Shown here piece by piece: positions 1-64,000 of a DNA stretch of 64,000 nucleotides. The stretch spans positions 620,001 through 684,000 of the forward strand of contig NZ_MEHJ01000002.1 of NCBI RefSeq assembly GCF_001746415.1, given 5' to 3'. The notes below the pieces were generated by a model. The model searched no databases. It saw only the letters and a list, made by a program, of their open reading frames with translations, and had not been told where the DNA came from. This DNA comes from Streptomyces agglomeratus (GTDB taxonomy: Bacteria; Actinomycetota; Actinomycetes; Streptomycetales; Streptomycetaceae). Within the stretch, counting starts at the first letter, position 1; every line of letters starts with the position of its first letter. A program made the position numbers and the translations under genes.

Positions 1-184
1 TGGGCGGGTGGTCCCCGGTCGGGGAGAACGCGAGGCGGCCGGAGTCAGGATCGAAGAACGTGGGCGTTGAGGGCGGGACCTTTGAGCTCCGAAGGCGGAC
101 GGAGGCGACTGCATGGCGTGCGCCGGGTACTGAACGCGAACGAGTGTGTCGGCCCAGGGGGCGTGCTGGGACCCGTGGCTTCGA

Positions 185-658
185 TCACTCGGAGGCCAAC
201 TTGTCGGTGCCCATGTCTTGGCGCATGGCATTTCGAGTGCTCTCCAATGCCGCCATAACCTCCGGGAAAATTCGCTCGTACTCTGTGTCGCCGTCTTGCA
301 AGCCTGCGATGGCGGCGTCTCGCAGCTGGCGCATGCTCCGAAAGTAGATGAGTGCTGGCTCGACTACTGAGCGAGGCGCGAAGACCTCCAGCTGGTAGCG
401 CAGTTCGTAGCACTTAGCGAACGCCTGTCTCGCTGCGGTCATACGTTCACTTTCAGGCTGTGCGCTGTTCAGGATGATGAGCTGTAGCTCGCTGCGTACC
501 TGAGTGAGTGTCGCTAAGAAGGCCCCGTACAACTCACGCCTATTGCTTCGCCACTCGCTTGCGGCGCCGCGACGGTCTTTCTTGTTCTCTATGAGGATCG
601 TTGAGCCCATGGCAATGATCGCGCCGAGCGATGTGGCTGCAATCGTGGTCCATTCCAT
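185..658 (-). CDS. hypothetical protein with one N-terminal membrane helix
   Basis: 157-residue protein of unknown function. A short hydrophobic segment at about residues 5-24 (ATSLGAIIAMGSTILI) is followed by a charged stretch (ENKKDRRG) and a soluble helical region of about 120 residues with heptad-like spacing. It probably sits in the membrane by an N-terminal anchor with the bulk in the cytoplasm. The ATG start gives the full anchor. Codon use is less GC-biased than in most neighbours, as is common for accessory genes. No catalytic motif is visible. It stands alone: bases 1-184 and 659-1376 hold no supported gene. Confidence 0.65.
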   Translation of the reverse strand: MEWTTIAATSLGAIIAMGSTILIENKKDRRGAASEWRSNRRELYGAFLATLTQVRSELQLIILNSAQPESERMTAARQAFAKCYELRYQLEVFAPRSVVEPALIYFRSMRQLRDAAIAGLQDGDTEYERIFPEVMAALESTRNAMRQDMGTDKLASE

Positions 659-917
659 GTCGGCAACTTACGGAAGCGAAGCAGTGAGGGGTAGGCCGCC
701 CCGCTTACTGTGCATCCCGCGCAGGCCCTGCTGCACTGGGGACCTGACACCGGTTGCACCTAGCTAGGCGTCGGTGCGCTCGCCCGGCTCGGTTACCGCC
801 GTCTTACCACCCAGCCAACGTGACCAGGACGTCCAGATGTTCCTGCAGGCGGGGCATTCGCAGATGGTCCGCATGGTCAGGTCCGAACGGGGGTGGGTGG
901 TCATTCGCCGGTGGCCC

Positions 918-1095
918 GGTGACCGCTCGGACGAGTGATCGCCGTAGGCGGGCTGCCTGCTTCCAGTCGCGTCCGTGCGGGCGAGGCCCTAGACCGGGAG
1001 GGCGGCCCGTGGTCCGCTGACAGGACCGGACCTGCGGGCTGCTGCCCCTGCCGGGGCCCGCGCTACCCCGAGCGTGCGGGCCCCGGCCAAACCCC
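918..1095 (+). repeat. diverged copy of a sequence also present near 61.0 kb
   Basis: The block beginning GACGAGTGATCGC, running through GCTGCTGCCCC and ending in a GC-rich CCCCGGCC stretch, matches the block at about 61000-61150 in the same order and orientation with many substitutions. Neither copy has a convincing open reading frame. It is probably a relic of the same ancestral intergenic or mobile sequence. The extent and identity are estimated by eye. Confidence 0.4.
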
Positions 1096-1376
1096 TGGCC
1101 GTGCAGGAGCTCCATGCCCAGAGCTGTCCGGGCGACGCCGGGCGCACGCTGACGGCGTCGGGCGGACCGTCGTCGACTGCATCCTGCGCCACCAGGCCGG
1201 CGGCCTGGCCGCCTCGGAGACCCTGCGCCGACTGGCGCGGCCGTACTCGAACACTACGACGGGTGCTTGAACGAGACGCCACCGTCCGGCTCTGCGAAGG
1301 GAACGGCGACAACCGCCCGGCCTCGCCCGTGCAGTAAGCGGGGTCGGCGCTACCGCTTCAAGCCGTTTCCTTCGGG

Positions 1377-1500
1377 TCACCTCACCGACCATATGAAGAT
1401 CGCGGCGAGGTAGATGGGGCGGTCTTGTCGTAGCGGGTGGCTAGTCGGTGCAGTGCTTGATCTGTTGATGCAGCGTTCGACCGTGTTGCGCTGCTGTCCG
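1377..1500 (-). pseudogene. IS5-family transposase, C-terminal remnant
   Basis: The last 40 codons read NTVERCINRS, then (in two frames) RYDKT and IYLAAIFIWS. This is the usual C-terminus of IS5-type transposases of Streptomyces, in which the E of NxVER is the third DDE residue. The rest of the gene is missing and the surviving part is frameshifted, so it cannot be active. It lies directly upstream of a broken dehydrogenase gene on the other strand. Confidence 0.6.
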
Positions 1501-1619
1501 GGTGGTCCGTGAGGACTGCGTCGAAAGCCGCGGCCCGTCTGCGCCTCGGGCCTGGTCTCATATGCGGTGCGACGGCATAACGTGCTGCCCGACTCCGGAT
1601 CCGCGTAAGTGGAGAGAAC

Positions 1620-1860
1620 TTGAGCACCGCTGCATCGGTAGCGCTGGTCGCGGGCGCAACAGGGGCATCGGCCGTGAGACTGCGCGTCAGCTCGCCGGAC
1701 TCGGTCACGCCGTCCTGCTGTCCGCCCGCCACCCGGAGGACGTCGAACGGGCCGTCGTCGATCTGGCCCCCAACGTGCCCGGGAGGTTGCTGCCGTGCCG
1801 GCTCGACGTGACCGACGCCGACGACATCCGTGCTCTAGCACGCCGCGTGGAGCGAGTGAT
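1620..1860 (+). pseudogene. short-chain dehydrogenase/reductase, frameshifted N-terminal fragment
   Basis: The ATG at 1620 opens STAASVALVAGATG, the first strand and part of the glycine motif of an SDR Rossmann fold. A frame change then gives GIGRETARQLAGLGHAVLL, the usual TGxxxGIG continuation, followed by ARHPEDVERAV and the CRLDVTDADDI strand that holds the conserved Asp. The sequence stops after about 80 codons, before the catalytic Tyr-x-x-x-Lys. It is therefore frameshifted and truncated, with no activity expected. Confidence 0.6.
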
Positions 1861-1911
1861 CATGTGATCATTTCGACCAACATGCATCGTGACAGGAAGA
1901 GTTCGATACCG

Positions 1912-2163
1912 ATGGACATCCGCACACAGGAAGACCAGCACGAGGGGCCGGCTCCCAGTCGGAGCAAGTACTCGCCCTCCGTCCAGATACTCGGCTATGT
2001 GGTGGGAACCATCGGGTTCACTCTTCTGGCCCTGTCGGGCGAGCGGCCTGACTGGCTGCGAGCGGCCTACGCGATTGCGGCACTGACGTTCGCTGTCGGT
2101 GCTGCAGCGACCGCCGTCAAGCATTTTCGGGAACGGCGCCGCGGTGGCAGCACCGTCCGCTGA
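1912..2163 (+). CDS. small two-helix membrane protein
   Basis: 83 residues from the ATG at 1912, which has AGGAAGA about 12 bases upstream. The first 30 residues are hydrophilic. Two hydrophobic segments follow (ILGYVVGTIGFTLLAL and AAYAIAALTFAVGAAATAV) joined by a short SGERPDW loop, and the protein ends in a basic tail (KHFRERRRG). This is a helical hairpin with positively charged C-terminus, likely inserted in the cytoplasmic membrane. Function unknown. A longer upstream start would run through the dehydrogenase remnant and is less likely. Confidence 0.5.
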   Translation: MDIRTQEDQHEGPAPSRSKYSPSVQILGYVVGTIGFTLLALSGERPDWLRAAYAIAALTFAVGAAATAVKHFRERRRGGSTVR

Positions 2164-2371
2164 CGTTGCGGCGTGCGCCGCCCGCTTCCTGTTGATCGTG
2201 GACACGTGGAGATTGGGAGACGAGAGCCCACCGGATGGATCGGAGGTGCGCGGGGCGCTGCAGGAGCACCTGCGCTACGGGCACCCGACGCGCCGGAGCC
2301 TCCACAACACCGTGAAAGAGGCGGGGTACGTCCGCTTCGTACCGGGAGCGACGCTGACGCGCCATTCTTGA
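2144..2371 (+). CDS. hypothetical small protein
   Basis: 75 residues from a GTG that overlaps the end of the preceding gene by 20 bases. Third codon positions are mostly G or C and the sequence looks like an ordinary soluble protein (RFLLIVDTWRL, EVRGALQEHLRYG, SLHNTVKEAGYVRF). I do not recognise a family. It could be a coupled partner of the membrane hairpin or the tail of a decayed gene. Confidence 0.35.
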   Translation: MAAPSADVAACAARFLLIVDTWRLGDESPPDGSEVRGALQEHLRYGHPTRRSLHNTVKEAGYVRFVPGATLTRHS

Positions 2372-2438
2372 CGCCGACACCCTGGCGCGGGACGGTCGTC
2401 GCGCAACTACGCGTAACCGACTCACAGGGGAGCAAGCG

Positions 2439-2717
2439 ATGACGTTACGGTTCGTCGGGATCGACCCGAACACCGGAGGCGAGGGATCGCCCACGGTGTG
2501 GGTGGAAGAGGAGAGCGCGGACCTGGTCCTCCAGGGCGAGGAAGCCGATGAGCTCCTGAAGGCCCTGGTCGGCTCCACCGAGTGGGTGGCCGGCCACAGG
2601 GCCGGGATTCCCCCGCACGAGCGGGTGATCCGGATTCCGGCTCGCATGGTGTCGATTCTGAGGGAGGCGTGCGATGCCGCTGAACGCGCAGCAGCTGAAC
2701 ACCGCGACGTTCGCTGA
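2439..2717 (+). CDS. hypothetical protein upstream of a DUF6879 gene
   Basis: 92 residues, ATG preceded by GGGGAG at good spacing. The start MTLRFVGIDPNT and the block PTVWVEEESADLVLQG, with the later IRIPARMVSILREACDAAERA, are typical of small Streptomyces proteins encoded with DUF6879 and Scr1-type regulators. No catalytic motif is visible. The gene overlaps the next one by 44 bases, so the three downstream genes look like one transcript. By association it may belong to the regulator/effector pair, but its role is unknown. Confidence 0.7.
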   Translation: MTLRFVGIDPNTGGEGSPTVWVEEESADLVLQGEEADELLKALVGSTEWVAGHRAGIPPHERVIRIPARMVSILREACDAAERAAAEHRDVR

Positions 2718-3228
2718 GCTGCTCGCCGCCACCCATCACACGGCGGTCCATCTGGAGATGCGCGACCTGTACGCGGTGGGCGACGAGACGGACGACTACG
2801 CCGCCTTCCTGCGGACCGGTGTCCCGAACCTCGATCCGGCGCGCTCGTTCTGGCCGCAGTGGATGCCGCTCGTCAAGGACGCGGTCGCCCGCGGCGTGGT
2901 GATGCGCCGCGCGCGGATCGTCTCCGAGCCGGTCACCGACTACATCCGCTACGAGCACGCCATCACCCCGCTCAACCTCCAGGCCGGAGAGGACGTGCGC
3001 TGGCTGCCCCGCCGCCACGCCAGCGACATCCCGCTGCCCGGCAACGACTTCTGGCTCCTGGACGAACGGCTCGTGCAGTTCCACCACTTCACCGGCACCG
3101 GCGACTGGGCACCGGACGGCAAGGAACGCACCGACGATCCGGCCGCGGCCGCGCTGTGCGCCACGGCGTTCGAGACGGTGTGGGAGCGCGGCATCCCGCA
3201 CGAGAAGTACACCGTCCAGGCCCCCTGA
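2674..3228 (+). CDS. DUF6879 family protein
   Basis: 184 residues. The start has GGGAGG six bases upstream, inside the previous gene. Family-typical blocks are ELLAATHHTAVHLEMRDLY near the N-terminus, RRARIVSEPVTDYIRYE in the middle, then GEDVRWLPRR, LPGNDFWLLDERLVQFHHF and ATAFETVWERGIPHEKY. Proteins of this family usually accompany a DUF5753/Scr1 regulator, as here, and their biochemical role is not established. They have been proposed to act as the effector or toxin-like member of the pair. Stop and next start are only 8 bases apart. Confidence 0.8.
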   Translation: MPLNAQQLNTATFAELLAATHHTAVHLEMRDLYAVGDETDDYAAFLRTGVPNLDPARSFWPQWMPLVKDAVARGVVMRRARIVSEPVTDYIRYEHAITPLNLQAGEDVRWLPRRHASDIPLPGNDFWLLDERLVQFHHFTGTGDWAPDGKERTDDPAAAALCATAFETVWERGIPHEKYTVQAP

Positions 3229-3236
3229 GCAGCCCT

Positions 3237-4085
3237 GTGCCCGCCTCCCCATCGTCCAGCGCACAAGCGGCCCGCGAGGCGCTCGCCGTGCGCTTGCAGC
3301 ACCTGCGCAAGGACGCCGGCCTCACCGGGAAGGAACTCTCCGCCCGGTGCGGCTGGCACCCCGCGAAGACCACCCGCATCCAGAAGGGCGACGCCCCGCC
3401 CTCGGACGCGGACATCCGCGCCTGGTGCACGGCCTGCGACGCGGACGACCAGGCCGACGACCTCATCGCCACCGCTCGCGCCGTCGACTCGATGTACCTG
3501 GAGTGGCGCCGCCTGCACAAAGACGGGATGCGCAAGGTCCAACAGGACTGGAACACCCTGCACGAGCGCACCCGCGTCTGCCGGGCCTACGTCTCCAACG
3601 TCCCGCCCGGGTTCTTCCAGACGCCCGGCTTCGCCACCGCTCTCATGGAGCAGATCACCCGCTTCCAGGGCACCCCCGACGACGTCGCCGAAGCCGTCGC
3701 CGCCCGCATCGCCCGCTCCCGGTTCCTCTACGAGGGTGGACACCGCTATGTCGTCCTCATGGAGGAGTCCGTCCTGCGCTACTGCACGGCCGGCCCTGAG
3801 GCGATGCGCGGGCAGCTGCGCCACCTCCTGGCCGTGATGCCGCTCGCCTCAGTCTCTCTGGGGATCATCCCGTTCACCGCGCAGCGCACCGTGTGGCCGC
3901 TGGAGGCGTTCTACGTCCACGACGACACCACGGCCGTGGTGGAGACGCTGACGGCGGAGATCAAGGTGAAGCAGCCGCGCGAGCTCGCCGACTACGCCAA
4001 GGCGTTCGCTGGCCTCGCGGAGATGGCCGTCTACGGCGACGCCGCCCGCGCCCTCATCCGCGCCGCGATCGACGCCCTGGAGTGA
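3237..4085 (+). CDS. XRE-family regulator with C-terminal DUF5753 (Scr1-type)
   Basis: 282 residues from a GTG 8 bases after the DUF6879 stop. Residues of about 12-75 form a Cro/C1-type helix-turn-helix (LAVRLQHLRKDAGLTGKELS, then WHPAKTTRIQKG). A linker rich in Trp and Lys follows (DSMYLEWRRLHKDGMRKVQ). The DUF5753 domain fills the remainder (SNVPPGFFQTPGFATALM, VLMEESVLRY, LLAVMPLASVSLGIIPF). Regulators of this type act as antitoxin-like repressors or activators of the small gene beside them. It probably controls its own operon. Confidence 0.85.
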   Translation: MPASPSSSAQAAREALAVRLQHLRKDAGLTGKELSARCGWHPAKTTRIQKGDAPPSDADIRAWCTACDADDQADDLIATARAVDSMYLEWRRLHKDGMRKVQQDWNTLHERTRVCRAYVSNVPPGFFQTPGFATALMEQITRFQGTPDDVAEAVAARIARSRFLYEGGHRYVVLMEESVLRYCTAGPEAMRGQLRHLLAVMPLASVSLGIIPFTAQRTVWPLEAFYVHDDTTAVVETLTAEIKVKQPRELADYAKAFAGLAEMAVYGDAARALIRAAIDALE

Positions 4086-4110
4086 ACTTCCGCAATTACC
4101 CGCAATCTCG

Positions 4111-4140
4111 TTGAGGAACGGACGGCGGCCTCCGTAGCGT
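4111..4140 (+). promoter_or_regulatory. probable SigA/HrdB-type promoter
   Basis: TTGAGG and TAGCGT are separated by exactly 18 bases, a good match to the Streptomyces vegetative consensus. The predicted start, near 4147, leaves a leader of about 33 bases before the next gene, with AACGGAGG as ribosome site. Confidence 0.5.
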
Positions 4141-4179
4141 CGAACGACACCGACGCACCCAGCAACGGAGGCGGTGCCC

Positions 4180-4374
4180 ATGAGCGCACCCACACCCGCC
4201 GGACCCGCAACACAAGGCCCCGGCCTCCAGCCGCCCGACTTCGGCCGGCCTTCCCCGGCGCTGCTGGCCCACGCCGACCGCGGCTTCGCCCGCTTCCTCG
4301 CACCCACCACCCCGGCCGCCCCGGACGACCGCACCGGCGACCACGACCAGGACGACGCGGCGAGGCAGCGATGA
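4180..4374 (+). CDS. small proline/alanine-rich hypothetical protein
   Basis: 64 residues from the ATG at 4180, chosen over the GTG two codons earlier because GGAGG lies nine bases upstream. The sequence is rich in Pro and Ala (SAPTPAGPATQGPGLQPPDF), with one short helical block (ALLAHADRGFARFLAP) and an acidic, probably disordered tail. Its last four bases overlap the following gene (ATGA), so the two are translationally coupled. No family recognised. Confidence 0.55.
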   Translation: MSAPTPAGPATQGPGLQPPDFGRPSPALLAHADRGFARFLAPTTPAAPDDRTGDHDQDDAARQR

Positions 4375-4757
4375 GCGACACCTACACCGTGCTCCACGAC
4401 CCCCACGGCCTTGCCGCAGCCGAACTCCCGCTGGACCGCGCGCCGTACGAAGCACTCGTCACCGCCGTCCTCGCGTGGAAGGACCCGAACCTCACCCCAC
4501 GCGACTACGAGCAGATCGTGCTCCAACTGACCGGCCACGCCCGCACGGTCGCCGCCGACGTCCAGCGCCACGCCGCCACCCTGCCAAAGAACGACGGCCG
4601 CGGCGCCCTCGCCGAAGTCGTCCTACGCGAAGCCACCGGACGCCTGTCCGCACCGATACAGGGCACCGCCCGCTGCGCCCAGAACCGCGCCCGGCTCGTA
4701 CGGGCCCTCTACGAACGGCTGGACTGCCTCACAGAACCCCCCCCGGCCGCCACATAG
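4371..4757 (+). CDS. hypothetical helical protein, DUF6415-like
   Basis: 128 residues, coupled to the gene before it. The mostly helical sequence contains LVTAVLAWKDPNLTPRDYEQ, VLQLTGHARTVAADVQRHA, LPKNDGRGALAEVVLREATG and NRARLVRALYERLDCL. The pattern of a pair of helices, then a short LPK-D turn and a helix with an Arg-rich end, resembles the DUF6415 proteins found near Streptomyces accessory genes; that assignment is tentative. The 3' end runs into the IS5-type remnant, so the last few codons may be altered. Confidence 0.6.
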   Translation: MSDTYTVLHDPHGLAAAELPLDRAPYEALVTAVLAWKDPNLTPRDYEQIVLQLTGHARTVAADVQRHAATLPKNDGRGALAEVVLREATGRLSAPIQGTARCAQNRARLVRALYERLDCLTEPPPAAT

Positions 4758-4780
4758 AACTCCCATCGGAAAGACCTCAA

Positions 4781-4964
4781 GCGCCGCCAGCAGATGAGTG
4801 CGCATCCGAGGGCGAGGAAGGCTTCGTGGATGTCGTCGCGGATCTCCCAACGGATCCGCAGGCGGCGGAACCAGTGCAGGTGGGCGAACGCGCGCTCCAC
4901 GACCCAGCGTTGGGTGCCCAGGCCGGAGCCGTGTTCGGTGCCGCGGCGGGCGATCGGTGGCTTC
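4781..4964 (-). pseudogene. IS5-family transposase, C-terminal fragment (copy A)
   Basis: Reverse strand reads LIARRGTEHGSGLG in degraded form, then RWVVERAFAHLHWFRRLRIR, which carries the final DDE Glu, and FLALGCALICWRRL. Only the last 60 codons remain. The block is 184 bp and differs from 6001-6184 at two bases, so both derive from recent copies of one element. The missing 5' part shows that the copy was truncated or produced by recombination. Confidence 0.8.
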
Positions 4965-5064
4965 GAGGTCACAGACCAGGCCGCCCAGCACCATGTCCAG
5001 GTCAGAAGCCTGGCGGCTCCGAAATCGCAGTGCAGGAGAGCCATCGCGCTGCGATACTGCGCCG

Positions 5065-5973
5065 ATGATCAACGTGCCTACTGCTGTGCTGGATTCGCTG
5101 TACGGGCTCGCGTTCGGCGACGCCTTCGGCGACCGCTGGTTCGGCATCCTTCGCAGGCATGGTCCGGCAGCCCTGGAGGCGCGGACGCTGCCCCCGGAAC
5201 CGCTGTGGCGGTGGAGTGACGACACCGCTCAAGCGCTGGTTCTCGTCAGGGAGCTCGTCAAGGGCGGGGGCATCGTCGACCAGGACCGCCTGGCCCTGTG
5301 CCTCGCGGCGGCCTACGCCGAGGACACGCACCGCGGCTATGGAGCCTCGATGCATGACGTGCTGCGCCGGATCGGTGCGGGCGAGCCCTGGCGGGAGGTG
5401 GTCGCCGGACAGTTCGGCGGCCAGGGCTCCTGGGGCAACGGCGCGGCCATGCGAGCCGCCCCGCTCGGTGCCTGGCACGGCGCCGACCTCGATGTGGTCG
5501 CTGAGCAGGCCGCCCGCCAGGGTGCGGTCTCGCACCACCACCCGGAGGCGGTCACCGGAGCGGTAGCGGTCGCCCTGGCTGCGGCGCTGGCGACCCGCAG
5601 CCGGGGCGGGCCAACCCCGGCCAGATCGGACTTCCTGCAGGCAGTCGCCGAACGACTGCCCGACAGCGACATCCGGTCGGGAGTGCGGATCGCGGCCCGG
5701 ATGCCGGAGCGCACCTCGGTTCGGCACGCCGCGGAGGTCCTGGGCTCCGGCTACCGGATGTCAGGGCCCGACACCGTCCCGTACGCCCTGTGGTGTGCGG
5801 CGGGGCACCTCGACGACCTGCACGAGGGCCTGTGGGTCACGGTCGCCGGGCGCGGCGATATCGACACTACCTGCGCCATCGCGGGCGGGGTCATCGCCGC
5901 CCGCACCGGCGTTGCCGCCCTTCCTCCTGCATGGCACTCGGCCTGTGAACCGCTGCCCCCGGTCGTGACGTAG
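5065..5973 (+). CDS. ADP-ribosylglycohydrolase family protein
   Basis: 302 residues. The ATG at 5065 starts at the family N-terminus (DSLYGLAFGDAFGDRWF). The metal site of this family is visible: WSDDTAQ near the N-terminus and GDIDTTCAIAGG near the C-terminus, with GSWGNGAAMRAAPLGAW and HHHPEAVTGA in between. Members remove ADP-ribose from proteins, nucleic acids or small molecules using two divalent metals in the cytoplasm. It stands alone between two copies of an IS5-type transposase end (4781-4964 and from 5983), with no partner ADP-ribosyltransferase in view. A role in reversing toxin-type ADP-ribosylation is possible but not shown. Confidence 0.85.
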   Translation: MINVPTAVLDSLYGLAFGDAFGDRWFGILRRHGPAALEARTLPPEPLWRWSDDTAQALVLVRELVKGGGIVDQDRLALCLAAAYAEDTHRGYGASMHDVLRRIGAGEPWREVVAGQFGGQGSWGNGAAMRAAPLGAWHGADLDVVAEQAARQGAVSHHHPEAVTGAVAVALAAALATRSRGGPTPARSDFLQAVAERLPDSDIRSGVRIAARMPERTSVRHAAEVLGSGYRMSGPDTVPYALWCAAGHLDDLHEGLWVTVAGRGDIDTTCAIAGGVIAARTGVAALPPAWHSACEPLPPVVT

Positions 5974-5982
5974 TAAGGACTC

Positions 5983-6600
5983 CTACCGGGATGAGTTCAG
6001 GCGCCGCCAGCAGATGAGTGTGCATCCGAGGGCGAGGAAGGCTTCGTGGATGTCGTCGCGGATCTCCCAACGGATCCGCAGGCGGCGGAACCAGTGCAGG
6101 TGGGCGAACGCGCGCTCCACGACCCAGCGTTGGGTGCCCAGGCCGGAGCCGTGTTCGGTGCCGCGGCGGGCGATCAGTGGCTTCACTCCGAGGCCCCATA
6201 CCATCCGGCGGTACTTGTCGTGGTCGTAGCCGCGGTCGCCTAGCACCACGTCCGGACGGCGCCGGGGCCGGCCGCGCTTCCCGCGCACGGGCGGCACCGC
6301 TTGGAGCAGTGGGATCAGCTGGGTGACGTCGTTGCGGTTCCCGCCGGTCAGGGTGGCGGCGAGTGGGATGCCGGTGGCATCGGTGATCAGGTGGTGTTTG
6401 CTGCCGGTTCTGCCCCGGTCAACAGGGCTTCGTCCGGTCTTGGCTCCCCCTTTAACGCCCGGATGTGGGAACCGTCGACGACCGCTCGGGAGAGCCCAGG
6501 GCGTTCGTGCTGCGCAGCTTGGCGAGCAGGACTTCATGCAGACGGGGCCGCACCCCGGCCTCAGTCCACTCGCCAGGCGACGCCAGCAGGTCATGCGGCC
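5983..6600 (-). pseudogene. IS5-family transposase, 5'-truncated and frameshifted (copy B)
   Basis: Reverse strand gives an intact catalytic C-terminal half: GGAKTGRSPVDRGRTGSKHH, DATGIPLAATLTGGNRND, RGKRGRPRRRPDVVLGDRGY (second Asp), then RWVVERAFAHLHWFRRLRIR (Glu) and CTLICWRRLN. Upstream a frame change is needed to continue with AGVRPRLHEVLLAKLRSTNA. The N-terminal third and its first Asp are not recoverable. The sequence beyond 6600 on this strand (QGLSKETVRRLDRELTARR) belongs to something else. Inactive. Shares 184 bp with copy A. Confidence 0.75.
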
Positions 6601-7357
6601 GGTGGCGGGGTGCAGCGAAGGCACGCTGCGCGGTCGAGCTGGGCTGCCCGGCGTTTGCGGGCGGCGGGCGGTGAGTTCCCGGTCGAGCCTCCTAACGGTC
6701 TCCTTGCTGAGACCCTGGTCAGTCACTTGCCAGTGGTGCGGCTCGTATCGCCGGCGGGCGCGTGCTGGCTGGGAGAAAAGCACCTTCCCGCACGGCCTGT
6801 ACCTTCTGCACGTCGTCCTTGCTAACTGACCGCCCCCCTGCGCCCAGGTACGGCCACGCGGCCGCACCGGGGCGCACCTGTCTGCCCCGCCGGCCCCTGG
6901 TGTGTGCTCGGATCCGCCCTGATCTTGTGTCAGTACGTCGTCCGGTCCGCTCGGCTGCTGCCTACCCTGGCTGCGTCCCGTGCGATCACTTCGGCGCTCA
7001 CGGGCTTCCGGCCGCGTCATGCTCGACAATTGACAGGATCCGCGGTGACACCCAGGGCGCCGTTGGCGGATGCACGGTGGCGGGTCTGAATGGGGGAGCG
7101 GATGGCAGGCGGGGGGCAGCAGGAACAGGGCGTAGGCGAGCGCGTGCTGGCTCAGGCAGCAGCTCTCTTCTCGGCTCGGGGCGACGTTGGCTCTGTCACG
7201 TTGCTGCGGCGCCTGGCTGGCGACTAGGAATTCGCGGCCGTGGTCGATCATCCGCTGATCGACCGTAGCGCGCCGAGCTGCTCAAGGAGTTGTGGTTGTT
7301 GCGCAGTGGATAATGCCGGGCGCGCCGCAGTCCCATTGGCGGGCCGTCGCGGCGCCC

Positions 7358-8794
7358 TCAAGCATTGGGTGCGCCGCGTTGGCCAAGGCCGCGCTTGTGA
7401 AGGGCGGCGATGACGAGGGTCTCAGGCAGACCGCATCTGCGGGCGAGTTCTCGGGTGCCGAGGTCTTCGACGAGCTGGCTGGCTTCGATATTTTGGAAGC
7501 CCGCTATGTCGGCTACTACACGTTCGACCTGAGTCACGGCCGCATGAGGCGCACGGATCTCCGGCCGACCTGGTCCAGCGGTCACGTGCACATGTGCGCC
7601 CTCGACCCACTCCTCCTTGGCGAGCACATCGACGGCGTATGGGGCGTCGGCGTACCGGGCGGTGAGCAGGTCGGATGTTGAGGCCCATTGGAGCCATGGC
7701 CCTGAGGGGCGGAGGAAGGAAGCCACCCGTTCCGACGGGCTGCCCGCCGGTAGCACGCGGCCGTCCTTGAGGTCGGCGGGGAGCAGACACTGACGATACG
7801 ACGACGCGAGCATCGGCGGCCAAGGGACCGACGTCGGTCTGCGTTCTTCGAGGCCTAGTGTCGAGGAGGCTGCCAACACATCAGGATGTGGGGGCCACAG
7901 CAGGTGTTCGACGTTGGCGATCGCCCTCCTGAGGGTGTTGACCTTGGCGCGGTTGTCCAGCAGGAGGGTGTGCAGGCAGAGGATCCCGAGCATCGGGTTG
8001 TCGAGGCTGCCTAGGAGTAGCCCCGCTAGGTCTGGCGGGATGGACGGGGGGCCTTCGCGGAGTCCTGTCAGGGCTGCCTCGACCGCTAGCGTCGCCGCAT
8101 CCTCTGGTGACCAGGGTTGTTTGAGCGGAACCATTTGTACGGAGAGGCCACGAGCGTCCGGTCCGCTGGACTCGTTCGGGATGAACACCAAGGTTTGCCA
8201 GCCCGACGAGAGCCATATGGTCTGGTCCGTGGACTCGACGGCATCGTCTGCCGTGTTCCGGACTGTTCGCAGCACGTAGGGTCCGGGCGGGAAGCGTCCA
8301 CACCGCCCGACGGCGCCGCCGCTTGAGGCCGGGGCCCAGTCGGCATACCACTCCGCTACCGGCCGCAGGGTCCGGTCGAGCAGTGATACCCGGTCCATTG
8401 CCAAGGGGGCAGTCGGCAAGCCGTGGAGATTTCGCAGAACCAGAACGGCGCCCGCATCCGGGCCGACACCTTGGGCAACATCGTCACTCAGCCTGAAGGC
8501 GAGCGCTCCGTGAGTTTGGTCCGCTGTCGACGTGCCGTCGGCCGGCGCGGCTGCGGCGAAGTGGACAGTGAGGTCACGGCTCTCCTTGGTGCCGGGCGCC
8601 AGGGAGATCAGTTGCGTGGTCTCGGTGCCTCCGAGCCGGCCTTGGATGCGGTAGAGCCCTGGCGGCAGGACCAATTCCAGCAGTGTGCCGTGCTCGGCCG
8701 CGACGCGCCGCAGAGTGCTGTCGAACACGGTGAGCAGCGTGCCTGGGGTGCGGCTGATCAGTATCAGCTTGGCACTCTCAGAGCTGGACGTCAC
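7358..8794 (-). CDS. large partner protein of the caspase operon
   Basis: 478 residues if translation starts at the GTG whose codons overlap the end of the caspase gene by 17 bases; this start is chosen for that coupling. The first 75 residues look like a beta-sandwich of the PEGA/carboxypeptidase-regulatory kind (LLTVFDSTLRRVAAEHGTLL, LVLPPGLYRIQGRLGG). A second strand-rich part spans about residues 100-220 (FPPGPYVLRTVRN, IWLSSGWQTLVFIP). The rest is helical (LAGLLLGSLDNPMLGILCLH, LRRAIANVEHLLWPPHPDVL), and the C-terminus may hold a small helix-turn-helix (DLGTRELARRCGLPETLVIA). No catalytic motif. It may be the protease target, a sensor or a scaffold. I do not recognise a named family. Confidence 0.75.
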   Translation of the reverse strand: MTSSSESAKLILISRTPGTLLTVFDSTLRRVAAEHGTLLELVLPPGLYRIQGRLGGTETTQLISLAPGTKESRDLTVHFAAAAPADGTSTADQTHGALAFRLSDDVAQGVGPDAGAVLVLRNLHGLPTAPLAMDRVSLLDRTLRPVAEWYADWAPASSGGAVGRCGRFPPGPYVLRTVRNTADDAVESTDQTIWLSSGWQTLVFIPNESSGPDARGLSVQMVPLKQPWSPEDAATLAVEAALTGLREGPPSIPPDLAGLLLGSLDNPMLGILCLHTLLLDNRAKVNTLRRAIANVEHLLWPPHPDVLAASSTLGLEERRPTSVPWPPMLASSYRQCLLPADLKDGRVLPAGSPSERVASFLRPSGPWLQWASTSDLLTARYADAPYAVDVLAKEEWVEGAHVHVTAGPGRPEIRAPHAAVTQVERVVADIAGFQNIEASQLVEDLGTRELARRCGLPETLVIAALHKRGLGQRGAPNA

Positions 8795-9830
8795 AGCTGC
8801 CTCCCGTGATCGCGAACAGACCTTTACCGGCGAACGGAGAGCCGTCAAAGGTGCCGGGAAGCACCACCCCGTACACGCCGGGTTGCAGGTTGATCGTCCA
8901 AGGGCCAGCTGCGGGGTCGTGGGCTGCTCGCTGCCCGTTGTGAAACGGAATCTCCACCGGTCTGGTCCAGCCGATCGGGAAGCGTATGGTCACCGTGCAT
9001 GCCCACTCGGCCTTGCGATTGCCGAGGATTATGGGGCGAACGAGATCGGCAGGCATCTCAACCTGCTGCGGCACCGGCTTGTTCCGGGTCGCATCCGCGA
9101 CTGCGGCCGCGACGTATTGCGCGAGCGTGCCGGCAGTGATCGCCTCGAAGTCAGGGTCATCGCGCGCGCCACCGCTAAGGCCATCGATGAGGGCCTTGGT
9201 GAAGTAGCCGCGCCGCTCGTCGGCAGGCAGGCTCATTTCCACCTCTTCATAGGCGGGTTTACCCAGGGCGGCCGCATATCCCACGAGCGTGAAGACCTGC
9301 AATTCCGGACGGGCACAGTTTGAGAACGGCACTGGGGAGGGCTCTACTTGAGAGACAGAGTTTCGGCAGCAGTCGGCGAATACGACGACCTCTTGGAACA
9401 GCCCGCACCGGCGGTACCAGTCAAGGTAGGACCGCAGCTCCAGGTTCGAGTACATCCCGGTCCGCGCATCGGCAAGCAGCAACGCCGTCTCTCCCCTGCC
9501 GGGCATGATCCCGTGACCAGCTACATAGAAGTACAGCCGGGAGTCGCGCCAGCGCTGGGGGTTGTCCTTAATGGATTTGGCCTGGATGTTGAGTCGCTCA
9601 AGTGCACGGTCAATCTCACGCTTGATCGGCCGCGCGTCATAGGCGTCAGGGAAGGGAATACCCGCAGCAGGAGTGGTAATCAGTTCCACATTGGACTCAG
9701 GGACTTGTCCGCCTTCCGGGTCGACCAGCCAGTCATGGAATGCTCGCGCGTCGATCACGGGGCCATGGAGGTTACTGATGCCCGGGTAGTGGCTGATTCC
9801 GATGACCACACCGAAGTGGTTGGCGGGCAT
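8778..9830 (-). CDS. caspase-family (peptidase C14) protease
   Basis: 350 residues. The N-terminal caspase fold is clear: NHFGVVIGISHYPG, then a basic loop, then LYFYVAGHGI with catalytic His about residue 106 and VVVFADCCRNS with catalytic Cys about residue 155 (the second Cys of DCC). Residues of about 165-260 include EVEMSLPADERRGYFTKALI and DGLSGGARDD, typical of metacaspase-like p10 regions. The last 90 residues form a strand-rich tail (CTVTIRFPIGW, PWTINLQPGVYGVVLPG). Start ATG and the stop of the upstream hydrolase share one base (TGATG). Bacterial caspases usually work as effectors or activators in abortive defence; the trigger here is unknown. Confidence 0.85.
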   Translation of the reverse strand: MPANHFGVVIGISHYPGISNLHGPVIDARAFHDWLVDPEGGQVPESNVELITTPAAGIPFPDAYDARPIKREIDRALERLNIQAKSIKDNPQRWRDSRLYFYVAGHGIMPGRGETALLLADARTGMYSNLELRSYLDWYRRCGLFQEVVVFADCCRNSVSQVEPSPVPFSNCARPELQVFTLVGYAAALGKPAYEEVEMSLPADERRGYFTKALIDGLSGGARDDPDFEAITAGTLAQYVAAAVADATRNKPVPQQVEMPADLVRPIILGNRKAEWACTVTIRFPIGWTRPVEIPFHNGQRAAHDPAAGPWTINLQPGVYGVVLPGTFDGSPFAGKGLFAITGGSCDVQL

Positions 9831-11314
9831 CAGTTGCCCCGAATCACGGTCGCGATACTTTCGAGCACTAGTGGGTCTTCGTCGAACGAGGTGTGGCTCC
9901 TAGCGCCGGTCCTTCTCCCCGGTGGCGACCCGTCGGGGCTGGGCGACAGCACCACGCGCTCGGGCGTCAGATAGCTCCGCCCAGCGGCCAGCGCCGCCAT
10001 CCCCGCATAGGCATCGTCCCGGTAGCGCGCCATCCCGAGGAGGGGTACCCATGCGGAGCCACCGTCCAGACCCCGCTCCAGGACGCCGGAGATGAAGTAG
10101 AGCAGCGATCTGGGATAGAAGGGGCCAACAAGTCGGTCGGCGACCTCGGTGGCGTCGTCCATGGTGAACACGCGCAGGTCGGAGATGAGGCTCTCCCCCT
10201 TGTCGAGCACCATCGCGAAATGCTCGTACGTACACGCAGGTGCCAAGAAAACGACCTGGAAGCGCGCCTCGTCCGGCCAGGAGCGATAGCCCTCGGTCCG
10301 GCCTCGGGCCACTTCCGCGAGCAGATGGTTGATGTAGACGGCGCCGGTGCTGTGTCCGACGAGCGTAATCCTGGGGCGGGCTCCGGTAACCAGCGCACTA
10401 CTCAGCCCATCCAGGAGGAGACGGCCGAAACGGTCTTCGGCGAAGTCGAAGGTGTCCAGCGTCTCCTTCTTCATGGCCGACCAGACCGCGCCGCCGGCAT
10501 TAGCGAGATAGAACGCTCGCAGCAGCTCCTCCACGACCGTCGGGTATATCCCGTGGTCTGTTTGTGCTCGGCAGCGGCTGATCACGCGCACCAGGACCTG
10601 CCCACACTTCCTGGCAAGGCCCAGCGTGGCGAGGACTCCGCGTTCCCCGCCCGTCCTTGTGTCGAGTTCGTCAAGCACGGCAGGGTCCATCAAAGTGGCG
10701 CTCGATCCCTCACGGCGTACCACAATCCCACGCGCACCCTCGGCAACGGTTTCCGGGTGCCTTGCCGTCAGTATCTGCTCAAGGTCCGCGACCAGGGCCG
10801 GATCGCTTTCGACGGCAAATTCCAGCTCCTGTCGTTCGGCATCGGCAACTTCAGTGAGGTTGGGAGGCCGTTCGGTTTCGGCAAACGGCTCACCTCCCGC
10901 GGCACGGCGAGCAAGTTCGCTGTTTACCCTTACGCCGTCGGGAACTGAGAGCGATCCGGCCGCACGCATGCCAGGCTCCTGCCACAACTTGCCCACCGAG
11001 AACTGCAGAACCAACTTGAGCATGCGCTTGAACACGTCCTCGCGGAAAATCTCGTCGAGGTTATGGCGCAGTACTTCGAGCAGGCCACTCTGCCATACGA
11101 CGAAGACTGGGGAGGCGCCAGCATCGAGGTAGTCCTGGGTCAGCCGATGCGCTGTCCTGAGGCCGGCGGCTTCGTCGACGAGCCCACCGTGCAGGTGGAC
11201 GACAATGTCTCGTCCGGAGCGCGCTGCGTCGACGATGTCGTCCACTGTTGCGGACTTCAGTTTGTCAAGTTGCCCGTTGCGGCCGGTCGTGATGATGTAT
11301 GCCTGGTCTGACAT
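9830..11314 (-). CDS. alpha/beta hydrolase (lipase/esterase-like), first gene of the caspase operon
   Basis: 494 residues from the ATG at 11314, which has AGAGGA seven bases upstream; a longer start to 11371 lacks such a site. A hydrolase fold is shown by VVHLHGGLVDE (residues 38-48, oxyanion loop) and ITLVGHSTGAVYINHLL, with the nucleophile elbow G-H-S-T-G at 320-324 (Ser322). An insertion of about 200 residues separates the two. Later FQVVFLAPACTYEHF and VFTMDDATEVAD may carry the acid. The family includes lipases and deacylases that act on lipids or acyl groups. Its place before the caspase suggests a membrane-damaging effector or a substrate activated by cleavage. This is inference. Confidence 0.8.
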   Translation of the reverse strand: MSDQAYIITTGRNGQLDKLKSATVDDIVDAARSGRDIVVHLHGGLVDEAAGLRTAHRLTQDYLDAGASPVFVVWQSGLLEVLRHNLDEIFREDVFKRMLKLVLQFSVGKLWQEPGMRAAGSLSVPDGVRVNSELARRAAGGEPFAETERPPNLTEVADAERQELEFAVESDPALVADLEQILTARHPETVAEGARGIVVRREGSSATLMDPAVLDELDTRTGGERGVLATLGLARKCGQVLVRVISRCRAQTDHGIYPTVVEELLRAFYLANAGGAVWSAMKKETLDTFDFAEDRFGRLLLDGLSSALVTGARPRITLVGHSTGAVYINHLLAEVARGRTEGYRSWPDEARFQVVFLAPACTYEHFAMVLDKGESLISDLRVFTMDDATEVADRLVGPFYPRSLLYFISGVLERGLDGGSAWVPLLGMARYRDDAYAGMAALAAGRSYLTPERVVLSPSPDGSPPGRRTGARSHTSFDEDPLVLESIATVIRGN

Positions 11315-11412
11315 GGCGATCCTCTGGCCTGCTGCCCCCGCGCCAACGTCCATTCCCACTTCCATGCTCATGCGTGGTGATGCATGCCGCCACTTGAAGC
11401 CCGTTGCGCCGC

Positions 11413-11714
11413 CTATGCCCAGTCGAGCCCGAGCCCAGCCAGCGCCGCCAGCTGTTGCTCGTTCAACCGGTCGCGTCGGTTTTTCTGGTTCGACAACCAG
11501 ACCCCTAGTCGAACGGACGTTCCGCAGTTTTCGAGGATCTCGGTGTGTGCCACCCGTTGTGCCACCGCTTTCCGGTGCGCAGGTTGGTATCGATGATCCG
11601 GGCGGCTTCCCGCGTGCTGTAGCCCTGCTCCACGAGCTGGAAGTGTGCGGCTCGCTCTCGGGCTAGCCTCTTCCCACCCCCGGCCCCCCGGTTCTCCCGG
11701 ATCTCGAAGTCCAT
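11413..11714 (-). pseudogene. IS30-type transposase N-terminus joined to a helicase-associated-domain tail
   Basis: From the ATG at 11714 the strand reads MDFEIRENRGAGGGKRLARE, then FQLVEQGYSTREAARIIDTN and GKRWHNGWH, the N-terminal helix-turn-helix of IS30-like transposases. After about 65 codons the frame changes and the sequence ends with RRDRLNEQQLAALAGLGLDW, which resembles the last repeat of helicase-associated domains. Two unrelated gene ends seem to have been fused by deletion. Not functional. Confidence 0.55.
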
Positions 11715-11765
11715 CGCACCCCCTCATCTGGGGTGTTGCGACGACCACTAGGCCGTGTCTGACAA

Positions 11766-11874
11766 ATGATCACGGACGGGTTCGCGGAGCCAGAGGATCA
11801 GCGAGGCCAGGACGACTCCGGCGCGGTAGCGGTCGGCGAGCTTGTCGAACCTGGTCGCGATTGCGCGGAACTGC
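11766..11874 (-). pseudogene. IS5-type transposase, 3' part separated by IS1380 insertion
   Basis: Reads KQFRAIATRFDKLADRYRAG followed by VVLASLILWLREPV, the C-terminal end of the transposase whose first part lies at 13551-14330. Joining the two across one copy of TTAA restores FARLKQFRAIATRFDK in frame. Confidence 0.8.
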
Positions 11875-11878
11875 TTAA

Positions 11879-13546
11879 CCTCGCTGTTTCGCTTGGGGTG
11901 ACGAGGTGGCGCTGTGGGGTCGATCGAGGTGGTATCGGGCGGTGGGCATGGTGGGGACCCGGCGCGTTGGTCGGGTTCTCCAAGGTCTTTCGTGTCGTAG
12001 GTGGCCGGGGCGGCTGGTCAGTTGGCGGGGCGGGGTAGGGCGGCCAGACGGTGGAAGGCGGCGGCGAGTTGGTGTCGCCAGGGCCAGGTTGCTGCGATCC
12101 GCAGGTGGAGGCGACGGCCGCCGCGGGTGAGACGGGCAGCGACGTGCAGGATCCGGTAGCGGAGTTTCTTGGGTTCGGCGATAGCCAGCTCGCCATCCAG
12201 CAGCAGGACGCGGGTCCAGGCCAGAAGGTCGATGGCCGCGAGGCTGAGCTCGAGCCAGGCGGCGTTGACGGAGAACAGGCGGGATGGGAAGCGTCCGAAG
12301 CCGGTGGTCTTGCCGCACCGGATGTGGTCCTCGACGGTGGCGTGTCCGCGGTGGCGGATCTCCAGGAACTGGGCCGAGCCGCCGCCGGAGTACGGGGTGT
12401 CGGTGAGGAAGACCTGGTGCCGCAGGCCCTCGTCACTGTCGAACAGGGACAGCTGGGCGCCGGGGTGCGGGCGTTCGCGGCGCACGATGATGCGGGTGCC
12501 GGCCGGGTAGCCGTTCAGGTCGACCATGCCGGTCAGCTCTGCGACCTCGGCGGACTCACGCAGGGTCCCGTCGGCGTCCAGGGCGGGGTGCCAGACCTGT
12601 TCGGGCAGGGCGCGGATCGCGCGGCGGACCGGTGCGGTGACGGCGTATCCGACCGAGAAACGCAGGTGAAGGCCGTTGTCACGCAAGGCGCGTAGATGCG
12701 TGAGGAACGCCTTTGCGCTGCCCGCGCTGTCGGTGCGGACCAGGATGTCGGTGCCGTGCCGGTGGGCGTCGGGGATCTGCGCGAGGGCCTGGTCGAGCAC
12801 GGTGATGTGATCGGCGGCGGTGTTGGCTCCGGCGTTGCCAGGCCGGAGCAGCCCGGACATCGCCTCGCCGGTGTTGGCCAGGAAACACAGCAACGGGTGG
12901 AACCCGAAGCCGCCTTTGTAGGTGGGTGCGGCCTGGTCTTTCTCGGAGTGGCAGGTGACCAGCGTGGCGTCGAGGTCCAGGACCAGGCCGGGCAGTTCGC
13001 GTCCGCCGGCCTTCACTGCGGGTATCGCGGTGCGGGTCTCGGCGGCCTGTAGCCAGGCCACCTCCCGGGCTGCGGCGCGGGCCGACCGCAGGCGGTCCAG
13101 TATGCGTTCGTCGACGGCGGCCAGCAGCCGCCAAGCCGTCGGGGTGGAGGCTACCGGTCCGAACACCTCGCGCTGGTCCCGCAGAACGGCCAGATCCGCG
13201 ATCGCCTCGCCGCCGTCGGCGAGCATCACTGCGAGATCGGTGGCGATCCGGCCTGGGTCATGGCCGGTGCCGCGCGGCCGAAGCGGCCGGAGCACGGTGG
13301 AATAGGCCGCCGTCAGCCTGGTCGCTTCGGCGAGGTCCGCCAGCAAACGTGCTCCGGCGTGCCCGACCACCCCCGACCCGTCGGTGGACACCACAAGCCG
13401 GGGCCGTGAACCGATATCCTTCACGCAGAAAGTGCCTTCCTCTGGCGACGACAGAACCCCTAGACAAGGTCCATCGTCCCAGCTCAGGAAGGCACTTTTG
13501 CGCTTCTACCCAACCCCTCAGCCGCACCCCAACCGAAACGGCGAGG
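11879..13546 (-). mobile_element. IS1380-family insertion sequence, apparently intact
   Basis: 1668 bp bounded by imperfect inverted repeats: the left end begins CCTCGCTGTTTCGCTTGGGG, the right end (reverse strand) CCTCGCCGTTTCGGTTGGGG, two mismatches in 22. Both ends are flanked by the 4-bp direct repeat TTAA (11875-11878 and 13547-13550), a fresh target duplication. One full-length transposase gene is inside. It lies within an IS5-type transposase gene. Confidence 0.9.
12018..13424 (-). CDS. IS1380-family transposase
   Basis: 468 residues, full length, no internal stop. Family landmarks are VVSTDGSGVVGHAGARLLAD near the N-terminus, LPGLVLDLDATLVTCHSEKD (first catalytic Asp), GFHPLLCFLANTGEAMSGLL, HGTDILVRTDSAGSAKAFL (second Asp) and GHATVEDHIRCGKTTGFGRF (catalytic Glu region). 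The enzyme cuts and pastes its element. The gene fills most of the element and may be active. Confidence 0.9.
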   Translation of the reverse strand: MKDIGSRPRLVVSTDGSGVVGHAGARLLADLAEATRLTAAYSTVLRPLRPRGTGHDPGRIATDLAVMLADGGEAIADLAVLRDQREVFGPVASTPTAWRLLAAVDERILDRLRSARAAAREVAWLQAAETRTAIPAVKAGGRELPGLVLDLDATLVTCHSEKDQAAPTYKGGFGFHPLLCFLANTGEAMSGLLRPGNAGANTAADHITVLDQALAQIPDAHRHGTDILVRTDSAGSAKAFLTHLRALRDNGLHLRFSVGYAVTAPVRRAIRALPEQVWHPALDADGTLRESAEVAELTGMVDLNGYPAGTRIIVRRERPHPGAQLSLFDSDEGLRHQVFLTDTPYSGGGSAQFLEIRHRGHATVEDHIRCGKTTGFGRFPSRLFSVNAAWLELSLAAIDLLAWTRVLLLDGELAIAEPKKLRYRILHVAARLTRGGRRLHLRIAATWPWRHQLAAAFHRLAALPRPAN

Positions 13547-13550
13547 TTAA

Positions 13551-14330
13551 GGCGTGCGAAGCATCGTTCGACGACGTTGCGGTCGCGGTAGATCTCCTTG
13601 TCGAAGGCGGGCGGCCGGCCGCCGAAGCGCCCTCGGCGCCGGCGGTTGGCCGCTTGGTCGCGGCGCTCGGGGATCGTGACGGCGATGCCCCGACGCCGCA
13701 GCAGGTGCCGGATCGCCCGGCTGGAGTAGGCCTTGTCGCCCAGGACTCGGGTCGGTGTCGTGCGCGGGCGGCCGGTGTCGGCTCGCGGAACGCGTATCCC
13801 GTCCAGGACCTGACCGAATACGGTGGCGTCGTTGACGTTGCCGGGCGTGAGCACGATGGACAGGGGCAGGCCCCGGCCGTCGACGGCGAGGTGGACCTTG
13901 GTGGTCAGCCCGCCTCGGGACCGGCCGAGGGCCTGGCGCGTCTGCGAGCGGCCCGGATCTTCCAGTTCGTCCCCGTCTGCGGCCCCTTTTTACGTGCGCC
14001 GGCGGCGTGCTGGTGGGCACGGTTGACCGTGGAATCGACCGCGACGGTCCACTCCACCCGGCCCACCGCGTCGTCACGGACCTGCGCATGTTCCAACAGC
14101 CTTGCCCACGTGCCATCCGCCTCCCAGCGGGCGAATCGCTCGTAGACGGTCTGCCACGGCCCATACCGCTCCGGCAGGTCACGCCACGGAGCCCCGGTCC
14201 GCAACCGCCACAGCACACCATTGACCACCTGCCGGTGATCACGCCACGGCCGACCACGCCCGTCCACCTGCGGCAACAAGGGCTCTATCCGCTCCCACGC
14301 CGCATCATTCAACTCACCTCTACCTGCCAC
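13551..14330 (-). pseudogene. IS5-type transposase, 5' part (orfA/orfB with -1 frameshift)
   Basis: OrfA begins near the GTG at 14330 (ELNDAAWERIEPLLPQVDGR, WRLRTGAPWRDLPERYGPWQ, VDSTVNRAHQHAAGARKKG). At AAAAAGGGG (about 13987-13995) a -1 shift continues with GAADGDELEDPGRSQ, GRSRGGLTTKVHLAVDGRG and LGDKAYSSRAIRHLLRRRG, up to DRNVVERCFARL. Such slippery sites are the normal way this group makes full transposase, so the frame change is probably original. The gene is dead because the last 37 codons were moved away by the IS1380 insertion. Confidence 0.75.
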
Positions 14331-14353
14331 AAGATCAATTATCAGACAGGCCT

Positions 14354-14883
14354 TAGTCGACACCGTCATCGCCTTCCACCAGGCGAAGGTGGCCGACCAG
14401 CCGACTGGCAACTCGAAGTCGCGCACTCCACCCCGGCCGGCTCCCCGGTCCCTGACGCCGTGGTGCTCCTGGGCGACGGCCGCAGTGCGTTCGTGGAAAC
14501 CGGCCGCACCATGTCCTACGCCCGCCTTGTCGCCAAGCTGGAGCGCTACGACGCCTACCGTTGCGCACGCCCGAGCGGGCGCGGCAACGCCGCCCGCGCC
14601 CCGCGCAGCCACTGGCAGGAGACCTACGCCGGGCCGTCCCTGGAGCGGCTGTTCCCGCCGCTGCTGTTCGTCTTGCCCCCGCCCCGCGTTGCGCGCCCCG
14701 GCCACCCGGGATGCGGCCTTCCACGCGCGTGCCCGCCGCATCTCGAGCGTGAACTACCGGATCACCGTGGCGACCACGACTCTGCAACAGCTGACTCGGC
14801 AAGGGCCCGACAGGCTGGTGTGGCGGGTGGTCGGCGCAGGCGAGGACCGACGTTCCCTGGCCACGCTGCCGAAGGCACGGTGA
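14354..14883 (+). pseudogene. replication-relaxation family protein, N-truncated and frameshifted
   Basis: From the edge of the IS5-type element the frame reads DTVIAFHQAKVADRPDWQLE in patches, then VPDAVVLLGDGRSAFVETGR, TMSYARLVAKLERYDAYR and WQETYAGPSLERLFPPLLFV. A frame change near 14690 is needed for ATRDAAFHARARRISSVNYR and TTTLQQLTRQGPDRLVWRVV. This is the C-terminal half of the replication-relaxation proteins found on actinobacterial plasmids and integrative elements. Its presence suggests that the region once carried plasmid-type functions. Confidence 0.65.
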
Positions 14884-14885
14884 GC

Positions 14886-14924
14886 ACGGCGGGCCCGGCC
14901 TTGCACCCAGGCCTGGCCCGCCGT
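14886..14924 (+). terminator. hairpin terminator after the replication-relaxation remnant
   Basis: A 15-bp stem (ACGGCGGGCCCGGCC with its complement, one mismatch) and a 9-base loop begin three bases after the stop. There is no T-run, as is usual in Streptomyces. Confidence 0.55.
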
Positions 14925-15146
14925 CCTGCCCGCGCTGTTGGCGGCGGCTGGAAGGCTGGACGGGCTGCTCCAGGACGTCACGGGCTGGACGCCGGATGAT
15001 ATCGACACCAGCGCCCAGCGCCGCCCTGATGACGGAGCTCGGGCAGTTCGGACCGGGTGGCCGGGCGCTGTACGCCCCGCTCTCCGGCGACCCGAGTTGT
15101 CCCCCTGCCCAAGGCACAGGGGTAAAGCGTTGGGCTCCGGTCAAAC

Positions 15147-16133
15147 TCAGTCGCTGGCTCCGCCGGCCTGGCCGTCCCCGTCACCTTGTCCGAAGAGCGC
15201 GGTCTGCCGTTCGTACTCGGTGCCCGCCTCCTTGGGCTTGCCCCATGCCTCGGGATGAAGGTACTTGCCGCGCTCGCCTTCGAGCTTCTCTTCCTCCACG
15301 ACAAAAGGATGAGCCCTCGCGTACGCGTCCTGCCGCACGCCACTCACCTGCCAGGAGACCTTCACCTCGGGGTTATCGGTGGCGATGGTAAAGCGGTTCT
15401 CCCGTACTTCTTCGGACACCACCACTTGGGCGAAGCCTCCGACTACCGTGAGCTGATAACGGAAGTCTGTGTTCAGTGCCTCGAAGTAATCGGGCAACTC
15501 GACGACTGCCACCCCCTCGCCGTTCGTCACGACCGTGCCGCTGTACACATTGAGCTGTTCCGGGGCCTCCACGCAGGAGTGCCTCAGGTAACGATTCTCT
15601 GGGTCCAGGGGATGGTCAATAAGGAACGAGCTAGTGCCTGCCTTAACTAGCTCGCCCCACACCACACATCTGCCGTCGAACCATGCTGCGTTGCCGTTCT
15701 CGTGCGAATGGCAACTGCCATAGACGCCGATCGGGCCCCCGAAAAGACCACCGGAGTGCCCGCCGTAGGAGTACCCGGCGACGCCAACGCCGCCATTGCC
15801 GTACCCCACCCCCTTGACACCTGAGAGGCGATCAGTGTGGGTGATCCCGATAACACCGCTCTCGTACCCCTCGCCGTAGACGCCCACGTCCCCCAGGGCG
15901 AGCACGCCGACGCCCTTCTTGTTGCCGAGATTGTGAGGTGGGCCGTGGTACTCGCGTCCGGTGGCATGGACGCCCACGTGCTTAGCTTCCACGGCGACAG
16001 CGACCCCGCCGCCGCTCCCGCTGGACCAAACGTTAGTGACGGCCAGCGCCTCATCAGGCCGGCTCGCCTTCAGGACAGTCCCCTCTGAGTCGGAGTTATT
16101 CATGGCGCCGTACTGCATTGCTCCTGTACCCAT
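15147..16133 (-). CDS. glycine-rich fibre-like protein
   Basis: 328 residues. Residues of about 50-150 are built of short Gly/Val repeats (GVGVLALGDVGVYGEGYESG, GVKGVGYGNGGVGVAGYSYG, GGLFGGPIGVYG) expected to form a stacked beta structure like tail-fibre or spike shafts. The C-terminal half is conserved in related proteins: FLIDHPLDPENRYLRHSCVE, LNVYSGTVVTNGEGVAVVEL, ALNTDFRYQLTVVGGFAQVV. That block resembles the end of phage-fibre proteins that precede an intramolecular chaperone. No signal peptide and no phage genes nearby, so the role is unknown. Confidence 0.7.
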   Translation of the reverse strand: MGTGAMQYGAMNNSDSEGTVLKASRPDEALAVTNVWSSGSGGGVAVAVEAKHVGVHATGREYHGPPHNLGNKKGVGVLALGDVGVYGEGYESGVIGITHTDRLSGVKGVGYGNGGVGVAGYSYGGHSGGLFGGPIGVYGSCHSHENGNAAWFDGRCVVWGELVKAGTSSFLIDHPLDPENRYLRHSCVEAPEQLNVYSGTVVTNGEGVAVVELPDYFEALNTDFRYQLTVVGGFAQVVVSEEVRENRFTIATDNPEVKVSWQVSGVRQDAYARAHPFVVEEEKLEGERGKYLHPEAWGKPKEAGTEYERQTALFGQGDGDGQAGGASD

Positions 16134-16281
16134 GCATCACCCTTTGTCTCGTTCTTGTGTTTAGGTCATGCAACACCCCCGCCGCCCTGCCTAGCTGATC
16201 TCACGTATTCCGCAGAGCGGCGTGTCGCACTGATTCCAGATCCAGTCGCGCGAACCACAGACCCCCCTAGACGCCCTGGAG

Positions 16282-16743
16282 GTGCACGCTCTCCTGGCGC
16301 CAGACCCCAGGCGGCGCGCCGGCGGTGAGGACCGCTCACGTGAGGCTTCAGAACGGGAGGTGACTGACGAAAAGTACGTGGGTGGCCTGGGGGTAAAGCT
16401 GCGTGCCATGAAGGTCGGAGCTTTGGAGGTCCGGCACGAAGCGCTGCGGCTCAAGCTGCTCAGCGCGTTGAAGTACGTCCATGACCTTCACGTCCTTGAG
16501 TACGCGTCCTATGGCCGTTCGCGCCGTTGGGTACTAAGCGGAGTCGTCGAGGACATGACTCAGGCCGTATTCGCGTGGCGTCGTGGAGAGAGGGCACTAC
16601 CCGAACCGAACGGGGCGTATCAAGCGGCCAAGAACTCCTTCGACACGAAGATGGAGGAATGGGAGATCGTCCGCGAGGATGAGGAGGCGGACCCGGCAAA
16701 GCCGCGGCTGGTAGTACGCGAGAGGAGCGGTGAGGGCACCTGA
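16282..16743 (+). CDS. hypothetical helical protein
   Basis: Up to 153 residues; the true start may be the GTG at 16360, which follows GGGAGG without spacing, so the N-terminus is uncertain. The body is helical and charged (LRAMKVGALEVRHEALRLKL, LSALKYVHDLHVLEYASYGR, WVLSGVVEDMTQAVFAWRRG) with an acidic end. No family recognised and no membrane segment. Bases 16744-17154 after it contain no supported gene. Confidence 0.5.
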   Translation: MHALLAPDPRRRAGGEDRSREASEREVTDEKYVGGLGVKLRAMKVGALEVRHEALRLKLLSALKYVHDLHVLEYASYGRSRRWVLSGVVEDMTQAVFAWRRGERALPEPNGAYQAAKNSFDTKMEEWEIVREDEEADPAKPRLVVRERSGEGT

Positions 16744-17154
16744 CTCCACCTCGAAGTCGGGGCCGGCGTCCTCGTGCCGCGCACGTTCCTCGCTGTCGAA
16801 CTGCTGTTGCATCAGGCGAAGCTGACGGCGTGCGACGGGCTTGCGACCCGGAGGATCCGCAGGCCTCGTCGTGCTTCATGGGGTCCGTGGGCGGAGCGGG
16901 TGCGGGCCGACGGGTGTTGGTGCTCGGCGGCGCGCATGTCGACGCCGCGGCGGCCCACACCCGCGCGTGACCTGCTCGACGCCGCCCGGGGCGAATTGGG
17001 AAGACATCGACCTGTGGATCGATCACCTTCCCTTCGGCATCACGACGCACGGCGCTGGCCACGTGCTGCATCGAGTTTCGTACCGTACCGACGCTCTTCG
17101 CTGCCCCGGCTGGTGCCTTGACAGTTCATCAGTCGCCTCGGGAGGCTGAGCGGG

Positions 17155-18054
17155 ATGGACTTCCATGAAACCCGTGAAGGGTTAACCGAGAACACTGCGC
17201 GGCGGGCCATGCTTGTCGCGTGCGACTCTGCCGGACTACCCCGATTTCCCGATGCGGAGCTCCTGCGGCTTGGGGAGAACGCGCTGTTCGCTCTCCCTGA
17301 TGTCGGCACCGTAGTCAGGGTCGCCCGCTCGACGGAGATGGCCGACAAGGTCGCCAAGGAACTGTCTGTGGCCCGGTGGCTCGCTGGGCACGGGTTCCCT
17401 GGCGTGCACCCGACGGATGCCCCGCAACCGATCGAGGCGGACGGTCGACTGGTGACTTTTTGGGGCTATGTGCCGGACAGCTCTCCACCTGCCTCGGTCA
17501 CCGTCCTGGCAGCCCTCCTTCGCGACCTGCATGCTCTGCCGGACCCGGACTTCCCGCTGCCCGTCCTCGATCCGTATCCCATCATGCGCCGTCGTCTTGA
17601 GGTCGTCTCCGGAATAAGGCGCGAGGATATTCACTTCCTCGCCGAAGCCTGCGACAACGCGGAAGACGACTTCCGCGCCCTTGTCGGCTCCTCCCCCTCG
17701 CACCTGGTGCATGGTGACGCTCACCGTGGCAACGTTCTGTGCGACGGCGACCGCGCCCTGCTCATCGACTACGAAGCGGCGGCAATCGGTCCGCGAGCCT
17801 GGGACCTGGTCCCCACGGCCATGGCCGTGGACCGGTTCGGCCTGCCACCCACCGACTACGCGGCCTTCGTACGCACCTACGGCACCGATGTCACCGAGTG
17901 GCACGGCTACCGGGTGCTCCGCACAACGCGGGAACTGGGTATGACGACCTGGCTCATGCAGAACGCCCAGTCCGGGCCGGCGGCGGACGAATTCGCGCTG
18001 CGCATGGAGTCTCTGCGAAAGGGTGACCTTGAACGGCGCTGGCATGCCCTCTAA
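17155..18054 (+). CDS. aminoglycoside phosphotransferase (APH)-fold kinase
   Basis: 299 residues. The kinase core is visible: nucleotide-binding strands LLRLGENALFALPDVGTVVR and VARSTEMADKVAKELSVARW, the hinge (FWGYVPDSS), the catalytic loop LVHGDAHRGNVLCDGD and the metal-binding IDYEAAAIGPRAWDL. Such enzymes transfer phosphate from ATP to small hydroxylated molecules, which can be antibiotics or metabolites; the substrate cannot be read. The stop lies inside the next gene, whose start overlaps by 11 to 32 bases, so both are cotranscribed. Confidence 0.8.
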   Translation: MDFHETREGLTENTARRAMLVACDSAGLPRFPDAELLRLGENALFALPDVGTVVRVARSTEMADKVAKELSVARWLAGHGFPGVHPTDAPQPIEADGRLVTFWGYVPDSSPPASVTVLAALLRDLHALPDPDFPLPVLDPYPIMRRRLEVVSGIRREDIHFLAEACDNAEDDFRALVGSSPSHLVHGDAHRGNVLCDGDRALLIDYEAAAIGPRAWDLVPTAMAVDRFGLPPTDYAAFVRTYGTDVTEWHGYRVLRTTRELGMTTWLMQNAQSGPAADEFALRMESLRKGDLERRWHAL

Positions 18055-19528
18055 TGGCACTGACGGCGGCCTCTTCGCCCCTTACGCCTCCCGCCCTCAT
18101 CTGCGCATCACGACGGTCTACTCGACGTCCTGGGTCTGCGACCCCGCCCAGTTACCTCCTGGCGGACACGCTCCGACGGACGCCCTCGCGTTCGGCCGTC
18201 TGGCACCGTTCTACGCAATGGCCGGAGAGCAGTTACCTAGGGTGCTGCGGAAGGAATCCCTCGACTGCGCGTCTCTCATCTGCCAACGCTGGCAAACAGG
18301 CTCACCCGCAGCAGCCACGCTCTGGCACTTCCTTCACCCCTCGGGCCAGGTCCTGGTCGCTCTGACCCTGGACGTCCCCCTGAGCCTCGTCGAATCAGTC
18401 CCGCTGATGGAAGATCTCTACTACGCGAGCATCGAATGCGCGGGCGTGCCACTGGAACAGATCGCAGGCGAGCGTGTCGGCTGCCACGCGGAGCGAGCGG
18501 AAGAGCAAACGTCCGGCTTTCTTCCTGAGCGGCACCAGCTGGTCTTTCGGAGCGTGTCGTCCCCCGAAGACGCCCCCAATGACGACACCATCCAGCGCGT
18601 CATCTACCGTTCCGACCTCCCGTACCGGCCGGAACACAGCTCCATCACCTACCCGGCCGAACTCAACAGACGCCCCACCACCGTCGGGGCCCTTGGACCG
18701 TATGCCAGCCTCATCTGCGGCCACCAGGACTACATAGAGAACAGCGTCCTGCTCTCCGCCGTGCAGACCGTGGGATCGGCGGCGCGCCTGCGGGAGATCC
18801 GAGAAGTCGCCTACGCCTACGGGCACCGCTTCCGAGCCCGGTCCGACGGCGAACGCGACATGCACCGCCGCCGCACCATGCTGGAAACCATCTCCGAAGG
18901 CCTGAGCCACCTCGAACTAGAACTCAGTTACAGCGTCGAAGCCGGCGGCGACATCGGAACACTCATCCCCGCACTACGCGTAGAGAGCTTCCACAGCGCC
19001 CTCTACTCCGCGATGGGGCTCACCGAGCGCTCCGCACTCATCGGACAAATGCTGAGCCGACTGAGCAACGCCATCAGTGCCGAGCTGACCTCGGTCGAGA
19101 GCGCCGAGCAACGAGCCGGTGACCGCCGTCGAATCCGGACAGTCGTCGCAGTCACCTTCGTCACCACAGTCACCGGCACGCTAAGCCTGCTCTTCGGTTT
19201 CTTCGGCATCAACGCTCGACAGGTAGACGAAGACCGATCGATGTTCGACGACCGCTACACCCCTATCTATGCGCTCATCACCCTCATCCTGGCCTGCGCA
19301 CTGGCGATCTTCAGCGGCATGCGGCTGCACGAGCGCTGGACCGAGCGGCGGGAACGCAACCGCATCCGCACGTGGGAGACCATCCACGGCCTTCTGGCCC
19401 GTGAATTCGGCGCGGTCATGCTCGACCCAGCTCGCATGGCGCCTGCTCCGTCAAGCCGGACAATCCCCGGCACGAGAACCCGCCCCCCGGACGAGGAACC
19501 ACAACCATCCGGCACTCCACCCCGGTAG
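18023..19528 (+). CDS. membrane protein with CorA-like C-terminal helices
   Basis: Up to 501 residues from the GTG at 18023 (an ATG at 18044 is equally possible). About 370 residues are soluble, ending in a long helical region (REIREVAYAYGHRFRARSDG, MLETISEGLSHLELELSYSV). Two transmembrane segments follow, VVAVTFVTTVTGTLSLLFGF and YALITLILACALAIFSGM. The first ends in FFGIN, like the G-x-N signature of CorA magnesium channels. The charged C-terminal tail is cytoplasmic in that fold. It may be a CorA-related channel or an effector using the same pore architecture. Confidence 0.65.
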   Translation: MTLNGAGMPSNGTDGGLFAPYASRPHLRITTVYSTSWVCDPAQLPPGGHAPTDALAFGRLAPFYAMAGEQLPRVLRKESLDCASLICQRWQTGSPAAATLWHFLHPSGQVLVALTLDVPLSLVESVPLMEDLYYASIECAGVPLEQIAGERVGCHAERAEEQTSGFLPERHQLVFRSVSSPEDAPNDDTIQRVIYRSDLPYRPEHSSITYPAELNRRPTTVGALGPYASLICGHQDYIENSVLLSAVQTVGSAARLREIREVAYAYGHRFRARSDGERDMHRRRTMLETISEGLSHLELELSYSVEAGGDIGTLIPALRVESFHSALYSAMGLTERSALIGQMLSRLSNAISAELTSVESAEQRAGDRRRIRTVVAVTFVTTVTGTLSLLFGFFGINARQVDEDRSMFDDRYTPIYALITLILACALAIFSGMRLHERWTERRERNRIRTWETIHGLLAREFGAVMLDPARMAPAPSSRTIPGTRTRPPDEEPQPSGTPPR

Positions 19529-19572
19529 CTGTTCGTTTCGTGCGCGGTCTGTTCCGGCCGGCGGGCGGCGCA

Positions 19573-19767
19573 TCAGCGGTGGTCCCCGGTGAGCGCGGCG
19601 ACGATCGCGGTCAGGACGGCGGGGACCGGGCGCTCCAGGGCGGCGAGCACAGTTGCCGCAGCGATGGCGGAGACGACGACGGCCGCCTCGGCAGCGCCGA
19701 GATGCCCGGACGCGGCCGGGGCGGCCGGCTGGGTGCCGACGGGCTCGGTGGGCGTGACAGTGGGCAT
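19573..19767 (-). CDS. small Pro/Ala-rich single-helix membrane protein
   Basis: 64 residues from an ATG with GAAGG about eight bases upstream. The first 25 residues are Pro/Thr/Ala-rich; residues 26-60 form one or two hydrophobic segments (AAEAAVVVSAIAAATVLAAL and VPAVLTAIVAAL). The compact layout resembles many unnamed Streptomyces peptides. The opposite strand is also open, so this is only moderately supported. Confidence 0.4.
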   Translation of the reverse strand: MPTVTPTEPVGTQPAAPAASGHLGAAEAAVVVSAIAAATVLAALERPVPAVLTAIVAALTGDHR

Positions 19768-19907
19768 GACTGCGCCTTCGGGCGGGTGTTGGGTGCGTGA
19801 TGGACGGCCTGGCACCTGGCGGGTGTTCGCCCGGCGCGGTGAGCCGATGGTGACAGCATCCGGGGCGTGCGGCGCGAGCCGATCACCGTAGACCGTAGGG
19901 TCGACGT

Positions 19908-20481
19908 CAGTTCTCCCTCGTTGCCCTGGACACCCTGCTCAACTTCGATGGCGGGGTGAAGCCGGAGATGGTGGCCACCGACAACGCCTCGTACAGCGAC
20001 ATGGCCTTCGGCTTGTACAAGATGCTCGGCTTCCGCTTCGCCCCGCGACCGGGACCTCTCGGACCAGCGGTTCTGGCGAGCCGACCTGCCCGACAGCGAC
20101 AGCAGGGAGTCGGCCGGCGGGTACGGGCCGCTGGATGCCGTGGCCTGGAACAAGGTCAACCTCAGGCGGATCACCACGCACTGGCCGGACATGCTCCGGG
20201 TCGCCGGGTCGCTCATCACCAACCAGGTCCGCGCCTACGGCCTGCTGCGGATGTTCGGCCGCGAGGGCCACCCCACCCCACTGGGGGCGGCGTTCGCCGA
20301 GTACGGGCGATCGACAAGACCATGCACCTGCTCGCCATGGTCGACCCGATGGACGACACCTATCGCCGCCTGATGGACCGGCAGCTCACCGTCCAGGAGT
20401 CACGCCACCGCCTCGCCCGCGCGATCTGCCACGGCGGCAGGGGCCAGATCCGCCAGGCGTACCGCGAGGGCCAGGAGGACC
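19908..20481 (+). pseudogene. tnpA: Tn3-family transposase, catalytic-domain remnant
   Basis: Three reading-frame pieces in order: FSLVALDTLLNFDGGVKPEM with VATDNASYSDMAFGLYKMLG (catalytic Asp), then SDQRFWRADLPDSD and PLDAVAWNKVNLRRITTHWP with VRAYGLLRMFGREG, then IDKTMHLLAMVDPMDDTYRR and LDRE-like helices ending ICHGGRGQIRQAYREGQED. These match the Streptomyces branch of Tn3 transposases. Two frameshifts make it inactive. The last part of the same gene continues at 21775 after an insertion of about 1.3 kb. Confidence 0.8.
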
Positions 20482-20499
20482 TGTTGACCGAACACCGCC

Positions 20500-20622
20500 G
20501 CCGAGCAAAAGCTCGCCGCCATGCGCGACCTCGCCACCCGGCACACCACCGTCCACCTCGGCATGCCAGACTTCCGCACCGCCGCCGGCCGACTCACCCT
20601 CGAACCGGCCCAGGAGGACTGA
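20500..20622 (+). pseudogene. C-terminal fragment of an unidentified gene
   Basis: Forty codons (AEQKLAAMRDLATRHTTVHL, then MPDFRTAAGRLTLEP) with good codon bias ending in TGA just before a strong hairpin. No start codon is present and the 5' end coincides with the break in the Tn3 transposase. It appears to be the end of a gene brought in with the inserted segment. Confidence 0.4.
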
Positions 20623-20642
20623 CAGCTGTCCGTGAACCGGTC

Positions 20643-20686
20643 GGCCGGTGGGAGGCGCGCAACATGCTGTGCGTCTCCCACCGGCC
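20643..20686 (+). terminator. bidirectional hairpin terminator
   Basis: GGCCGGTGGGAG and its perfect complement are 20 bases apart. The hairpin lies between two convergent stops (20622 and 20690), so it probably serves both transcripts. Confidence 0.65.
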
Positions 20687-20689
20687 TGT

Positions 20690-21589
20690 TCAGGCGATGA
20701 CGAAGGGGATGAACGCCACCTCGGCGCGGGGAGCCCTGCCCGGGTCTCCACTGCCCCGGACAACGAACCCCCACTGCCGGTCTTCGTCGGCTCTGCTGGA
20801 GTCGAAGGACTCGCAGTGTGGGTGGGCCCGGATCGCAGCGATGGTGTCGGCGATCCGGGCGTCCGGGTCCTTCTCCCGGTAGAAGATCAACAGAGACGTC
20901 CGGCGGCCGCCGTTGTCCGTGTACCCGAGCAACTGCTCCAGAGCTTTGGTGACCGACTTCGGCCCGTCGTAGAACTTGCACTCGGAAATCGAGACGTTGC
21001 GGTCTCCGATTCGGATCAGGATGTCGGTCTTGCCCTTGCCGTTAAGAGTCTCGCCGGTGGACTGCCCTTCAAAGTAGGCGTTGAGGGCGACGAGCAGCAC
21101 GTCCCGCAGCCGTTCCTCAGACATGCCGGTGGTCAGGAGACTCGACCGCTCCATCGCGTTTCGGGCACCCCGCAGAAGCCGGAGGGAGTCCCCGTACGCC
21201 CGGGCGTCGTGCCGCGCCACCTCGGGCCTCCACTCGCCAACCGGGAGGATCTGAAGGGTCGGGCTGACCTGGTAGCCGTCCCGGGCCAGGGCGGCTGTGA
21301 TCTTCGCCAGTGTCTCGTCCCAGCCGTAGGAGCCGGTGCACTCTTCCAGCATGCCCTCGAACGCACCCAGGGCCCGCTGCACCTGCTCCTCGTCGGTCCA
21401 GTCGACGCCCTCGACGAAGGAGGTGAAGATCTGCTTGCGGATCCCGCCCGAACGAACCTGCGAGACCTCCACTGGGGAGAATCCCGCTCCCTCCCAGCAC
21501 GCTCGCAGGGGACTCGCATCGATGCCGGAGCTTAGCGCCCAGAAGATCTGGCGCGTCCGGGCGCTGACTATCTCGACAGCTGTGTCCAT
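20690..21589 (-). CDS. predicted PD-(D/E)XK restriction-type nuclease
   Basis: 299 residues. The C-terminal half has a recognisable nuclease core: GKGKTDILIRIGDRNVSISE followed by CKFYDG, that is D189 and E203-x-K205, preceded by a helix (SEERLRDVLLVALNAYFEG) and followed by ALEQLLGYTDNG and a strand LLIFYREKD. The first 150 residues (YGWDETLAKITAALARDGYQ, ARAYGDSLRLLRGARNAMER) may form a target-sensing domain. No methyltransferase or helicase accompanies it. It is enclosed by halves of a Tn3 transposase gene, hence likely cargo. A DNA-degrading defence role is plausible but not shown. Confidence 0.75.
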   Translation of the reverse strand: MDTAVEIVSARTRQIFWALSSGIDASPLRACWEGAGFSPVEVSQVRSGGIRKQIFTSFVEGVDWTDEEQVQRALGAFEGMLEECTGSYGWDETLAKITAALARDGYQVSPTLQILPVGEWRPEVARHDARAYGDSLRLLRGARNAMERSSLLTTGMSEERLRDVLLVALNAYFEGQSTGETLNGKGKTDILIRIGDRNVSISECKFYDGPKSVTKALEQLLGYTDNGGRRTSLLIFYREKDPDARIADTIAAIRAHPHCESFDSSRADEDRQWGFVVRGSGDPGRAPRAEVAFIPFVIA

Positions 21590-21774
21590 CGAGTCAGGCT
21601 AAAAGTCGAGCCGTGCCCGTGACGGCGTTTCAGGTGCATCACTACCCGTCGTTGCAGCTTCGGGAGGGCCGACACACCCGACGACACCCAGTTCTCCAAC
21701 TTCTCCATCGCTACTTTCCGTGAGGAGAAGTGTGATTGCGCTGCTTCAAGGTCATGCTGGGCTAGTTCGGATAA

Positions 21775-21972
21775 GACCAGCTCGCCGCCCTCGGCCTGGT
21801 TCTCAACGCGGTGGTGCTGTGGAACACCCGCTACCTGGACGCCGCCGTGGCCCAGCTCCGCGCCGAGGGCCATGACATCAAGGACGAGGACGTCGCCCGC
21901 CTCTCCCCGCTCAAGGACCGGCACATCAACTTCCTGGGACGCTACCCGTGCAACATCCAGGGGCCTCGGCCA
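21775..21972 (+). pseudogene. Tn3-family transposase, C-terminal end
   Basis: Reads DQLAALGLVLNAVVLWNTRY, LDAAVAQLRAEGHDIKDEDV and ARLSPLKDRHINFLGRYP, the end of a Tn3-type transposase. It would directly continue the remnant that ends at 20481 (QAYREGQED / QLAALGL); both sides keep a GAC codon at the junction. The final residues after FLGRYP depart from the usual end. Confidence 0.75.
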
Positions 21973-22123
21973 GGGCCTGCGCCTGCTACGCGCCCCGGAC
22001 GCAGGCGGGCTGGACGAGAACGATGACCTCTTGGAGTGTCGGGGCACTCGTGGGGAGCGGTTGGTGGCGATGGCGGTTCCGCGTTGCTGCACGCGGACGG
22101 TCCCGGTCCCGTGGCTTCCGGTG

Positions 22124-23386
22124 TCAGTGGGAACCGGTTTGGAGCGGGAGCGGAGGTGGGAGGCGTGTTTCAGCATCGCGGAGGCCTTGGGTGGTGACCC
22201 GGGAGGCGAGTGGGATCGCGGCGAGGGTGAGTCCGATGGCTGCGGCGATGAAGGTGGCACGGATCCCCAGGCCGCGTCCAAGCAGGCCGCCGCCGAGGGC
22301 TCCGAGGGGGACGACACCCAGGACGATCAGGCGGTAGGCGGCGGTAACGCGGCCGAGGAGTTCGTCGGGGACTGCTGCTTGGCGCAGGGTGCTGACGACG
22401 ATCTGGTTCAGTGAGGTGGCAAGAGCGGCGCCGAACATGGCGGCCAGGGCCAGGGGTGTGTTGTGGCCCAGTCCGAGGATGGCGTAGCTGGCGGCCGGGG
22501 TGAGGGCGGCGAGCCAGGTGGTGGGGCCGCTGCCGATGCGGGGCACGACGTGTTGGGCAAGCAGTGAGCCGGCGATCGCGCCCGCTGCGGGAACGGCGAT
22601 GAACAGGCCGTAGCTCGACATGGGCAGTTGGTACGGGCCGGTGATCAGCAGGACGAGGACTCCGCCGGTGGCCGCGCTGAAGAAGTTGATTGCTGCCGAG
22701 ATGAACGCGACTCGGCGCAGTAGGTCGTGGCGCCAGAAGTGGGCCCATCCGGAGCGGATGTCCTGGGTGATGGTGGTCGGGTTTGAGCGGCGGTGCTCGT
22801 GTTCCTTGCCGGTGGGGCGCAGTGCGGGCAGTAGCAGGGCCGCCAGGCTGGCGAGGGCGAACGCGGCGGCGCCGGTGTAGAAGGCCGCCGACGCCGCCAG
22901 CGCGAACAACGCCGCGCCGGCAGGCGGACCGATGAATGTGTTGATGACGGACTGCGTGGCGAACAGCCTGCCGTTGGCGCGCTCGAGCTTCTCGCGGGGC
23001 AGGAGGCGGGGCGGGATGGCCAGGGCGGCGTTGTCGACCATCGTTTCGGCACAGCCGGCAATGAATACCGCGGCGTAGAGAAGTGCGACGTGGTGCCATC
23101 CGTTGGTCAAGGCGAGGGCGAGCAGCGCGAACCCCGCCGCGCGCAGCCAGTTGCCGAGGATGAGTATCCGGCGTCTGTCCATGCGGTCGGCCATCGCACC
23201 GGTGGGGAGGGTTGCGAGCAGCCAGGGCAGGAACTGCGCCACCGTCATGCCCGCTACTACGAGCGGGTCACGGGTCAGCGTGGCGACGAGCAGCGGTGCG
23301 GCTGCCTGCAACACCCCGTCGGCGAGGTTCGAGGACGCTTGGGACGTCCACAGTGCGGTGAACGGTCTGAGGACGGCGACGGGCAC
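22124..23386 (-). CDS. MFS transporter (drug/siderophore exporter type)
   Basis: 420 residues from the GTG at 23386, preferred because GAGGAG lies seven bases upstream; an ATG 16 codons earlier overlaps a TTGACA box (23436-23441) that may be its promoter. Twelve hydrophobic segments are present. The MFS signature between helices 2 and 3 reads GAMADRMDRRRILI, and the central cytoplasmic loop is KEHEHRRSN. The overall pattern (LWTSQASSNLADGVLQAAAP, VDNAALAIPPRLLPREKLER) is that of the enterobactin-exporter and macrolide-efflux branch. It is divergent from the CGNR regulator, which may control it. Confidence 0.8.
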   Translation of the reverse strand: MPVAVLRPFTALWTSQASSNLADGVLQAAAPLLVATLTRDPLVVAGMTVAQFLPWLLATLPTGAMADRMDRRRILILGNWLRAAGFALLALALTNGWHHVALLYAAVFIAGCAETMVDNAALAIPPRLLPREKLERANGRLFATQSVINTFIGPPAGAALFALAASAAFYTGAAAFALASLAALLLPALRPTGKEHEHRRSNPTTITQDIRSGWAHFWRHDLLRRVAFISAAINFFSAATGGVLVLLITGPYQLPMSSYGLFIAVPAAGAIAGSLLAQHVVPRIGSGPTTWLAALTPAASYAILGLGHNTPLALAAMFGAALATSLNQIVVSTLRQAAVPDELLGRVTAAYRLIVLGVVPLGALGGGLLGRGLGIRATFIAAAIGLTLAAIPLASRVTTQGLRDAETRLPPPLPLQTGSH

Positions 23387-23523
23387 GATCGTTCTCCTCG
23401 TGATGATCTCATGGGTGATTGGATGATTAGGCATGATGTCAAGAGGATCACCTCACATGCAATAATGCTTTTGCCTGTGAGGGCTGACTTACCGGCATGG
23501 GCGCTTGCCAGGGAGAGGAGCTG

Positions 23524-24117
23524 ATGGTGAGGTTCGGCCACATCGCGGGTGACCGCATGCTCGACCTGGTGAACACCGTTGCCTGGCGGCTCGGCGGGCC
23601 CGAACGCGTTGAGTCCCTGAAGACCTTCTCCGACGTCGTCGAGTGGTGCGTTGAATCCGACCTGATCAACACAGATGAGGCCGAGGCCTTGCACGACCTC
23701 GCCGGCCGGGACGGCGCCGGGGCCGAGCGGGAACGGGAACAGGTCATCGAAGCGCGAGAGAGGGCCTACGGAGCCCTCCTCGACGACGACGCCGAAGCCG
23801 CCGCAGACCTCGCGAGCATGTACCGGGCGGCGATCGCCGCAGCCGACCTGGTCCACGCAGGCGACCGCTGGCGATGGCAAGACCGGGACACCAACCTCTG
23901 CCTGCCCCGCAATCGCATCGTCCGCGGGCTCATGGCTCTCACTCAGCGCGACGACCTCGACCGCCTCCACCAATGCGAAGACGCCAAGTGCGGCTGGGTC
24001 TACCTCGACACATCACCGCGACGAAACCGTCGCTGGTGCAACACGAAGGACTGCGGCGACCGCAACCGCGCCCGCGCTTACTACGCTCGGCAGAAGGCGA
24101 AGAGCCACCAGCCCTGA
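23524..24117 (+). CDS. CGNR zinc-finger protein (ABATE-domain regulator)
   Basis: 197 residues from the ATG at 23524, after GGGAGAGG. The N-terminal ABATE region starts RFGHIAGDRMLDLVNTVAWR. The C-terminal zinc finger is intact: CEDAKCGWVYLDTSPRRNRR followed by WCNTKDCGDRNRARAYYARQ, giving four Cys ligands and the CG-NR signature. Such proteins are thought to be stress-responsive transcription factors. The gene starts 137 bases from the divergent exporter gene and probably regulates it. AGCCACC and GGTGGCT around the stop can form a weak hairpin. Confidence 0.8.
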   Translation: MVRFGHIAGDRMLDLVNTVAWRLGGPERVESLKTFSDVVEWCVESDLINTDEAEALHDLAGRDGAGAEREREQVIEARERAYGALLDDDAEAAADLASMYRAAIAAADLVHAGDRWRWQDRDTNLCLPRNRIVRGLMALTQRDDLDRLHQCEDAKCGWVYLDTSPRRNRRWCNTKDCGDRNRARAYYARQKAKSHQP

Positions 24118-24220
24118 TTCATCCACCGAGGGGTGGCTTTGTCCACGAGAGCGGGCTCTGGTCCACTTCTTGTGGTCGCCTGGGTGTGTCAACTTAACGG
24201 CTGATCTTGGTTGTTGAAGG

Positions 24221-25015
24221 TCAGTTGTTGCTCGGGGTGAGGCGGCCTTCGAAGGCGATCTGGAAGGCGTTCAGGGGCGCCTTCCAGCGCATGGTCCACC
24301 GCTTGCGGCCCTTGCCGGTCGGGTCCAGGCTCATCAGCGCCATGTAGATGCACTTCAAAGCGGCGGCCTCGTTGGGGAAGTGCCCGCGGGCGCGGACGGC
24401 CCTGCGGATGCGGGCGTTGACGCTCTCGATCGCGTTCGTGCTGCAGATGACCTTGCGTATCTCGACGTCGAAGGAGAGGAAGGGCACGAACTCGGCCCAG
24501 GCGTCCGACCACAGCTTCACGATCGCCGGATACTTCCCTCCCCAGGACTCCTGGAACTCCAGGAACCGCTCCGTCGCCGCGTCCTCGCTGGGTGCGGTGT
24601 AGACGGGCTTGAGTGCCTTGGCGACCTTGTCCCAGTCCTGGCGGGCGGCGTAACGGAACGAATTGCGCAGCAGGTGAACCACGCACGTCTGGACAATCGT
24701 GCGAGGCCAGACGGTTTCCACGGCCTCGGGAAGGCCCTTGAGCCCGTCGCAGACGAGCATGAGCACGTCGTCCAGGCCGCGGTTCTTCAGCTCGGTGAAC
24801 ACGTGCAGCCAGTACTTGGCGCCCTCGCCGCCGTCGCCGGCCCAGATGCCGAGGATGTCGCGGGTGCCGTCCACGGTCACCGCCATCACCACGTAGATCG
24901 GACGGTTCGCGACCTTTCCGTCCCTGATCTTCACGTTGATGGCGTCCACGAACAGGACGGGGTAGACGCGGTCGAGGGGCCGGTTCTGCCATTCGGCCAT
25001 GCCGTCCATGACCTT
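24221..25015 (-). pseudogene. IS256-family transposase, 3' two thirds
   Basis: Begins in frame at KVMDGMAEWQNRPLDRVYPV, then LFVDAINVKIRDGKVANRPI (first Asp), LMLVCDGLKGLPEAVETVWP (second Asp), VVHLLRNSFRYAARQDWDKV and CSTNAIESVNARIRRAVRAR (Glu). The catalytic domain is complete but lacks the DNA-binding N-terminus, which lies 3.2 kb away at 28197. Confidence 0.85.
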
Positions 25016-25107
25016 GATGCTGAACGGAAAATCCCCGTTTCTCCGGGCAGGCGGGAGCGCCGTACGGCGGAGCCGGACGGTTTCTCTGTGGGTGGGGGTG
25101 ACTGAGG

Positions 25108-26481
25108 TCAGGCCACGATAGTGGGTGCGAGGGTGACGTGGTGGCCGAGGGCCTGGAGCTGGCGGACGAGGTCGCGGGTCTTGCGGGCGGGATTGAGATG
25201 GCGCTGGTGCCAGTCGGTGCCGAGTTCCTGGTATCGGGCGTCGGGGTCGTTGATCAGGTGCCAGGTGATGACGAGGATGGAGCGGGCGACGGCGACGAGG
25301 GCTTTGGCGTGGCCGCGGCGTTTGACGATTCTGCGGTAGCGAGCGCCGAGGAAGGTGTCGGTGCGGGCAGCGGCGTTGGCGGCTTCGCCGAGGGCGCCCT
25401 TGAGCCATGGGTTGCCCTTGCCCGCCGGGCCGGCGGTGTTCTTCGCTCCGGACTGAATCGTGCGGGGGCACAGCTTCGCCCACGAGACGAGGTGTTCGGG
25501 GGTGGGGAAGCGGCTCATGTCCAGGCCGATCTCGGCGAGGACGATCTGGGCGGTGGCGGGACCGATGCCGGGGACCGCATCGAGACGCTCGGCCAGTTCC
25601 TGCGCGGTCACACCGTCGCGGACAGACGGCCCGCCGGTGTCGTCCCCGTCCGACGGCCCGCCGGTGTCGTATGGAGCCGTGGTCTGTTTCATGAGGTCGG
25701 CGATCAGCCGGTCGAGTTCCTGGACCTGCGTGGTGAGGTGGTCGACGGTGCCCAGCAGCACGCCCAGCAGGCGGCCGTGATGTTCTTCGAACTGCCCGGT
25801 GAGTGCCTCGGCCAGGGCCGGCTTCTTCTTCACCAGGCTCCCTCTGGCGAGATCCGCCAAAGCTCGGGGGTTGCGTTCACCGGCGGCCAGGGCATCGAGC
25901 ATGGCCCTGCCGGACAGACCGAAGAGGTCGGAGACAACGTCGGACAGCTTGATCTGCGCGTCCTGCAGGGCCTTGTCCACCCGGTGCTTGTGCCGGGTGC
26001 GTTCCTGGATGAACACTGTGCGGGTGCGGGTGAGGTCTCGTAGCTGCCGGACTGGCTTGGGCGGTACGAACGAAGCGCGGACCATGCCGCGTTCGGCGAG
26101 CTTGGCCAGCCAGACCGCGTCGAGCTTGTCGGTCTTCGGCCGGCCGGGGACGTTCTTCACATCACGTGCGTTGACCAGCCAGCATTCCAGGCCGCGGGCC
26201 TCCAGGAGGTAGAAGAAGGGCCGCCAGTAGCTGCCCGTCGCCTCCATCACCACCCGCTGGACCCCCTGGCAGACCAGCCGGTCGCCGAGTTCGAGGATCG
26301 CGTTCGTGGTGGACGCGACCGTCCAGACCTGCTGGACGCGCCGGCCTTCGATGGTGTCGTGCGGGATGCGCAGGCACACCATCCCGGTTGCCTTGGCGAT
26401 GTCGATCGCCGCGACCCGGGCAACACTTCCGTCGTCGTGGTCGTCTTTGGACTCCTCCATCGTCTTCCTCCCCTTGGGCAT
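25108..26481 (-). CDS. IS110-family recombinase (DEDD transposase), first copy
   Basis: 457 residues, full length. The RuvC-like N-terminal DEDD domain shows ARVAAIDIAKATGMVCLRIP, VMEATGSYWRPFFYLLEARG (Glu) and PGRPKTDKLDAVWLAKLAER (two Asp). The C-terminal Tnp_20 region has LDAVPGIGPATAQIVLAEIG and the Ser-nucleophile area PRTIQSGAKNTAGPAGKGNP. IS110 enzymes insert without inverted repeats, guided by a bridge RNA. A repeated GGPSDGDDTGGPSV stretch in the middle is unusual. Start could also be the second Met. Confidence 0.9.
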   Translation of the reverse strand: MPKGRKTMEESKDDHDDGSVARVAAIDIAKATGMVCLRIPHDTIEGRRVQQVWTVASTTNAILELGDRLVCQGVQRVVMEATGSYWRPFFYLLEARGLECWLVNARDVKNVPGRPKTDKLDAVWLAKLAERGMVRASFVPPKPVRQLRDLTRTRTVFIQERTRHKHRVDKALQDAQIKLSDVVSDLFGLSGRAMLDALAAGERNPRALADLARGSLVKKKPALAEALTGQFEEHHGRLLGVLLGTVDHLTTQVQELDRLIADLMKQTTAPYDTGGPSDGDDTGGPSVRDGVTAQELAERLDAVPGIGPATAQIVLAEIGLDMSRFPTPEHLVSWAKLCPRTIQSGAKNTAGPAGKGNPWLKGALGEAANAAARTDTFLGARYRRIVKRRGHAKALVAVARSILVITWHLINDPDARYQELGTDWHQRHLNPARKTRDLVRQLQALGHHVTLAPTIVA

Positions 26482-26699
26482 TGGTGCGGGCGGGGGCTGC
26501 CCGGGGAGCCTGAGGGGAGACGGAGAAGCTGAACGGCGTGCTCGAGACGACAGTGTGCGGCCCCTCGGACGGCTCCCTCACCAGACTCCTATGCGGGCTC
26601 ACAGCCCAGACATCGATCGGCGTCGGCGGACAGCCCCCGTACCGATTTTCACGCCCGCGAGGCGTCATCCGCAGGTGAACGGCTGACTCCTATCGTCGG
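26482..26699 (-). ncRNA. possible bridge-RNA region of the first IS110 element
   Basis: 218 bases upstream of the first IS110 recombinase gene contain no reading frame with coding bias. In IS110-type elements the guide RNA is transcribed from the non-coding end upstream of the recombinase. Assignment rests on position only; no structure was computed. CTCCTAT occurs at 26586-26592 and 26687-26693. Confidence 0.25.
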
Positions 26700-27914
26700 T
26701 CAAGCAGCAGTGAGCCACTGGCGGTAGGCATCGGCGAAGGCGTCGTCGCGGCGGAGGCCGCGTTCGATGTTGGAGATGACGGCGGGCCACACGCCGAAGT
26801 GGTTGGCGGCGGCGGTGAGAGTGATGTTCTTCGTCTGCCGGGCCGGACGGAGGTCCGCGATCTCGGGGACTTGGACCTGGGTGGTCAAGAGCCGGAAAAC
26901 CTCGCGGGCTATCGCGCGTTTGAGCAGCCGGATGATCTCCTTCTTCGTGCGTCCGGCGCCGGTCTGTCGGGCGACGAACTCGCGGGTGCGCCGGCATCGG
27001 GCCATCCTCACGAGCGCGATGCGGTAGAGAGCGGCGTTGGCCGCCCGGTCGCCGCCCCGGGAGAGCCGGTGCCGGTTCGTCTTCCCGCTCGACGCGGGGA
27101 CGGGCGCCGCGCCGCACAGGGCAGCGAAGGAAGCCTCCGTGCGAAGGCGGGCCGGGTTCGCGCCAGCGGTGATCAGCAGCTGGGTGGCGGTGTCCGGGCC
27201 CACCCCGTAGGCGGCGCGCAGGCCGGGGTTGAGGATGGTGACCTGTTGGTCGAGCTCCCCGGTCAGGGTCGTGTGTTCCTCGGTCAGGTTCTGGACACGC
27301 TTGGCCAGCGTGCGCAGGGCTGTCAGGAGCGGGGCGTGCGCGGGGTCGCTGGCCGGCCGGAGCCGGGCGAGGGTGGTGACGCGCTTGTCACCGGACAGGG
27401 CGGTGTACTTGGCGCGGATAGCGTCGGGGGCGGTGATCAGGAGGTGCGTGATCTGGTTGAGCGTCGCGGTGCGAGCCTTGATCGCCGAGCGGGCGGCGGT
27501 CTGCAGGGCGCGTATCCCGACGATGGCCCCGTCCTTGGGAGCGCTGGTCGCGCGTCCGGAGACGACGGCGCGGGCCGCGGCGTAGGCGTCGATCGGGTCG
27601 GACTTGCCGATCCTGCGGCGTTCGGCCTTGTCGGGCCGGTTGACCTCGACGACGGCCAGGCCGGCCTGCCGGGCGGCGTGTGTGAAGCCGGAGCCGTAGG
27701 AGGACGTGCCCTCCACGCCGACGGCAGCGACGGTGCCGTGGGCCTGCAGGAAGGCGATCGCGGCGGCGTATCCGGCAGCATTGGTGGGGAATTGGGCGTC
27801 GGTGAGGTGCCCGCCCCGGTCGGTCACCACGGCGACGTGGATGGTGTCGGCGTGCGAGTCCACCCCGCCGACCACGACTTGGTCCCTCGTGTCCGCCGCC
27901 TCTGTGCCTGTCAT
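26700..27914 (-). CDS. IS110-family recombinase (IS116-like), second copy
   Basis: 404 residues, intact. DEDD residues lie in VVGGVDSHADTIHVAVVTDR, VGVEGTSSYGSGFTHAARQA and IGKSDPIDAYAAARAVVSG. The C-terminal domain contains LRAAYGVGPDTATQLLITAG, FAALCGAAPVPASSGKTNRH (Ser region) and GGDRAANAALYRIALVRMAR. Only distantly similar to the first copy, so this is an independent element rather than a duplication. It and the 155 bases upstream (27915-28068, non-coding, containing CTCCTAT at 27991) form one unit in which a bridge RNA could be encoded. Confidence 0.9.
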   Translation of the reverse strand: MTGTEAADTRDQVVVGGVDSHADTIHVAVVTDRGGHLTDAQFPTNAAGYAAAIAFLQAHGTVAAVGVEGTSSYGSGFTHAARQAGLAVVEVNRPDKAERRRIGKSDPIDAYAAARAVVSGRATSAPKDGAIVGIRALQTAARSAIKARTATLNQITHLLITAPDAIRAKYTALSGDKRVTTLARLRPASDPAHAPLLTALRTLAKRVQNLTEEHTTLTGELDQQVTILNPGLRAAYGVGPDTATQLLITAGANPARLRTEASFAALCGAAPVPASSGKTNRHRLSRGGDRAANAALYRIALVRMARCRRTREFVARQTGAGRTKKEIIRLLKRAIAREVFRLLTTQVQVPEIADLRPARQTKNITLTAAANHFGVWPAVISNIERGLRRDDAFADAYRQWLTAA

Positions 27915-28068
27915 GCTGGAGATGCCTTCCTTGCCGAAGGTAGCTCCGGCCGGAAAGTGCAGACAGGACAGTCAGGGGCCTCTTGCCAGGCTCCTATGAG
28001 GTCATGCTCCGCCCGGCCGGAGCCCTGGGAACCGGGCCCCGGCGGTCGGACAGATCAAAGCAAGGACA

Positions 28069-28196
28069 GCCCAGCAGGACGTCAGTCAGTGATTGGGTCA
28101 CCACCACCGGGGACCCGTGTACCACTATGACTGCCCAGCAGGACGTCAGTCAGTGATTGGGTCACCACCACCGGGGACCCGTGTACCACTATGACT
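28069..28196 (+). repeat. perfect 64-bp tandem duplication at the insertion junction
   Basis: Two identical 64-bp units, 28069-28132 and 28133-28196, each starting GCCCAGCAGGACGTCAGTCA and ending GTGTACCACTATGACT. The second ends exactly where the IS256 transposase reading frame resumes. The unit has no coding sense and is not found elsewhere in the window. Confidence 0.9.
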
Positions 28197-28715
28197 GTCG
28201 GTGATGGTGGAGATGGTCTGTTTGGACACCTCCGCTCCGTAGACCTCGGCGAGATGAGCGGAGATCTCCCCGTGAGTGAGACCCTTCGCGGACAAGGAGA
28301 GCACCATCTCGTCGACGCCGGTCAGACGCCGCTGCCGCTTCTTGACGATCCGCGGCTCGAAGCTGCCGGCGGTATCGCACGGCACCCTCACCTCCACCGG
28401 GCCGACATCGGTCAGCACGGTCTTCGCCCGGGTCCCGTTGCGGCTGTTGCCGTTGTTCTTCCCGGCCGGATCGTGCTTCTCGTAGCCGACGTGGTCAGTG
28501 ATCTCGCCCTCCAGGGCGGACTCCAGCACCCGCTTGGTCAGCTGCTGCAACAGCCCGCCCTCCCCGGTCAGTTGCAAACCCTCGTTGCGGGCACGGTCAA
28601 CCAGCATCGCAACGAGCTGCTCGTCCGACACCGCACTCGTCGGTGCCTGAACCACCTGCTCGGCCTGCTCGTTCTCCACGGCGGTCTCCGTCATCAAACG
28701 CATCTCCTTGATCAT
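28197..28715 (-). pseudogene. IS256-family transposase, 5' third
   Basis: Starts at the ATG at 28715 or 28694. Reads SDEQLVAMLVDRARNEGLQL, QQLTKRVLESALEGEITDHV and GYEKHDPAGKNNGNSRNGTR, then VDEMVLSLSAKGLTHGEISA and VSKQTISTITD, where the IS110 insertion interrupts it. The next codon of the intact gene is at 25015. Confidence 0.85.
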
Positions 28716-28730
28716 CAGATCCGCCGTTGA

Positions 28731-28988
28731 TTAGACACTCCCGAGCCTGTTGACCATGCTGTCATCGAGTGCCGGGTCGTCCTGGTCACGGATGTCGGCA
28801 GTCAGCGGCCCGAAGTGGATCGAGGCGCCGCAGTGATCGCAGTCCATAAGCGCGCCGGTCTCGTCGTTGAGCCTGAGGTAGTCAATGCCGCTCAGAGTCG
28901 AGGCTCGGCCGCAGCCGTCGCAGCGCATGCGGAAGTCGTAGCCAAAGGTGATCGGCCGCTCGATGAGCCCAGCCCCGTTGACGTCCAT
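28731..28988 (-). CDS. small zinc-ribbon-like protein with IS-derived stop
   Basis: 85 residues. Two Cys pairs (MRCDGCGRAS and MDCDHCGASIHFGP) make a likely structural zinc ribbon; the rest is acidic. The stop codon and the last two or three codons (GSV) are formed by the right end of the IS256 element, so the original C-terminus was longer or different. Function unknown. Bases 28989-29626 upstream hold no supported gene. Confidence 0.55.
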   Translation of the reverse strand: MDVNGAGLIERPITFGYDFRMRCDGCGRASTLSGIDYLRLNDETGALMDCDHCGASIHFGPLTADIRDQDDPALDDSMVNRLGSV

Positions 28989-29626
28989 GCCAGCACGTTA
29001 CGTGCCAGCGCACCTCACGACCGGACCGGCAGGGCAGCACGGCCGTCAGCGGGTCGCCGTGCCTCCGCCGCCGGGTGCACGGCGGACCATCTGCGGTAGA
29101 CGTTCGAGGCCCGCAGAGTGCCGGCTTCGTCCGTGGCCTGGAGTGTGCTGCCGGGGCCACCAATTGATGTACCTGTTGGGCCCGATTCTCTCCTCAGCCG
29201 ACACGGGCTGCGTGCCAATGGTGCTCTGTCGCCGCGCGCTGCTGAGGGCGGAGCGAAGGTCAGTGGGGTGCTGGGTGTACCAGTCGTGGTGTCGGCGCGT
29301 CGGGTGTCACGTGGCTCGGGGGCGCTCGTGTGCCGGCTTTGGAGGAGCAGCAGGATTCGTTCTGGCGGGCTGAGGTGATGCTGGCGCCGCTGCGGACGGC
29401 GTAGAGGGCGGTGACGTGGTGGTGGAGCCCGGTCTCGGCGACCTCGTCGCGATTGCATCGGGCAGAAAGGACAGCAGCTGACGGTGTCCGGGCGTCGGAG
29501 GCCCGGCGTGCGTTCCGCGAACGTGCGCCGTAGGCGCCGCTGGGCCTGGCCTCGCGCTGCTGCCCGTGTTGCGACGGGCCAACCTGGCGCCGCAGTCTTC
29601 CAGTGACCGCTGACGATGCCGCTCGT

Positions 29627-29917
29627 TTAAGAGGATGCGGCCCGCCGCGGGCCAGGAGAGCGCACCACAGGAAGGTCATCGCGGTTCTCATCCTCGGCGA
29701 GCGCATCGGTCGGCATCCGGCGATAGCGGTGCAGAAGAGAGGCCAGCACCTCAGGATTGGTCTCCGCAGCGGCCACCAGAGCCGCCAACAGCTCCGCTCG
29801 AGAAGTGCGTTCGCCCGCTGCGGCTGCGGCGCGGACGAGGATGTTCAGCCTGCGGTCGATGTCCTCGGGCCAGAGCACCGAGGTCTGATGGCGCTGCTGA
29901 TGGCACAGCAACTCCAT
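29627..29917 (-). CDS. ribbon-helix-helix-like small regulator
   Basis: 96 residues. The core LWPEDIDRRLNILVRAAAAA followed by GERTSRAELLAALVAAAE matches a short beta strand plus two helices of the CopG/Arc fold, with TSRAELLAALV as the second helix. The C-terminal 40 residues are basic and Pro-rich. It is divergent from the kinase-like gene with 48 bases between starts, a layout typical for a regulator of its neighbour. It could also be an antitoxin without its toxin. Confidence 0.6.
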   Translation of the reverse strand: MELLCHQQRHQTSVLWPEDIDRRLNILVRAAAAAGERTSRAELLAALVAAAETNPEVLASLLHRYRRMPTDALAEDENRDDLPVVRSPGPRRAASS

Positions 29918-29929
29918 TGCTCCCCCTCA

Positions 29930-29959
29930 GTGACAGCTGACATGTAACGAATATATATT
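29930..29959 (+). promoter_or_regulatory. promoter giving a probably leaderless transcript
   Basis: GTGACA and TATATT are 18 bases apart. The -10 box ends six bases before the ATG at 29966, so transcription would begin at or next to the start codon. The ATATATATT stretch is strikingly AT-rich for this DNA, and no ribosome-binding site precedes the ATG. Confidence 0.5.
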
Positions 29960-29965
29960 GCGTGC

Positions 29966-30982
29966 ATGGTGACGCTGCTGCAAGACCGTCAGGCTTCCGC
30001 GCGTGATGACGTGGCACCCAAAACGGTGCGGGTGGCCGGCCGGACGTTGCAGCCGACACCCGTGTTCGACACCTACTGGTGTTTCGCCGCGGCCCGGCAG
30101 GCGGTGTACGAGGCCCGACTGGAGGGGCGGCCCCAGCCGTGGACCGATGATCCGATCCTGGCCGGGCACCGGTTCACCAACTGCTACCGCGCTGCCGACC
30201 GGGTCAGCCAGGCAGTGATCGGCGACGTGATCTACCAAGGGCCGCAGGAGTGGGAGGACGTCTTCTTCCGCACCCTCCTGTTCAAAATCTTCAACAAGGA
30301 GTCCACCTGGCAGCGGCTGACCCGGGCGGTGGGTGAGGTGCGCTGGGACACGTACGACTACCAGGCGTACGACCGGGTGCTGTCAGCCGCGTTTGCGAAG
30401 GGGGAGCGCCTCTACTCGGCCGCCTACATCGTGCCCCCGCCGCAGCTGGGGGAGGAGCGCAAGCACCGCAACCACTTGCGGCTGCTGGAGCTGATGATGA
30501 CCACCGGCGCGCCCGAGCGGGTCATGGAAGCCGCGACGATGCGTGAGGCCTATGAGGTGCTCCTCAGCTACCCGGCGCTCGGCCCCTTCCTCGCATACCA
30601 GTTCGCCATCGACCTCAACTACGCGCCGCACCTCGGCTTTTCGGAGATGGACTTTGTCGTGCCCGGACCCGGTGCTCGCGACGGCATCCGCAAGTGTTTC
30701 GGTCCCGCGGCCGACGGGATCGAAGCCGACGTCATCCGCTACATGGCTGACTCCCAGAACGACCACTTCGCCCGCCTCCAGCTGCCCTTCGCCGGGCTGA
30801 AGGGCCGGTCATTGCAGCTGATCGACTGCCAGAACTTGTTCTGCGAGGTCGACAAGTACGCGCGGGTGGCACATCCCGAAATCGCGGGCATCAGCGGCCG
30901 CAGCCGCATCAAGCAGGCATACCGGCACGATGCGGCGCCTCTGCAGGCTTGGTTCCCGCCCAAATGGGGCCTGAACGCCTAG
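29966..30982 (+). CDS. 5-hydroxymethyl-dU DNA kinase / alpha-glutamyl-thymine pyrophosphorylase-like protein
   Basis: 338 residues. Family-typical blocks are FDTYWCFAAARQAVYEARLE, PWTDDPILAGHRFTNCYRAA with DRVSQAVIGDVIY, the motif FFRTLLFKIFNKESTWQRL, the helical part LGPFLAYQFAIDLNYAPHLG with DFVVPGPGARDGIRKCF, and LQLIDCQNLFCEVDKYARV near the end. This is the helix-hairpin-helix glycosylase-derived fold used by phage enzymes that phosphorylate 5-hydroxymethyl-uracil in DNA or replace its diphosphate. Chromosomal bacterial members have no established function. It is convergent with the thymidylate-synthase-like gene. The fold is well supported; the substrate is inferred. Confidence 0.75.
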   Translation: MVTLLQDRQASARDDVAPKTVRVAGRTLQPTPVFDTYWCFAAARQAVYEARLEGRPQPWTDDPILAGHRFTNCYRAADRVSQAVIGDVIYQGPQEWEDVFFRTLLFKIFNKESTWQRLTRAVGEVRWDTYDYQAYDRVLSAAFAKGERLYSAAYIVPPPQLGEERKHRNHLRLLELMMTTGAPERVMEAATMREAYEVLLSYPALGPFLAYQFAIDLNYAPHLGFSEMDFVVPGPGARDGIRKCFGPAADGIEADVIRYMADSQNDHFARLQLPFAGLKGRSLQLIDCQNLFCEVDKYARVAHPEIAGISGRSRIKQAYRHDAAPLQAWFPPKWGLNA

Positions 30983-31009
30983 AATCACGAGATCCGCTGC
31001 CCCCTGATG

Positions 31010-31044
31010 CCTGCGGCGGTTGCCCCGAGCGGGCGGGCCGCAGG
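31010..31044 (+). terminator. possible shared terminator between convergent genes
   Basis: CCTGCGGC and GCCGCAGG, 19 bases apart, lie in the 82-base gap between the stops at 30982 and 31065. The stem is short, so support is modest. Confidence 0.35.
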
Positions 31045-31064
31045 ATGTCGGGAACGCGCGCGGG

Positions 31065-31907
31065 TCATGCCCCCAGCCTGAACAACGGGGTGGTCAGGGC
31101 ATGCTGGAGCGTACCGAGCTCGGACTTAGTGCAGTCCAGGCGGGCGCATCCGGACATGACGGTCAGGGTGCCCGGTGTGAGGCCGGCGTGGCGGGCGACC
31201 CAGGCGCACAGGTGGCCCAAGGCCAGGTAGTTGCCGTAGGCGCGGTCGAACATGTAGTGGCTGCGGTAGTAGGCGGCCAGGTGCACGGTGTTGGTGGAGC
31301 CGTCGAGCTGGAAGGAGCAGTGGCTCAGGCAAGGGAAGTCCAGGGTCTGGGTATCCAGGGCGGCGGCCCTGATCACGGCCTCGGTCCCTGCCGCGGTTTC
31401 CTGCGGCTCCTCCTCCCATGTTTCGCTGTCGTCCGTGACATGGGCGGTGCCGGCTTCGTAGACGGCGCTCCATTTCGCAGAGGAGCGCAGCTTGTCCAGG
31501 CGGTGGATGACGCGGGCGAGCTGGTCGACCGGTTCAGGTTTCTCGGGGGTGCCTGGGTAGGCGACGAGCCGTCCGAAGTAGGTGCCATGAGCGTTGCGCC
31601 TGACCTCACGCAGACGCGGGTACAGGGTCCGGTAGCGGTCGGTGAGCTCCTCGTGGGTTGAGCAGGTGGCAGCGAGCTTGGCGGGGAACAGCGTGTTGAC
31701 CACCGTCTCGATGGGGTAGAGCGGCTCTTTGCTGCGGGCGGCGCGCAGCCGGTCGAGTTCGGCGCGCAGGTGCAGGTCTTCCTGCAGCGGACTTGCGATG
31801 CGCACCACAGTGTGGAATGCCTTCCTGCCCGGAATCTCCGAGAGGTGGGTGGCGGCCTCCAGCCAAGCGCGGGAGACGTCCGGGGCGTCGACGGTGAACG
31901 TGTGCAT
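31065..31907 (-). CDS. thymidylate-synthase-like pyrimidine hydroxymethylase candidate
   Basis: 280 residues, near the length of ThyA. YPIETVVNTLFPAKLAAT and NAHGTYFGRLVAYPG resemble the folate-side regions of this superfamily. LDFPCLSHCSFQLDG (Cys193 or Cys197) corresponds to the catalytic Cys strand. AAYYRSHYMFDRAYGNYLAL keeps the phosphate-binding Arg215-Ser216 and an Asn at +11 (Asn226). In ThyA the equivalent Asn reads the uracil ring; hydroxymethylases acting on cytosine carry Asp. The expected reaction is transfer of a one-carbon unit from methylene-tetrahydrofolate to C5 of dUMP or a related pyrimidine. Ordinary ThyA is less likely given divergence and context. Last gene of a four-gene operon. 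Confidence 0.65.
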   Translation of the reverse strand: MHTFTVDAPDVSRAWLEAATHLSEIPGRKAFHTVVRIASPLQEDLHLRAELDRLRAARSKEPLYPIETVVNTLFPAKLAATCSTHEELTDRYRTLYPRLREVRRNAHGTYFGRLVAYPGTPEKPEPVDQLARVIHRLDKLRSSAKWSAVYEAGTAHVTDDSETWEEEPQETAAGTEAVIRAAALDTQTLDFPCLSHCSFQLDGSTNTVHLAAYYRSHYMFDRAYGNYLALGHLCAWVARHAGLTPGTLTVMSGCARLDCTKSELGTLQHALTTPLFRLGA

Positions 31908-31961
31908 CGGCTCGCTCCTTGATCGGCGGATGGTGTGCGCCGTGCGGTGGTGGCGGGGACG

Positions 31962-32879
31962 TCAGGCCCAGAAGTGGTCGGATCCTTCGCGGCTGGGCGC
32001 GGGGCGCAGGGTGACGCGGAACAGCTCCGAGGTGCCGGTGTCGGCGGTCACGGTGGCGTCCGCGTCCAGTTCCTCGCCCACCCACACGGCCCGGGTGTGC
32101 TCCGCTGTGGCGGAATCGAGGAACGACATCTGGCCGGCTGTGTCCGGCGGAGTGCTGCTCACGCCTGCCGGCAGCTGGTCGTAGCGGCCCCCGGGTACCG
32201 CCAGCAGCAGGCAGTCACCGGAGGTGACGTGCAGGACGGCATCGTGGGCGGCGGGCATCAGCACGTGAACATGTGCCTGAGGTCCGAGCGGCAGACTGCC
32301 GGCCAGTTCCGTTTTGAGGCTGCCGGGGGAGTGCTTCAGCCACACCGTCTCCATCGACCGGTCGATCATCTTCAACCGCACGAGGTGTCGCACGGTGGTG
32401 GCGTACGGGGTGCCCAGCCAGCGTGCCATCCGGTAGGCGTCCAGCGGGGATCCGGGGCGCTGGAGACCGCAGCAGGCCAGGGCGGTGCGTGCGGCGGGGC
32501 GGGGTATCAGGAACCAGGAGGCGAAGGCCTCCGCCTCCCGCTCGTGCTGGGGCCACCCCTCGCCCCACCGACCGGACGACTGGTCCTGATGGTCGATGCT
32601 GGTGCCGTGGCCCATGCGGTGGTGGCCCAGCTCGTGAGCGGCAGTGTGCCGCATGCCCACTTCCTCCAGGCCGGTGTTGACCAGGCAGCCCGGCACGCCC
32701 CCCTGGCTGCTGTCCACGTACAGACCCAGCAGGCCGCCCAGCTTCTGCCCCATGACCTCCACTCCGGCGCGGTGCAGTGCACCGAACACGTCAACGTAGT
32801 CGTCGACCCCGGCGAGGAGATCCTCGTGAGCCTGCGCGGCCGCGATCATCGCGGCCCCGTGGGCACTGTTCCAACTCAC
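31962..32879 (-). CDS. ImmA/IrrE-family metallo-endopeptidase
   Basis: 305 residues. The GTG start overlaps the XRE stop by four bases (GTGA). Zinc-binding HELGHH is at RHTAAHELGHHRMGHG, with the third ligand expected in HEREAEAFASWFLIP. Residues 1-75 are the usual N-terminal helices (HRAGVEVMGQKLGGLLGLYV). The C-terminal 120 residues (LLLAVPGGRYDQL, VWVGEELDADATVTADTGTS) form an extra strand-rich domain. ImmA-type enzymes cleave XRE repressors in response to a signal, and here the XRE gene is directly upstream. The likely job is derepression of this cassette. Confidence 0.85.
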   Translation of the reverse strand: MSWNSAHGAAMIAAAQAHEDLLAGVDDYVDVFGALHRAGVEVMGQKLGGLLGLYVDSSQGGVPGCLVNTGLEEVGMRHTAAHELGHHRMGHGTSIDHQDQSSGRWGEGWPQHEREAEAFASWFLIPRPAARTALACCGLQRPGSPLDAYRMARWLGTPYATTVRHLVRLKMIDRSMETVWLKHSPGSLKTELAGSLPLGPQAHVHVLMPAAHDAVLHVTSGDCLLLAVPGGRYDQLPAGVSSTPPDTAGQMSFLDSATAEHTRAVWVGEELDADATVTADTGTSELFRVTLRPAPSREGSDHFWA

Positions 32880-33298
32880 GCACCGCCCTCCGGCCTCTGA
32901 GGCGGGCGCAGCCCACCCGCTCCCTCCTCCTCCGCCTGGCGGCGGGCGTGCAAGTACTGGATGAACTTCGCCACCTCGATGCGGTCGCCTTCACTCAACG
33001 GCCTTGCGGTACGCGGCAGTCCGGCCAGCGCGTGCTCCCCGGCGTCGGCCGCCTCCTCCTCGTCGAGAAAGTACGACGCCGGCAACCGGTACAGGCGGGC
33101 GAGCTTCTGCAGCTCCATCACCTCCACCTTGCGTACGCCGCGCTCGATGTCACTGACGGCTGACCGCACGATCCCCGTCCGTTCGGCTACCTGCTGCTGC
33201 GAGAGCCCCAGGTACTCGCGGGTGGCCTTCAGCCGCTGGCCCAGGTGGGCTCGCTGCTCGGTGTCGGTGCCGGCCTGGGGTGGCACGTTGCCGTTCAT
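32876..33298 (-). CDS. XRE-family transcriptional repressor
   Basis: 140 residues from the ATG at 33298, which overlaps the carrier-protein stop (ATGA). Residues of about 19-75 are a Cro/C1 helix-turn-helix: LGQRLKATREYLGLSQQQVA, then ERTGIVRSAVSDIERGVRKV and LARLYRLPASYFLDEEE. The tail (LSEGDRIEVAKFIQYLHARR) is helical and could be the target of the metallopeptidase encoded next. The palindrome at 33639-33655 between the operon and the MazG gene is its most likely operator. Confidence 0.85.
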   Translation of the reverse strand: MNGNVPPQAGTDTEQRAHLGQRLKATREYLGLSQQQVAERTGIVRSAVSDIERGVRKVEVMELQKLARLYRLPASYFLDEEEAADAGEHALAGLPRTARPLSEGDRIEVAKFIQYLHARRQAEEEGAGGLRPPQRPEGGA

Positions 33299-33573
33299 TG
33301 CTGTTGCTCCTTCGCCTGCAAACTGTCGTGCACGGTCTCGGCGAACGCCCACACCGAACGCAGAGAGCGTCCGGCCTCGGCGTCCGCCGGAATGCGAACC
33401 TTGAAGTACTGCTCGATGCGCGCCAGGATCTCCATGACCAGCACCGAGTCGACCGGCAAGTCCTGCCCCCGGGCAGCCAGTTCCTCGTACAGCTCCTGAC
33501 TCGGCCGGCCCTGGTGCTCGGCCAGGAAATCGATCACGATGTCCACGATCTCCTGAACGCTCTGCGACGGCAT
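33295..33573 (-). CDS. acyl-carrier-protein-like protein
   Basis: 92 residues. The four-helix carrier fold is suggested by VQEIVDIVIDFLAEHQGR, the motif LPVDSVLVMEILARIEQYF with Ser43 as phosphopantetheine site (DSV instead of the usual DSL), then VRIPADAEAGRSLRSVWAFA. No ketosynthase, adenylating enzyme or acyltransferase is in the window. In this operon it might carry a group to be attached to a modified base or to a small molecule. First gene of the minus-strand operon. Confidence 0.7.
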   Translation of the reverse strand: MPSQSVQEIVDIVIDFLAEHQGRPSQELYEELAARGQDLPVDSVLVMEILARIEQYFKVRIPADAEAGRSLRSVWAFAETVHDSLQAKEQQQ

Positions 33574-33638
33574 ACTCCGCTTCCGCCCCTTCGCTCAACT
33601 CCCGGACAGACGGCCCGGCGTGACCTACTGTAGAGCGA

Positions 33639-33655
33639 TGTCGGGAAATCCGACA
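33639..33655. promoter_or_regulatory. palindromic operator candidate
   Basis: TGTCGG-GAAAT-CCGACA is a perfect 6-5-6 inverted repeat in the 102-base divergent region between the carrier-protein and MazG-like genes. A second palindrome, CAGATCTG, abuts it (33654-33661). Position and symmetry fit a dimeric XRE repressor controlling both directions. Confidence 0.55.
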
Positions 33656-33675
33656 GATCTGTTGGAAGATCATTC

Positions 33676-34566
33676 ATGGGAGCGTGTGTGCACCTCGCCC
33701 GCTATCAGCAAGCAGCGCTCAAAACCCTGCAGCCCACCACCGACGGCACCGACCCGGTCCTCATACCGCTCCTCGGCCTGGTCGGCGAGACCGGCTCCGT
33801 AGCCACCGCCTACAAAAAGCGCCTGCGCGATGGTGCCGACGCCAGCCCTTCCAAACAGCAACTGCGCGAGGAACTCGGCGACGTTCTGTGGTACACAGCC
33901 ACCCTGGCCCACCTCCTCGGCCTCGACCTAGAGGACATCGCCGCCGCCAGCCTGGAAAAGACCAAGGACCGCTGGCGCGCCACTCCCGACACCGAACGCC
34001 CCCGCTTCGACAGCGACTATCCGCCCCACGAACAACTGCCCCGCCGTACCACCGTCACCTTCACCCCCACCCTGCAGCCCGACGGCCGCACCGTCATCGT
34101 CCTCACCCGAGAAGACGGCACCCGCGCCGGCGACCCCCTCACCAGCGCAAGCCACATCGAGGACGACTACCGTTTCCACGACGCCTTCCACCTCGCCCAC
34201 GCCGCCGTCCTGGGCTGGTCACCCGTCAGCCGCTTCCTCCTCGACCGAAAACGCCGCAGCCGCCCCGGCATCGACGAAGCCGAAGACGGCGGCCGGGCCA
34301 TCGCCATCGAAGAAGGCATCAGCGCCCTCGTCTTCTCCTACGCCAGCCGCCACCACTACTTCGAAGACGACCGCCACGTCGACCACGAACTGCTCATCAC
34401 CATCGACCACATGACGGCCCACCTGGAAGTCAACGTGCTGCGCGCCGCTGACTGGGAGAAAGCGATCATGACCGGCTACACCGCCTGGCGGCAGCTGCGC
34501 AAGCACGGCGGCGGCCACCTCCAACTGGACCTGGACGCTCAGACGCTGACCTTCACCGAGCCCTGA
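33676..34566 (+). CDS. MazG-like nucleoside triphosphate pyrophosphohydrolase with extra C-terminal domain
   Basis: 296 residues. The N-terminal 105 residues are MazG-like: PLLGLVGETGSVATAYKKRL, LREELGDVLWYTATLAHLLG and DIAAASLEKTKDRW hold the acidic metal ligands (E-x3-E type and ExxD). These enzymes cut NTPs or dNTPs to monophosphate and pyrophosphate. Residues of about 120-296 form a second domain (TVTFTPTLQPDGRTVIVLTR, DDYRFHDAFHLAHAAVLGWS, AIAIEEGISALVFSYASRHH) rich in His and Glu, seen with MazG in some actinobacteria and of unknown role. It could supply dUMP or another monophosphate to the hydroxymethylase candidate. Confidence 0.8.
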   Translation: MGACVHLARYQQAALKTLQPTTDGTDPVLIPLLGLVGETGSVATAYKKRLRDGADASPSKQQLREELGDVLWYTATLAHLLGLDLEDIAAASLEKTKDRWRATPDTERPRFDSDYPPHEQLPRRTTVTFTPTLQPDGRTVIVLTREDGTRAGDPLTSASHIEDDYRFHDAFHLAHAAVLGWSPVSRFLLDRKRRSRPGIDEAEDGGRAIAIEEGISALVFSYASRHHYFEDDRHVDHELLITIDHMTAHLEVNVLRAADWEKAIMTGYTAWRQLRKHGGGHLQLDLDAQTLTFTEP

Positions 34567-35038
34567 TCTGCCGAGCATGGCCGCAGCGCTGACGGGCAGA
34601 CGCTCCGACCGGCCATGACCTATCCGGGGGACGAGGCAGGGATAGCCCAACAGCCGCCGACGGTGCGGGTACGGACAGCGCCGGGCGAGGGAAATGCTCG
34701 CCAACGGAGCGAACTGGCGATCAGCGCCAGAGGACCCTGTCCACGTGGGCAACGATGACGGCGCCAAGACAGCCGCCAACACAGCTCCATGGGACGCAGG
34801 TGACATCCATCGGAGCTTCAGCAGGCCGGGTCTTAACGGTCCACGGCTGCGGCAAGTGGGAGATGTGCTCTTGGTGGTCAGCCGGGGCTTGTGCTGGCTG
34901 CCAGGGCCGGCAGGGTGGTGCCGTGCTGCTCGTCGAAGTCGTGCCCGGGACCTCAGGCCCCTGTCGCCCGCCCTAGCATGGTGCGCACAGCAAGGAGGCT
35001 CCCTCAAGGAGACACCAAGGCCTTGAGAGGAGCGATGG

Positions 35039-38000
35039 ATGCAGGAAACCAGACGAGGCGCGCTCGGAGGGGCGAGTAGCGAGGCCGGTGCCAGTCACCG
35101 GGCCGGAATCGCCGCCCTAGTCGCCGTCTACGGTCTGCTGGGGGAGCCGGTTCCTTGGCTGCGGTCGCAAGCGGCTCCCGTTCTCCTGCGCATGGAGGCG
35201 GACCTCCATGTCGATGACGTCGTCGTCGATCTCGCGGACGGCACCAGAGCGTTCATGCAGGCCAAGCTGTCCACGGGTGACAAGGCATTCAAGGACACGG
35301 TGGACCAGTGGCGCCGGGCTGTCACCTCGGGGGAATGCCGGCCGGGCGACGAACTGCTCTTTGTTGTCACCAGGTCCACGCCGTCGTTGGACCGCATGGC
35401 CGAGGCTCTTGTGACCCACCAAAGTGGTGCATCGCTGACTGCGCCGGCCGCGAGGCAGCTCGATAGGCTGCGTCGCCTAACTCACGACCACGGTCTGGAC
35501 CAGGTGGCTACAGCACAGCTGCTGGCTGCGGCGAAAGTCTGTGCCCTGGACGCCCGTGACGACGGCCCGAACGAGGCGCTGGGCGCGGCCTGTATGAACG
35601 CGGCCGTCGTCCCCGTGGGCCACGGCCGGGCGGCCTTTCGTGCGATGAAGGCGGCAGCGCGTGTTCAGGCCGAACAGCGCACCGCTTCGGAGCTGCATGG
35701 CTGGCGAGGCTGGCTCACCGGCGCCCGCCTCCCCTTGACCGCTGACGCGGCAGGCACCCCTGCAGCACGGCTGGAGGCACTGGACCAGGCGCTTGCCAAC
35801 TACCGAGAGAAGTGGGCAGCCGAGCAGGACATCCTTCCTCTCGCCGACCTCGGCCTGGGCCTGACATCGATGACCGTGCCCGGCGCCACCGGTGACCTCA
35901 GAGCAACACCACCGCTCCAAGGGCCTGGCCGCGACAAGCTGGTCGACGCGGCACGCCGTCAAGGCCGTCTCTTCCTGGTCGGGCCTCCAGGGTCGGGCAA
36001 GACGGTGGCCTCGCGCCTCCTCGCAGCCCATTGGGCAGGACGCGACATCGCGCCGGTCCCGGTGTGGCTGCCTCTGCGGCAGCTGGTGCCCCTCCTGGCC
36101 CCTGTGGGCCCCTACAGGCTAGAACCAGCCGACCTCGTGCAGGCAGCCATCGGCACCACGCAGCCCCTCCTCGCAGAGGCACTGCTGACGCGCATCAACC
36201 GCGGTGAGGCACTCATCGTTCTCGATGCCCTCGACGAAGTCCACGAGCGGCAGGACGCCGTGGTGGAAGCCGTCGCCGGCCTGCTTGACCGACTGCCCTT
36301 CGAACTCGACGTCGTGGTCACCTCCCGTCACTCCTGTCTCCAAGCGGCTGCCCGCCTCCAGCTTCCCGTCTACGAACTGCACACTCCACACAGCCTGACC
36401 AGCTCACTCGACCAGCTTTTGGAGACCCTCGCCGAGCGATTCGTCGACGTCGCCGGCCACAATGACTGGATCGCGGACCGCCGTCGGCGCGTCGAACATT
36501 CCCGACGGGTCGAACGCGACCTGTGGCGTGTCCCGCTCTTGGCCACACTGATGGTGCTGCTCATCGCCGAGCGCCCCGTGGCCACTCTGCCCGGCAACCG
36601 GGCCCGCCTACTCACCGAAGTGATCGACAGCAGCGTCCGACAATGGGAGATGCGCCGCTCGAGGCTGACCATGCCGGACACGGACCCCCAGCTGACCGCC
36701 GACATTCTCATTGACTGCTTCGACGACATCGCACACCTCACAGCCACCGCCGCCACCGCCTCCTGGCACGACGCCCACCAAGCCGTCGGCGCCCGCCTTC
36801 AACGGCACTGGGGCAAACCTCCAGGCACAGCCGCGGCCATCGCACGCCATACGCTCGAATACTGGGACGCCACAGCCGGCGTGTTCATTACCGACACACC
36901 ACAAGGAACGCTCACCGCGCGCACGCGCCTTCTTGCCGAGATCGGCGAAGCGCGCTGGGCCATGCGAGACCCGCAGTCCATTCCCGCGTGGATGCACAGC
37001 ACGCTCACTGACCCGGAGCGCGCAGAAACCGCGCGGCTTGCCGCGAGCTTGTCCCCACAAGCCGCCGATACTCTCATAGAGCAGGCACTCAACGATGGCG
37101 GAACGCTGCTCGATCTGGTCCACGATGCCCTCGCCGACGGAACCGCGTTCGACAGCACTGCGCTGCACACCTACCGCCAAGCCCAGCTGACCCGCCTACC
37201 CGCCCTTCCTGACCGCAACCCGAAAACTCCTGGCGTTGCCATCGACCTTGACGAAGGCCGCTCCCCACGGGCGCAACTGGCTGCCAAGCTCGCGGAAGAA
37301 GACCTCGATGCGGCGCAAACCCAGCAGCTCATCCAGGCCGTCGGCAGTATGGGGCACGAGCAGCAAGCAGTGATCACCGCTCTGTGTACCCAGAGACAAG
37401 CCAGCAAGCGAGCCACCCCGCTCACTCCCCGCGAGCTCGACGTCCTCGAAGCTGGCCTCGCCGCAGCCGCGAGCACGGGCTCGAAGGACCGGGCAGAGAT
37501 CGCAGGTGTTGACCCACTCGTCCGCTTCGCGGTCGAGCATGGTCTCCTTAAGAGGCCGGACATGTTGCCCCACCTCGTAGGGGCTGCCCACCACGTCACC
37601 ATCGACACTTTCGAGTGGCTCGCGACCGCATTGCCTAAGCGCGGCCACCGCGGGGCCCTCGCCACCATTACCTCCGCCATCAAGACCGACAGCCTGACCG
37701 CATTTATCGACATGTACAAAGCGATGAGTGCCCCCCATGAGATCCTCGCCGAGCTCGACAGCACCCCCATCCAGCTCACCTCGACTCAGGCATGGCACCT
37801 CGACGAAGCCGCCACACTCGCCACAGCCATCACCACACGGAATCAGCCGGTCAGCCACATCGCCACAGCCGTCAAGCAGCACCCTGAGCTGACACGAGAA
37901 ATTCTCCGACTCCTCGTCCAAGCCAGCGGCCTGGATCGTGCCCTCATCAGCGCTCAATTCCGCAGTCTGCGAGGTGAAGCCTCCCGGCATCCGGACTGGG

Positions 38001-38611
38001 GACTCCTGCACCAGGCGAGCACCCGTACCCCAAACCTCAGGCTGCGCCCCGAGAGCATCGACACCGACCTGACCACCGAAGCCCTCACCAGCGGAAACCC
38101 CTGGCTCATCCGGCTCATTCTGAGGCTGGCCATCGAGACACGCTCCCTGCCCCAGGACTTCGCCGAACGCGTCCTGGAAATCCTCCCCGATATCGGACCC
38201 CCCGCCCGCATGAACACCGCAAGCCTTCTCGCCCTGCGCTGGCCCGATCTCGCCCTGCCCGAGGATGACGCCATAGTCAGAGCCGGTGCCGCAAGTGTCC
38301 GAGCTTCCCGTCTCAGCCAAGCCCAGCGGCACAACGACGCCCAACACATACTCACCGATCCGGACCTCCTTGTGCGCGCAGAGGTAGCCAAACGCCTGCG
38401 CGATGCCAACCCTGAGGAGCGGGCAATACTTGAGAAGGCACTGGCACGTCCCGCACGGCAGTGGACATGCATTCGCTGCGGGTCCGTCACCCCCAGCGAA
38501 GCCCAGCAGTGCGCTAAGGAACATCCGCGCCCCACCCCCAGCCTCACAGACCAGCGTGAGCCGGGGGATGGCACCGCGGTACGTCTGGGCCGGCATGAAG
38601 ACCGGCCATGA
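35039..38611 (+). CDS. NACHT/STAND NTPase with N-terminal nuclease-like domain
   Basis: 1190 residues; AGGAG six bases before the ATG. Residues 15-110 resemble the Cap4/DUF4297-type PD-(D/E)XK domain: ASHRAGIAALVAVYGLLGEP, then LHVDDVVVDLADGTRAFMQA with K76, i.e. D60 and QAK. The NTPase has Walker A GPPGSGKT (315-322), Walker B LIVLDALDE (392-400) and a sensor strand VVVTSRHSC. After about residue 560 come helical repeats for ligand recognition. The end has a CIRCGS...QQCAKEH zinc-ribbon-like motif. Such proteins recognise a phage component, oligomerise and degrade DNA. It stands alone; bases 34567-35038 upstream have no gene. Confidence 0.8.
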   Translation: MQETRRGALGGASSEAGASHRAGIAALVAVYGLLGEPVPWLRSQAAPVLLRMEADLHVDDVVVDLADGTRAFMQAKLSTGDKAFKDTVDQWRRAVTSGECRPGDELLFVVTRSTPSLDRMAEALVTHQSGASLTAPAARQLDRLRRLTHDHGLDQVATAQLLAAAKVCALDARDDGPNEALGAACMNAAVVPVGHGRAAFRAMKAAARVQAEQRTASELHGWRGWLTGARLPLTADAAGTPAARLEALDQALANYREKWAAEQDILPLADLGLGLTSMTVPGATGDLRATPPLQGPGRDKLVDAARRQGRLFLVGPPGSGKTVASRLLAAHWAGRDIAPVPVWLPLRQLVPLLAPVGPYRLEPADLVQAAIGTTQPLLAEALLTRINRGEALIVLDALDEVHERQDAVVEAVAGLLDRLPFELDVVVTSRHSCLQAAARLQLPVYELHTPHSLTSSLDQLLETLAERFVDVAGHNDWIADRRRRVEHSRRVERDLWRVPLLATLMVLLIAERPVATLPGNRARLLTEVIDSSVRQWEMRRSRLTMPDTDPQLTADILIDCFDDIAHLTATAATASWHDAHQAVGARLQRHWGKPPGTAAAIARHTLEYWDATAGVFITDTPQGTLTARTRLLAEIGEARWAMRDPQSIPAWMHSTLTDPERAETARLAASLSPQAADTLIEQALNDGGTLLDLVHDALADGTAFDSTALHTYRQAQLTRLPALPDRNPKTPGVAIDLDEGRSPRAQLAAKLAEEDLDAAQTQQLIQAVGSMGHEQQAVITALCTQRQASKRATPLTPRELDVLEAGLAAAASTGSKDRAEIAGVDPLVRFAVEHGLLKRPDMLPHLVGAAHHVTIDTFEWLATALPKRGHRGALATITSAIKTDSLTAFIDMYKAMSAPHEILAELDSTPIQLTSTQAWHLDEAATLATAITTRNQPVSHIATAVKQHPELTREILRLLVQASGLDRALISAQFRSLRGEASRHPDWGLLHQASTRTPNLRLRPESIDTDLTTEALTSGNPWLIRLILRLAIETRSLPQDFAERVLEILPDIGPPARMNTASLLALRWPDLALPEDDAIVRAGAASVRASRLSQAQRHNDAQHILTDPDLLVRAEVAKRLRDANPEERAILEKALARPARQWTCIRCGSVTPSEAQQCAKEHPRPTPSLTDQREPGDGTAVRLGRHEDRP

Positions 38612-38727
38612 CGGCTAACGGGGCGGAGGCACCGGGGCGGGCATCTGCCAGGCACCAATGGACGAGCCACGAGAGGCGGACTCCGTTGCTCACACCTTCC
38701 GTGCGGCCCTGGCGTGCCGGTGCGGCG

Positions 38728-39039
38728 TTAGCCGAAGAGGCTTTGCTGTGTTCCACGCGTGGCACTTCGCTGCACCGGGGTAGGTTGCGGGGGCGCCAGC
38801 GCCGCCAGCGCCTCACAGCAAGCGGCGCGCAGTTCGGGCAATGGCAGGCGGGCGCCTAGCAGGCGGAGGAACTCCTCGACGGTCCATACGACGAGTCGTC
38901 CCTGCCGGGCGAGGTACAGCCCGACCCGGCTCAGTGCGTACGCGTCCTCGTAGTCGAGAAGCAGATAGCCCGCGAGCTGGTGGATCTCCCTCTTCTCGCC
39001 GATGCGATCGGGGTGGATGGTCGCCTTGCAGTCGACTAG
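38728..39039 (-). pseudogene. C-terminal fragment of a hypothetical gene cut by IS elements
   Basis: Reverse strand gives a clean frame: VDCKATIHPDRIGEKREIHQ, LAGYLLLDYEDAYALSRVGL, LARQGRLVVWTVEEFLRLLG, ending TRGTQQSLFG and TAA at 38728. The D-C-K block resembles the core of a PD-(D/E)XK-like fold and similar sequences occur as full Streptomyces proteins, but no function is known. The gene is interrupted at the CTAG target of the IS701-type element; its 5' part is not found on the far side. Confidence 0.6.
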
Positions 39040-40465
39040 TAGTACTTCGTTAGGTTGATTTGATCTCGGGCTGCCGGGTTGGGCATGCTGCTCTGATGGA
39101 GCTGGGGGAGATCGAGCAACTCCGGGGCGAGCTGGGCGAGTTCGTGGCTGAGGTGTTCGCGTCGGTGCCGCGGAGGGATCAGCGGGCGAAGGGTGACTGC
39201 TACCTGCGGGGGTTGATGCTGGACGGTCGCAGGAAGTCGATCCAGCCGATGGCCGAGCGGCTGCCGGACGGCGACATGCAGGCCTTGCAGCAGTTCGTGA
39301 ACCAGTCTCCGTGGGACCACGTGGCGGTGTTGCGGGCGGTAGCCGTCAAGACGGTTCCCGTCGTCGATCCGATGGTGTGGGTGATCGACGATGTGTCGTT
39401 CCCCAAGGACGGGAAGATGTCGGTGGGGGTGGCCCGGCAGTGGTGCGGGGCGTTGGGCAAGCAGTCGAACTGCCAGGTCGCGGTCAGCCTGCACGCCGCG
39501 TCCGACACCGCTTCCGTGCCGATCTCGTGGCGGCTGTTCCTGCCGGCCGAGTGGCAGGACGACACCGCGCGCCGGGCCAAGGCGGGGGTGCCCGAGGAGG
39601 TGGGGCACCGGGAGAAGTGGCGTCTGGCCCTGGACCTGATCGACGAGGCGATCGGCTGGGGCCTGGAACCCAAGGTGATCGTCGCGGATGCCGGGTACGG
39701 CCAGAACAACGCCTTCCGGCAGGCTCTGGCCGACCGTGGTCTGGACTTCGTCGTCGCCGTCCGGGCGGATGAATCCGCTCACCCGGCCGACGCTGTCCCC
39801 ACCGCCCCCGCCTGGAGCGGAACCGGACGCAAACCCGCTGTCCGCTACCGCACCAAGGCTTCCTCCCTGAAGGACCTGGCCACCGGGACCGGACGCAAGG
39901 CATACCGGCAGGCCACTTGGCGCACCGGTTCGCGCGGTGCGATCGCTCAAGATTCAAAGTCGAGACGGTGCGTCCGGCCGGCGTCGCGGCCCGCAGGCAC
40001 GCCATCGCCCGGGCTGGCGGCTCCACCGCCTGGGACGGTGTTCTGCCCACGGCGACACTGCTGAGCGAGTGGCCCACCGGCGAGAAAGCGCCCACCGAGT
40101 ACTGGCTGACCAGCCTGCCCGCCGACACCCCGCTGCGGCAACTGGCCCGACTCGCGAAGATGCGCTGGAGGATCGAGCACGACTACCGCGAGATGAAGCA
40201 CGGCCTGGGACTGGACCACTTCGAAGGCCGCACCTGGCGCGGCTGGCACCACCACGCCACCCTCGTCACCGCCGCCCACGCCTTCTGCACCCTCCGCCGC
40301 CTGGACCCAAAAGCAACAGCGCCGGCCTGACCTTCTACCAGGTCCTCCACACCATGCAGGACCTGTTGCTCTGCTGGACCGGCGCATGCCCCACCTGCCA
40401 TCGCCAGCTACCACCCCGAAGGCGAAGACAACAGACCCTCTCCAGCCCGACCTAACGAAGTACTA
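39040..40465 (+). mobile_element. IS701-family element
   Basis: 1426 bp bounded by perfect 16-bp inverted repeats TAGTACTTCGTTAGGT and flanked by CTAG on both sides (39036-39039, 40466-40469), the YTAR target type of this family. It inserted exactly at the left border of the neighbouring IS630 element, whose first bases complete the CTAG. Confidence 0.9.
39096..40450 (+). pseudogene. IS701-family transposase with two frameshifts
   Basis: Starts MELGEIEQLRGELGEFVAEV, continues WVIDDVSFPKDGKMSVGVAR (first Asp) and KVIVADAGYGQNNAFRQALA (second Asp). At about 39935 the frame changes to SRFKVETVRPAG, then LAKMRWRIEHDYREMKHGLG (Glu), and near 40330 a second change leads to GLTFYQVLHTMQDLLLCWTG. 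As read, the protein cannot be made. The ends are fresh, so sequencing error or very recent decay are both possible. Confidence 0.75.
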
Positions 40466-40468
40466 CTA

Positions 40469-41622
40469 GTGTCCTGCGCCAGTAGTTGATCGTTAGTTTG
40501 TCTATGACTGCTTCTGCAGATGTGCCGGTGCCACGTCGTGGCCCGAAGTTGGAACCGTTGTTATTGTCGCCCGATGAGCGTGTGGTGTTGGAGCGTTGGG
40601 CCCGGCGGGCGTCGTCCGCGCAGGCAGTGGCGTTGCGGGCCCGCATTGTGCTGGCGTGTGCCGGCGCTGATGTTCCACCGATTGTCGTGGTGGCGCGGGA
40701 GTTACGTATCGCGGCGGACACGGTCCGCAAGTGGCGCCGCCGGTTTCTGACCGCCCGGCTGGACGGGTTGGTGGACGAGCCCCGGCCGGGCCGGCCGCCC
40801 ACCATCAGCGTCGACCAGGTGGAGGCGGTCGTGGTCAGCACGTTGGAGGAGATCCCGAAGAACGCCACTCACTGGTCGCGGTCATCGATGGCCGACCGCA
40901 GCGGTCTGTCGAAGTCGACCGTGGGCCGGATCTGGCGGAAGTTCCAGCTCAAGCCGCATCTGACCGACACCTTCAAACTGTCGACGGATCCGCTGTTCGT
41001 GGAGAAGGTCTACGACGTGGTGGGGCTGTATTTCAACCCGCCCGAAGGCGCGGTGGTGCTGTCGGTGGACGAGAAGTCGCAGATCCAGGCGCTGGACCGC
41101 TCCCAGCCGGTACTACCGATGATGCCGGGCATGCCCGAGCGCCGCACCCATGACTACGTCCGCAACGGTCTGACCACCTTGTTCGCAGCCTTCGACGTCG
41201 CGACCGGAGAAGTCATCACCTCCCTGCACCGCAGGCACCGGGCAGCGGAGTTCAAGAAGTTCCTCGCCAAGATCGATAAAGAGGTTCCTGGGCACCTGCA
41301 GGTCCACTTGATCTGTGACAACTATGGCACCCACAAGACCCCAGCCATCAAAGCATGGCTGGCCAAACACCCACGTTTCCACCTGCACTTCACACCTACC
41401 GGCTCCTCCTGGATCAACCAGGTGGAGCGGTGGTTCGGCTTCCTCGCCGACCAGAAGATCCGCCGCGGCGCCCACAAGAGTGTGCGCTCCCTGGAAGCCG
41501 ACATCCGGGCCTGGGTCAAGCAGTGGAACGAGAACCCGACCCCGTTCACCTGGACCAAGACAGCCGAAGAAATCCTCGACTCACTCGCCCGCTTCTGCCA
41601 ACGGATCTCTGGCGCAGGACAC
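40469..41622 (+). mobile_element. IS630-family element
   Basis: 1154 bp with terminal repeats GTGTCCTGCGCCAG and its perfect complement, and TA at both borders, the universal IS630 target. Contains one intact transposase gene. Confidence 0.85.
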
Positions 41623-41625
41623 TAG
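40504..41625 (+). CDS. IS630-family transposase
   Basis: 373 residues from the ATG at 40504. N-terminal helix-turn-helix region LSPDERVVLERWARRASSAQ and VARELRIAADTVRKWRRRFL. Catalytic residues: VVLSVDEKSQIQALDRSQPV (Asp), HLICDNYGTHKTPAIKAWLA (Asp), TGSSWINQVERWFGFLADQK (Glu). The stop uses the TA target duplication plus the next G, so it depends on the insertion site. Intact and possibly active. Confidence 0.9.
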   Translation: MTASADVPVPRRGPKLEPLLLSPDERVVLERWARRASSAQAVALRARIVLACAGADVPPIVVVARELRIAADTVRKWRRRFLTARLDGLVDEPRPGRPPTISVDQVEAVVVSTLEEIPKNATHWSRSSMADRSGLSKSTVGRIWRKFQLKPHLTDTFKLSTDPLFVEKVYDVVGLYFNPPEGAVVLSVDEKSQIQALDRSQPVLPMMPGMPERRTHDYVRNGLTTLFAAFDVATGEVITSLHRRHRAAEFKKFLAKIDKEVPGHLQVHLICDNYGTHKTPAIKAWLAKHPRFHLHFTPTGSSWINQVERWFGFLADQKIRRGAHKSVRSLEADIRAWVKQWNENPTPFTWTKTAEEILDSLARFCQRISGAGH

Positions 41626-41709
41626 TGCCGCATCAGGCAACGTTCGCCCTCTCATGGTGTGTCGCTCGATTCGCTGCGGTGGGCGGTACCCGACGGTCAG
41701 AATGGTCAG

Positions 41710-42350
41710 GTGGCTGAACGTGTGCAGGTCCGGGAGATTGATGATGACGAGGGCCGGCGGTTGCTGCGGATCGTCCGCAGAGGCACCGGATCGGTGGTGA
41801 CCTGGCGGCGGGCCCAGATGGTGCTGTTATCCGCGCAAGCCATGCCTGTGGCGAAGATCGCCGAAGTGACGTTCACCAGTGCGGACCGGGTCCGGGACGT
41901 GATCCACAACTTCAACACCGACGGGTTCGACGCGCTCTACCCGAAGTACAAGGGCGGCCGACCGAGAACCTTCACCCTCCCCGAACGCCGGGAGATCAAG
42001 AAGATCGCCATGTCCAAGCCGGTCGAGCACGGCCTGCCGTTTTCGACCTGGAGCCTGGCCAAGCTGGCCGACTTCCTGGTCGCCGAGGGGGTGGTCGACG
42101 ACATCAGCCACGAGGGCCTTCGGGGCATGCTCCGCGAGGAGGGCGTCTCGTTTCAACGTGTGAAGACCTGGAAGACCTCCCGCGACCCGGACTACGCGGC
42201 CAAGAAGGCCCGGGTCGAGCATCTCTATGCGATCGCCGACGGCGAGGTCGTACCCGAGGAGGGTGAGCCCGAAGTCGTCCTCTGCATGGACGAGTTCGGG
42301 CCGCTCAACCTCCAGCCACACCCCGGCCGGCCTATATCCAACCCGTACGT
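41710..42350 (+). pseudogene. second IS630-type transposase, C-terminally truncated
   Basis: Reads VREIDDDEGRRLLRIVRRGT, MPVAKIAEVTFTSADRVRDV, FDALYPKYKGGRPRTFTLPE, then FSTWSLAKLADFLVAEGVVD and EPEVVLCMDEFGPLNLQPHP (first Asp). It breaks off before the second Asp and the Glu. The left inverted-repeat-like sequence begins right at the TA of the neighbouring element (GTGCCGCATCAGGCAACG). Different subgroup from the intact copy beside it. Confidence 0.75.
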
Positions 42351-42474
42351 GTCTCGTTGCCAAGGGGGTGGCGGGGCAGCGGCATCGTTTCTGCGGTGAA
42401 TCGCACCACCCGGGCGAGTGAGCAGCCGGGCATCCTCGCCCGCCCGTTGCGCGCGCCCCGCTATCCATGCGTTC

Positions 42475-43134
42475 GTGATCAAAAACCTGAAGCGCGTCCT
42501 CACGGCCGCAGCACTCGCCTTCATTCCCGTGACCGTCTCCCCGCCGGTCCACGCCGCCGAGACTCTTCCTCTCGGCGCCGCGGTCCACCACCTCGAGACC
42601 GCCGACGAATCCCGTGAGGGGTACACGCGCGACAAGTTCCGCCACTGGAACACCGGACAGAACCCCACGGACGGCTGCAACACCCGCAATGAGGTCCTGA
42701 TCGCGGAGGCAGTCGAGCCGCCGACCGTCGGCCCTGGCTGCAGGCTGACCGGCGGAACCTGGTGGTCGTACTACGACGCGACCACCGTCTCCGGCCCCTC
42801 CGGCCTGGACATCGATCACATGGTGCCCCTCGCCGAAGCATGGGACTCCGGCGCATCAGCCTGGACCGCGCAGCGCCGTGAGGTGTACGCCAACGACCTG
42901 GGCGCTCCGACCTCGCTGGTCGGCGTCACCGCCCGCTCGAACCGCAGCAAGTCCGACCAGGACCCCGGCACGTGGATGCCGCTGGCCGGTGAAGTCCACT
43001 GCCAGTACGCCGCGGAATGGACCGCGACCAAGCTCCGCTGGAACCTGTCCGTCGACCCGCAGGAACAAGCCGAGCTGCTCGACCTGGCCGAGCAGTGCCC
43101 CGCCACGGAGGTCCACTTCGAGCTGGCTCCGTAG
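42475..43134 (+). CDS. secreted HNH (DUF1524-type) nuclease
   Basis: 219 residues from a GTG. A Sec signal peptide is clear: KNLKRVLTAAALAFIPVTVS with a cleavage site after VHA. The mature part has DGCNTRNEVLIAEA, then the catalytic SGLDIDHMVPLAEAWDSGAS (D-H pair), AQRREVYANDLGAPTSLVGV and ARSNRSKSDQDPGTWMPLAG, with CQYAAEWTATKLRWNLSVD near the end. Such proteins are extracellular metal-dependent DNases used for nutrition or competition. No immunity gene is needed for a purely extracellular enzyme, and none is visible. Confidence 0.85.
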   Translation: MIKNLKRVLTAAALAFIPVTVSPPVHAAETLPLGAAVHHLETADESREGYTRDKFRHWNTGQNPTDGCNTRNEVLIAEAVEPPTVGPGCRLTGGTWWSYYDATTVSGPSGLDIDHMVPLAEAWDSGASAWTAQRREVYANDLGAPTSLVGVTARSNRSKSDQDPGTWMPLAGEVHCQYAAEWTATKLRWNLSVDPQEQAELLDLAEQCPATEVHFELAP

Positions 43135-43146
43135 GAGGAACGTGGA

Positions 43147-43179
43147 CCGCCCCTGGGTGGCTTTGGGCCCCAGGGGCGG
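43147..43179 (+). terminator. hairpin terminator after the secreted nuclease gene
   Basis: CCGCCCCTGGG and its perfect complement with an 11-base loop begin 12 bases after the stop. Confidence 0.65.
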
Positions 43180-43454
43180 CGGCGCGGCCGACCAAGGGGC
43201 CCTCTCCGTCGCACCGGGCCCCTGAACCCGGCCCATAGGCGACAGCGGGACTCCCCGACGGATCCCGTTCCTGAACCGCCAGTCGGGACAGGCTCGCTGT
43301 TTGGGATGAGGCGGAAGGCTGGTCGGGTGAGTCTGCCGGTTCAGCTGCTCCGCTTCCTGGGCCGTCCGGTTCCAGCAGTTCGATTAGACCAGGCGCTGGC
43401 TCCGAGCAGAGGAGTGGCGCCAGGCTTAGCGCGCTGCCTGCCGGGGCTATGCCG

Positions 43455-43690
43455 GTGATGCCGGCCATGGATCAGCCGGAGAGCGGCGGCGATTTCGACG
43501 ACGGTGACGACGGTGACGAAGCGGACTGTGCCGGCGAAGAAGTCGGCCATCCAGGGCAGTTTCTCGGCGAGCTTGCCCCCTGGGCTAGGTGGACTTCATC
43601 GCGTCGGCCATCGCGAACATGGCGGCGAGCACAGCATGCACGATCCGCAGGAAGACGTGCAACGGGCGGGATCCTTTGGGGCGATGAGAA
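43455..43690 (-). pseudogene. DoxX-like membrane protein remnant
   Basis: Reverse strand reads LHVFLRIVHAVLAAMFAMAD, an in-frame stop, and after a frame change KLAEKLPWMADFFAGTVRFV, TVVTVVEIAAALRLI. This matches the first two transmembrane segments and the linking loop of DoxX-family proteins. A stop, a frameshift and the missing C-terminal half make it non-functional. The surroundings (43180-43454 and 43691-44173) show nothing else. Confidence 0.5.
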
Positions 43691-44173
43691 GGCGATCAGG
43701 GGCCCCGATGCCGTGCCCGCGCGCTGACCGGCCGAGGCGTGCCGCTGGGTGCCTGGCGAACCCTGTGAGTGGAAGGGCAGTCCGTTGACCGCCGTGCTTT
43801 CGTCACTTGTTGCCCTTGGCCGCCGTACGCGCCCGCGCCTCGCCGTGGGCCGGTTCGGCATAGCAGCGGAGCGGGGGCGGCGCGAGGTGCGTGAGGGGTT
43901 GCTTTCTTCACCTGTCCAGGAGGGCCCGACCGGGGTGATCCAGGAGTTTCGCCCCCCCCTCGCGCCTCGTCGGTTACCCATCGCGGTGTCCGGCGGAGGT
44001 GACAGGGCGATCAGGACGATTACGCGCATCTGTGCACTCGTCTGCCTCACCACTGCTCAGGTGAGGCCCATGACGGCTTGACGGCTGAGGCACGCGACCC
44101 CAGCACCAACTGGCGGCCGGTCCTGGTGCGGACGGTGAGGAGGATCGGCGTGGCCGCTGTGGGAGGACAGCGG

Positions 44174-44560
44174 CTAGGTCTGCGTCAGTACGGCAGCGGC
44201 GAACAGCGTGACGAGCACGCAGAAGACGCTGAATGGGACGTGCCAGCGCGGGAGGTTGTAGTTTTCCCGTGTCACTCCCTGGTTGAGTTCGTGGGCCCAC
44301 GTGGTGAACAGATTGCGGCTTGGGAACAACCCGACCGTCAGGCCGATGAGGGAGAATGCGTACGCGGCGATCATGGCAGCCAGTGTGAATCCCCTGAGCT
44401 GGCCGATCGCGATCATGCCGATGCCGCATCCGGTGATGATGAACGGATACACGATCCGGAACTTCGGGCGGGGGATCCACTTCGCCATGGCGGTGCAGTG
44501 GATCACGGTGGCTGCTGCGGCCATCAGCCACAGCAAGCCGGTGGCAACGGACGCGAGCAT
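44174..44560 (-). CDS. small polytopic membrane protein
   Basis: 128 residues with four predicted hydrophobic segments: VATGLLWLMAAAATVIHCTA, IVYPFIITGCGIGMIAIGQL, LAAMIAAYAFSLIGLTVGLF and WHVPFSVFCVLVTLFAAAVL. Loops are short and basic. No family recognised. It follows the terminator at 44591-44620, so it has its own promoter. Confidence 0.65.
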   Translation of the reverse strand: MLASVATGLLWLMAAAATVIHCTAMAKWIPRPKFRIVYPFIITGCGIGMIAIGQLRGFTLAAMIAAYAFSLIGLTVGLFPSRNLFTTWAHELNQGVTRENYNLPRWHVPFSVFCVLVTLFAAAVLTQT

Positions 44561-44590
44561 GGGGGTGAGGTCCTTTTCCCTGAGAACGGT

Positions 44591-44620
44591 GCAGGGGCTG
44601 GTGACGACACCAGCCCCTGC
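44591..44620 (-). terminator. strong hairpin terminator
   Basis: GCAGGGGCTGGTG and its perfect complement (13-bp stem) with loop ACGA, between the minus-strand genes ending at 44642 and starting at 44560. Confidence 0.7.
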
Positions 44621-44641
44621 TGGTCAGCTTATGTGACGGTC

Positions 44642-44950
44642 CTATCCGAACACTGAGCCCAGCGTCCCGGTGATCGGGGACACGAGATCGTGGCCGAACT
44701 GCCCGATCTTCGTGGCCCCCGGGGCCATCACGTCGTCACCGACGTTGGTGATCGCTCCGATCACTTGGACGGGGCCGAACGTGACCAGCCCCAACACGGC
44801 TCCTCCGGCTGAGGAGGCGAACTCACCGCTGGAGAACCCGTACTCAAGGATCGAGGCGAGGCCGGGTGCGGCAGAGATGACGGTGCGGCCGAATGGCCCG
44901 CACAGCGCCCGGCCCGCGCCCCGGTGTTGAGGGGCGCGGGCCGGGATCAC
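44642..44950 (-). CDS. hypothetical small hydrophobic protein, start unresolved
   Basis: Open frame of 102 codons at most. The end is well-behaved (FGPVQVIGAITNVGDDVMAP, KIGQFGHDLVSPITGTLGSV) and followed by a strong terminator, which supports a real gene. The first codons overlap the terminator hairpin of the large upstream gene (44908-44945), so the true start is probably downstream; a GTG after GGAGGA would give about 51 residues. Gly/Ala/Val-rich, possibly membrane-associated. Confidence 0.4.
   Translation of the reverse strand: MIPARAPQHRGAGRALCGPFGRTVISAAPGLASILEYGFSSGEFASSAGGAVLGLVTFGPVQVIGAITNVGDDVMAPGATKIGQFGHDLVSPITGTLGSVFG
44908..44945 (-). terminator. hairpin terminator of the FG-GAP protein gene
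   Basis: A 15-bp perfect stem (CCCGGCCCGCGCCCC) with an 8-base loop starts 13 bases past the stop at 44958. Confidence 0.7.
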
Positions 44951-44957
44951 TGGTGGG

Positions 44958-47900
44958 TCAGCCTATGGATTGATATCCGAGGAATGCTTCGGAGGCGGTA
45001 GTGAGCGTGGTGTGTCCGGCGGCTGTGTAGTCGCCGAAGAAGCGGATCCGGCCCGAGCTGGGGGTTGTGGCCCACAGGTCGAACTTGCCGTTGCTGTTCG
45101 CGTCGGGGGCCGCGGTGAACATGGGCACGCTGGCTGCGCTCCAGTTGTAGCTGCCGCTCAGCGGGGTCCGGTCGTTGAGGTTGATGTCGTAGCCGCCCTC
45201 TGTCTCTCCGCCATGGAACACGTAGAGGCTGGCGACGTCGGGGCGGTCGTAGCGGACGACGAGGTCGACGCGACCGTCGCCGTTGTAGTCACCGGGGGCG
45301 GCGAGAGTGGCCTCGTTGACGGTGGAGATGCCGCCGGCGATCGGATCGTCCGGTCCTGCCAGCAGGACCGGGTCGCGGTCGCTGTCGAGCCGGTGGTCGA
45401 GGTTGCCGTAATAGAGCCAGATGAACTTGCCGTCGTTGACCAAAAGGTCAGGATGGCCCTCGACGTCCTGGGTCCCGTCGCCATCGACGTCCATGCCGCC
45501 GTCGACGTCACCGATGGCGAGGATCTGCTTCACTCCGTCCTTCCAGTGGTTGTTCGCCGAGTCGTAGACGGTGAGCTCTTGCCGGTCGAACTCCGTGCAG
45601 TCGGTGCACGCGAATCCCCATCCGCTGTTGGGATGCATCCACAGCCGGCTGGTACCGAGAGCAGGGTCCTTGCGCAGGGCGACGAGGTCTTCGTAGGCGT
45701 CGTTGTTCCAGTCACCGCGGTGGGTGATCTTGTCACCGCTCCAGATCGCGCCGCTTGCGGTGTCGGCCGCCTGGGCCACGGTTCCGTCACCCGCTCCGTA
45801 GAAGCGGCGCAGGGTGCCGTCCTTGTCGATGGCCCACAGGTCGGCGTTGCCGTCTCCGTTGAGGTCTCCGGCCTTGTCCCGGGTCTTGGGGCCGTTGGCG
45901 TAGAAGACGTAGACGGCCGTGTCGGAGGCGTTGTTGGCCTTGTCGTAGCTCTTGACGTACACCTGGTTGGAGCCCGTGGCGGTCGGGGTGAGCTTGACCG
46001 AAGTGGACCAGCCCGCCGTGGGAGGTGTCGCGGTGCGGCGTGTGCCGTCCCAGTCGGTCCAGTACTCGTACCGCACGACATCGGACACTCCGCCGCTGGA
46101 CAGGACGAAGGTGCCTTCGGTGCGCACGCTGCCGGTGATGACGGGCCAGCCTTCATCGCCGTCCGGGAACTGGCTGGATGTCACACCGGGCGGGTTGCTG
46201 GGGCGGTTCGGGTCGTAGACGAACCGGCATCCGGGCGAGCCTTCGGTGGGCGTCCAGTCGGAGTAGAGCGACCCGTCGTTGGTTTGCGCCTTCCAGGAGA
46301 AGTTGCCGCTGGCTGTCTTGATGTGCGGGCTCAGTTCCGCCTTCGTGACCTTGAGCCGGGCCACTGTCCCGGAGGTGACCGAGACGGTCTTGTCGATGAC
46401 GACTCCGCTGGCGTGGTGGCCGGTGGGCCACAGGTGGAACTTGACCTTTACGGTTCCGCCGTCCTTGTCGCTGCCCTTGGCGGTCAGCGAGATGTCGGTG
46501 TTGCCGATCAGGCCGTAGGGGGCGACATCGCCGCATCCCTTGGCATTCCTGGTACTCGGGCTGGTGTCCAGCCCACTGGGTGCTGCCGGCCGGGTGTTGT
46601 AGGTGGTGGACAGCACCGCCGAATGCGCGTCAAACTTCTTCCAGGCGTAGACGTCCGTCTCGTTGGTGGCCTTCAACGCCAGCGTCAGAGTGGCCCATGT
46701 CCCGGCCTGGGACTCCTTGGCGGCGCGGGTGGTGTCGAAGGCGAGGTTGCCGGCGGGGCAGCTGCTGCTCCAGCCCTTCGAGTCGTTGACAGTGTCCAGC
46801 GTTTCCTTCTTAGCCGGCTGGTCGTTCCACGTGTGACTGGACTTGAGGTATTCGGTGTGCCACAGCTCGATGCTGCGGGAGTCGCAGGACCAGGACCAGG
46901 TGTTCTTGATCCGGAACCGGGAGGAGCTGATGACCCGGTTCTTGTCCTGCAGGTTCTTGGTGTTCATACGGAAGTACGAGCGAGCCAGCCCGTCGGTGTA
47001 GTTCTCGTACCCGGCTCGCGCGGTGCTGGTGCCGCCGCTGAAGCCGGCCCCGTTGAAGAAGGTCGAGTCTGGATGCTTCTTGTAGGCGATGCTCCAGGAG
47101 TGACGTGAGCCATCGACGGACGGGTCGATGTAGACGGGGTACCGGGTGTTCTTGCCGGTCAACAGCTCTGCGTCGGGAGTGAGCGCGAGACTCTTCTCGC
47201 CGAGCTCTACATCCATGGCGGCGTCACGGGCTCCGAAGCCGGGCTCGAACTCGTCGGTGGCCGGAGGACCCGCCGGAGTCGTGGTGGCAAAGGAACGGGC
47301 CAGCGGCTGGGCAGCCGGTTTACTGCTGTCCCACATCCGTGGAGTGGGGGCGGTGAAGACTTCCTGTCCGGCGGGGTTGCGGGCCCGGACGTTGCCGTGC
47401 TCGTCGGCTGTGACCTCCAGCCCCTTGGTGTCGAGGTCGAAGTTGAGCTCGGCGAGCTCCGGGTTCTTCGCGGCCTCGGCGGTCTTGACAACCAGCACCT
47501 GGTTGTAGCCGCCGCTGTGCACCTTGAGCTTGAGATCGACTCCGTCCAGTACCTCTGCGTAGGTGACGGTGTCGTTGTCCACGGTGGGTTTCGGCAGGGT
47601 GCCGGGCCAGCCGACGGACATCGAGCGGCCGTCGCGCGTGACGGTGGCGAGCGCCCCGGTGCCACCGCCGGAGAACCGCACCCCGATCTCTGTGGCTTTG
47701 GGCGAGAGAGTGCCGTCGTCGTTCGTCACCAGGGCGGTGTCGATGTCGACCAGCTTGTTGTCCTTGCGGACCCACTGAGGTGCAGCGTAGGTGTCTTCGG
47801 TGAAGCCGCCGTCGGGGTTGGCGAACGTCTGCGAGGCCTCGGTGCGCTGGGAAAGTACTTCGACCGGCTGGCCCGTGTCTGCTGCTTCCGCGAGAGCTGT

Positions 47901-48077
47901 CGCCTCGTCTGAAGTGTTCTCCTGCCGCACGAGTGGTGCTGCGGGGGCTTCTTCCGCGGAAGCGGGCAGCGCGACGGTCAGGGGGGCCGCCAGGGCGAGC
48001 GACAGTGTCACGCCTACCCATCTGCGATGTCGGCGGGCAGCGCCCGAAGAATTTCGGTGCATTTCTTTCATTGCCAT
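44958..48077 (-). CDS. large secreted FG-GAP/VCBS-repeat protein
   Basis: 1039 residues with a signal peptide (RRWVGVTLSLALAAPLTVAL, cleavage near ASA). The N-terminal 330 residues are a region also found in front of Streptomyces Rhs-type proteins (FANPDGGFTEDTYAAPQWVR, PVYIDPSVDGSRHSW). Residues of about 350-480 look like a DNRLRE beta domain (ARSYFRMNTKNLQDKNRVIS, SIELWHTEYLKSSHTWND). Fibronectin/Ig-like strands follow, and at least three calcium-binding FG-GAP repeats (DLNGDGNADLWAIDKDG, PGDYNGDGRVDLVVRYD). No catalytic site. It is divergent from the Rhs gene and may work with it at the cell surface. Confidence 0.8.
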   Translation of the reverse strand: MAMKEMHRNSSGAARRHRRWVGVTLSLALAAPLTVALPASAEEAPAAPLVRQENTSDEATALAEAADTGQPVEVLSQRTEASQTFANPDGGFTEDTYAAPQWVRKDNKLVDIDTALVTNDDGTLSPKATEIGVRFSGGGTGALATVTRDGRSMSVGWPGTLPKPTVDNDTVTYAEVLDGVDLKLKVHSGGYNQVLVVKTAEAAKNPELAELNFDLDTKGLEVTADEHGNVRARNPAGQEVFTAPTPRMWDSSKPAAQPLARSFATTTPAGPPATDEFEPGFGARDAAMDVELGEKSLALTPDAELLTGKNTRYPVYIDPSVDGSRHSWSIAYKKHPDSTFFNGAGFSGGTSTARAGYENYTDGLARSYFRMNTKNLQDKNRVISSSRFRIKNTWSWSCDSRSIELWHTEYLKSSHTWNDQPAKKETLDTVNDSKGWSSSCPAGNLAFDTTRAAKESQAGTWATLTLALKATNETDVYAWKKFDAHSAVLSTTYNTRPAAPSGLDTSPSTRNAKGCGDVAPYGLIGNTDISLTAKGSDKDGGTVKVKFHLWPTGHHASGVVIDKTVSVTSGTVARLKVTKAELSPHIKTASGNFSWKAQTNDGSLYSDWTPTEGSPGCRFVYDPNRPSNPPGVTSSQFPDGDEGWPVITGSVRTEGTFVLSSGGVSDVVRYEYWTDWDGTRRTATPPTAGWSTSVKLTPTATGSNQVYVKSYDKANNASDTAVYVFYANGPKTRDKAGDLNGDGNADLWAIDKDGTLRRFYGAGDGTVAQAADTASGAIWSGDKITHRGDWNNDAYEDLVALRKDPALGTSRLWMHPNSGWGFACTDCTEFDRQELTVYDSANNHWKDGVKQILAIGDVDGGMDVDGDGTQDVEGHPDLLVNDGKFIWLYYGNLDHRLDSDRDPVLLAGPDDPIAGGISTVNEATLAAPGDYNGDGRVDLVVRYDRPDVASLYVFHGGETEGGYDINLNDRTPLSGSYNWSAASVPMFTAAPDANSNGKFDLWATTPSSGRIRFFGDYTAAGHTTLTTASEAFLGYQSIG

Positions 48078-48442
48078 CCCTTTTCGTTTCCTCCATCAAA
48101 TCACTTCTGCGACTGAGGGTAAGGCGCGCGGGATGAGATTGATGGTTGTACAAGAAAACTAATCTCCCGAAAAGTCCGTAACCTGCATTTCTGGAGTGGC
48201 TGAACTGTTTGCCCAAACTGCATCATGTTTGTACGCATACAGCTTGGGCGTCTTGGGGCCTCTCCAGTCGTCGGGTGCGGATTTCCTGGGGTGTCAAAAC
48301 GGGCAACTTGCCTACTAAACGGCCACGCTGATGCACCGTCATAACAACTCAATAAAAACGTCAGTAGCCCGATCGAAGTGATCCATTTCGGTGTTACCTT
48401 TACCGTTACTTTTGTTAATCTGCATTTCCTGTGGGGGGAATA
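48078..48442. promoter_or_regulatory. AT-rich divergent promoter region
   Basis: 365 bases between the two large secreted-protein genes are much richer in A and T than the rest, especially 48330-48430, where GTTACCTTTACCGTTACTTT contains two TTAC-type direct repeats and is followed by TTGTTAAT. The Rhs GTG has GGGGGG six bases upstream. Both genes start here, so shared regulation is likely. Confidence 0.5.
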
Positions 48443-51400
48443 GTGTTCAGTTTGCATACTGCGACGCCCCGCCGTCGTCGACATTCGGTCGGCAGACGTG
48501 CGCGCGCTATCGCCTTGATGCTCGTGGCCTATCTAGTAGCCAGCCTGCTGGGCGGCCCGGTGGCTGTCGCAGCGGAACTGGAGCTGCGCAAGCTCGCGAA
48601 ACCGGACCCGGTGCCGGTCTCCAAGGTCAAGGGCAAGGGCCTCAATAAACCGGATGAGACGGCCCGGAACCGCTTCAGGCCTGACGAGAAGGCGCGATGG
48701 CCCTCTCCCGGCGCAGTGACAGCCGACGTCTCGGGCGCGGGCAAAAGGGCGAAAACGCTGAAGGCCGGTTCGCTACCTGTGACCCTCAAGGCCCCGAAGG
48801 GGGCCGGGCGCAGTGCCCCTGTGGCCGGACAGGTGCAGGTGCAGGTGCTGAACCGGTCCGCGGCCACAGCGGCCGGTGTCGACGGTGTGCTCATCGCAGT
48901 TGAGGGCCACGGCGGCAAGAACACTGCAGTACGCGTCCCGATGAAGCTGGACTACTCGGGGTTCGCCGGCCTGTACGGCGGCGACTGGGCCTCGCGGCTG
49001 ACGCTCCGTGAGCTACCGGCCTGCGCGCTGACCACCCCAGGCAAGAAGAGCTGCGGCCCGGGCAAGACGATAAAGGCGGTCAACAACACCGAAGACGGCA
49101 CGCTGACGGCCGACGTGCCGGTCACGGTCACGAAGTCCGGCCCGGCAGAGACCGGAAAGCCAGTGCAGCCAGCACCGCCCATGGCCCGCTCCGCCACTGG
49201 CGCCGTCGCATCCCCTGATGCCACCCTGTTTGCCGTCAGTGCCGCCAACTCCGGCGCGACCGGCGACTTCGGCGTCACCTCCCTGTCTCCGTCGAGCAAG
49301 TGGGAGGCGGGCGGCTCCTCCGGCGGCTTCTCCTGGTCCTACGACATCGACACGCCCGGCGTCCCCGGCGGCGTGGAGCCCAGCGTGGGCCTGTCCTACT
49401 CCTCCCAAGCGGTGGACGGACGCACAGCAGCCACCAACAACCAGGCCAACTGGATCGGTGACGGCTGGTCCATGTCGCCCGGCTCCATCGAGCGGCGCTA
49501 CACCTCCTGCGAAACCGACAAAGCAGACGGCAACAACCCGTCGCACAAGGTCGGCGACCAGTGCTGGAAGAAGGACAACGCCACCTTGTCGCTGGGCGGT
49601 TCCTCCAGCGAACTCGTCAAGGACGACACCACAGGCGAGTGGCGCAAGAAGGCCGACGACGGCACGAAGATCGCACAGTTGAAGAGTTCCACCCGCGCCA
49701 ACGGCGACGCCGACGGCGAATACTGGCGTGTCACCGCCCCGGACGGAACCCGCTACTACTTCGGCTACAACCGACTGCCCGGCTGGGCCGAGGGCAAGCC
49801 CGAAACCAACTCCGCCTGGACAGTACCGGTCTACGGCAACCACTCCGGCGAGCCGTGCAACGCCACCACCTTCACTGATTCCTGGTGCCAGCAGGGCTGG
49901 CGATGGAACCTCGACTACGTCGTGGACCCGCACAGCAACGCCATGGCCTACTACTGGGACAAGGAGTCCAACCACTACCAGCGCAACATCGACTCCTCGT
50001 ACAAGGGCACACTCACCAACTACACACGCGGCGGCTACCTCAAGCGCATCGAGTACGGGTTGCGCTCGAACACCATGTACGCGGCCAAGGCCGCGGCCAA
50101 GGTCGACTTCACCACCGCCGAGCGGTGCCTGCCCACCAGCACCTTCGACTGCGCGGCCGACAAATTCACCTCAGCCAACGCCAACAAGTGGCCAGACGTC
50201 CCCTTCGACCAGGTCTGCGCCGCGGGCTCCGCCTGCGAGGGCAACTCCTCGCCGTCGTTCTTCACCCGCAAGCGGCTGACCGCTATCACGACCTCCGTGC
50301 TGGACAGCGACGTGTACAAGAAGGCCGACACCTGGGCGCTGAAGCACTCCTTCCCCTCCACCGGAGACGGCACCGACCCGCCGCTGTGGCTGGCCGCCAT
50401 CGGCCGTACCGGGCACACTGCCGGCACCTCCGTGACGCTGCCCGAGGTCGTCCTGTACGGCCAGCAGCTGCCCAACCGCGTCGAGGGCGCCGTCGACACG
50501 ATCCCGGCCTACAACCGCTACCGCGTCTACGCAGTCAAGAACGAGACCGGCAGCACCCTGGGCGTCACCTATTCCACACCTGACTGCACGGCGAGCAGCC
50601 TGCCCGCCCCGGCGACGAACACCAAACGCTGCTACCCAGTGATCTGGTCACCACCGGACGCCCCGGCGGCCAACTTCGAGCCGTACCAGGACTGGTTCCA
50701 CACCTATGTGGCCACTCAGATCCTCGAGTCCGACAACACCGCCGGCGCACCGGTCAAGCGGACCGACTACACCTACCTGGGCGGACTGGCCTGGGCCAAG
50801 AATGACGACGAGTTCACCAAGGCCAAGCACCGGACCTACGGTGATACACGGGGTTACGGGCGTGTCCAGACACGCACCGGCGACCCAGCCGAAGGCACAC
50901 AGGCACTGAGCGAGACCCGCTACTTCCGCGGAATCACCGGCGCACAAGTCGCCGACAGCGAGGGCAACGAGGTCGCAGACCACGAGGCATACGCCGGCCT
51001 GACGCGGGAGACGGCCACCTACAACGGCTCGGGCGGAGCTCTCATCTCCGCCACCAGCTCCACTCCCTGGCGCTCGACCGCGACCGCCTCCCACGCCCGC
51101 AGCGCCGACAATCTGCCGACCGTGCACGCCTACCTCACCGGCGTGAAGAAGGAACAGACCCGCACCGCCGTCACGGGTGGAACGCTCCGCCGCACCGAAT
51201 CGGTGCGCGAGTTCGACTCCTACGGCCACACCGTCTCCGTCTCCCATTCCGGAGATACCGCCAAGAGCGGCGACGAGCAGTGCACCACCACTTCGTACGC
51301 CCGCAACACAGCAACGAACATGACCCTGGTGGCTGAGAACAAGACGGTCGCCACGGCCTGTGACACCACGGCAAGCCTGCCCGTCGACCTGGTGGCAACA

Positions 51401-54400
51401 GAACGCTACTACTACGACGGATCCACCACACTCGGCGCTGCTCCCACCAAGGGCGACGAGACCAGGCGTGACGAGCAGGACGGCGCTGGAACTGGCTTCC
51501 TGACCGTGAACAAGGCCACCTACGACGCCTACGGGCGCCAGACCGGGGCAACCGACGCGGCCGGCGCCCCGTCCACCGTCGCCTACACCCCGGCCACCGG
51601 CCAGATACCGACACAGACGATCAACACCAACGCACTCGGCCACGCCACGACGACGACCACAGACCCGGCGCGTGGACTGACCACATCCGCCGTCGACGCC
51701 AATGGAAAGCGGACCGACGCCGAATACGACGCCCTCGGCCGCGTCATCAAGGTCTGGTCTCCCGGCTGGGCAAAAGCCACCTACCCCAGCCTCCCCACGA
51801 CCCAGTACTCCTACAGCCTCTCCCAGACCACGCCGAACGTGGTGACCACCAAGGCGCTCAACCACAACGGCGAGTACCTGACCTCGTATACCTTCTTCGA
51901 CGGCCTGCTCCGTCCGCGGCAGACCCAAAGCGCGGCTGTCGGTGCCGAGGGACGCGTAGTTACCGAGACGCGATATGACACCCGCGGACTAGCCTGGAAA
52001 ACATACGGCGCCTACTACGCGACCGGGGCACCCACCACCACCCTGGTCGCCGGTGACGACACCAAGGTCCCGGCCGGCACCGAGACGCAGTACGACGGTG
52101 CCATGCGCCCCGTCACCCAAATTTCGCTGAAGTACGGCGACGAGACCAAGCGCACCACCACCGTCCACGGCGGCGACCGCACGACCCTCATCCCCCCCAA
52201 GGGCGGTACCGCAGCGACGACGATCACCGACGCGCTGGGTCGCAAGACCGAGACGCGCGCCTACACCAACAGCGCGCGCACCGAGTTCCAGGCGACGACC
52301 TACGCCTACAACAAGCACGGCAAGCTGGCGAAGCTGACCGACCCGGCGGGCACCGCCTGGACCTGGACCTACGACGCCCGTGGCCGTCAAATCAAGGCGG
52401 ACGACCCGGACAAGGGTCCCGGCACCACGACGTACGACGACGCAGACCGCCCGGTGAAGACCACCGACGTCCGGGGCACCGAACTCATCACGTCCTACGA
52501 CGTACTCGGCCGCGTGGAAGAGCTCAAGGAAGGCACGGTGCGTCGCGCTTCCTGGACCTATGACACCGTCGCCAAGGGCCAGCCGGCCGCAGACACCCGC
52601 TACATCGGCGATCAGCCCTACACGACGAAGATCGACGGCTATAACGACCGCTACCAGCCGACCTCGTCGACCATTACGATCCCGGCCTCCGAGGAGGGAC
52701 TGGCGGGCACCTACACCTGGTCGTACGGCTACAACCAGTACACCGGCGCGGAGGAATGGCTGAAGCAACCAGCAATAGGGGCTCTCCCCTCCGAGCGGGT
52801 CACCACCAATTTCAACAACTCCGACCTCCCTGTCTCGACCACGGCCGGTGGCGTACCCCTGGTCGGCAACGTCAACTACGACGTATTCGCCCGGCCGGTC
52901 CGCGTCGAGCTCGGCGCCTTCGGCCACAAGGTGTACGACACTCGGGCCTGGGACGAGCACACGGGAAGCCTAAACCGGCGCACCCTCGACGGCGATGAGG
53001 CCCTGCGGATCGAAGATACCCGCTACTCGTACGACGCAGCGGGCAACACCACCCGGATCTCTGCCACCTCTGGCCAGGACGCCGCCGCCTCAACTGACAC
53101 ACAATGCTTCGCCATCGACGCCCTGCGCCGCATGACGGAGGCATGGACCACCAAGAGCGCTGCTGACGACTGCACCACAGGACCGTCGACCGCGACGGCA
53201 GGCGGGCCGGACGCCTACTGGCACTCGTACGAGTACGACGTGGCAGGCAACCGCGCCAAGGAGACCCAGCACGCGGTCGCTACCGGCTTCTCCGACATCA
53301 CCCGCACGTACACCGCGGGAAAGAGCGGAGAGGCCAACCCGCACGCTCTGCACTCGGTTTCCACGACCGGCGGCCCTGACAACGGGAAGACGGAAAAGTT
53401 CACCTATGACGAGGCCGGTAACACCACCAGTCGCAACGGCGGGGCCCGTGACCAGGAACTAATCTGGGACGCAGAGGGCCAACTCGCCAAGATCACAGAA
53501 GGCGGGAAGTCCACCGAGTACGTCTACGATCCGGATGGCAACCGGCTCCTGGCCCGCAATGCGGACAGCACAACCACGGCGTACCTACCGGGCGGCAACG
53601 AACTGAAGGTCACGGCAGCAGGCGCGAAGAGCGCCACCCGCTACTACGACCACGCTGGCGAGACAGTCGCGGTACGCACCACCTCGGGCATCAGCTTCCT
53701 CTTTAGCGATCACCAGGGCACAGGCCTGACCGCCGTCGGATTCGCTGCCGGCCAGCTCATCACCCGCCGCAAGCAACTTCCCTTCGGCAAGAGCCGCTCC
53801 AGCACAGGCTCCAATTGGCCGGGTGACCGTGGTTTCGTCGGCGGTATGACCGACCCGACGGGCCTGACCCATCTTGGGGCCCGCGAGTACGACCCACAAC
53901 TGGGCCGCTTCATGTCCGTGGACCCGCTTCTGCTGACCGACGACCCGAGCCAGCACAACCCGTACGTCTACGGCAACAACAACGCCGCCACCTTCGCCGA
54001 CCCCACTGGCGAGGCGTACGAGGAATGCGTCAGCGGCCAGTACAACTGCACCTACGGGCCCGGCGGCACTGGCGATATCAAAGAGATCGAGTTCGGCAAG
54101 AACTACGAAAAGGTCACCAAGTCCGTCGGTGGCACCATCTCCCCCAACCACACAATCCAGCAGAACACCGGCTACAGGCACGTCTACACCAAGGGCAGCG
54201 GCGTCACAGGCCCGACAGCTGCTCAGCGAGCACGATCAGCTGAGATCGAACGCCAGAGAAGGCTCGTCAGGCTGCGCAAAGCCGCTGAAGCGCAGCATGC
54301 TGCCAATCAACAAGAGCGCGGTTTCTGGGATGAACTATTCGGATTCGGGCCGCCTCCGCCGATCAAGTTCGTAGCTGCCGAGCCGAAGATAGGCATTGTT

Positions 54401-54727
54401 TATCCGGGGCCCGCAGCAGGCCGGCTCGGTGCCCGTGCGGGGGCGACTGAGCGGAAAAGTTGGGAACTTACTGCCGCGAAGTCCGAAAAGGTGATGGAGG
54501 GCGGCCCCTTCAAGTCGACGTTCTACAAAAGCCGATCTGATGGCACATGGTGGACGCAGGATGTCACTGGGCACGGAGGCTCTGCTTTCAAGGTCTACCG
54601 TGAGACTAAGAAGGGACTCGAATGGATCGCCGACGCCGACCGCTACGGTACCTACATGACAAACAAATGGAAGGGTAAAACGGGGCGATTCATCCCGAAA
54701 GATCAGCTCAAGGGAGTCAGGCGATGA
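48443..54727 (+). CDS. Rhs/YD-repeat polymorphic toxin
   Basis: 2094 residues from the GTG at 48443. An N-terminal export signal (RARAIALMLVAYLVASLLGG) is followed by a long linker, a SpvB-like start (VSLSYSSQAVDG-type; WIGDGWSMSPGSIERRYTSC) and many YD repeats (for example YDAYGRQTGATDAAG, YDALGRVIKVWSPGW, YDARGRQIKADDPDKG). The core closes with HLGAREYDPQLGRFMSVDPL and YVYGNNNAATFADPTGEAYE (about residue 1860). The remaining 230 residues differ in base composition; the last 95 (PFKSTFYKSRSDGTWWTQDV, GHGGSAFKVYRETKKGLEWI) are a probable toxin domain. Its four last bases overlap the immunity gene. Confidence 0.85.
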   Translation: MFSLHTATPRRRRHSVGRRARAIALMLVAYLVASLLGGPVAVAAELELRKLAKPDPVPVSKVKGKGLNKPDETARNRFRPDEKARWPSPGAVTADVSGAGKRAKTLKAGSLPVTLKAPKGAGRSAPVAGQVQVQVLNRSAATAAGVDGVLIAVEGHGGKNTAVRVPMKLDYSGFAGLYGGDWASRLTLRELPACALTTPGKKSCGPGKTIKAVNNTEDGTLTADVPVTVTKSGPAETGKPVQPAPPMARSATGAVASPDATLFAVSAANSGATGDFGVTSLSPSSKWEAGGSSGGFSWSYDIDTPGVPGGVEPSVGLSYSSQAVDGRTAATNNQANWIGDGWSMSPGSIERRYTSCETDKADGNNPSHKVGDQCWKKDNATLSLGGSSSELVKDDTTGEWRKKADDGTKIAQLKSSTRANGDADGEYWRVTAPDGTRYYFGYNRLPGWAEGKPETNSAWTVPVYGNHSGEPCNATTFTDSWCQQGWRWNLDYVVDPHSNAMAYYWDKESNHYQRNIDSSYKGTLTNYTRGGYLKRIEYGLRSNTMYAAKAAAKVDFTTAERCLPTSTFDCAADKFTSANANKWPDVPFDQVCAAGSACEGNSSPSFFTRKRLTAITTSVLDSDVYKKADTWALKHSFPSTGDGTDPPLWLAAIGRTGHTAGTSVTLPEVVLYGQQLPNRVEGAVDTIPAYNRYRVYAVKNETGSTLGVTYSTPDCTASSLPAPATNTKRCYPVIWSPPDAPAANFEPYQDWFHTYVATQILESDNTAGAPVKRTDYTYLGGLAWAKNDDEFTKAKHRTYGDTRGYGRVQTRTGDPAEGTQALSETRYFRGITGAQVADSEGNEVADHEAYAGLTRETATYNGSGGALISATSSTPWRSTATASHARSADNLPTVHAYLTGVKKEQTRTAVTGGTLRRTESVREFDSYGHTVSVSHSGDTAKSGDEQCTTTSYARNTATNMTLVAENKTVATACDTTASLPVDLVATERYYYDGSTTLGAAPTKGDETRRDEQDGAGTGFLTVNKATYDAYGRQTGATDAAGAPSTVAYTPATGQIPTQTINTNALGHATTTTTDPARGLTTSAVDANGKRTDAEYDALGRVIKVWSPGWAKATYPSLPTTQYSYSLSQTTPNVVTTKALNHNGEYLTSYTFFDGLLRPRQTQSAAVGAEGRVVTETRYDTRGLAWKTYGAYYATGAPTTTLVAGDDTKVPAGTETQYDGAMRPVTQISLKYGDETKRTTTVHGGDRTTLIPPKGGTAATTITDALGRKTETRAYTNSARTEFQATTYAYNKHGKLAKLTDPAGTAWTWTYDARGRQIKADDPDKGPGTTTYDDADRPVKTTDVRGTELITSYDVLGRVEELKEGTVRRASWTYDTVAKGQPAADTRYIGDQPYTTKIDGYNDRYQPTSSTITIPASEEGLAGTYTWSYGYNQYTGAEEWLKQPAIGALPSERVTTNFNNSDLPVSTTAGGVPLVGNVNYDVFARPVRVELGAFGHKVYDTRAWDEHTGSLNRRTLDGDEALRIEDTRYSYDAAGNTTRISATSGQDAAASTDTQCFAIDALRRMTEAWTTKSAADDCTTGPSTATAGGPDAYWHSYEYDVAGNRAKETQHAVATGFSDITRTYTAGKSGEANPHALHSVSTTGGPDNGKTEKFTYDEAGNTTSRNGGARDQELIWDAEGQLAKITEGGKSTEYVYDPDGNRLLARNADSTTTAYLPGGNELKVTAAGAKSATRYYDHAGETVAVRTTSGISFLFSDHQGTGLTAVGFAAGQLITRRKQLPFGKSRSSTGSNWPGDRGFVGGMTDPTGLTHLGAREYDPQLGRFMSVDPLLLTDDPSQHNPYVYGNNNAATFADPTGEAYEECVSGQYNCTYGPGGTGDIKEIEFGKNYEKVTKSVGGTISPNHTIQQNTGYRHVYTKGSGVTGPTAAQRARSAEIERQRRLVRLRKAAEAQHAANQQERGFWDELFGFGPPPPIKFVAAEPKIGIVYPGPAAGRLGARAGATERKSWELTAAKSEKVMEGGPFKSTFYKSRSDGTWWTQDVTGHGGSAFKVYRETKKGLEWIADADRYGTYMTNKWKGKTGRFIPKDQLKGVRR

Positions 54728-55125
54728 TTGAATCTGCACAGGAGTTCATTCGGCTCCGTTACAGTGAAAATCCGCAGGACTACCAGAGGGCCAGTACGGA
54801 CGAAGCATCCTACGATGTGTGGATAGAAGTCATTGCGCACCATCAGCAAGCTCGAATGTGGGTGGCGCAGAACAAGTCGGTACCCCTAGAGATTCTTCAG
54901 ATCCTCGCGGCCGATCCGGACCCGAGCGTGAGGGTCATGGTGGCCATGAAGCGAAAGCTGACTCCCGATATTTTGGATCAGCTCGCTTCAGATCCCGACG
55001 AGTCGGTTAGGTTGGCTGTGGCCCGCAACAAGAAAGCATCAAAAGGGACGCTAGAGAGGCTGCTGTCGGACGATTGGGGAGAGGTCAGGTCGGTCGCGCG
55101 AGAGCGGCTAGGGTTCTCTTCATAG
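54724..55125 (+). CDS. LRV/HEAT-like repeat immunity protein
   Basis: 133 residues, ATG overlapping the toxin stop (ATGA). After a 50-residue N-terminal part it has repeats of about 24 residues: LQILAADPDPSVRVMVAMKR, LDQLASDPDESVRLAVARNK and LERLLSDDWGEVRSVARERL, the pattern of leucine-rich-variant or HEAT repeats. Its GC content is lower than that of the Rhs core and equals that of the toxin tail, as expected for a swapped toxin/immunity pair. It most likely binds and neutralises the toxin domain in the cytoplasm. Confidence 0.75.
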   Translation: MIESAQEFIRLRYSENPQDYQRASTDEASYDVWIEVIAHHQQARMWVAQNKSVPLEILQILAADPDPSVRVMVAMKRKLTPDILDQLASDPDESVRLAVARNKKASKGTLERLLSDDWGEVRSVARERLGFSS

Positions 55126-55897
55126 CGAGCTCCGTCTCGTCCTTGCAGCTACCCTCTCGCCGTTTCTGTAGTGCTGGCCTCGATCTTTTCTTATCGCCGT
55201 GAGACGAAGTTTTCGCGTGAGGGAAAAGCTTGAGGCCAGCGGCAGACGGTGTGAAGCTTCCGGCGAGCCCGCCGTGGTGCCGGGTCGGTCGATCGGCTCG
55301 GGGCGCGTTGGGCGGTCAGGCACGTCCGTTCACCCTCGGTGTCGGGGAAGGAAGTCTCACCACCGGCATGGCATCTGTCGGGATCGGCATTCAGGGCAGG
55401 GCCGACGGCATTCCCACAGCCGTGGCTGCCCGGCCTGCCCCCCCACCAGTGGTTGCGATGCGGAGACTGTCGCGTCACCCATGGCCGTGGGCGCAGCGTT
55501 CCTGACGGATACAACCTAAACGACACCCGCCTCTTGCGTGTCAACCTCAAGGAGCGCGGCCAGCTTTCCGCGCGGACGCAGCTCGGAGATTGACTTCTCC
55601 AAAGAGCCATGCTGACTGGGAGGTTCACTCTCCCGGGTGGCATCGATACTCCCCGTGGATTGTGTAGTTCATGGGCGCGGCTTGCGAGGTGGGTGGATCG
55701 TCCCTGTCCTGGCGGCCTCGGAGAAGCGAACGCCTGCAGGGCAGAAACAGAATCTGGCACCAGCCCCGCAGGAACGTCTCTACCATGAGCCCTTGAGCCT
55801 CACCTGACGCAGCGTCCCCTGCAGGCATGACCGCACGACGCACGCCCAACCTCTCGCCCGACTGCCCGCGCAAGAGGAGATACGGAGCAACTCCACT

Positions 55898-57724
55898 GTG
55901 CACCTGAACAGTTTCACCGCCTGTGGCTTTCGCTCCCTGTCATCGGTCGCTGACATCCCGGTGAGCAGTCCGACCATCCTGGCCGGCCGCAACGACGGCG
56001 GTAAGAGCGCTGTACTGACCGCGCTGGCCTTCCTCCTCGGTAAGCACCGGCTCACCGACGAAGACCGCACCTACGAACAGAACGAAGGCGCCAAAGGCCA
56101 GCGCTGCACCGACACCTGGGTGGAGGGCGCCTTCACGCTGGACTCCCAAGAGCGTGCCGCCATGGCACTGCCCGCACAGCTCCGTATCCGGCGACGGGCA
56201 CGCCTGGGGGAAGCTGCCTGCTGGGAGTACTTGGGCAAGGCGCCCAGGGACAGCCGCCTGCGGGGACTGGATCGGCTCCTCAAGCCTGCACTGGCAGACC
56301 TGGTCGCCGAGTTCCGCCTGGCTCCCGCAGGAGCTTTGAAAGACGATCTCCTTGCTGCCGTCACCGCGCATGCGGCCACGACGGAGCAGGTCGAGGAATG
56401 GCAGCCGCTGCCGAAGAGCCTCGAAGCGCGTCTGCCCAAGCTCCTGTCGTTCAGCGGCAAGGACGAGAGCCCGGACGACGCCGTGCGTACCGCGCTGAGC
56501 AGCTGCTACGAGACCCACCTCGAGGACGAGGCCCTGCAGGGGCAGATTCGGGAGATCGAAACGGAGATCACCCAGCGCCTCGAGAAGGAAGCCGACTCGC
56601 TGTGCAGTCACATCCGTGAGCACTGCGACGAGTTCGTCGGTGTGGACGTCAAACCCGAAGTTTCCTTCAAGGGCGGCTTCAAGCGGGCGCCTCTGCACAT
56701 CTCCCGCGCGGACGGCGAACCCGTCGACCTGACCCGCTCCGGTCAGGGCAGCACGCGCCGCATTGCCCTCGCTGTCTGGGAGTGGACCAGCAACTTGCTG
56801 GAGAACGCTGAACTCGCCGCGGCGGGGGAGGACGAGGTGGAGGAGCCGACCCAGACCATCGTCGTCTACGACGAGCCCGACACCCACCTCGACTACCGGC
56901 ACCAGCGCACTGTCATGGACATCATTCGTAAACAGTGCGCCCAGCCCCATGTCAGGGTCATGGTCGCCACCCATTCGATGAACCTCATCGACGGCGTCGA
57001 CATCGCCGACATCGTCCACCTCAAACTTGGTGACACCGGCCGTACCGTCGTCGAGCGCCTCACAGACGACACCCACGACGGCATCGACTTCCACCTCGCC
57101 CAGATCGCGGCGTCACTGGGCCTGCGCAACTCCGTTCTTCTGCACGAACGGTGCTTTCTGGCCGTCGAGGGAGAAACCGAGCAGCGGAGCGTGCCGTTGC
57201 TGTTCCGTCTCTCCCAGGGCATGTCCCTCCAGGCAGCCGGTATCGCTTTGTGGGGGTGCGAGAACAACGAGGGCGCCCTGCACTTAGCCCGCTATCTCGT
57301 CAAGCACAAGCGCACGGTCATGCTGATGATCGATGCCGACAGTCGCACGAACAAGCTCTTCCGGGACGAGAGGCTCCGCAAAGCAGGCCTCAACCTGGAA
57401 AAGCAGGTGTCCTACGTCGGAGAAACGCTGGGCTTCAACGAGCTCGAGGAACTTTTCACCGACGAGCAGTGGGCCACCGCCGCCAACACCCGATGGCCCC
57501 GGCCGTACCCGGAGACCTGGAGCGCCGCCGACTTCACCGCCCACCGAGGAGCCAAGAAGTTCAGCGAACGGATCCTGCACATGATCAAACAACAGGCTGA
57601 CAAGAACAGCCCCAACGGCAAACCCGACATGGTCTACGGACTGACCACCACGCTCACCGTCAAGGAGGAGATTCCGCGCCAGCTGCGCGACTTCTTCTCC
57701 CACGTCCAGAAGATGGCTCACTGA
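55898..57724 (+). CDS. OLD-family ATP-dependent endonuclease
   Basis: 608 residues from a GTG. The ABC-type ATPase half has Walker A GRNDGGKS (30-37), a signature-like RSGQGSTRRIALAVWEW and Walker B IVVYDEPDTHLDYRHQR, with VMVATHSMNLIDGV as switch. The TOPRIM nuclease half has FLAVEGETEQ (Glu424) and VMLMIDADS (Asp479, Asp481), followed by FNELEELF. Length and order match class 1/3 OLD nucleases that act alone or with a helicase; no UvrD-like partner is adjacent, so it is not a Gabija pair. Related proteins block phages by DNA cleavage. Bases 55126-55897 upstream have no convincing gene. Confidence 0.85.
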   Translation: MHLNSFTACGFRSLSSVADIPVSSPTILAGRNDGGKSAVLTALAFLLGKHRLTDEDRTYEQNEGAKGQRCTDTWVEGAFTLDSQERAAMALPAQLRIRRRARLGEAACWEYLGKAPRDSRLRGLDRLLKPALADLVAEFRLAPAGALKDDLLAAVTAHAATTEQVEEWQPLPKSLEARLPKLLSFSGKDESPDDAVRTALSSCYETHLEDEALQGQIREIETEITQRLEKEADSLCSHIREHCDEFVGVDVKPEVSFKGGFKRAPLHISRADGEPVDLTRSGQGSTRRIALAVWEWTSNLLENAELAAAGEDEVEEPTQTIVVYDEPDTHLDYRHQRTVMDIIRKQCAQPHVRVMVATHSMNLIDGVDIADIVHLKLGDTGRTVVERLTDDTHDGIDFHLAQIAASLGLRNSVLLHERCFLAVEGETEQRSVPLLFRLSQGMSLQAAGIALWGCENNEGALHLARYLVKHKRTVMLMIDADSRTNKLFRDERLRKAGLNLEKQVSYVGETLGFNELEELFTDEQWATAANTRWPRPYPETWSAADFTAHRGAKKFSERILHMIKQQADKNSPNGKPDMVYGLTTTLTVKEEIPRQLRDFFSHVQKMAH

Positions 57725-57918
57725 CCCGTGGTGGTGTCGTCGGCCTGACGGCGGCTTCGCATGCGTTGCTTGCGTTGCTCGAGGGTCGGCGCCGTCCAGG
57801 CATGCCAGCCGACCTCGGGCACCCACTGCCGGGCATGCCCACGTGCCTCGATCCCGCACCATCTGCACCCGCCGGGCACGGGCACGCACTGAGCCCCGGC
57901 AGAACGCGGTAAGGACAT
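57718..57918 (-). CDS. small Cys/His hypothetical protein
   Basis: 66 residues from an ATG with GGGAGG six bases upstream. Sequence PGGCRWCGIEARGHARQWVP followed by GWHAWTAPTLEQRKQRMRSR has one CxxC and conserved His/Trp positions seen in short actinobacterial and phage proteins. It may bind zinc. Convergent with the OLD gene, overlapping its last bases. Function unknown. Confidence 0.6.
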   Translation of the reverse strand: MSLPRSAGAQCVPVPGGCRWCGIEARGHARQWVPEVGWHAWTAPTLEQRKQRMRSRRQADDTTTGQ

Positions 57919-58109
57919 GAAAGCCTCCCTTCTGTCACTGCTCATCTTCCCTCCTGCCACTGACAATCACCCGGCGTGCCGAACGGCCACCGGGGCCCGA
58001 CAGGCTTGAGCAGAATCCTTTCCCCATCTGCCTCGATACCCCCATAAGCGACTCTGTTTATCTGGAAAACCGCCCGTAGCGCCCACCTGGGTGGTTACGG
58101 TCTGTGCCC

Positions 58110-59297
58110 ATGAGGTTCCTGCACACCTCGGACTGGCACCTGGGCCGCCGGTTCCACCGGGAAGACCTGATCGACGCCCAAAGCAAGATCCTCGACCACC
58201 TCTGCGCTACCGCCCGCACCGAACGGATCGACGCCCTGCTCGTAGCCGGTGACATCTACGACCGGGCCGTTCCGAGCCTGGACGCGATCCGGCTGTTCAG
58301 CCGGGCACTTCCCCAGCTGGCCGACCTCGGCATCCCCACCATCATGATCAGCGGGAACCACGACTCCGCACACCGTCTAGGTGTCGGAGCCCGCCTGCTG
58401 TCGAAAGCCGGCGTACACGTGCGGACTGACCCCGCGGAAGTAGACGCCCCGGTCCTGCTGGAAGACGAGCAAGGCCCTGTGGCCGTCTACGGCGTTCCCT
58501 ATCTCGAGCCGGCCATGGCTCGCACCGAACTCGAAGCGGAGGCCGCCTCCCACCAAGCGGTGCTCACCTCGGCCCTGGACCGGATCCGGGCCGACCTCGC
58601 CACCCGGCCCGCCGGCACCCGGTCCGTCGTGCTGGCACACGCGTTCATCACCAGCGCGACAGGCACCGACGGGGCGACCGTCTCGAAGAGTGAACGCGAC
58701 ATCAGCGTCGGCGGTGTAGCCCATGCCAGCGCCGACGTCTTCGACGGCATCGACTACGTAGCCCTGGGGCACCTCCACAGCCCGCAACGGGTCACTGACC
58801 GCATCCATTACAGCGGCTCACCTCTGGCCTACTCCTTCTCCGAAACCAGCCACACCAAATCGTTCACCCTGGTCGACCTGCCGCCCACTGCCGTACCCAC
58901 GCTCACCCGCATCTCGCTCCCCGCCCGCTTGCGTCTGCCGCTCGCCCGCTTGACCGGCCGCCTGGACGACCTGCTGGCCGACCCGGCACACGAGCACCTC
59001 ACCCAGGCCTGGCTCCACGTGACCCTGACCGACTCCGCACGCCCTTACGAAGCGATGGCCCGCCTCAAGCAGCGCTTCCGCAAGACGCTGCACCTGGAGC
59101 ACAAGCCCACCACCATCCCGGCGCAGGCGACCAGCCGCACCTACCGCGAGCGGCTCCGCGATCGGGACGACCTCGACGTCGCACGCGATTTCATCACCGT
59201 GGTCAGCGGTCAAGCCCCGACCAAGGAGGAAGCCGACCTCCTGAACCAAGCGGTCGAGCACTCCCGCATTCGATCCCAGGAGAAGGAAACCGCCTGA
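58110..59297 (+). CDS. sbcD: exonuclease SbcCD subunit D
   Basis: 395 residues from the ATG at 58110 (the GTG two codons earlier is less typical). All calcineurin-like phosphoesterase motifs are present: FLHTSDWHLGRRF, ALLVAGDIYDRAVP, IMISGNHDSAHR, VVLAHAFITS and YVALGHLHSPQ. SbcD is the Mn-dependent nuclease that, with the SbcC ATPase, cuts hairpins and blocked DNA ends. The partner gene starts one base after its stop but is truncated, so the complex may not form from this locus. Probably an accessory second copy. Confidence 0.9.
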   Translation: MRFLHTSDWHLGRRFHREDLIDAQSKILDHLCATARTERIDALLVAGDIYDRAVPSLDAIRLFSRALPQLADLGIPTIMISGNHDSAHRLGVGARLLSKAGVHVRTDPAEVDAPVLLEDEQGPVAVYGVPYLEPAMARTELEAEAASHQAVLTSALDRIRADLATRPAGTRSVVLAHAFITSATGTDGATVSKSERDISVGGVAHASADVFDGIDYVALGHLHSPQRVTDRIHYSGSPLAYSFSETSHTKSFTLVDLPPTAVPTLTRISLPARLRLPLARLTGRLDDLLADPAHEHLTQAWLHVTLTDSARPYEAMARLKQRFRKTLHLEHKPTTIPAQATSRTYRERLRDRDDLDVARDFITVVSGQAPTKEEADLLNQAVEHSRIRSQEKETA

Positions 59298-59298
59298 C

Positions 59299-60255
59299 AT
59301 GCGCCTGCACGCCCTGCACCTGCAGGCCTTCGGTCCCTTCGCCGACCGGCACACGGTCAACTTCGACGCCCTGTCCGCCGACGGCCTCTTCCTCCTGCAC
59401 GGCGACACCGGCGCGGGTAAAAGCACCCTGTTCGCCGCGATCTGCGTCGCCCTCTACGGTGAGCCGCCCACCGACCGCAGCGTCCATCTGCGCAGCCACC
59501 ATGCTCCAGCGGACCTGCTGACCGAGGTGACCCTGGAAGTCACACTGGCCGGCAAGCGCCTGCGGATCCGCCGCATCCCCGCCCAGCTCAAGCCCAAAGT
59601 ACGCGGGCCAGGCGATACCCCGCAGAAAGCCGAGACCTACCTCAGCGAATGGACCTCGAACGCGGCGGGGGAGGGGCACTGGGAACCCCTGAGCAAGTCC
59701 CACCGGGAAGCTGCGGATGAGATCAAGGCCCTGCTGGGGATGAGCCGCAAGCAGTTCTGCCAGGTCGTCCTGCTCCCACAGAACGAGTTCACCAAATTCC
59801 TTCGCGCGGACGCGAGCGAACGCAAAGACCTCCTCGGCAAGCTCTTTCACACCCAGCGTTTCGCATCCATCGAGGCATGGCTTGCAGACCGCAAAAGCAC
59901 GCTGGCCAAGACGCGAGACGAAGCACGCGCCGATGTGCTGCGCCTGGCGGAACGCATCCAGCAGGCCGCCACAGACGATCTCGAACCGGAATCAGGAGCC
60001 CCCACCGCCAGCGAACCCACCACGCTCACCGACCACGCCCGGACCTGGGCCACCGCCTTGTGCACCGCCGCAGCAGCGCGCCAGCAGACCGCCGGCACGA
60101 CACTCGTCCACGCCCAACAGGAGCTCACTGCCTTCCAGGACAAGGAACGCGCCGTCCGGGAACTCGCGCGCAGACAACACGGCAGCAGTCCAGGTGACGA
60201 GGGGCGTGAGAAGCACGCGCGCTGCCCGGGGCCGGTATGGGGGTGGGGGCCCTGA
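59299..60255 (+). pseudogene. sbcC: SbcC, truncated after the N-terminal ATPase lobe
   Basis: The first 290 codons are normal SbcC: LHALHLQAFGPFADRHTVNF, Walker A LHGDTGAGKST, then the Q-loop region QFCQVVLLPQNEFTKFLRAD and the start of the coiled coil (EAWLADRKSTLAKTRDEARA). Homology ends near 60175 and the frame closes 26 codons later in unrelated sequence. Full SbcC is about 1000 residues, so the coiled coil and the signature/Walker B lobe are lost. It cannot be an ATPase by itself. Confidence 0.85.
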
Positions 60256-60274
60256 GGGGTGGCAGGGCCCCCAC
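60243..60274 (+). terminator. perfect hairpin terminator
   Basis: GTGGGGGCCCTG with its perfect complement and an 8-base loop. It overlaps the end of the truncated SbcC frame, so it was probably the terminator of another gene joined by deletion. Confidence 0.65.
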
Positions 60275-60497
60275 AACGCGGGTCCGTGGGGGACGGATAT
60301 CACTTACGCGTCGGCGGAACAACGACCACCAGGCGCCAGGGGTCACTGTCTGCCCCCAGTGCGCTGTCTCGAAAGCGTCGTTAAGTCTCGGACTGCAGAA
60401 GACGCGTCCTGTGGACGCCCGGGCTACTCGGCTTTGGGATGGAGTGACGATCCAGGCGAAGTGTCTGAGGCAGACCAGGCTGGCGGAGCAGGCATGA

Positions 60498-60858
60498 CTA
60501 CGCCGCTTCCGCCCCGCCGGCGCCGGCTTCCCGCTCGTGCACATGCTTCAGCGCCATCCGCTGCTCCACCCTCTGGCCGACCTCAACTGTCTCCCAGTAC
60601 GGATGCGTCGACACCACGGCCGACAGCTCGAGGAGCTCACGGCGCAGGCGGGCGACTGACGCCTTCTGCTCCTTGGTGTACCCGGGGCTGGGCGGCAGGC
60701 CGCGGGGTTCTGCGTCGCTGTAGAGAACCTTCGGGGCCGTCCACCCCTCGAAGGGCTCTACCGACCAGGGGGAGAGTGCGGCCGAGGGCTTCGTACTCCG
60801 CCCACGTCTGGTGCAGACGCAGCTGAGCTGCGCGAAGGTCTTCGGGAAGTCGTACGTA
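60498..60858 (-). pseudogene. conserved Streptomyces hypothetical gene with one frameshift
   Basis: Reverse strand reads VRLPEDLRAAQLRLHQTWAE, YEALGRTLP, then after a one-base shift WSVEPFEGW, SPGYTKEQKASVARLRRELL, ELSAVVSTHPYWETVEVGQR and EQRMALKHVHEREAGA, ending in TAG. The shift lies in a run of five G on the given strand (60768-60772); removing one base restores RTLPWSVEP. AGGAG precedes a missing start codon. Single-base decay or sequencing error. Function unknown. Confidence 0.55.
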
Positions 60859-60999
60859 GCCCCCCAGAATGCTACTCCTGTTCGATTCCCTTAATTCCAG
60901 TAGACGCGCCCAGACACACGCCGATCAGCCCCCTGGCCGATCCCGCGTCGCGGGTGCATGCCCAGGCGGGGGCGGGTGTCGTTGTCGCGGCTCGGCTCG

Positions 61000-61150
61000 G
61001 CACGCTGACGACGAGTGATCGCGGTAAGCGCGCTGCCTGCCGCCGGTCGCGCCGACGCGGAGGGACCCGTAGACAGGGAGAGCAGCCTGCCGGCTGCTGC
61101 CCCCATGCCGGGGCCCGCGCCACCCCGAGGGCGCGGACCCCGGTGAAGCC
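61000..61150 (+). repeat. diverged copy of the 0.9-1.1 kb sequence
   Basis: Same block order as 918-1095 (GACGAGTGATCGC, GCTGCCTGC, GCTGCTGCCCCC, ACCCCGAG). Here it directly precedes gene fragments. Confidence 0.4.
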
Positions 61151-61219
61151 CGCCGGGAGGAGCCGATGGTGGCCTCAGACCCGCAGCGCACGACTGCTCT
61201 TCTGGTCGGCTGACGGGTG

Positions 61220-61336
61220 GTGCGTCCACCGGTGGAGCCGATGCTCGCGCAGGCCCGCGCGACACTGCCCGCACCGGGCGCGCTGCCCGGCGGGCTGGCG
61301 TACGAGGCCAAGTTCGACGGTTCTCCAGACACGTAG
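61220..61336 (+). pseudogene. ATP-dependent DNA ligase, N-terminal fragment
   Basis: From a GTG: RPPVEPMLAQARATLPAPGA, then LPGGLAYEAKFDG and an early stop. PMLA followed by A-E-x-K-x-D-G is the start of actinobacterial ATP-dependent ligases, with the Lys of KFDG as the adenylated residue. Only 38 codons remain. Confidence 0.55.
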
Positions 61337-61459
61337 ATGCGTCTCATCGGGGTGCTTGCTCACCCCTGCCCGCCCCGAAAAACTGCTGGTCAGCCGCAGG
61401 CAGCTGGCCATGGGTAGCAATCGGAGGGCTGGAGCATCTCTTCTTCGCCGACAAGAAAG

Positions 61460-61603
61460 GTCTGGAAGGTGGGCGAAGTCGCAGGGCTCGGTCACGTTGA
61501 TCTCAAGGAACCACTCAACCGCCGGGGTCTGCCAGACGGGACGCCGGTGCTTCTGGACACCGCGATGCGCCCGGCGGAGCCGGTCTCGGGGTGGTTCCGG
61601 TAG
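61460..61603 (+). pseudogene. tyrosine-recombinase N-terminal fragment
   Basis: Forty-eight codons, VWKVGEVAGLGHVDLKEPLN then GLPDGTPVLLDTAMRPAEPV and GWFR before a stop. This looks like the N-terminal part of Streptomyces site-specific integrases. No catalytic domain follows. Confidence 0.45.
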
Positions 61604-61716
61604 CGCCCGCCTCGGCCGTTCAGGGCCATGATGCCGCAAACAGGCCTGGCCACCTGCGCTTCCGCGGCGTACCCCCGTGACTGGCAGGGGCAGGTCGCTA
61701 CCGCACGCCGGCGCGG

Positions 61717-64000
61717 CTATCGTGCTACCGCGGTGACGGGCCCCTCCAGGAGCTTGAGAAGAGTACTGAAGGTGGCGGGAGTTTCACCGCGGGGGGAATC
61801 CTGCGCCGCAGAGTCCGCGGCTTGGCATGCGCCGCCTTCTGCCTCGACCAGTTCCTTCAGCTGTTTGTCAAGGTCGTTCTTGCTCATGGCGGAGAGCACC
61901 CACCCGAGGGGCGCGGCGATGCCCGGCCGGTCGGAGGGTGCCACGAAGAAGCTCCGTACCTGGGGGCACTCGAGGGCGCCGACATGGATCTTCGGCGGGA
62001 CCGTGGTCCCCGGCAGTGCGCCCGAGAAGCGGTACAGCGCCACCTGCCCCAGCGCCGTCGCGCTCAACGCGGCTTTCGGGGCTTTGCTGGCGATGAGCGG
62101 CGCGAGGAGCTCCATCTGCCGTTGTGCGCGGGGAGCCGCCCCCAAGGACTGGTAGTGATTGTCGAGAACCGCGATGAGCGGGAGGACAAGCCGCCCGCCG
62201 CCGCCGTTCGCAACAGCCTTGTTGTGCGCGGCGACCTGCGGTTCGAGCTTCTCCCAGAGTTCGAGCAGGAGCGCGAGACCGCTCGATTCGAGCAGTCCTC
62301 CGTCGAGGTCTGCCAGGGTCTGCGGCGGCATTTTCCGGGTGTGGGGCGCTTGGGGCGGAGTGATGCAGTGATGCATCCGGCCGGAAGGCGAGACGTAGGG
62401 GAAGCGGGCCGCCAAGTGGACCGCGGTGGACAGCCGAAGTCCCTGGTTCTGCTCCTTTTCCTTACATCCGAGTTTGTCCGTGTAGGCGGCTGCATCGATG
62501 GCTGCTGCCGCGAAGCGGGACGGGTCGACCACCTTGTGGCCGCCCCCTGGGAGCGCGGCCACTTCCGCGCGTTGGCAGTTCAACGCGGGGTCGGCGTCCT
62601 TCACCGGGCCGCCTGCAGCCAACACCGAGGACACCACCACGCGGCAGCCGGAGCTCACGTCAGTGCCGTTCAGCAGCAGGAGCGGGCGCCGGGGAGAACG
62701 TCCGTCGGGCAGGCGGGTGTCCGAAAGGAACTCTTTCTTCAGCCGAGGGTCGATCCGCTCCCATGAACGTTCGAACACGGCCGCACGGTCACCGGGACGG
62801 ATGCTTCCGAGGTTGTTGATGCCGTGCAGGGCACGCGGCAGGTCCCGATAGAACATGGCGGCCAGGTTTGCCGCGAGGGTGTCCTCACCCGTCAGACTCT
62901 CCGCGAATTCCCGGCCCTGGTGCTCGATGGGCTGTCCGGCTTTAGGGCCGAGCGTGTAGCCGACAAGGCCCAGGCTGCCGCCGGATACTCCACTGGCGCC
63001 GAAGACCATGTCCTGGGCGCACGGGGATTTGGTCAGCTCGTCCATGGCCGATCCGGTCCAGTACGCCGCGCGGATGCCGCCGCCGGGCGCGGCGACGAAG
63101 ACCATGGGCACGGCCGTCGCTTCCTTCAGTTTTGCGTCGCTGTCCATGCAGCTCTTCACGCCGGTGAACCAGGCATCGAAGTGTGCCGCGGCATCGAAGG
63201 ACTTCGCCGGCGGACCGGCTGACGCCGCCCTCGGCCTGAGTCTCACCTCGTGGTATCCGCCGACGGTGTCGAGTTGGGCCTCCAGCACCAGTGCGCCAAC
63301 GACGAGCAGCCAGATCGGCGTGAGCCGGAAATGCAGATAGCGCAGGGCGGGAAGGGGGAGGTGGTACTCGGCATGCCGCGCCAGCCATCCCGCGATGAGC
63401 GTCACGGTCGCCAGGACCAGCACGAGGACTCCGAGGCTCCGCAGCCGCGGCCCCCACCCGATCGGATCCAGGGCCAGCGGCACTCCCATGGAGACCGCCG
63501 CCAAGAGCAGCACCCCGCCCAGGAGTGCAGGCACCCACCTGCGGCGGTCATGCCACCCGGCCTGGAGCGGCAATTTCGGGCGGTCGAGCCAGCGTTCCTC
63601 TGCGAAGCGGATCAGTTCATAGACCACGGGTCCGGCCAGCACCGCGGTGGCGACACCGAACCAGAACCACGCCACCACCTGCGCATATCCACCGAAGAAG
63701 CTCGCCTTCTCGGTATTCGCTGCGATGCTCGAGCCCAGGAAGTAGGGCCTGGCATACGCGCGCGTGAGTCCCAAGCCTGCGATGGCGAGCGGCACCACGG
63801 CCAGCGCACGTCCGATGCTCCTGACCCGCTTCCGCTCGTCAGCCGGAGGAAACTGGGTCTCCTCCGCGGCCGGCTCCCTCCAAGCCTGCGGCAGGCAGAG
63901 ACTCCAGACCGCGAGCACCACCATGATGATCGGAATGGCCAGAGCACCCAGGGTGCCGTACCCCCACCGAAAGAGGACAAAAGCCGCCCCGCCCAGGATC
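61717..64000 (-). CDS. membrane-anchored patatin-like lipase, 5' end outside the window
   Basis: At least 760 codons are open to the window edge; the frame continues upstream of the first internal Met as ILGGAAFVLFRWGYGTLGAL. The N-terminal third has six or more hydrophobic segments (LAVVPLAIAGLGLTRAY, VVAWFWFGVATAVLAGPVVY, ALLGGVLLLAAVSMGVPLAL). The patatin domain follows: oxyanion APGGGIRAAYWTG, nucleophile VFGASGVSGGSLGLVGY, and the catalytic-Asp motif ADLDGGLLESSG. Such enzymes hydrolyse acyl esters of phospholipids. The fusion to a multi-span membrane part suggests action on the own membrane or on extracellular lipids. No neighbour hints at its role. Confidence 0.8.
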   Translation of the reverse strand, partial: ILGGAAFVLFRWGYGTLGALAIPIIMVVLAVWSLCLPQAWREPAAEETQFPPADERKRVRSIGRALAVVPLAIAGLGLTRAYARPYFLGSSIAANTEKASFFGGYAQVVAWFWFGVATAVLAGPVVYELIRFAEERWLDRPKLPLQAGWHDRRRWVPALLGGVLLLAAVSMGVPLALDPIGWGPRLRSLGVLVLVLATVTLIAGWLARHAEYHLPLPALRYLHFRLTPIWLLVVGALVLEAQLDTVGGYHEVRLRPRAASAGPPAKSFDAAAHFDAWFTGVKSCMDSDAKLKEATAVPMVFVAAPGGGIRAAYWTGSAMDELTKSPCAQDMVFGASGVSGGSLGLVGYTLGPKAGQPIEHQGREFAESLTGEDTLAANLAAMFYRDLPRALHGINNLGSIRPGDRAAVFERSWERIDPRLKKEFLSDTRLPDGRSPRRPLLLLNGTDVSSGCRVVVSSVLAAGGPVKDADPALNCQRAEVAALPGGGHKVVDPSRFAAAAIDAAAYTDKLGCKEKEQNQGLRLSTAVHLAARFPYVSPSGRMHHCITPPQAPHTRKMPPQTLADLDGGLLESSGLALLLELWEKLEPQVAAHNKAVANGGGGRLVLPLIAVLDNHYQSLGAAPRAQRQMELLAPLIASKAPKAALSATALGQVALYRFSGALPGTTVPPKIHVGALECPQVRSFFVAPSDRPGIAAPLGWVLSAMSKNDLDKQLKELVEAEGGACQAADSAAQDSPRGETPATFSTLLKLLEGPVTAVAR

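Follow-up and report, generated by a model that had tools for sequence, protein, structure and literature searches.

A conserved seven-gene cassette with an HMUDK_hel protein, a divergent ThyA-like enzyme and a carrier protein in Streptomyces agglomeratus

Relation to described systems

The closest described systems include phage gene sets for thymidine hypermodification, found in phage NEU2024 and, according to PMC6449724, in phages M6, ViI and phiW-14. These sets combine a member of the HMUDK_hel family with an enzyme of the thymidylate synthase superfamily, as does the cassette analyzed here. However, the phage sets also encode an hmdU kinase with a P-loop, and their thymidylate synthase keeps its usual catalytic residues; the cassette lacks both and adds an acyl carrier protein (ACP), a MazG_C protein and an XRE/ImmA pair. 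The 5-phosphomethyl-dU glycinyltransferase PUGT of phage PaMx11 (8z2m) has 10% identity to the HMUDK_hel protein with no match at the sequence level, and the fold scores between them are modest for a helical protein. Identity of the ThyA-like protein to the CMP hydroxymethylase MilA and the dCMP hydroxylase AfhB is 14-16%, with the Glu and the ribose-binding His/Tyr not conserved. The XRE repressor and M78 peptidase also appear, judging by sequence, to resemble CapH/CapP, the control pair of immune operons.

HMUDK_hel and MazG_C presumably stem from the line of work of Iyer 2013 and Burroughs 2015 (Nucleic Acids Research); an earlier description in either is possible, and novelty is provisional. 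A literature search whose scope did not extend to these two papers found no description joining ImmA, thymidylate synthase, ACP and MazG, and the HMUDK_hel database name and PUGT terms returned no paper; among the papers listed by a looser search, none addressed this system judging by its title. MazG, thymidylate and ImmA are also absent from the text of a 2020 eLife paper on conflict systems (PMC7159879).

Conservation and mobility of the gene set

Open reading frames for all seven genes were found in the window (the whole 64,000-nucleotide stretch of DNA analyzed) where the initial annotation had placed them. The identical gene set, order and strands were present in 16 of the 23 HMUDK_hel loci fetched (15 of 22 genomes). 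The other seven were incomplete: L003 begins within HMUDK_hel at a contig end, L038 lacks a match to RHH, L018, L039, L042 and L050 are partial, and L049 has HMUDK_hel in a different context. When 297 Streptomycetaceae genomes were searched, all 15 strong ThyA-like matches (12 further, weaker ones are not in this count) and all 14 MazG_C matches fell inside the 17 HMUDK_hel genomes, with Fisher p values of ~2e-23 and ~2e-21 that ignore relatedness among the genomes. Chance grouping was rejected on the basis of this strict co-occurrence. A search of 396 Actinomycetota genomes gave three matches to the ThyA profile outside those with HMUDK_hel; these were weaker (E 2e-10 to 5e-9) and part-length. 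All seven genes showed dN/dS values of 0.10-0.38 relative to L002, L003 and L037 (L002 and L037 only for RHH).

Plasmids from cyanobacteria, rhizobia and a haloarchaeon likewise carry the ACP-XRE-ImmA-ThyA core near HMUDK_hel. The proposal that MazG, the ThyA-like protein and ACP form one set with HMUDK_hel is supported: they make up a single conserved unit, and the absence of a conserved neighbourhood, which the initial annotation had named as grounds for refutation, is contradicted by these loci. Among Streptomyces relatives the cassette moves as a unit. Six annotated plasmids from outside Streptomyces encode HMUDK_hel together with a ThyA-like protein; five of them were typed as conjugative (L061, L062, L063, L071 and L186, but not L065), and phosphopantetheinyl transferase genes are annotated on four (L062, L065, L071 and L186). 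The two proteins also occur apart: among 22 plasmid records with HMUDK_hel, 13 lacked a ThyA-like match, and among 21 with a ThyA-like protein, 12 lacked a match to HMUDK_hel. In three variant cassettes (L069, L070 and L072) there is no HMUDK_hel match, and a neighbouring gene is annotated as UDG, confirmed as PF03167 in L070 only; MazG_C was confirmed by Pfam in L069 and recognized by eye in L072.

The proteins of 30 loci were clustered. The largest cluster of non-cassette proteins, helicase-like by eye, spans 10 of the 30, and neither a nuclease gene nor any further gene was common to most loci (flank functions were sampled). The NACHT protein encoded at 35039-38611 was rejected as a member, with NACHT matches in none of the 23 loci. 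NACHT-type genes other than this one do occur close to L037 and L046.

Predicted activities of the encoded proteins

The 338-residue HMUDK_hel protein (29966..30982, plus strand) matches PF18723, the sole Pfam family assigned, with an E value of 7e-115 and 383.6 bits against a curated cut-off of 25. No P-loop (Walker A) was present in any row of three HMUDK_hel alignments (0/38, 0/15 and 0/19). Phage NEU2024 encodes its P-loop hmdU kinase (PF18748) in a gene of its own that adjoins HMUDK_hel. The protein had initially been described as hmdU-kinase-like; this identity was rejected because the family is helical and the P-loop is missing from all 38 homologues, which also calls into question the misleading database name "nucleotide kinase domain-containing protein". 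The predicted fold appears to be HhH-glycosylase-like, with PUGT and the queuine-salvage protein DUF2419, which acts on nucleotides, as nearest folds along with DNA glycosylases; a PDB sequence search gave nothing credible. Invariant residues are present among homologues. In an alignment of HMUDK_hel homologues, 37 of 38 rows have T, D, E, S or N at residue 229, which would lie near the catalytic Asp expected behind the hairpin in HhH glycosylases.

The 280-residue product of 31065..31907 (minus strand) was assigned as a divergent ThyA-superfamily enzyme from TIGR03283, its predicted fold and a residue alignment. Both family matches are under cut-off (Pfam Thymidylat_synt, 0.0024; NCBIfam TIGR03283, 7e-11, 41.9 vs 174.55 bits). 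The predicted fold fits the ThyA superfamily and its nearest solved folds include MilA, in a shallow model (7 sequences, pLDDT 74.5, residues 146-192 below 50). Cys193, the nucleophile, and Asn226 are present in 11 of 11 diverse rows and correspond in the alignment to C146 and N177 of E. coli thymidylate synthase. The Glu58-equivalent column holds Asn in 7 of the 11 rows and in the window (Asn71), with Glu in one, and in the window R-L-D stands in place of the ribose-binding His-x-Tyr. PMC5175136 describes the Glu and the ribose-binding His and Tyr as extremely conserved across thymidylate synthase, phage hydroxymethylases, MilA and BcmA. Hydroxymethylation by the ThyA-like protein is not established, because these residues are missing. 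Its proposed role as a maker of 5-hydroxymethyl pyrimidines thus keeps the superfamily and the Cys/Asn pair but not the Glu or His/Tyr, and the loss of catalytic residues foreseen as a refutation applies in part. Neither a PF18748 kinase nor an A11-type hydroxymethylase was found in this genome by searches run without a positive control. With no P-loop and with ThyA-like residues missing, the scheme in which ThyA makes hmU and a kinase activates it does not follow.

The ACP (33295..33573, minus strand, 92 aa) was identified by Pfam PP-binding (3e-5) and has its phosphopantetheine site at Ser43. Asp42-Ser43 is invariant in 18 of 18 family rows; among diverse rows, Ser is kept in 13/13 and Asp in 12/13. 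The 296-residue protein encoded at 33676..34566 (plus strand) combines MazG (PF03819, 2e-8) with MazG_C (PF18722, 1e-73), and dCTP pyrophosphatase 1 is the nearest solved relative by profile search (E 3e-5).

Control regions and the proposed function

Two divergent control regions, with one conserved palindrome each, were found in the cassette. The first separates HMUDK_hel from a 96-residue RHH-type regulator (29627..29917, minus strand) detected by tblastn at E<=1e-4 in 19 of 23 loci, one a fragment (L018). A strand-helix-helix pattern kept in 14 alignment rows is consistent with the original RHH label, but the label has no HMM support, with no RHH family found at E<=1 in a Pfam HMM search. 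A consensus scan identified a sigma-70-like promoter, GTGACA-18-TATATT (29930..29959, plus strand; one found vs 0.4 expected in the region), that ends 6 nt before the HMUDK_hel ATG, and the mRNA is likely leaderless. The operator-like perfect palindrome AATATATATT (29950..29959) overlaps the -10 element. It is unchanged in 16 of 17 intergenic regions aligned, the window included and L002 the exception, and is the only such site in the whole 9.13 Mb genome.

The second region lies between ACP and MazG. The palindrome TGTCGG-N5-CCGACA (33639..33655), upstream of ACP, is a candidate XRE site. Of 18 regions aligned, 11 carry GTCGG-N5-CCGAC unaltered and the remaining 7 have one or two changes, 0.4 palindromes are expected by chance per window, and TGTCGGG-N4-CCGACA has one match in the genome. 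The XRE/HTH repressor (32876..33304, minus strand, 142 aa from a start codon picked by orthologue lengths; HTH_31, 1e-12) overlaps the ImmA/IrrE (M78) metallopeptidase (31962..32879, minus strand; Peptidase_M78, 1e-7), whose HExxH motif at 82-86 is invariant in 27 of 27 rows. PADLOC matches were CapH-like for XRE (E 9e-9) and CapP-like for ImmA (E 2e-10). The predicted XRE/ImmA pair is supported, with an intact motif and a conserved operator-like palindrome. ImmA-type pairs are reported to control integrative elements as well, and XRE/ImmA alone is therefore no proof of defence.

HMUDK_hel, the ThyA-like protein, ACP and MazG_C had no PADLOC matches at E<=0.1, and the core proteins match no known PADLOC defence system at that threshold. 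Five of 10 Streptomyces flank proteins had no PADLOC match, and three of the other five matched helicase-bearing models. The neighbours cited here for defence were chosen by eye without a background rate: LmuB matches lie beside the cassettes of L062 and L186, and NACHT-type proteins near the copy in the window and those in L037 and L046. Only distant HMUDK_hel relatives, not the seven-gene form, are accompanied by genes for a Thoeris-type TIR and Nmad2 and, in one case, for a CBASS phospholipase. L183 has HMUDK_hel, MazG_C (by Pfam), a ThsB-type TIR, Nmad2 and the phospholipase in one gene run, L185 has a TIR-Nmad2-HMUDK_hel run, and in L057 TIR and Nmad2 adjoin HMUDK_hel with a MazG_C tblastn match 3.4 kb away. 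Unlike the cassette, these three sets have effector-type genes and no ACP/XRE/ImmA/ThyA block was seen in them. In the DefensePredictor study (PMC13092281), validated E. coli systems include ones with a 5-hydroxymethyluracil kinase domain, a label that could denote PF18723 or PF18748, and ones with thymidylate synthase; MazG and MazG-C are among its predicted, untested defence domains. Also counted for the anti-phage reading are a second thymidylate-synthase-family protein, which adjoins the cassettes of L062 and L055 and groups with MilA (E 3e-42, with a profile made of these two proteins and one phage protein), and dCTP deaminase-like genes in L062, L070 and L071. Counted against a defence role are HMUDK_hel homologues in 493 of 50,697 phage records and HMUDK_hel without other cassette genes in L060 and, by annotation, L184.

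We give a probability of about 0.5 to the reading that the cassette is a mobile, inducible anti-phage module, controlled by ImmA/XRE and RHH, that uses pyrimidine chemistry. Upon infection or DNA damage, ImmA would cut XRE and so release both MazG and the ACP-XRE-ImmA-ThyA operon; HMUDK_hel would be gated separately by RHH. MazG-MazG_C may convert pyrimidine triphosphates to monophosphates. The divergent ThyA-like enzyme would place a C5 group on a pyrimidine, and phosphopantetheinylated ACP would carry this group or the product. HMUDK_hel, as a base-handling enzyme, could install or exchange the C5 group on nucleic acid or a nucleotide, and the product would either spoil phage replication or serve as a signal, with neither preferred. 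A more unusual reading, in which the phosphopantetheine thiol of ACP or its cargo attacks the exocyclic methylene formed by ThyA enzymes and HMUDK_hel unloads the tethered pyrimidine to DNA or a nucleotide, is improbable. If true, it would represent carrier-protein-mediated nucleobase modification and account for the joint occurrence of ACP and ThyA-like genes, with a phosphopantetheinyl transferase at some loci, in the absence of a kinase or canonical hydroxymethylase.

The cassette could instead mark plasmid or host DNA with a modified pyrimidine that protects it from restriction, a strategy used by phages. Phage HMUDK_hel sets holding thymidylate synthase plus a P-loop hmdU kinase or annotated glycosyltransferases, the many plasmid-borne cassettes and the PUGT-like fold are in line with such marking. 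Two-layer control with an ImmA switch suits an inducible set better than constant marking, however, no nuclease gene is common to most loci, and the searches of this genome, run without a positive control, found neither a kinase nor a canonical hydroxymethylase; protective marking is rather unlikely. It is unlikely as well that HMUDK_hel, or the UDG-like protein that replaces it in variants, acts on unusual phage bases or nucleotides as a sensor, with the product or an ACP-bound intermediate as signal. The UDG-annotated protein of the variants, the runs with TIR and phospholipase effectors and the glycosylase and DUF2419 folds agree with sensing, but the seven-gene form has no conserved effector, and residue 229 is variable.

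In one regulated unit common to Streptomyces, cyanobacteria, rhizobia and a haloarchaeon, a carrier protein is joined to a much-reduced ThyA and to a base enzyme that appears glycosylase-like. The single-copy operator and the invariant Cys, Ser, HExxH and HMUDK_hel residues offer handles on pyrimidine chemistry in bacterial immunity. A small pathway to a nucleoside natural product, equipped with its own regulators, would account for the ACP and for MilA among the nearest solved folds, but is very improbable given that no further gene is common to most loci, whose flank functions were sampled, and that relatives are spread over plasmids of distant hosts. A TylF-like methyltransferase, which would fit such a pathway, is encoded in L058, with a similar sequence in L049. 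A mainly viral home of the cassette was not supported, as only 3 of 22 viral pattern stretches encode a ThyA-like relative; one IMG/VR contig (L153, 52.9 kb) carries all seven genes.

Layout and control regions of the cassette

The cassette resembles a regulated immune operon built on pyrimidine chemistry. Its seven genes occupy 29627–34566 of a 9.13-Mb genome in the order RHH (-), HMUDK_hel (+), ThyA-like (-), ImmA (-), XRE (-), ACP (-) and MazG-MazG_C (+). The minus-strand ACP, XRE, ImmA and ThyA genes overlap their neighbours or are spaced by no more than about 55 bases and, judged from this spacing, look like a single operon. The strand layout therefore leaves two divergent control regions. 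Upstream of HMUDK_hel, AATATATATT is positioned 6 nt ahead of the start and covers the -10 element of a promoter-like site; 16 of 17 aligned regions carry it unchanged, and the genome has a single copy. Between ACP and MazG, 11 of 18 regions have a perfect GTCGG-N5-CCGAC, and the others differ from it by one or two changes. Because 0.4 such sites are expected per window by chance, the weight of this site rests on its conservation. We infer that AATATATATT is a candidate RHH site and GTCGG-N5-CCGAC a candidate XRE site. The HExxH motif of ImmA is present in all 27 aligned relatives.

The domains of the cassette are already known from phage hypermodification and from predicted nucleotide-based conflict systems, and the literature searched, which did not include the two most relevant earlier papers, yielded no description of this set of seven genes. 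On these grounds, the seven-gene arrangement is rated as a new form of a known type. The initial annotation had MazG supplying a monophosphate, the ThyA-like protein making a 5-hydroxymethyl pyrimidine and HMUDK_hel, as a kinase, activating the product. This scheme breaks down at the kinase step, and its hydroxymethylation step is unproven.

Conservation and probable exchange among Actinomycetota

Three named relatives of the HMUDK_hel protein were found, all from Streptomyces. The window proteins were compared with 23 loci carrying HMUDK_hel relatives in 22 genomes (L002–L004, L013–L018 and L037–L050; L014 and L015 are two copies within one genome). All seven genes, with order and orientation kept, were present at 16 of the 23 loci (15 genomes). 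L003 and L038 each carry six of the seven genes, L018, L039, L042 and L050 are partial cassettes, and L049 is a different context. Among 297 Streptomycetaceae genomes, HMUDK_hel is present in 17, and every genome with a strong ThyA-like match (15/15, E < 1e-60) or with MazG_C (14/14) lies inside these 17. The remaining 12 of the 27 genomes with any ThyA-like match have best matches of E 7e-6 to 8e-4. In 396 Actinomycetota genomes, HMUDK_hel was found in 6 and a strong ThyA-like match in 4, all inside those 6; three further ThyA-like matches (E 2e-10 to 5e-9) lie outside them.

The dN/dS values of the cassette genes are 0.10–0.38 for the window versus L002, L003 and L037. Versus L004 they are 0.09–0.30 for RHH, HMUDK_hel and MazG and 0.49–0.65 for the ACP-XRE-ImmA-ThyA block. 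Identities to L004 are 83% for HMUDK_hel and 84% for RHH and just 37–58% for the block; to L047 they are 66%, 48% and 55–67%, respectively. From these discordant identities, the block seems to have been swapped between cassettes as a co-adapted unit.

The cassette flanks are mostly dissimilar. With cassette genes and the antisense frames over them set aside, the largest common protein cluster, helicase-like by eye, occurs in 10 of 30 loci and the others in 4–5. Several copies (G091, G439 and G457) lie close to the end of a sequence or are present in duplicate, one at each end. A 52.9-kb IMG/VR contig classed as viral (L153) has matches to all seven cassette genes. Transposases flank the cassette on both sides, within 25108–28715 (IS110-type at 25108–26481, by eye, and 26700–27914, by Pfam; Mutator at 28146–28715) and 39060–41625 (DDE at 39060–40064 and 40486–41625).

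Plasmid relatives and variant contexts

In 72,556 plasmid records, HMUDK_hel matched in 22 and ThyA-like in 21; nine records matched both, less than 4 kb apart in each. Seven of these nine were viewed (L061, L062, L063, L065, L066, L071 and L186). Interrupted genes, in L064 and L071, were taken unaltered. All seven have a small ACP-annotated or unnamed gene followed by XRE, ImmA and ThyA-like genes, with a C1 peptidase after ImmA in L065 and L071. The ACP serine is present in the small gene of all five non-Streptomyces loci aligned (L061, L062, L063, L065 and L071; L186 lay outside the alignment). In L061, L062, L063, L066 and L186 a MazG-type gene is annotated next to HMUDK_hel or next to the block; L065 and L071 have no such annotation. 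Phosphopantetheinyl transferase is annotated in L062, L065, L071 and L186. A further protein of the thymidylate-synthase family, the second at its locus, is encoded in L062 and in L055, which is chromosomal; when these two proteins were combined with a phage one into a profile, MilA matched at 3e-42.

The UDG variants (L069, L070 and L072) lack an HMUDK_hel match; each has XRE and ThyA-like genes, a gene resembling ACP and a UDG-annotated neighbour; ImmA and C1 peptidase are annotated in L070 and L072. MazG_C is Pfam-confirmed in L069 and read by eye in L072, and Pfam found PF03167 in L070 and not in L072. Similar-looking unnamed proteins adjoin plasmid cassettes (L062 2640–3143, L065 5251–5826, L070 7775–8188 and L071 6444–7025); the two scanned, from L062 and L065, had no Pfam match.

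In L056 and L073, MazG_C is the sole cassette gene accompanying HMUDK_hel, which stands without the remaining cassette genes in L060 and, by annotation, L184. A TylF-like methyltransferase adjoins HMUDK_hel at L058 10616–11578, and at L049 8513–10621 a similar-looking sequence and HMUDK_hel lie in a single open frame of 702 aa.

Immune-type neighbours

PADLOC gave no match for the cassette enzymes. The DefensePredictor study (PMC13092281) reports phage protection in E. coli by systems that contain a 5-hydroxymethyluracil kinase domain and by systems that contain a thymidylate synthase, and it places MazG and MazG-C among predicted, untested defence domains. The immune-type neighbours described here were selected visually, with no background rate for comparison. 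A Gloeothece plasmid (L183) has, in one run, a CBASS-type phospholipase (PADLOC 1e-99), HMUDK_hel, MazG_C, a ThsB-type TIR (3e-54) and Nmad2. TIR and Nmad2 also accompany HMUDK_hel in Parabacteroides (L185) and adjoin it on the opposite strand in an actinomycetote (L057). Matches to the Lamassu protein LmuB adjoin the cassettes of L062 (5e-168) and L186 (2e-39).

NACHT-type proteins lie close to the cassettes of the window, L037 and L046. The one in the window, a NACHT STAND protein of 1190 aa that immediately follows the cassette (35039–38611), has a weak PDC-M54A match at its N-terminus and is not conserved with the cassette. Farther along are a 2098-aa RHS-repeat protein (48431–54727) and an OLD/GajA/AriA-like AAA ATPase (55898–57724) beside an SbcD-like phosphoesterase (58104–59297).
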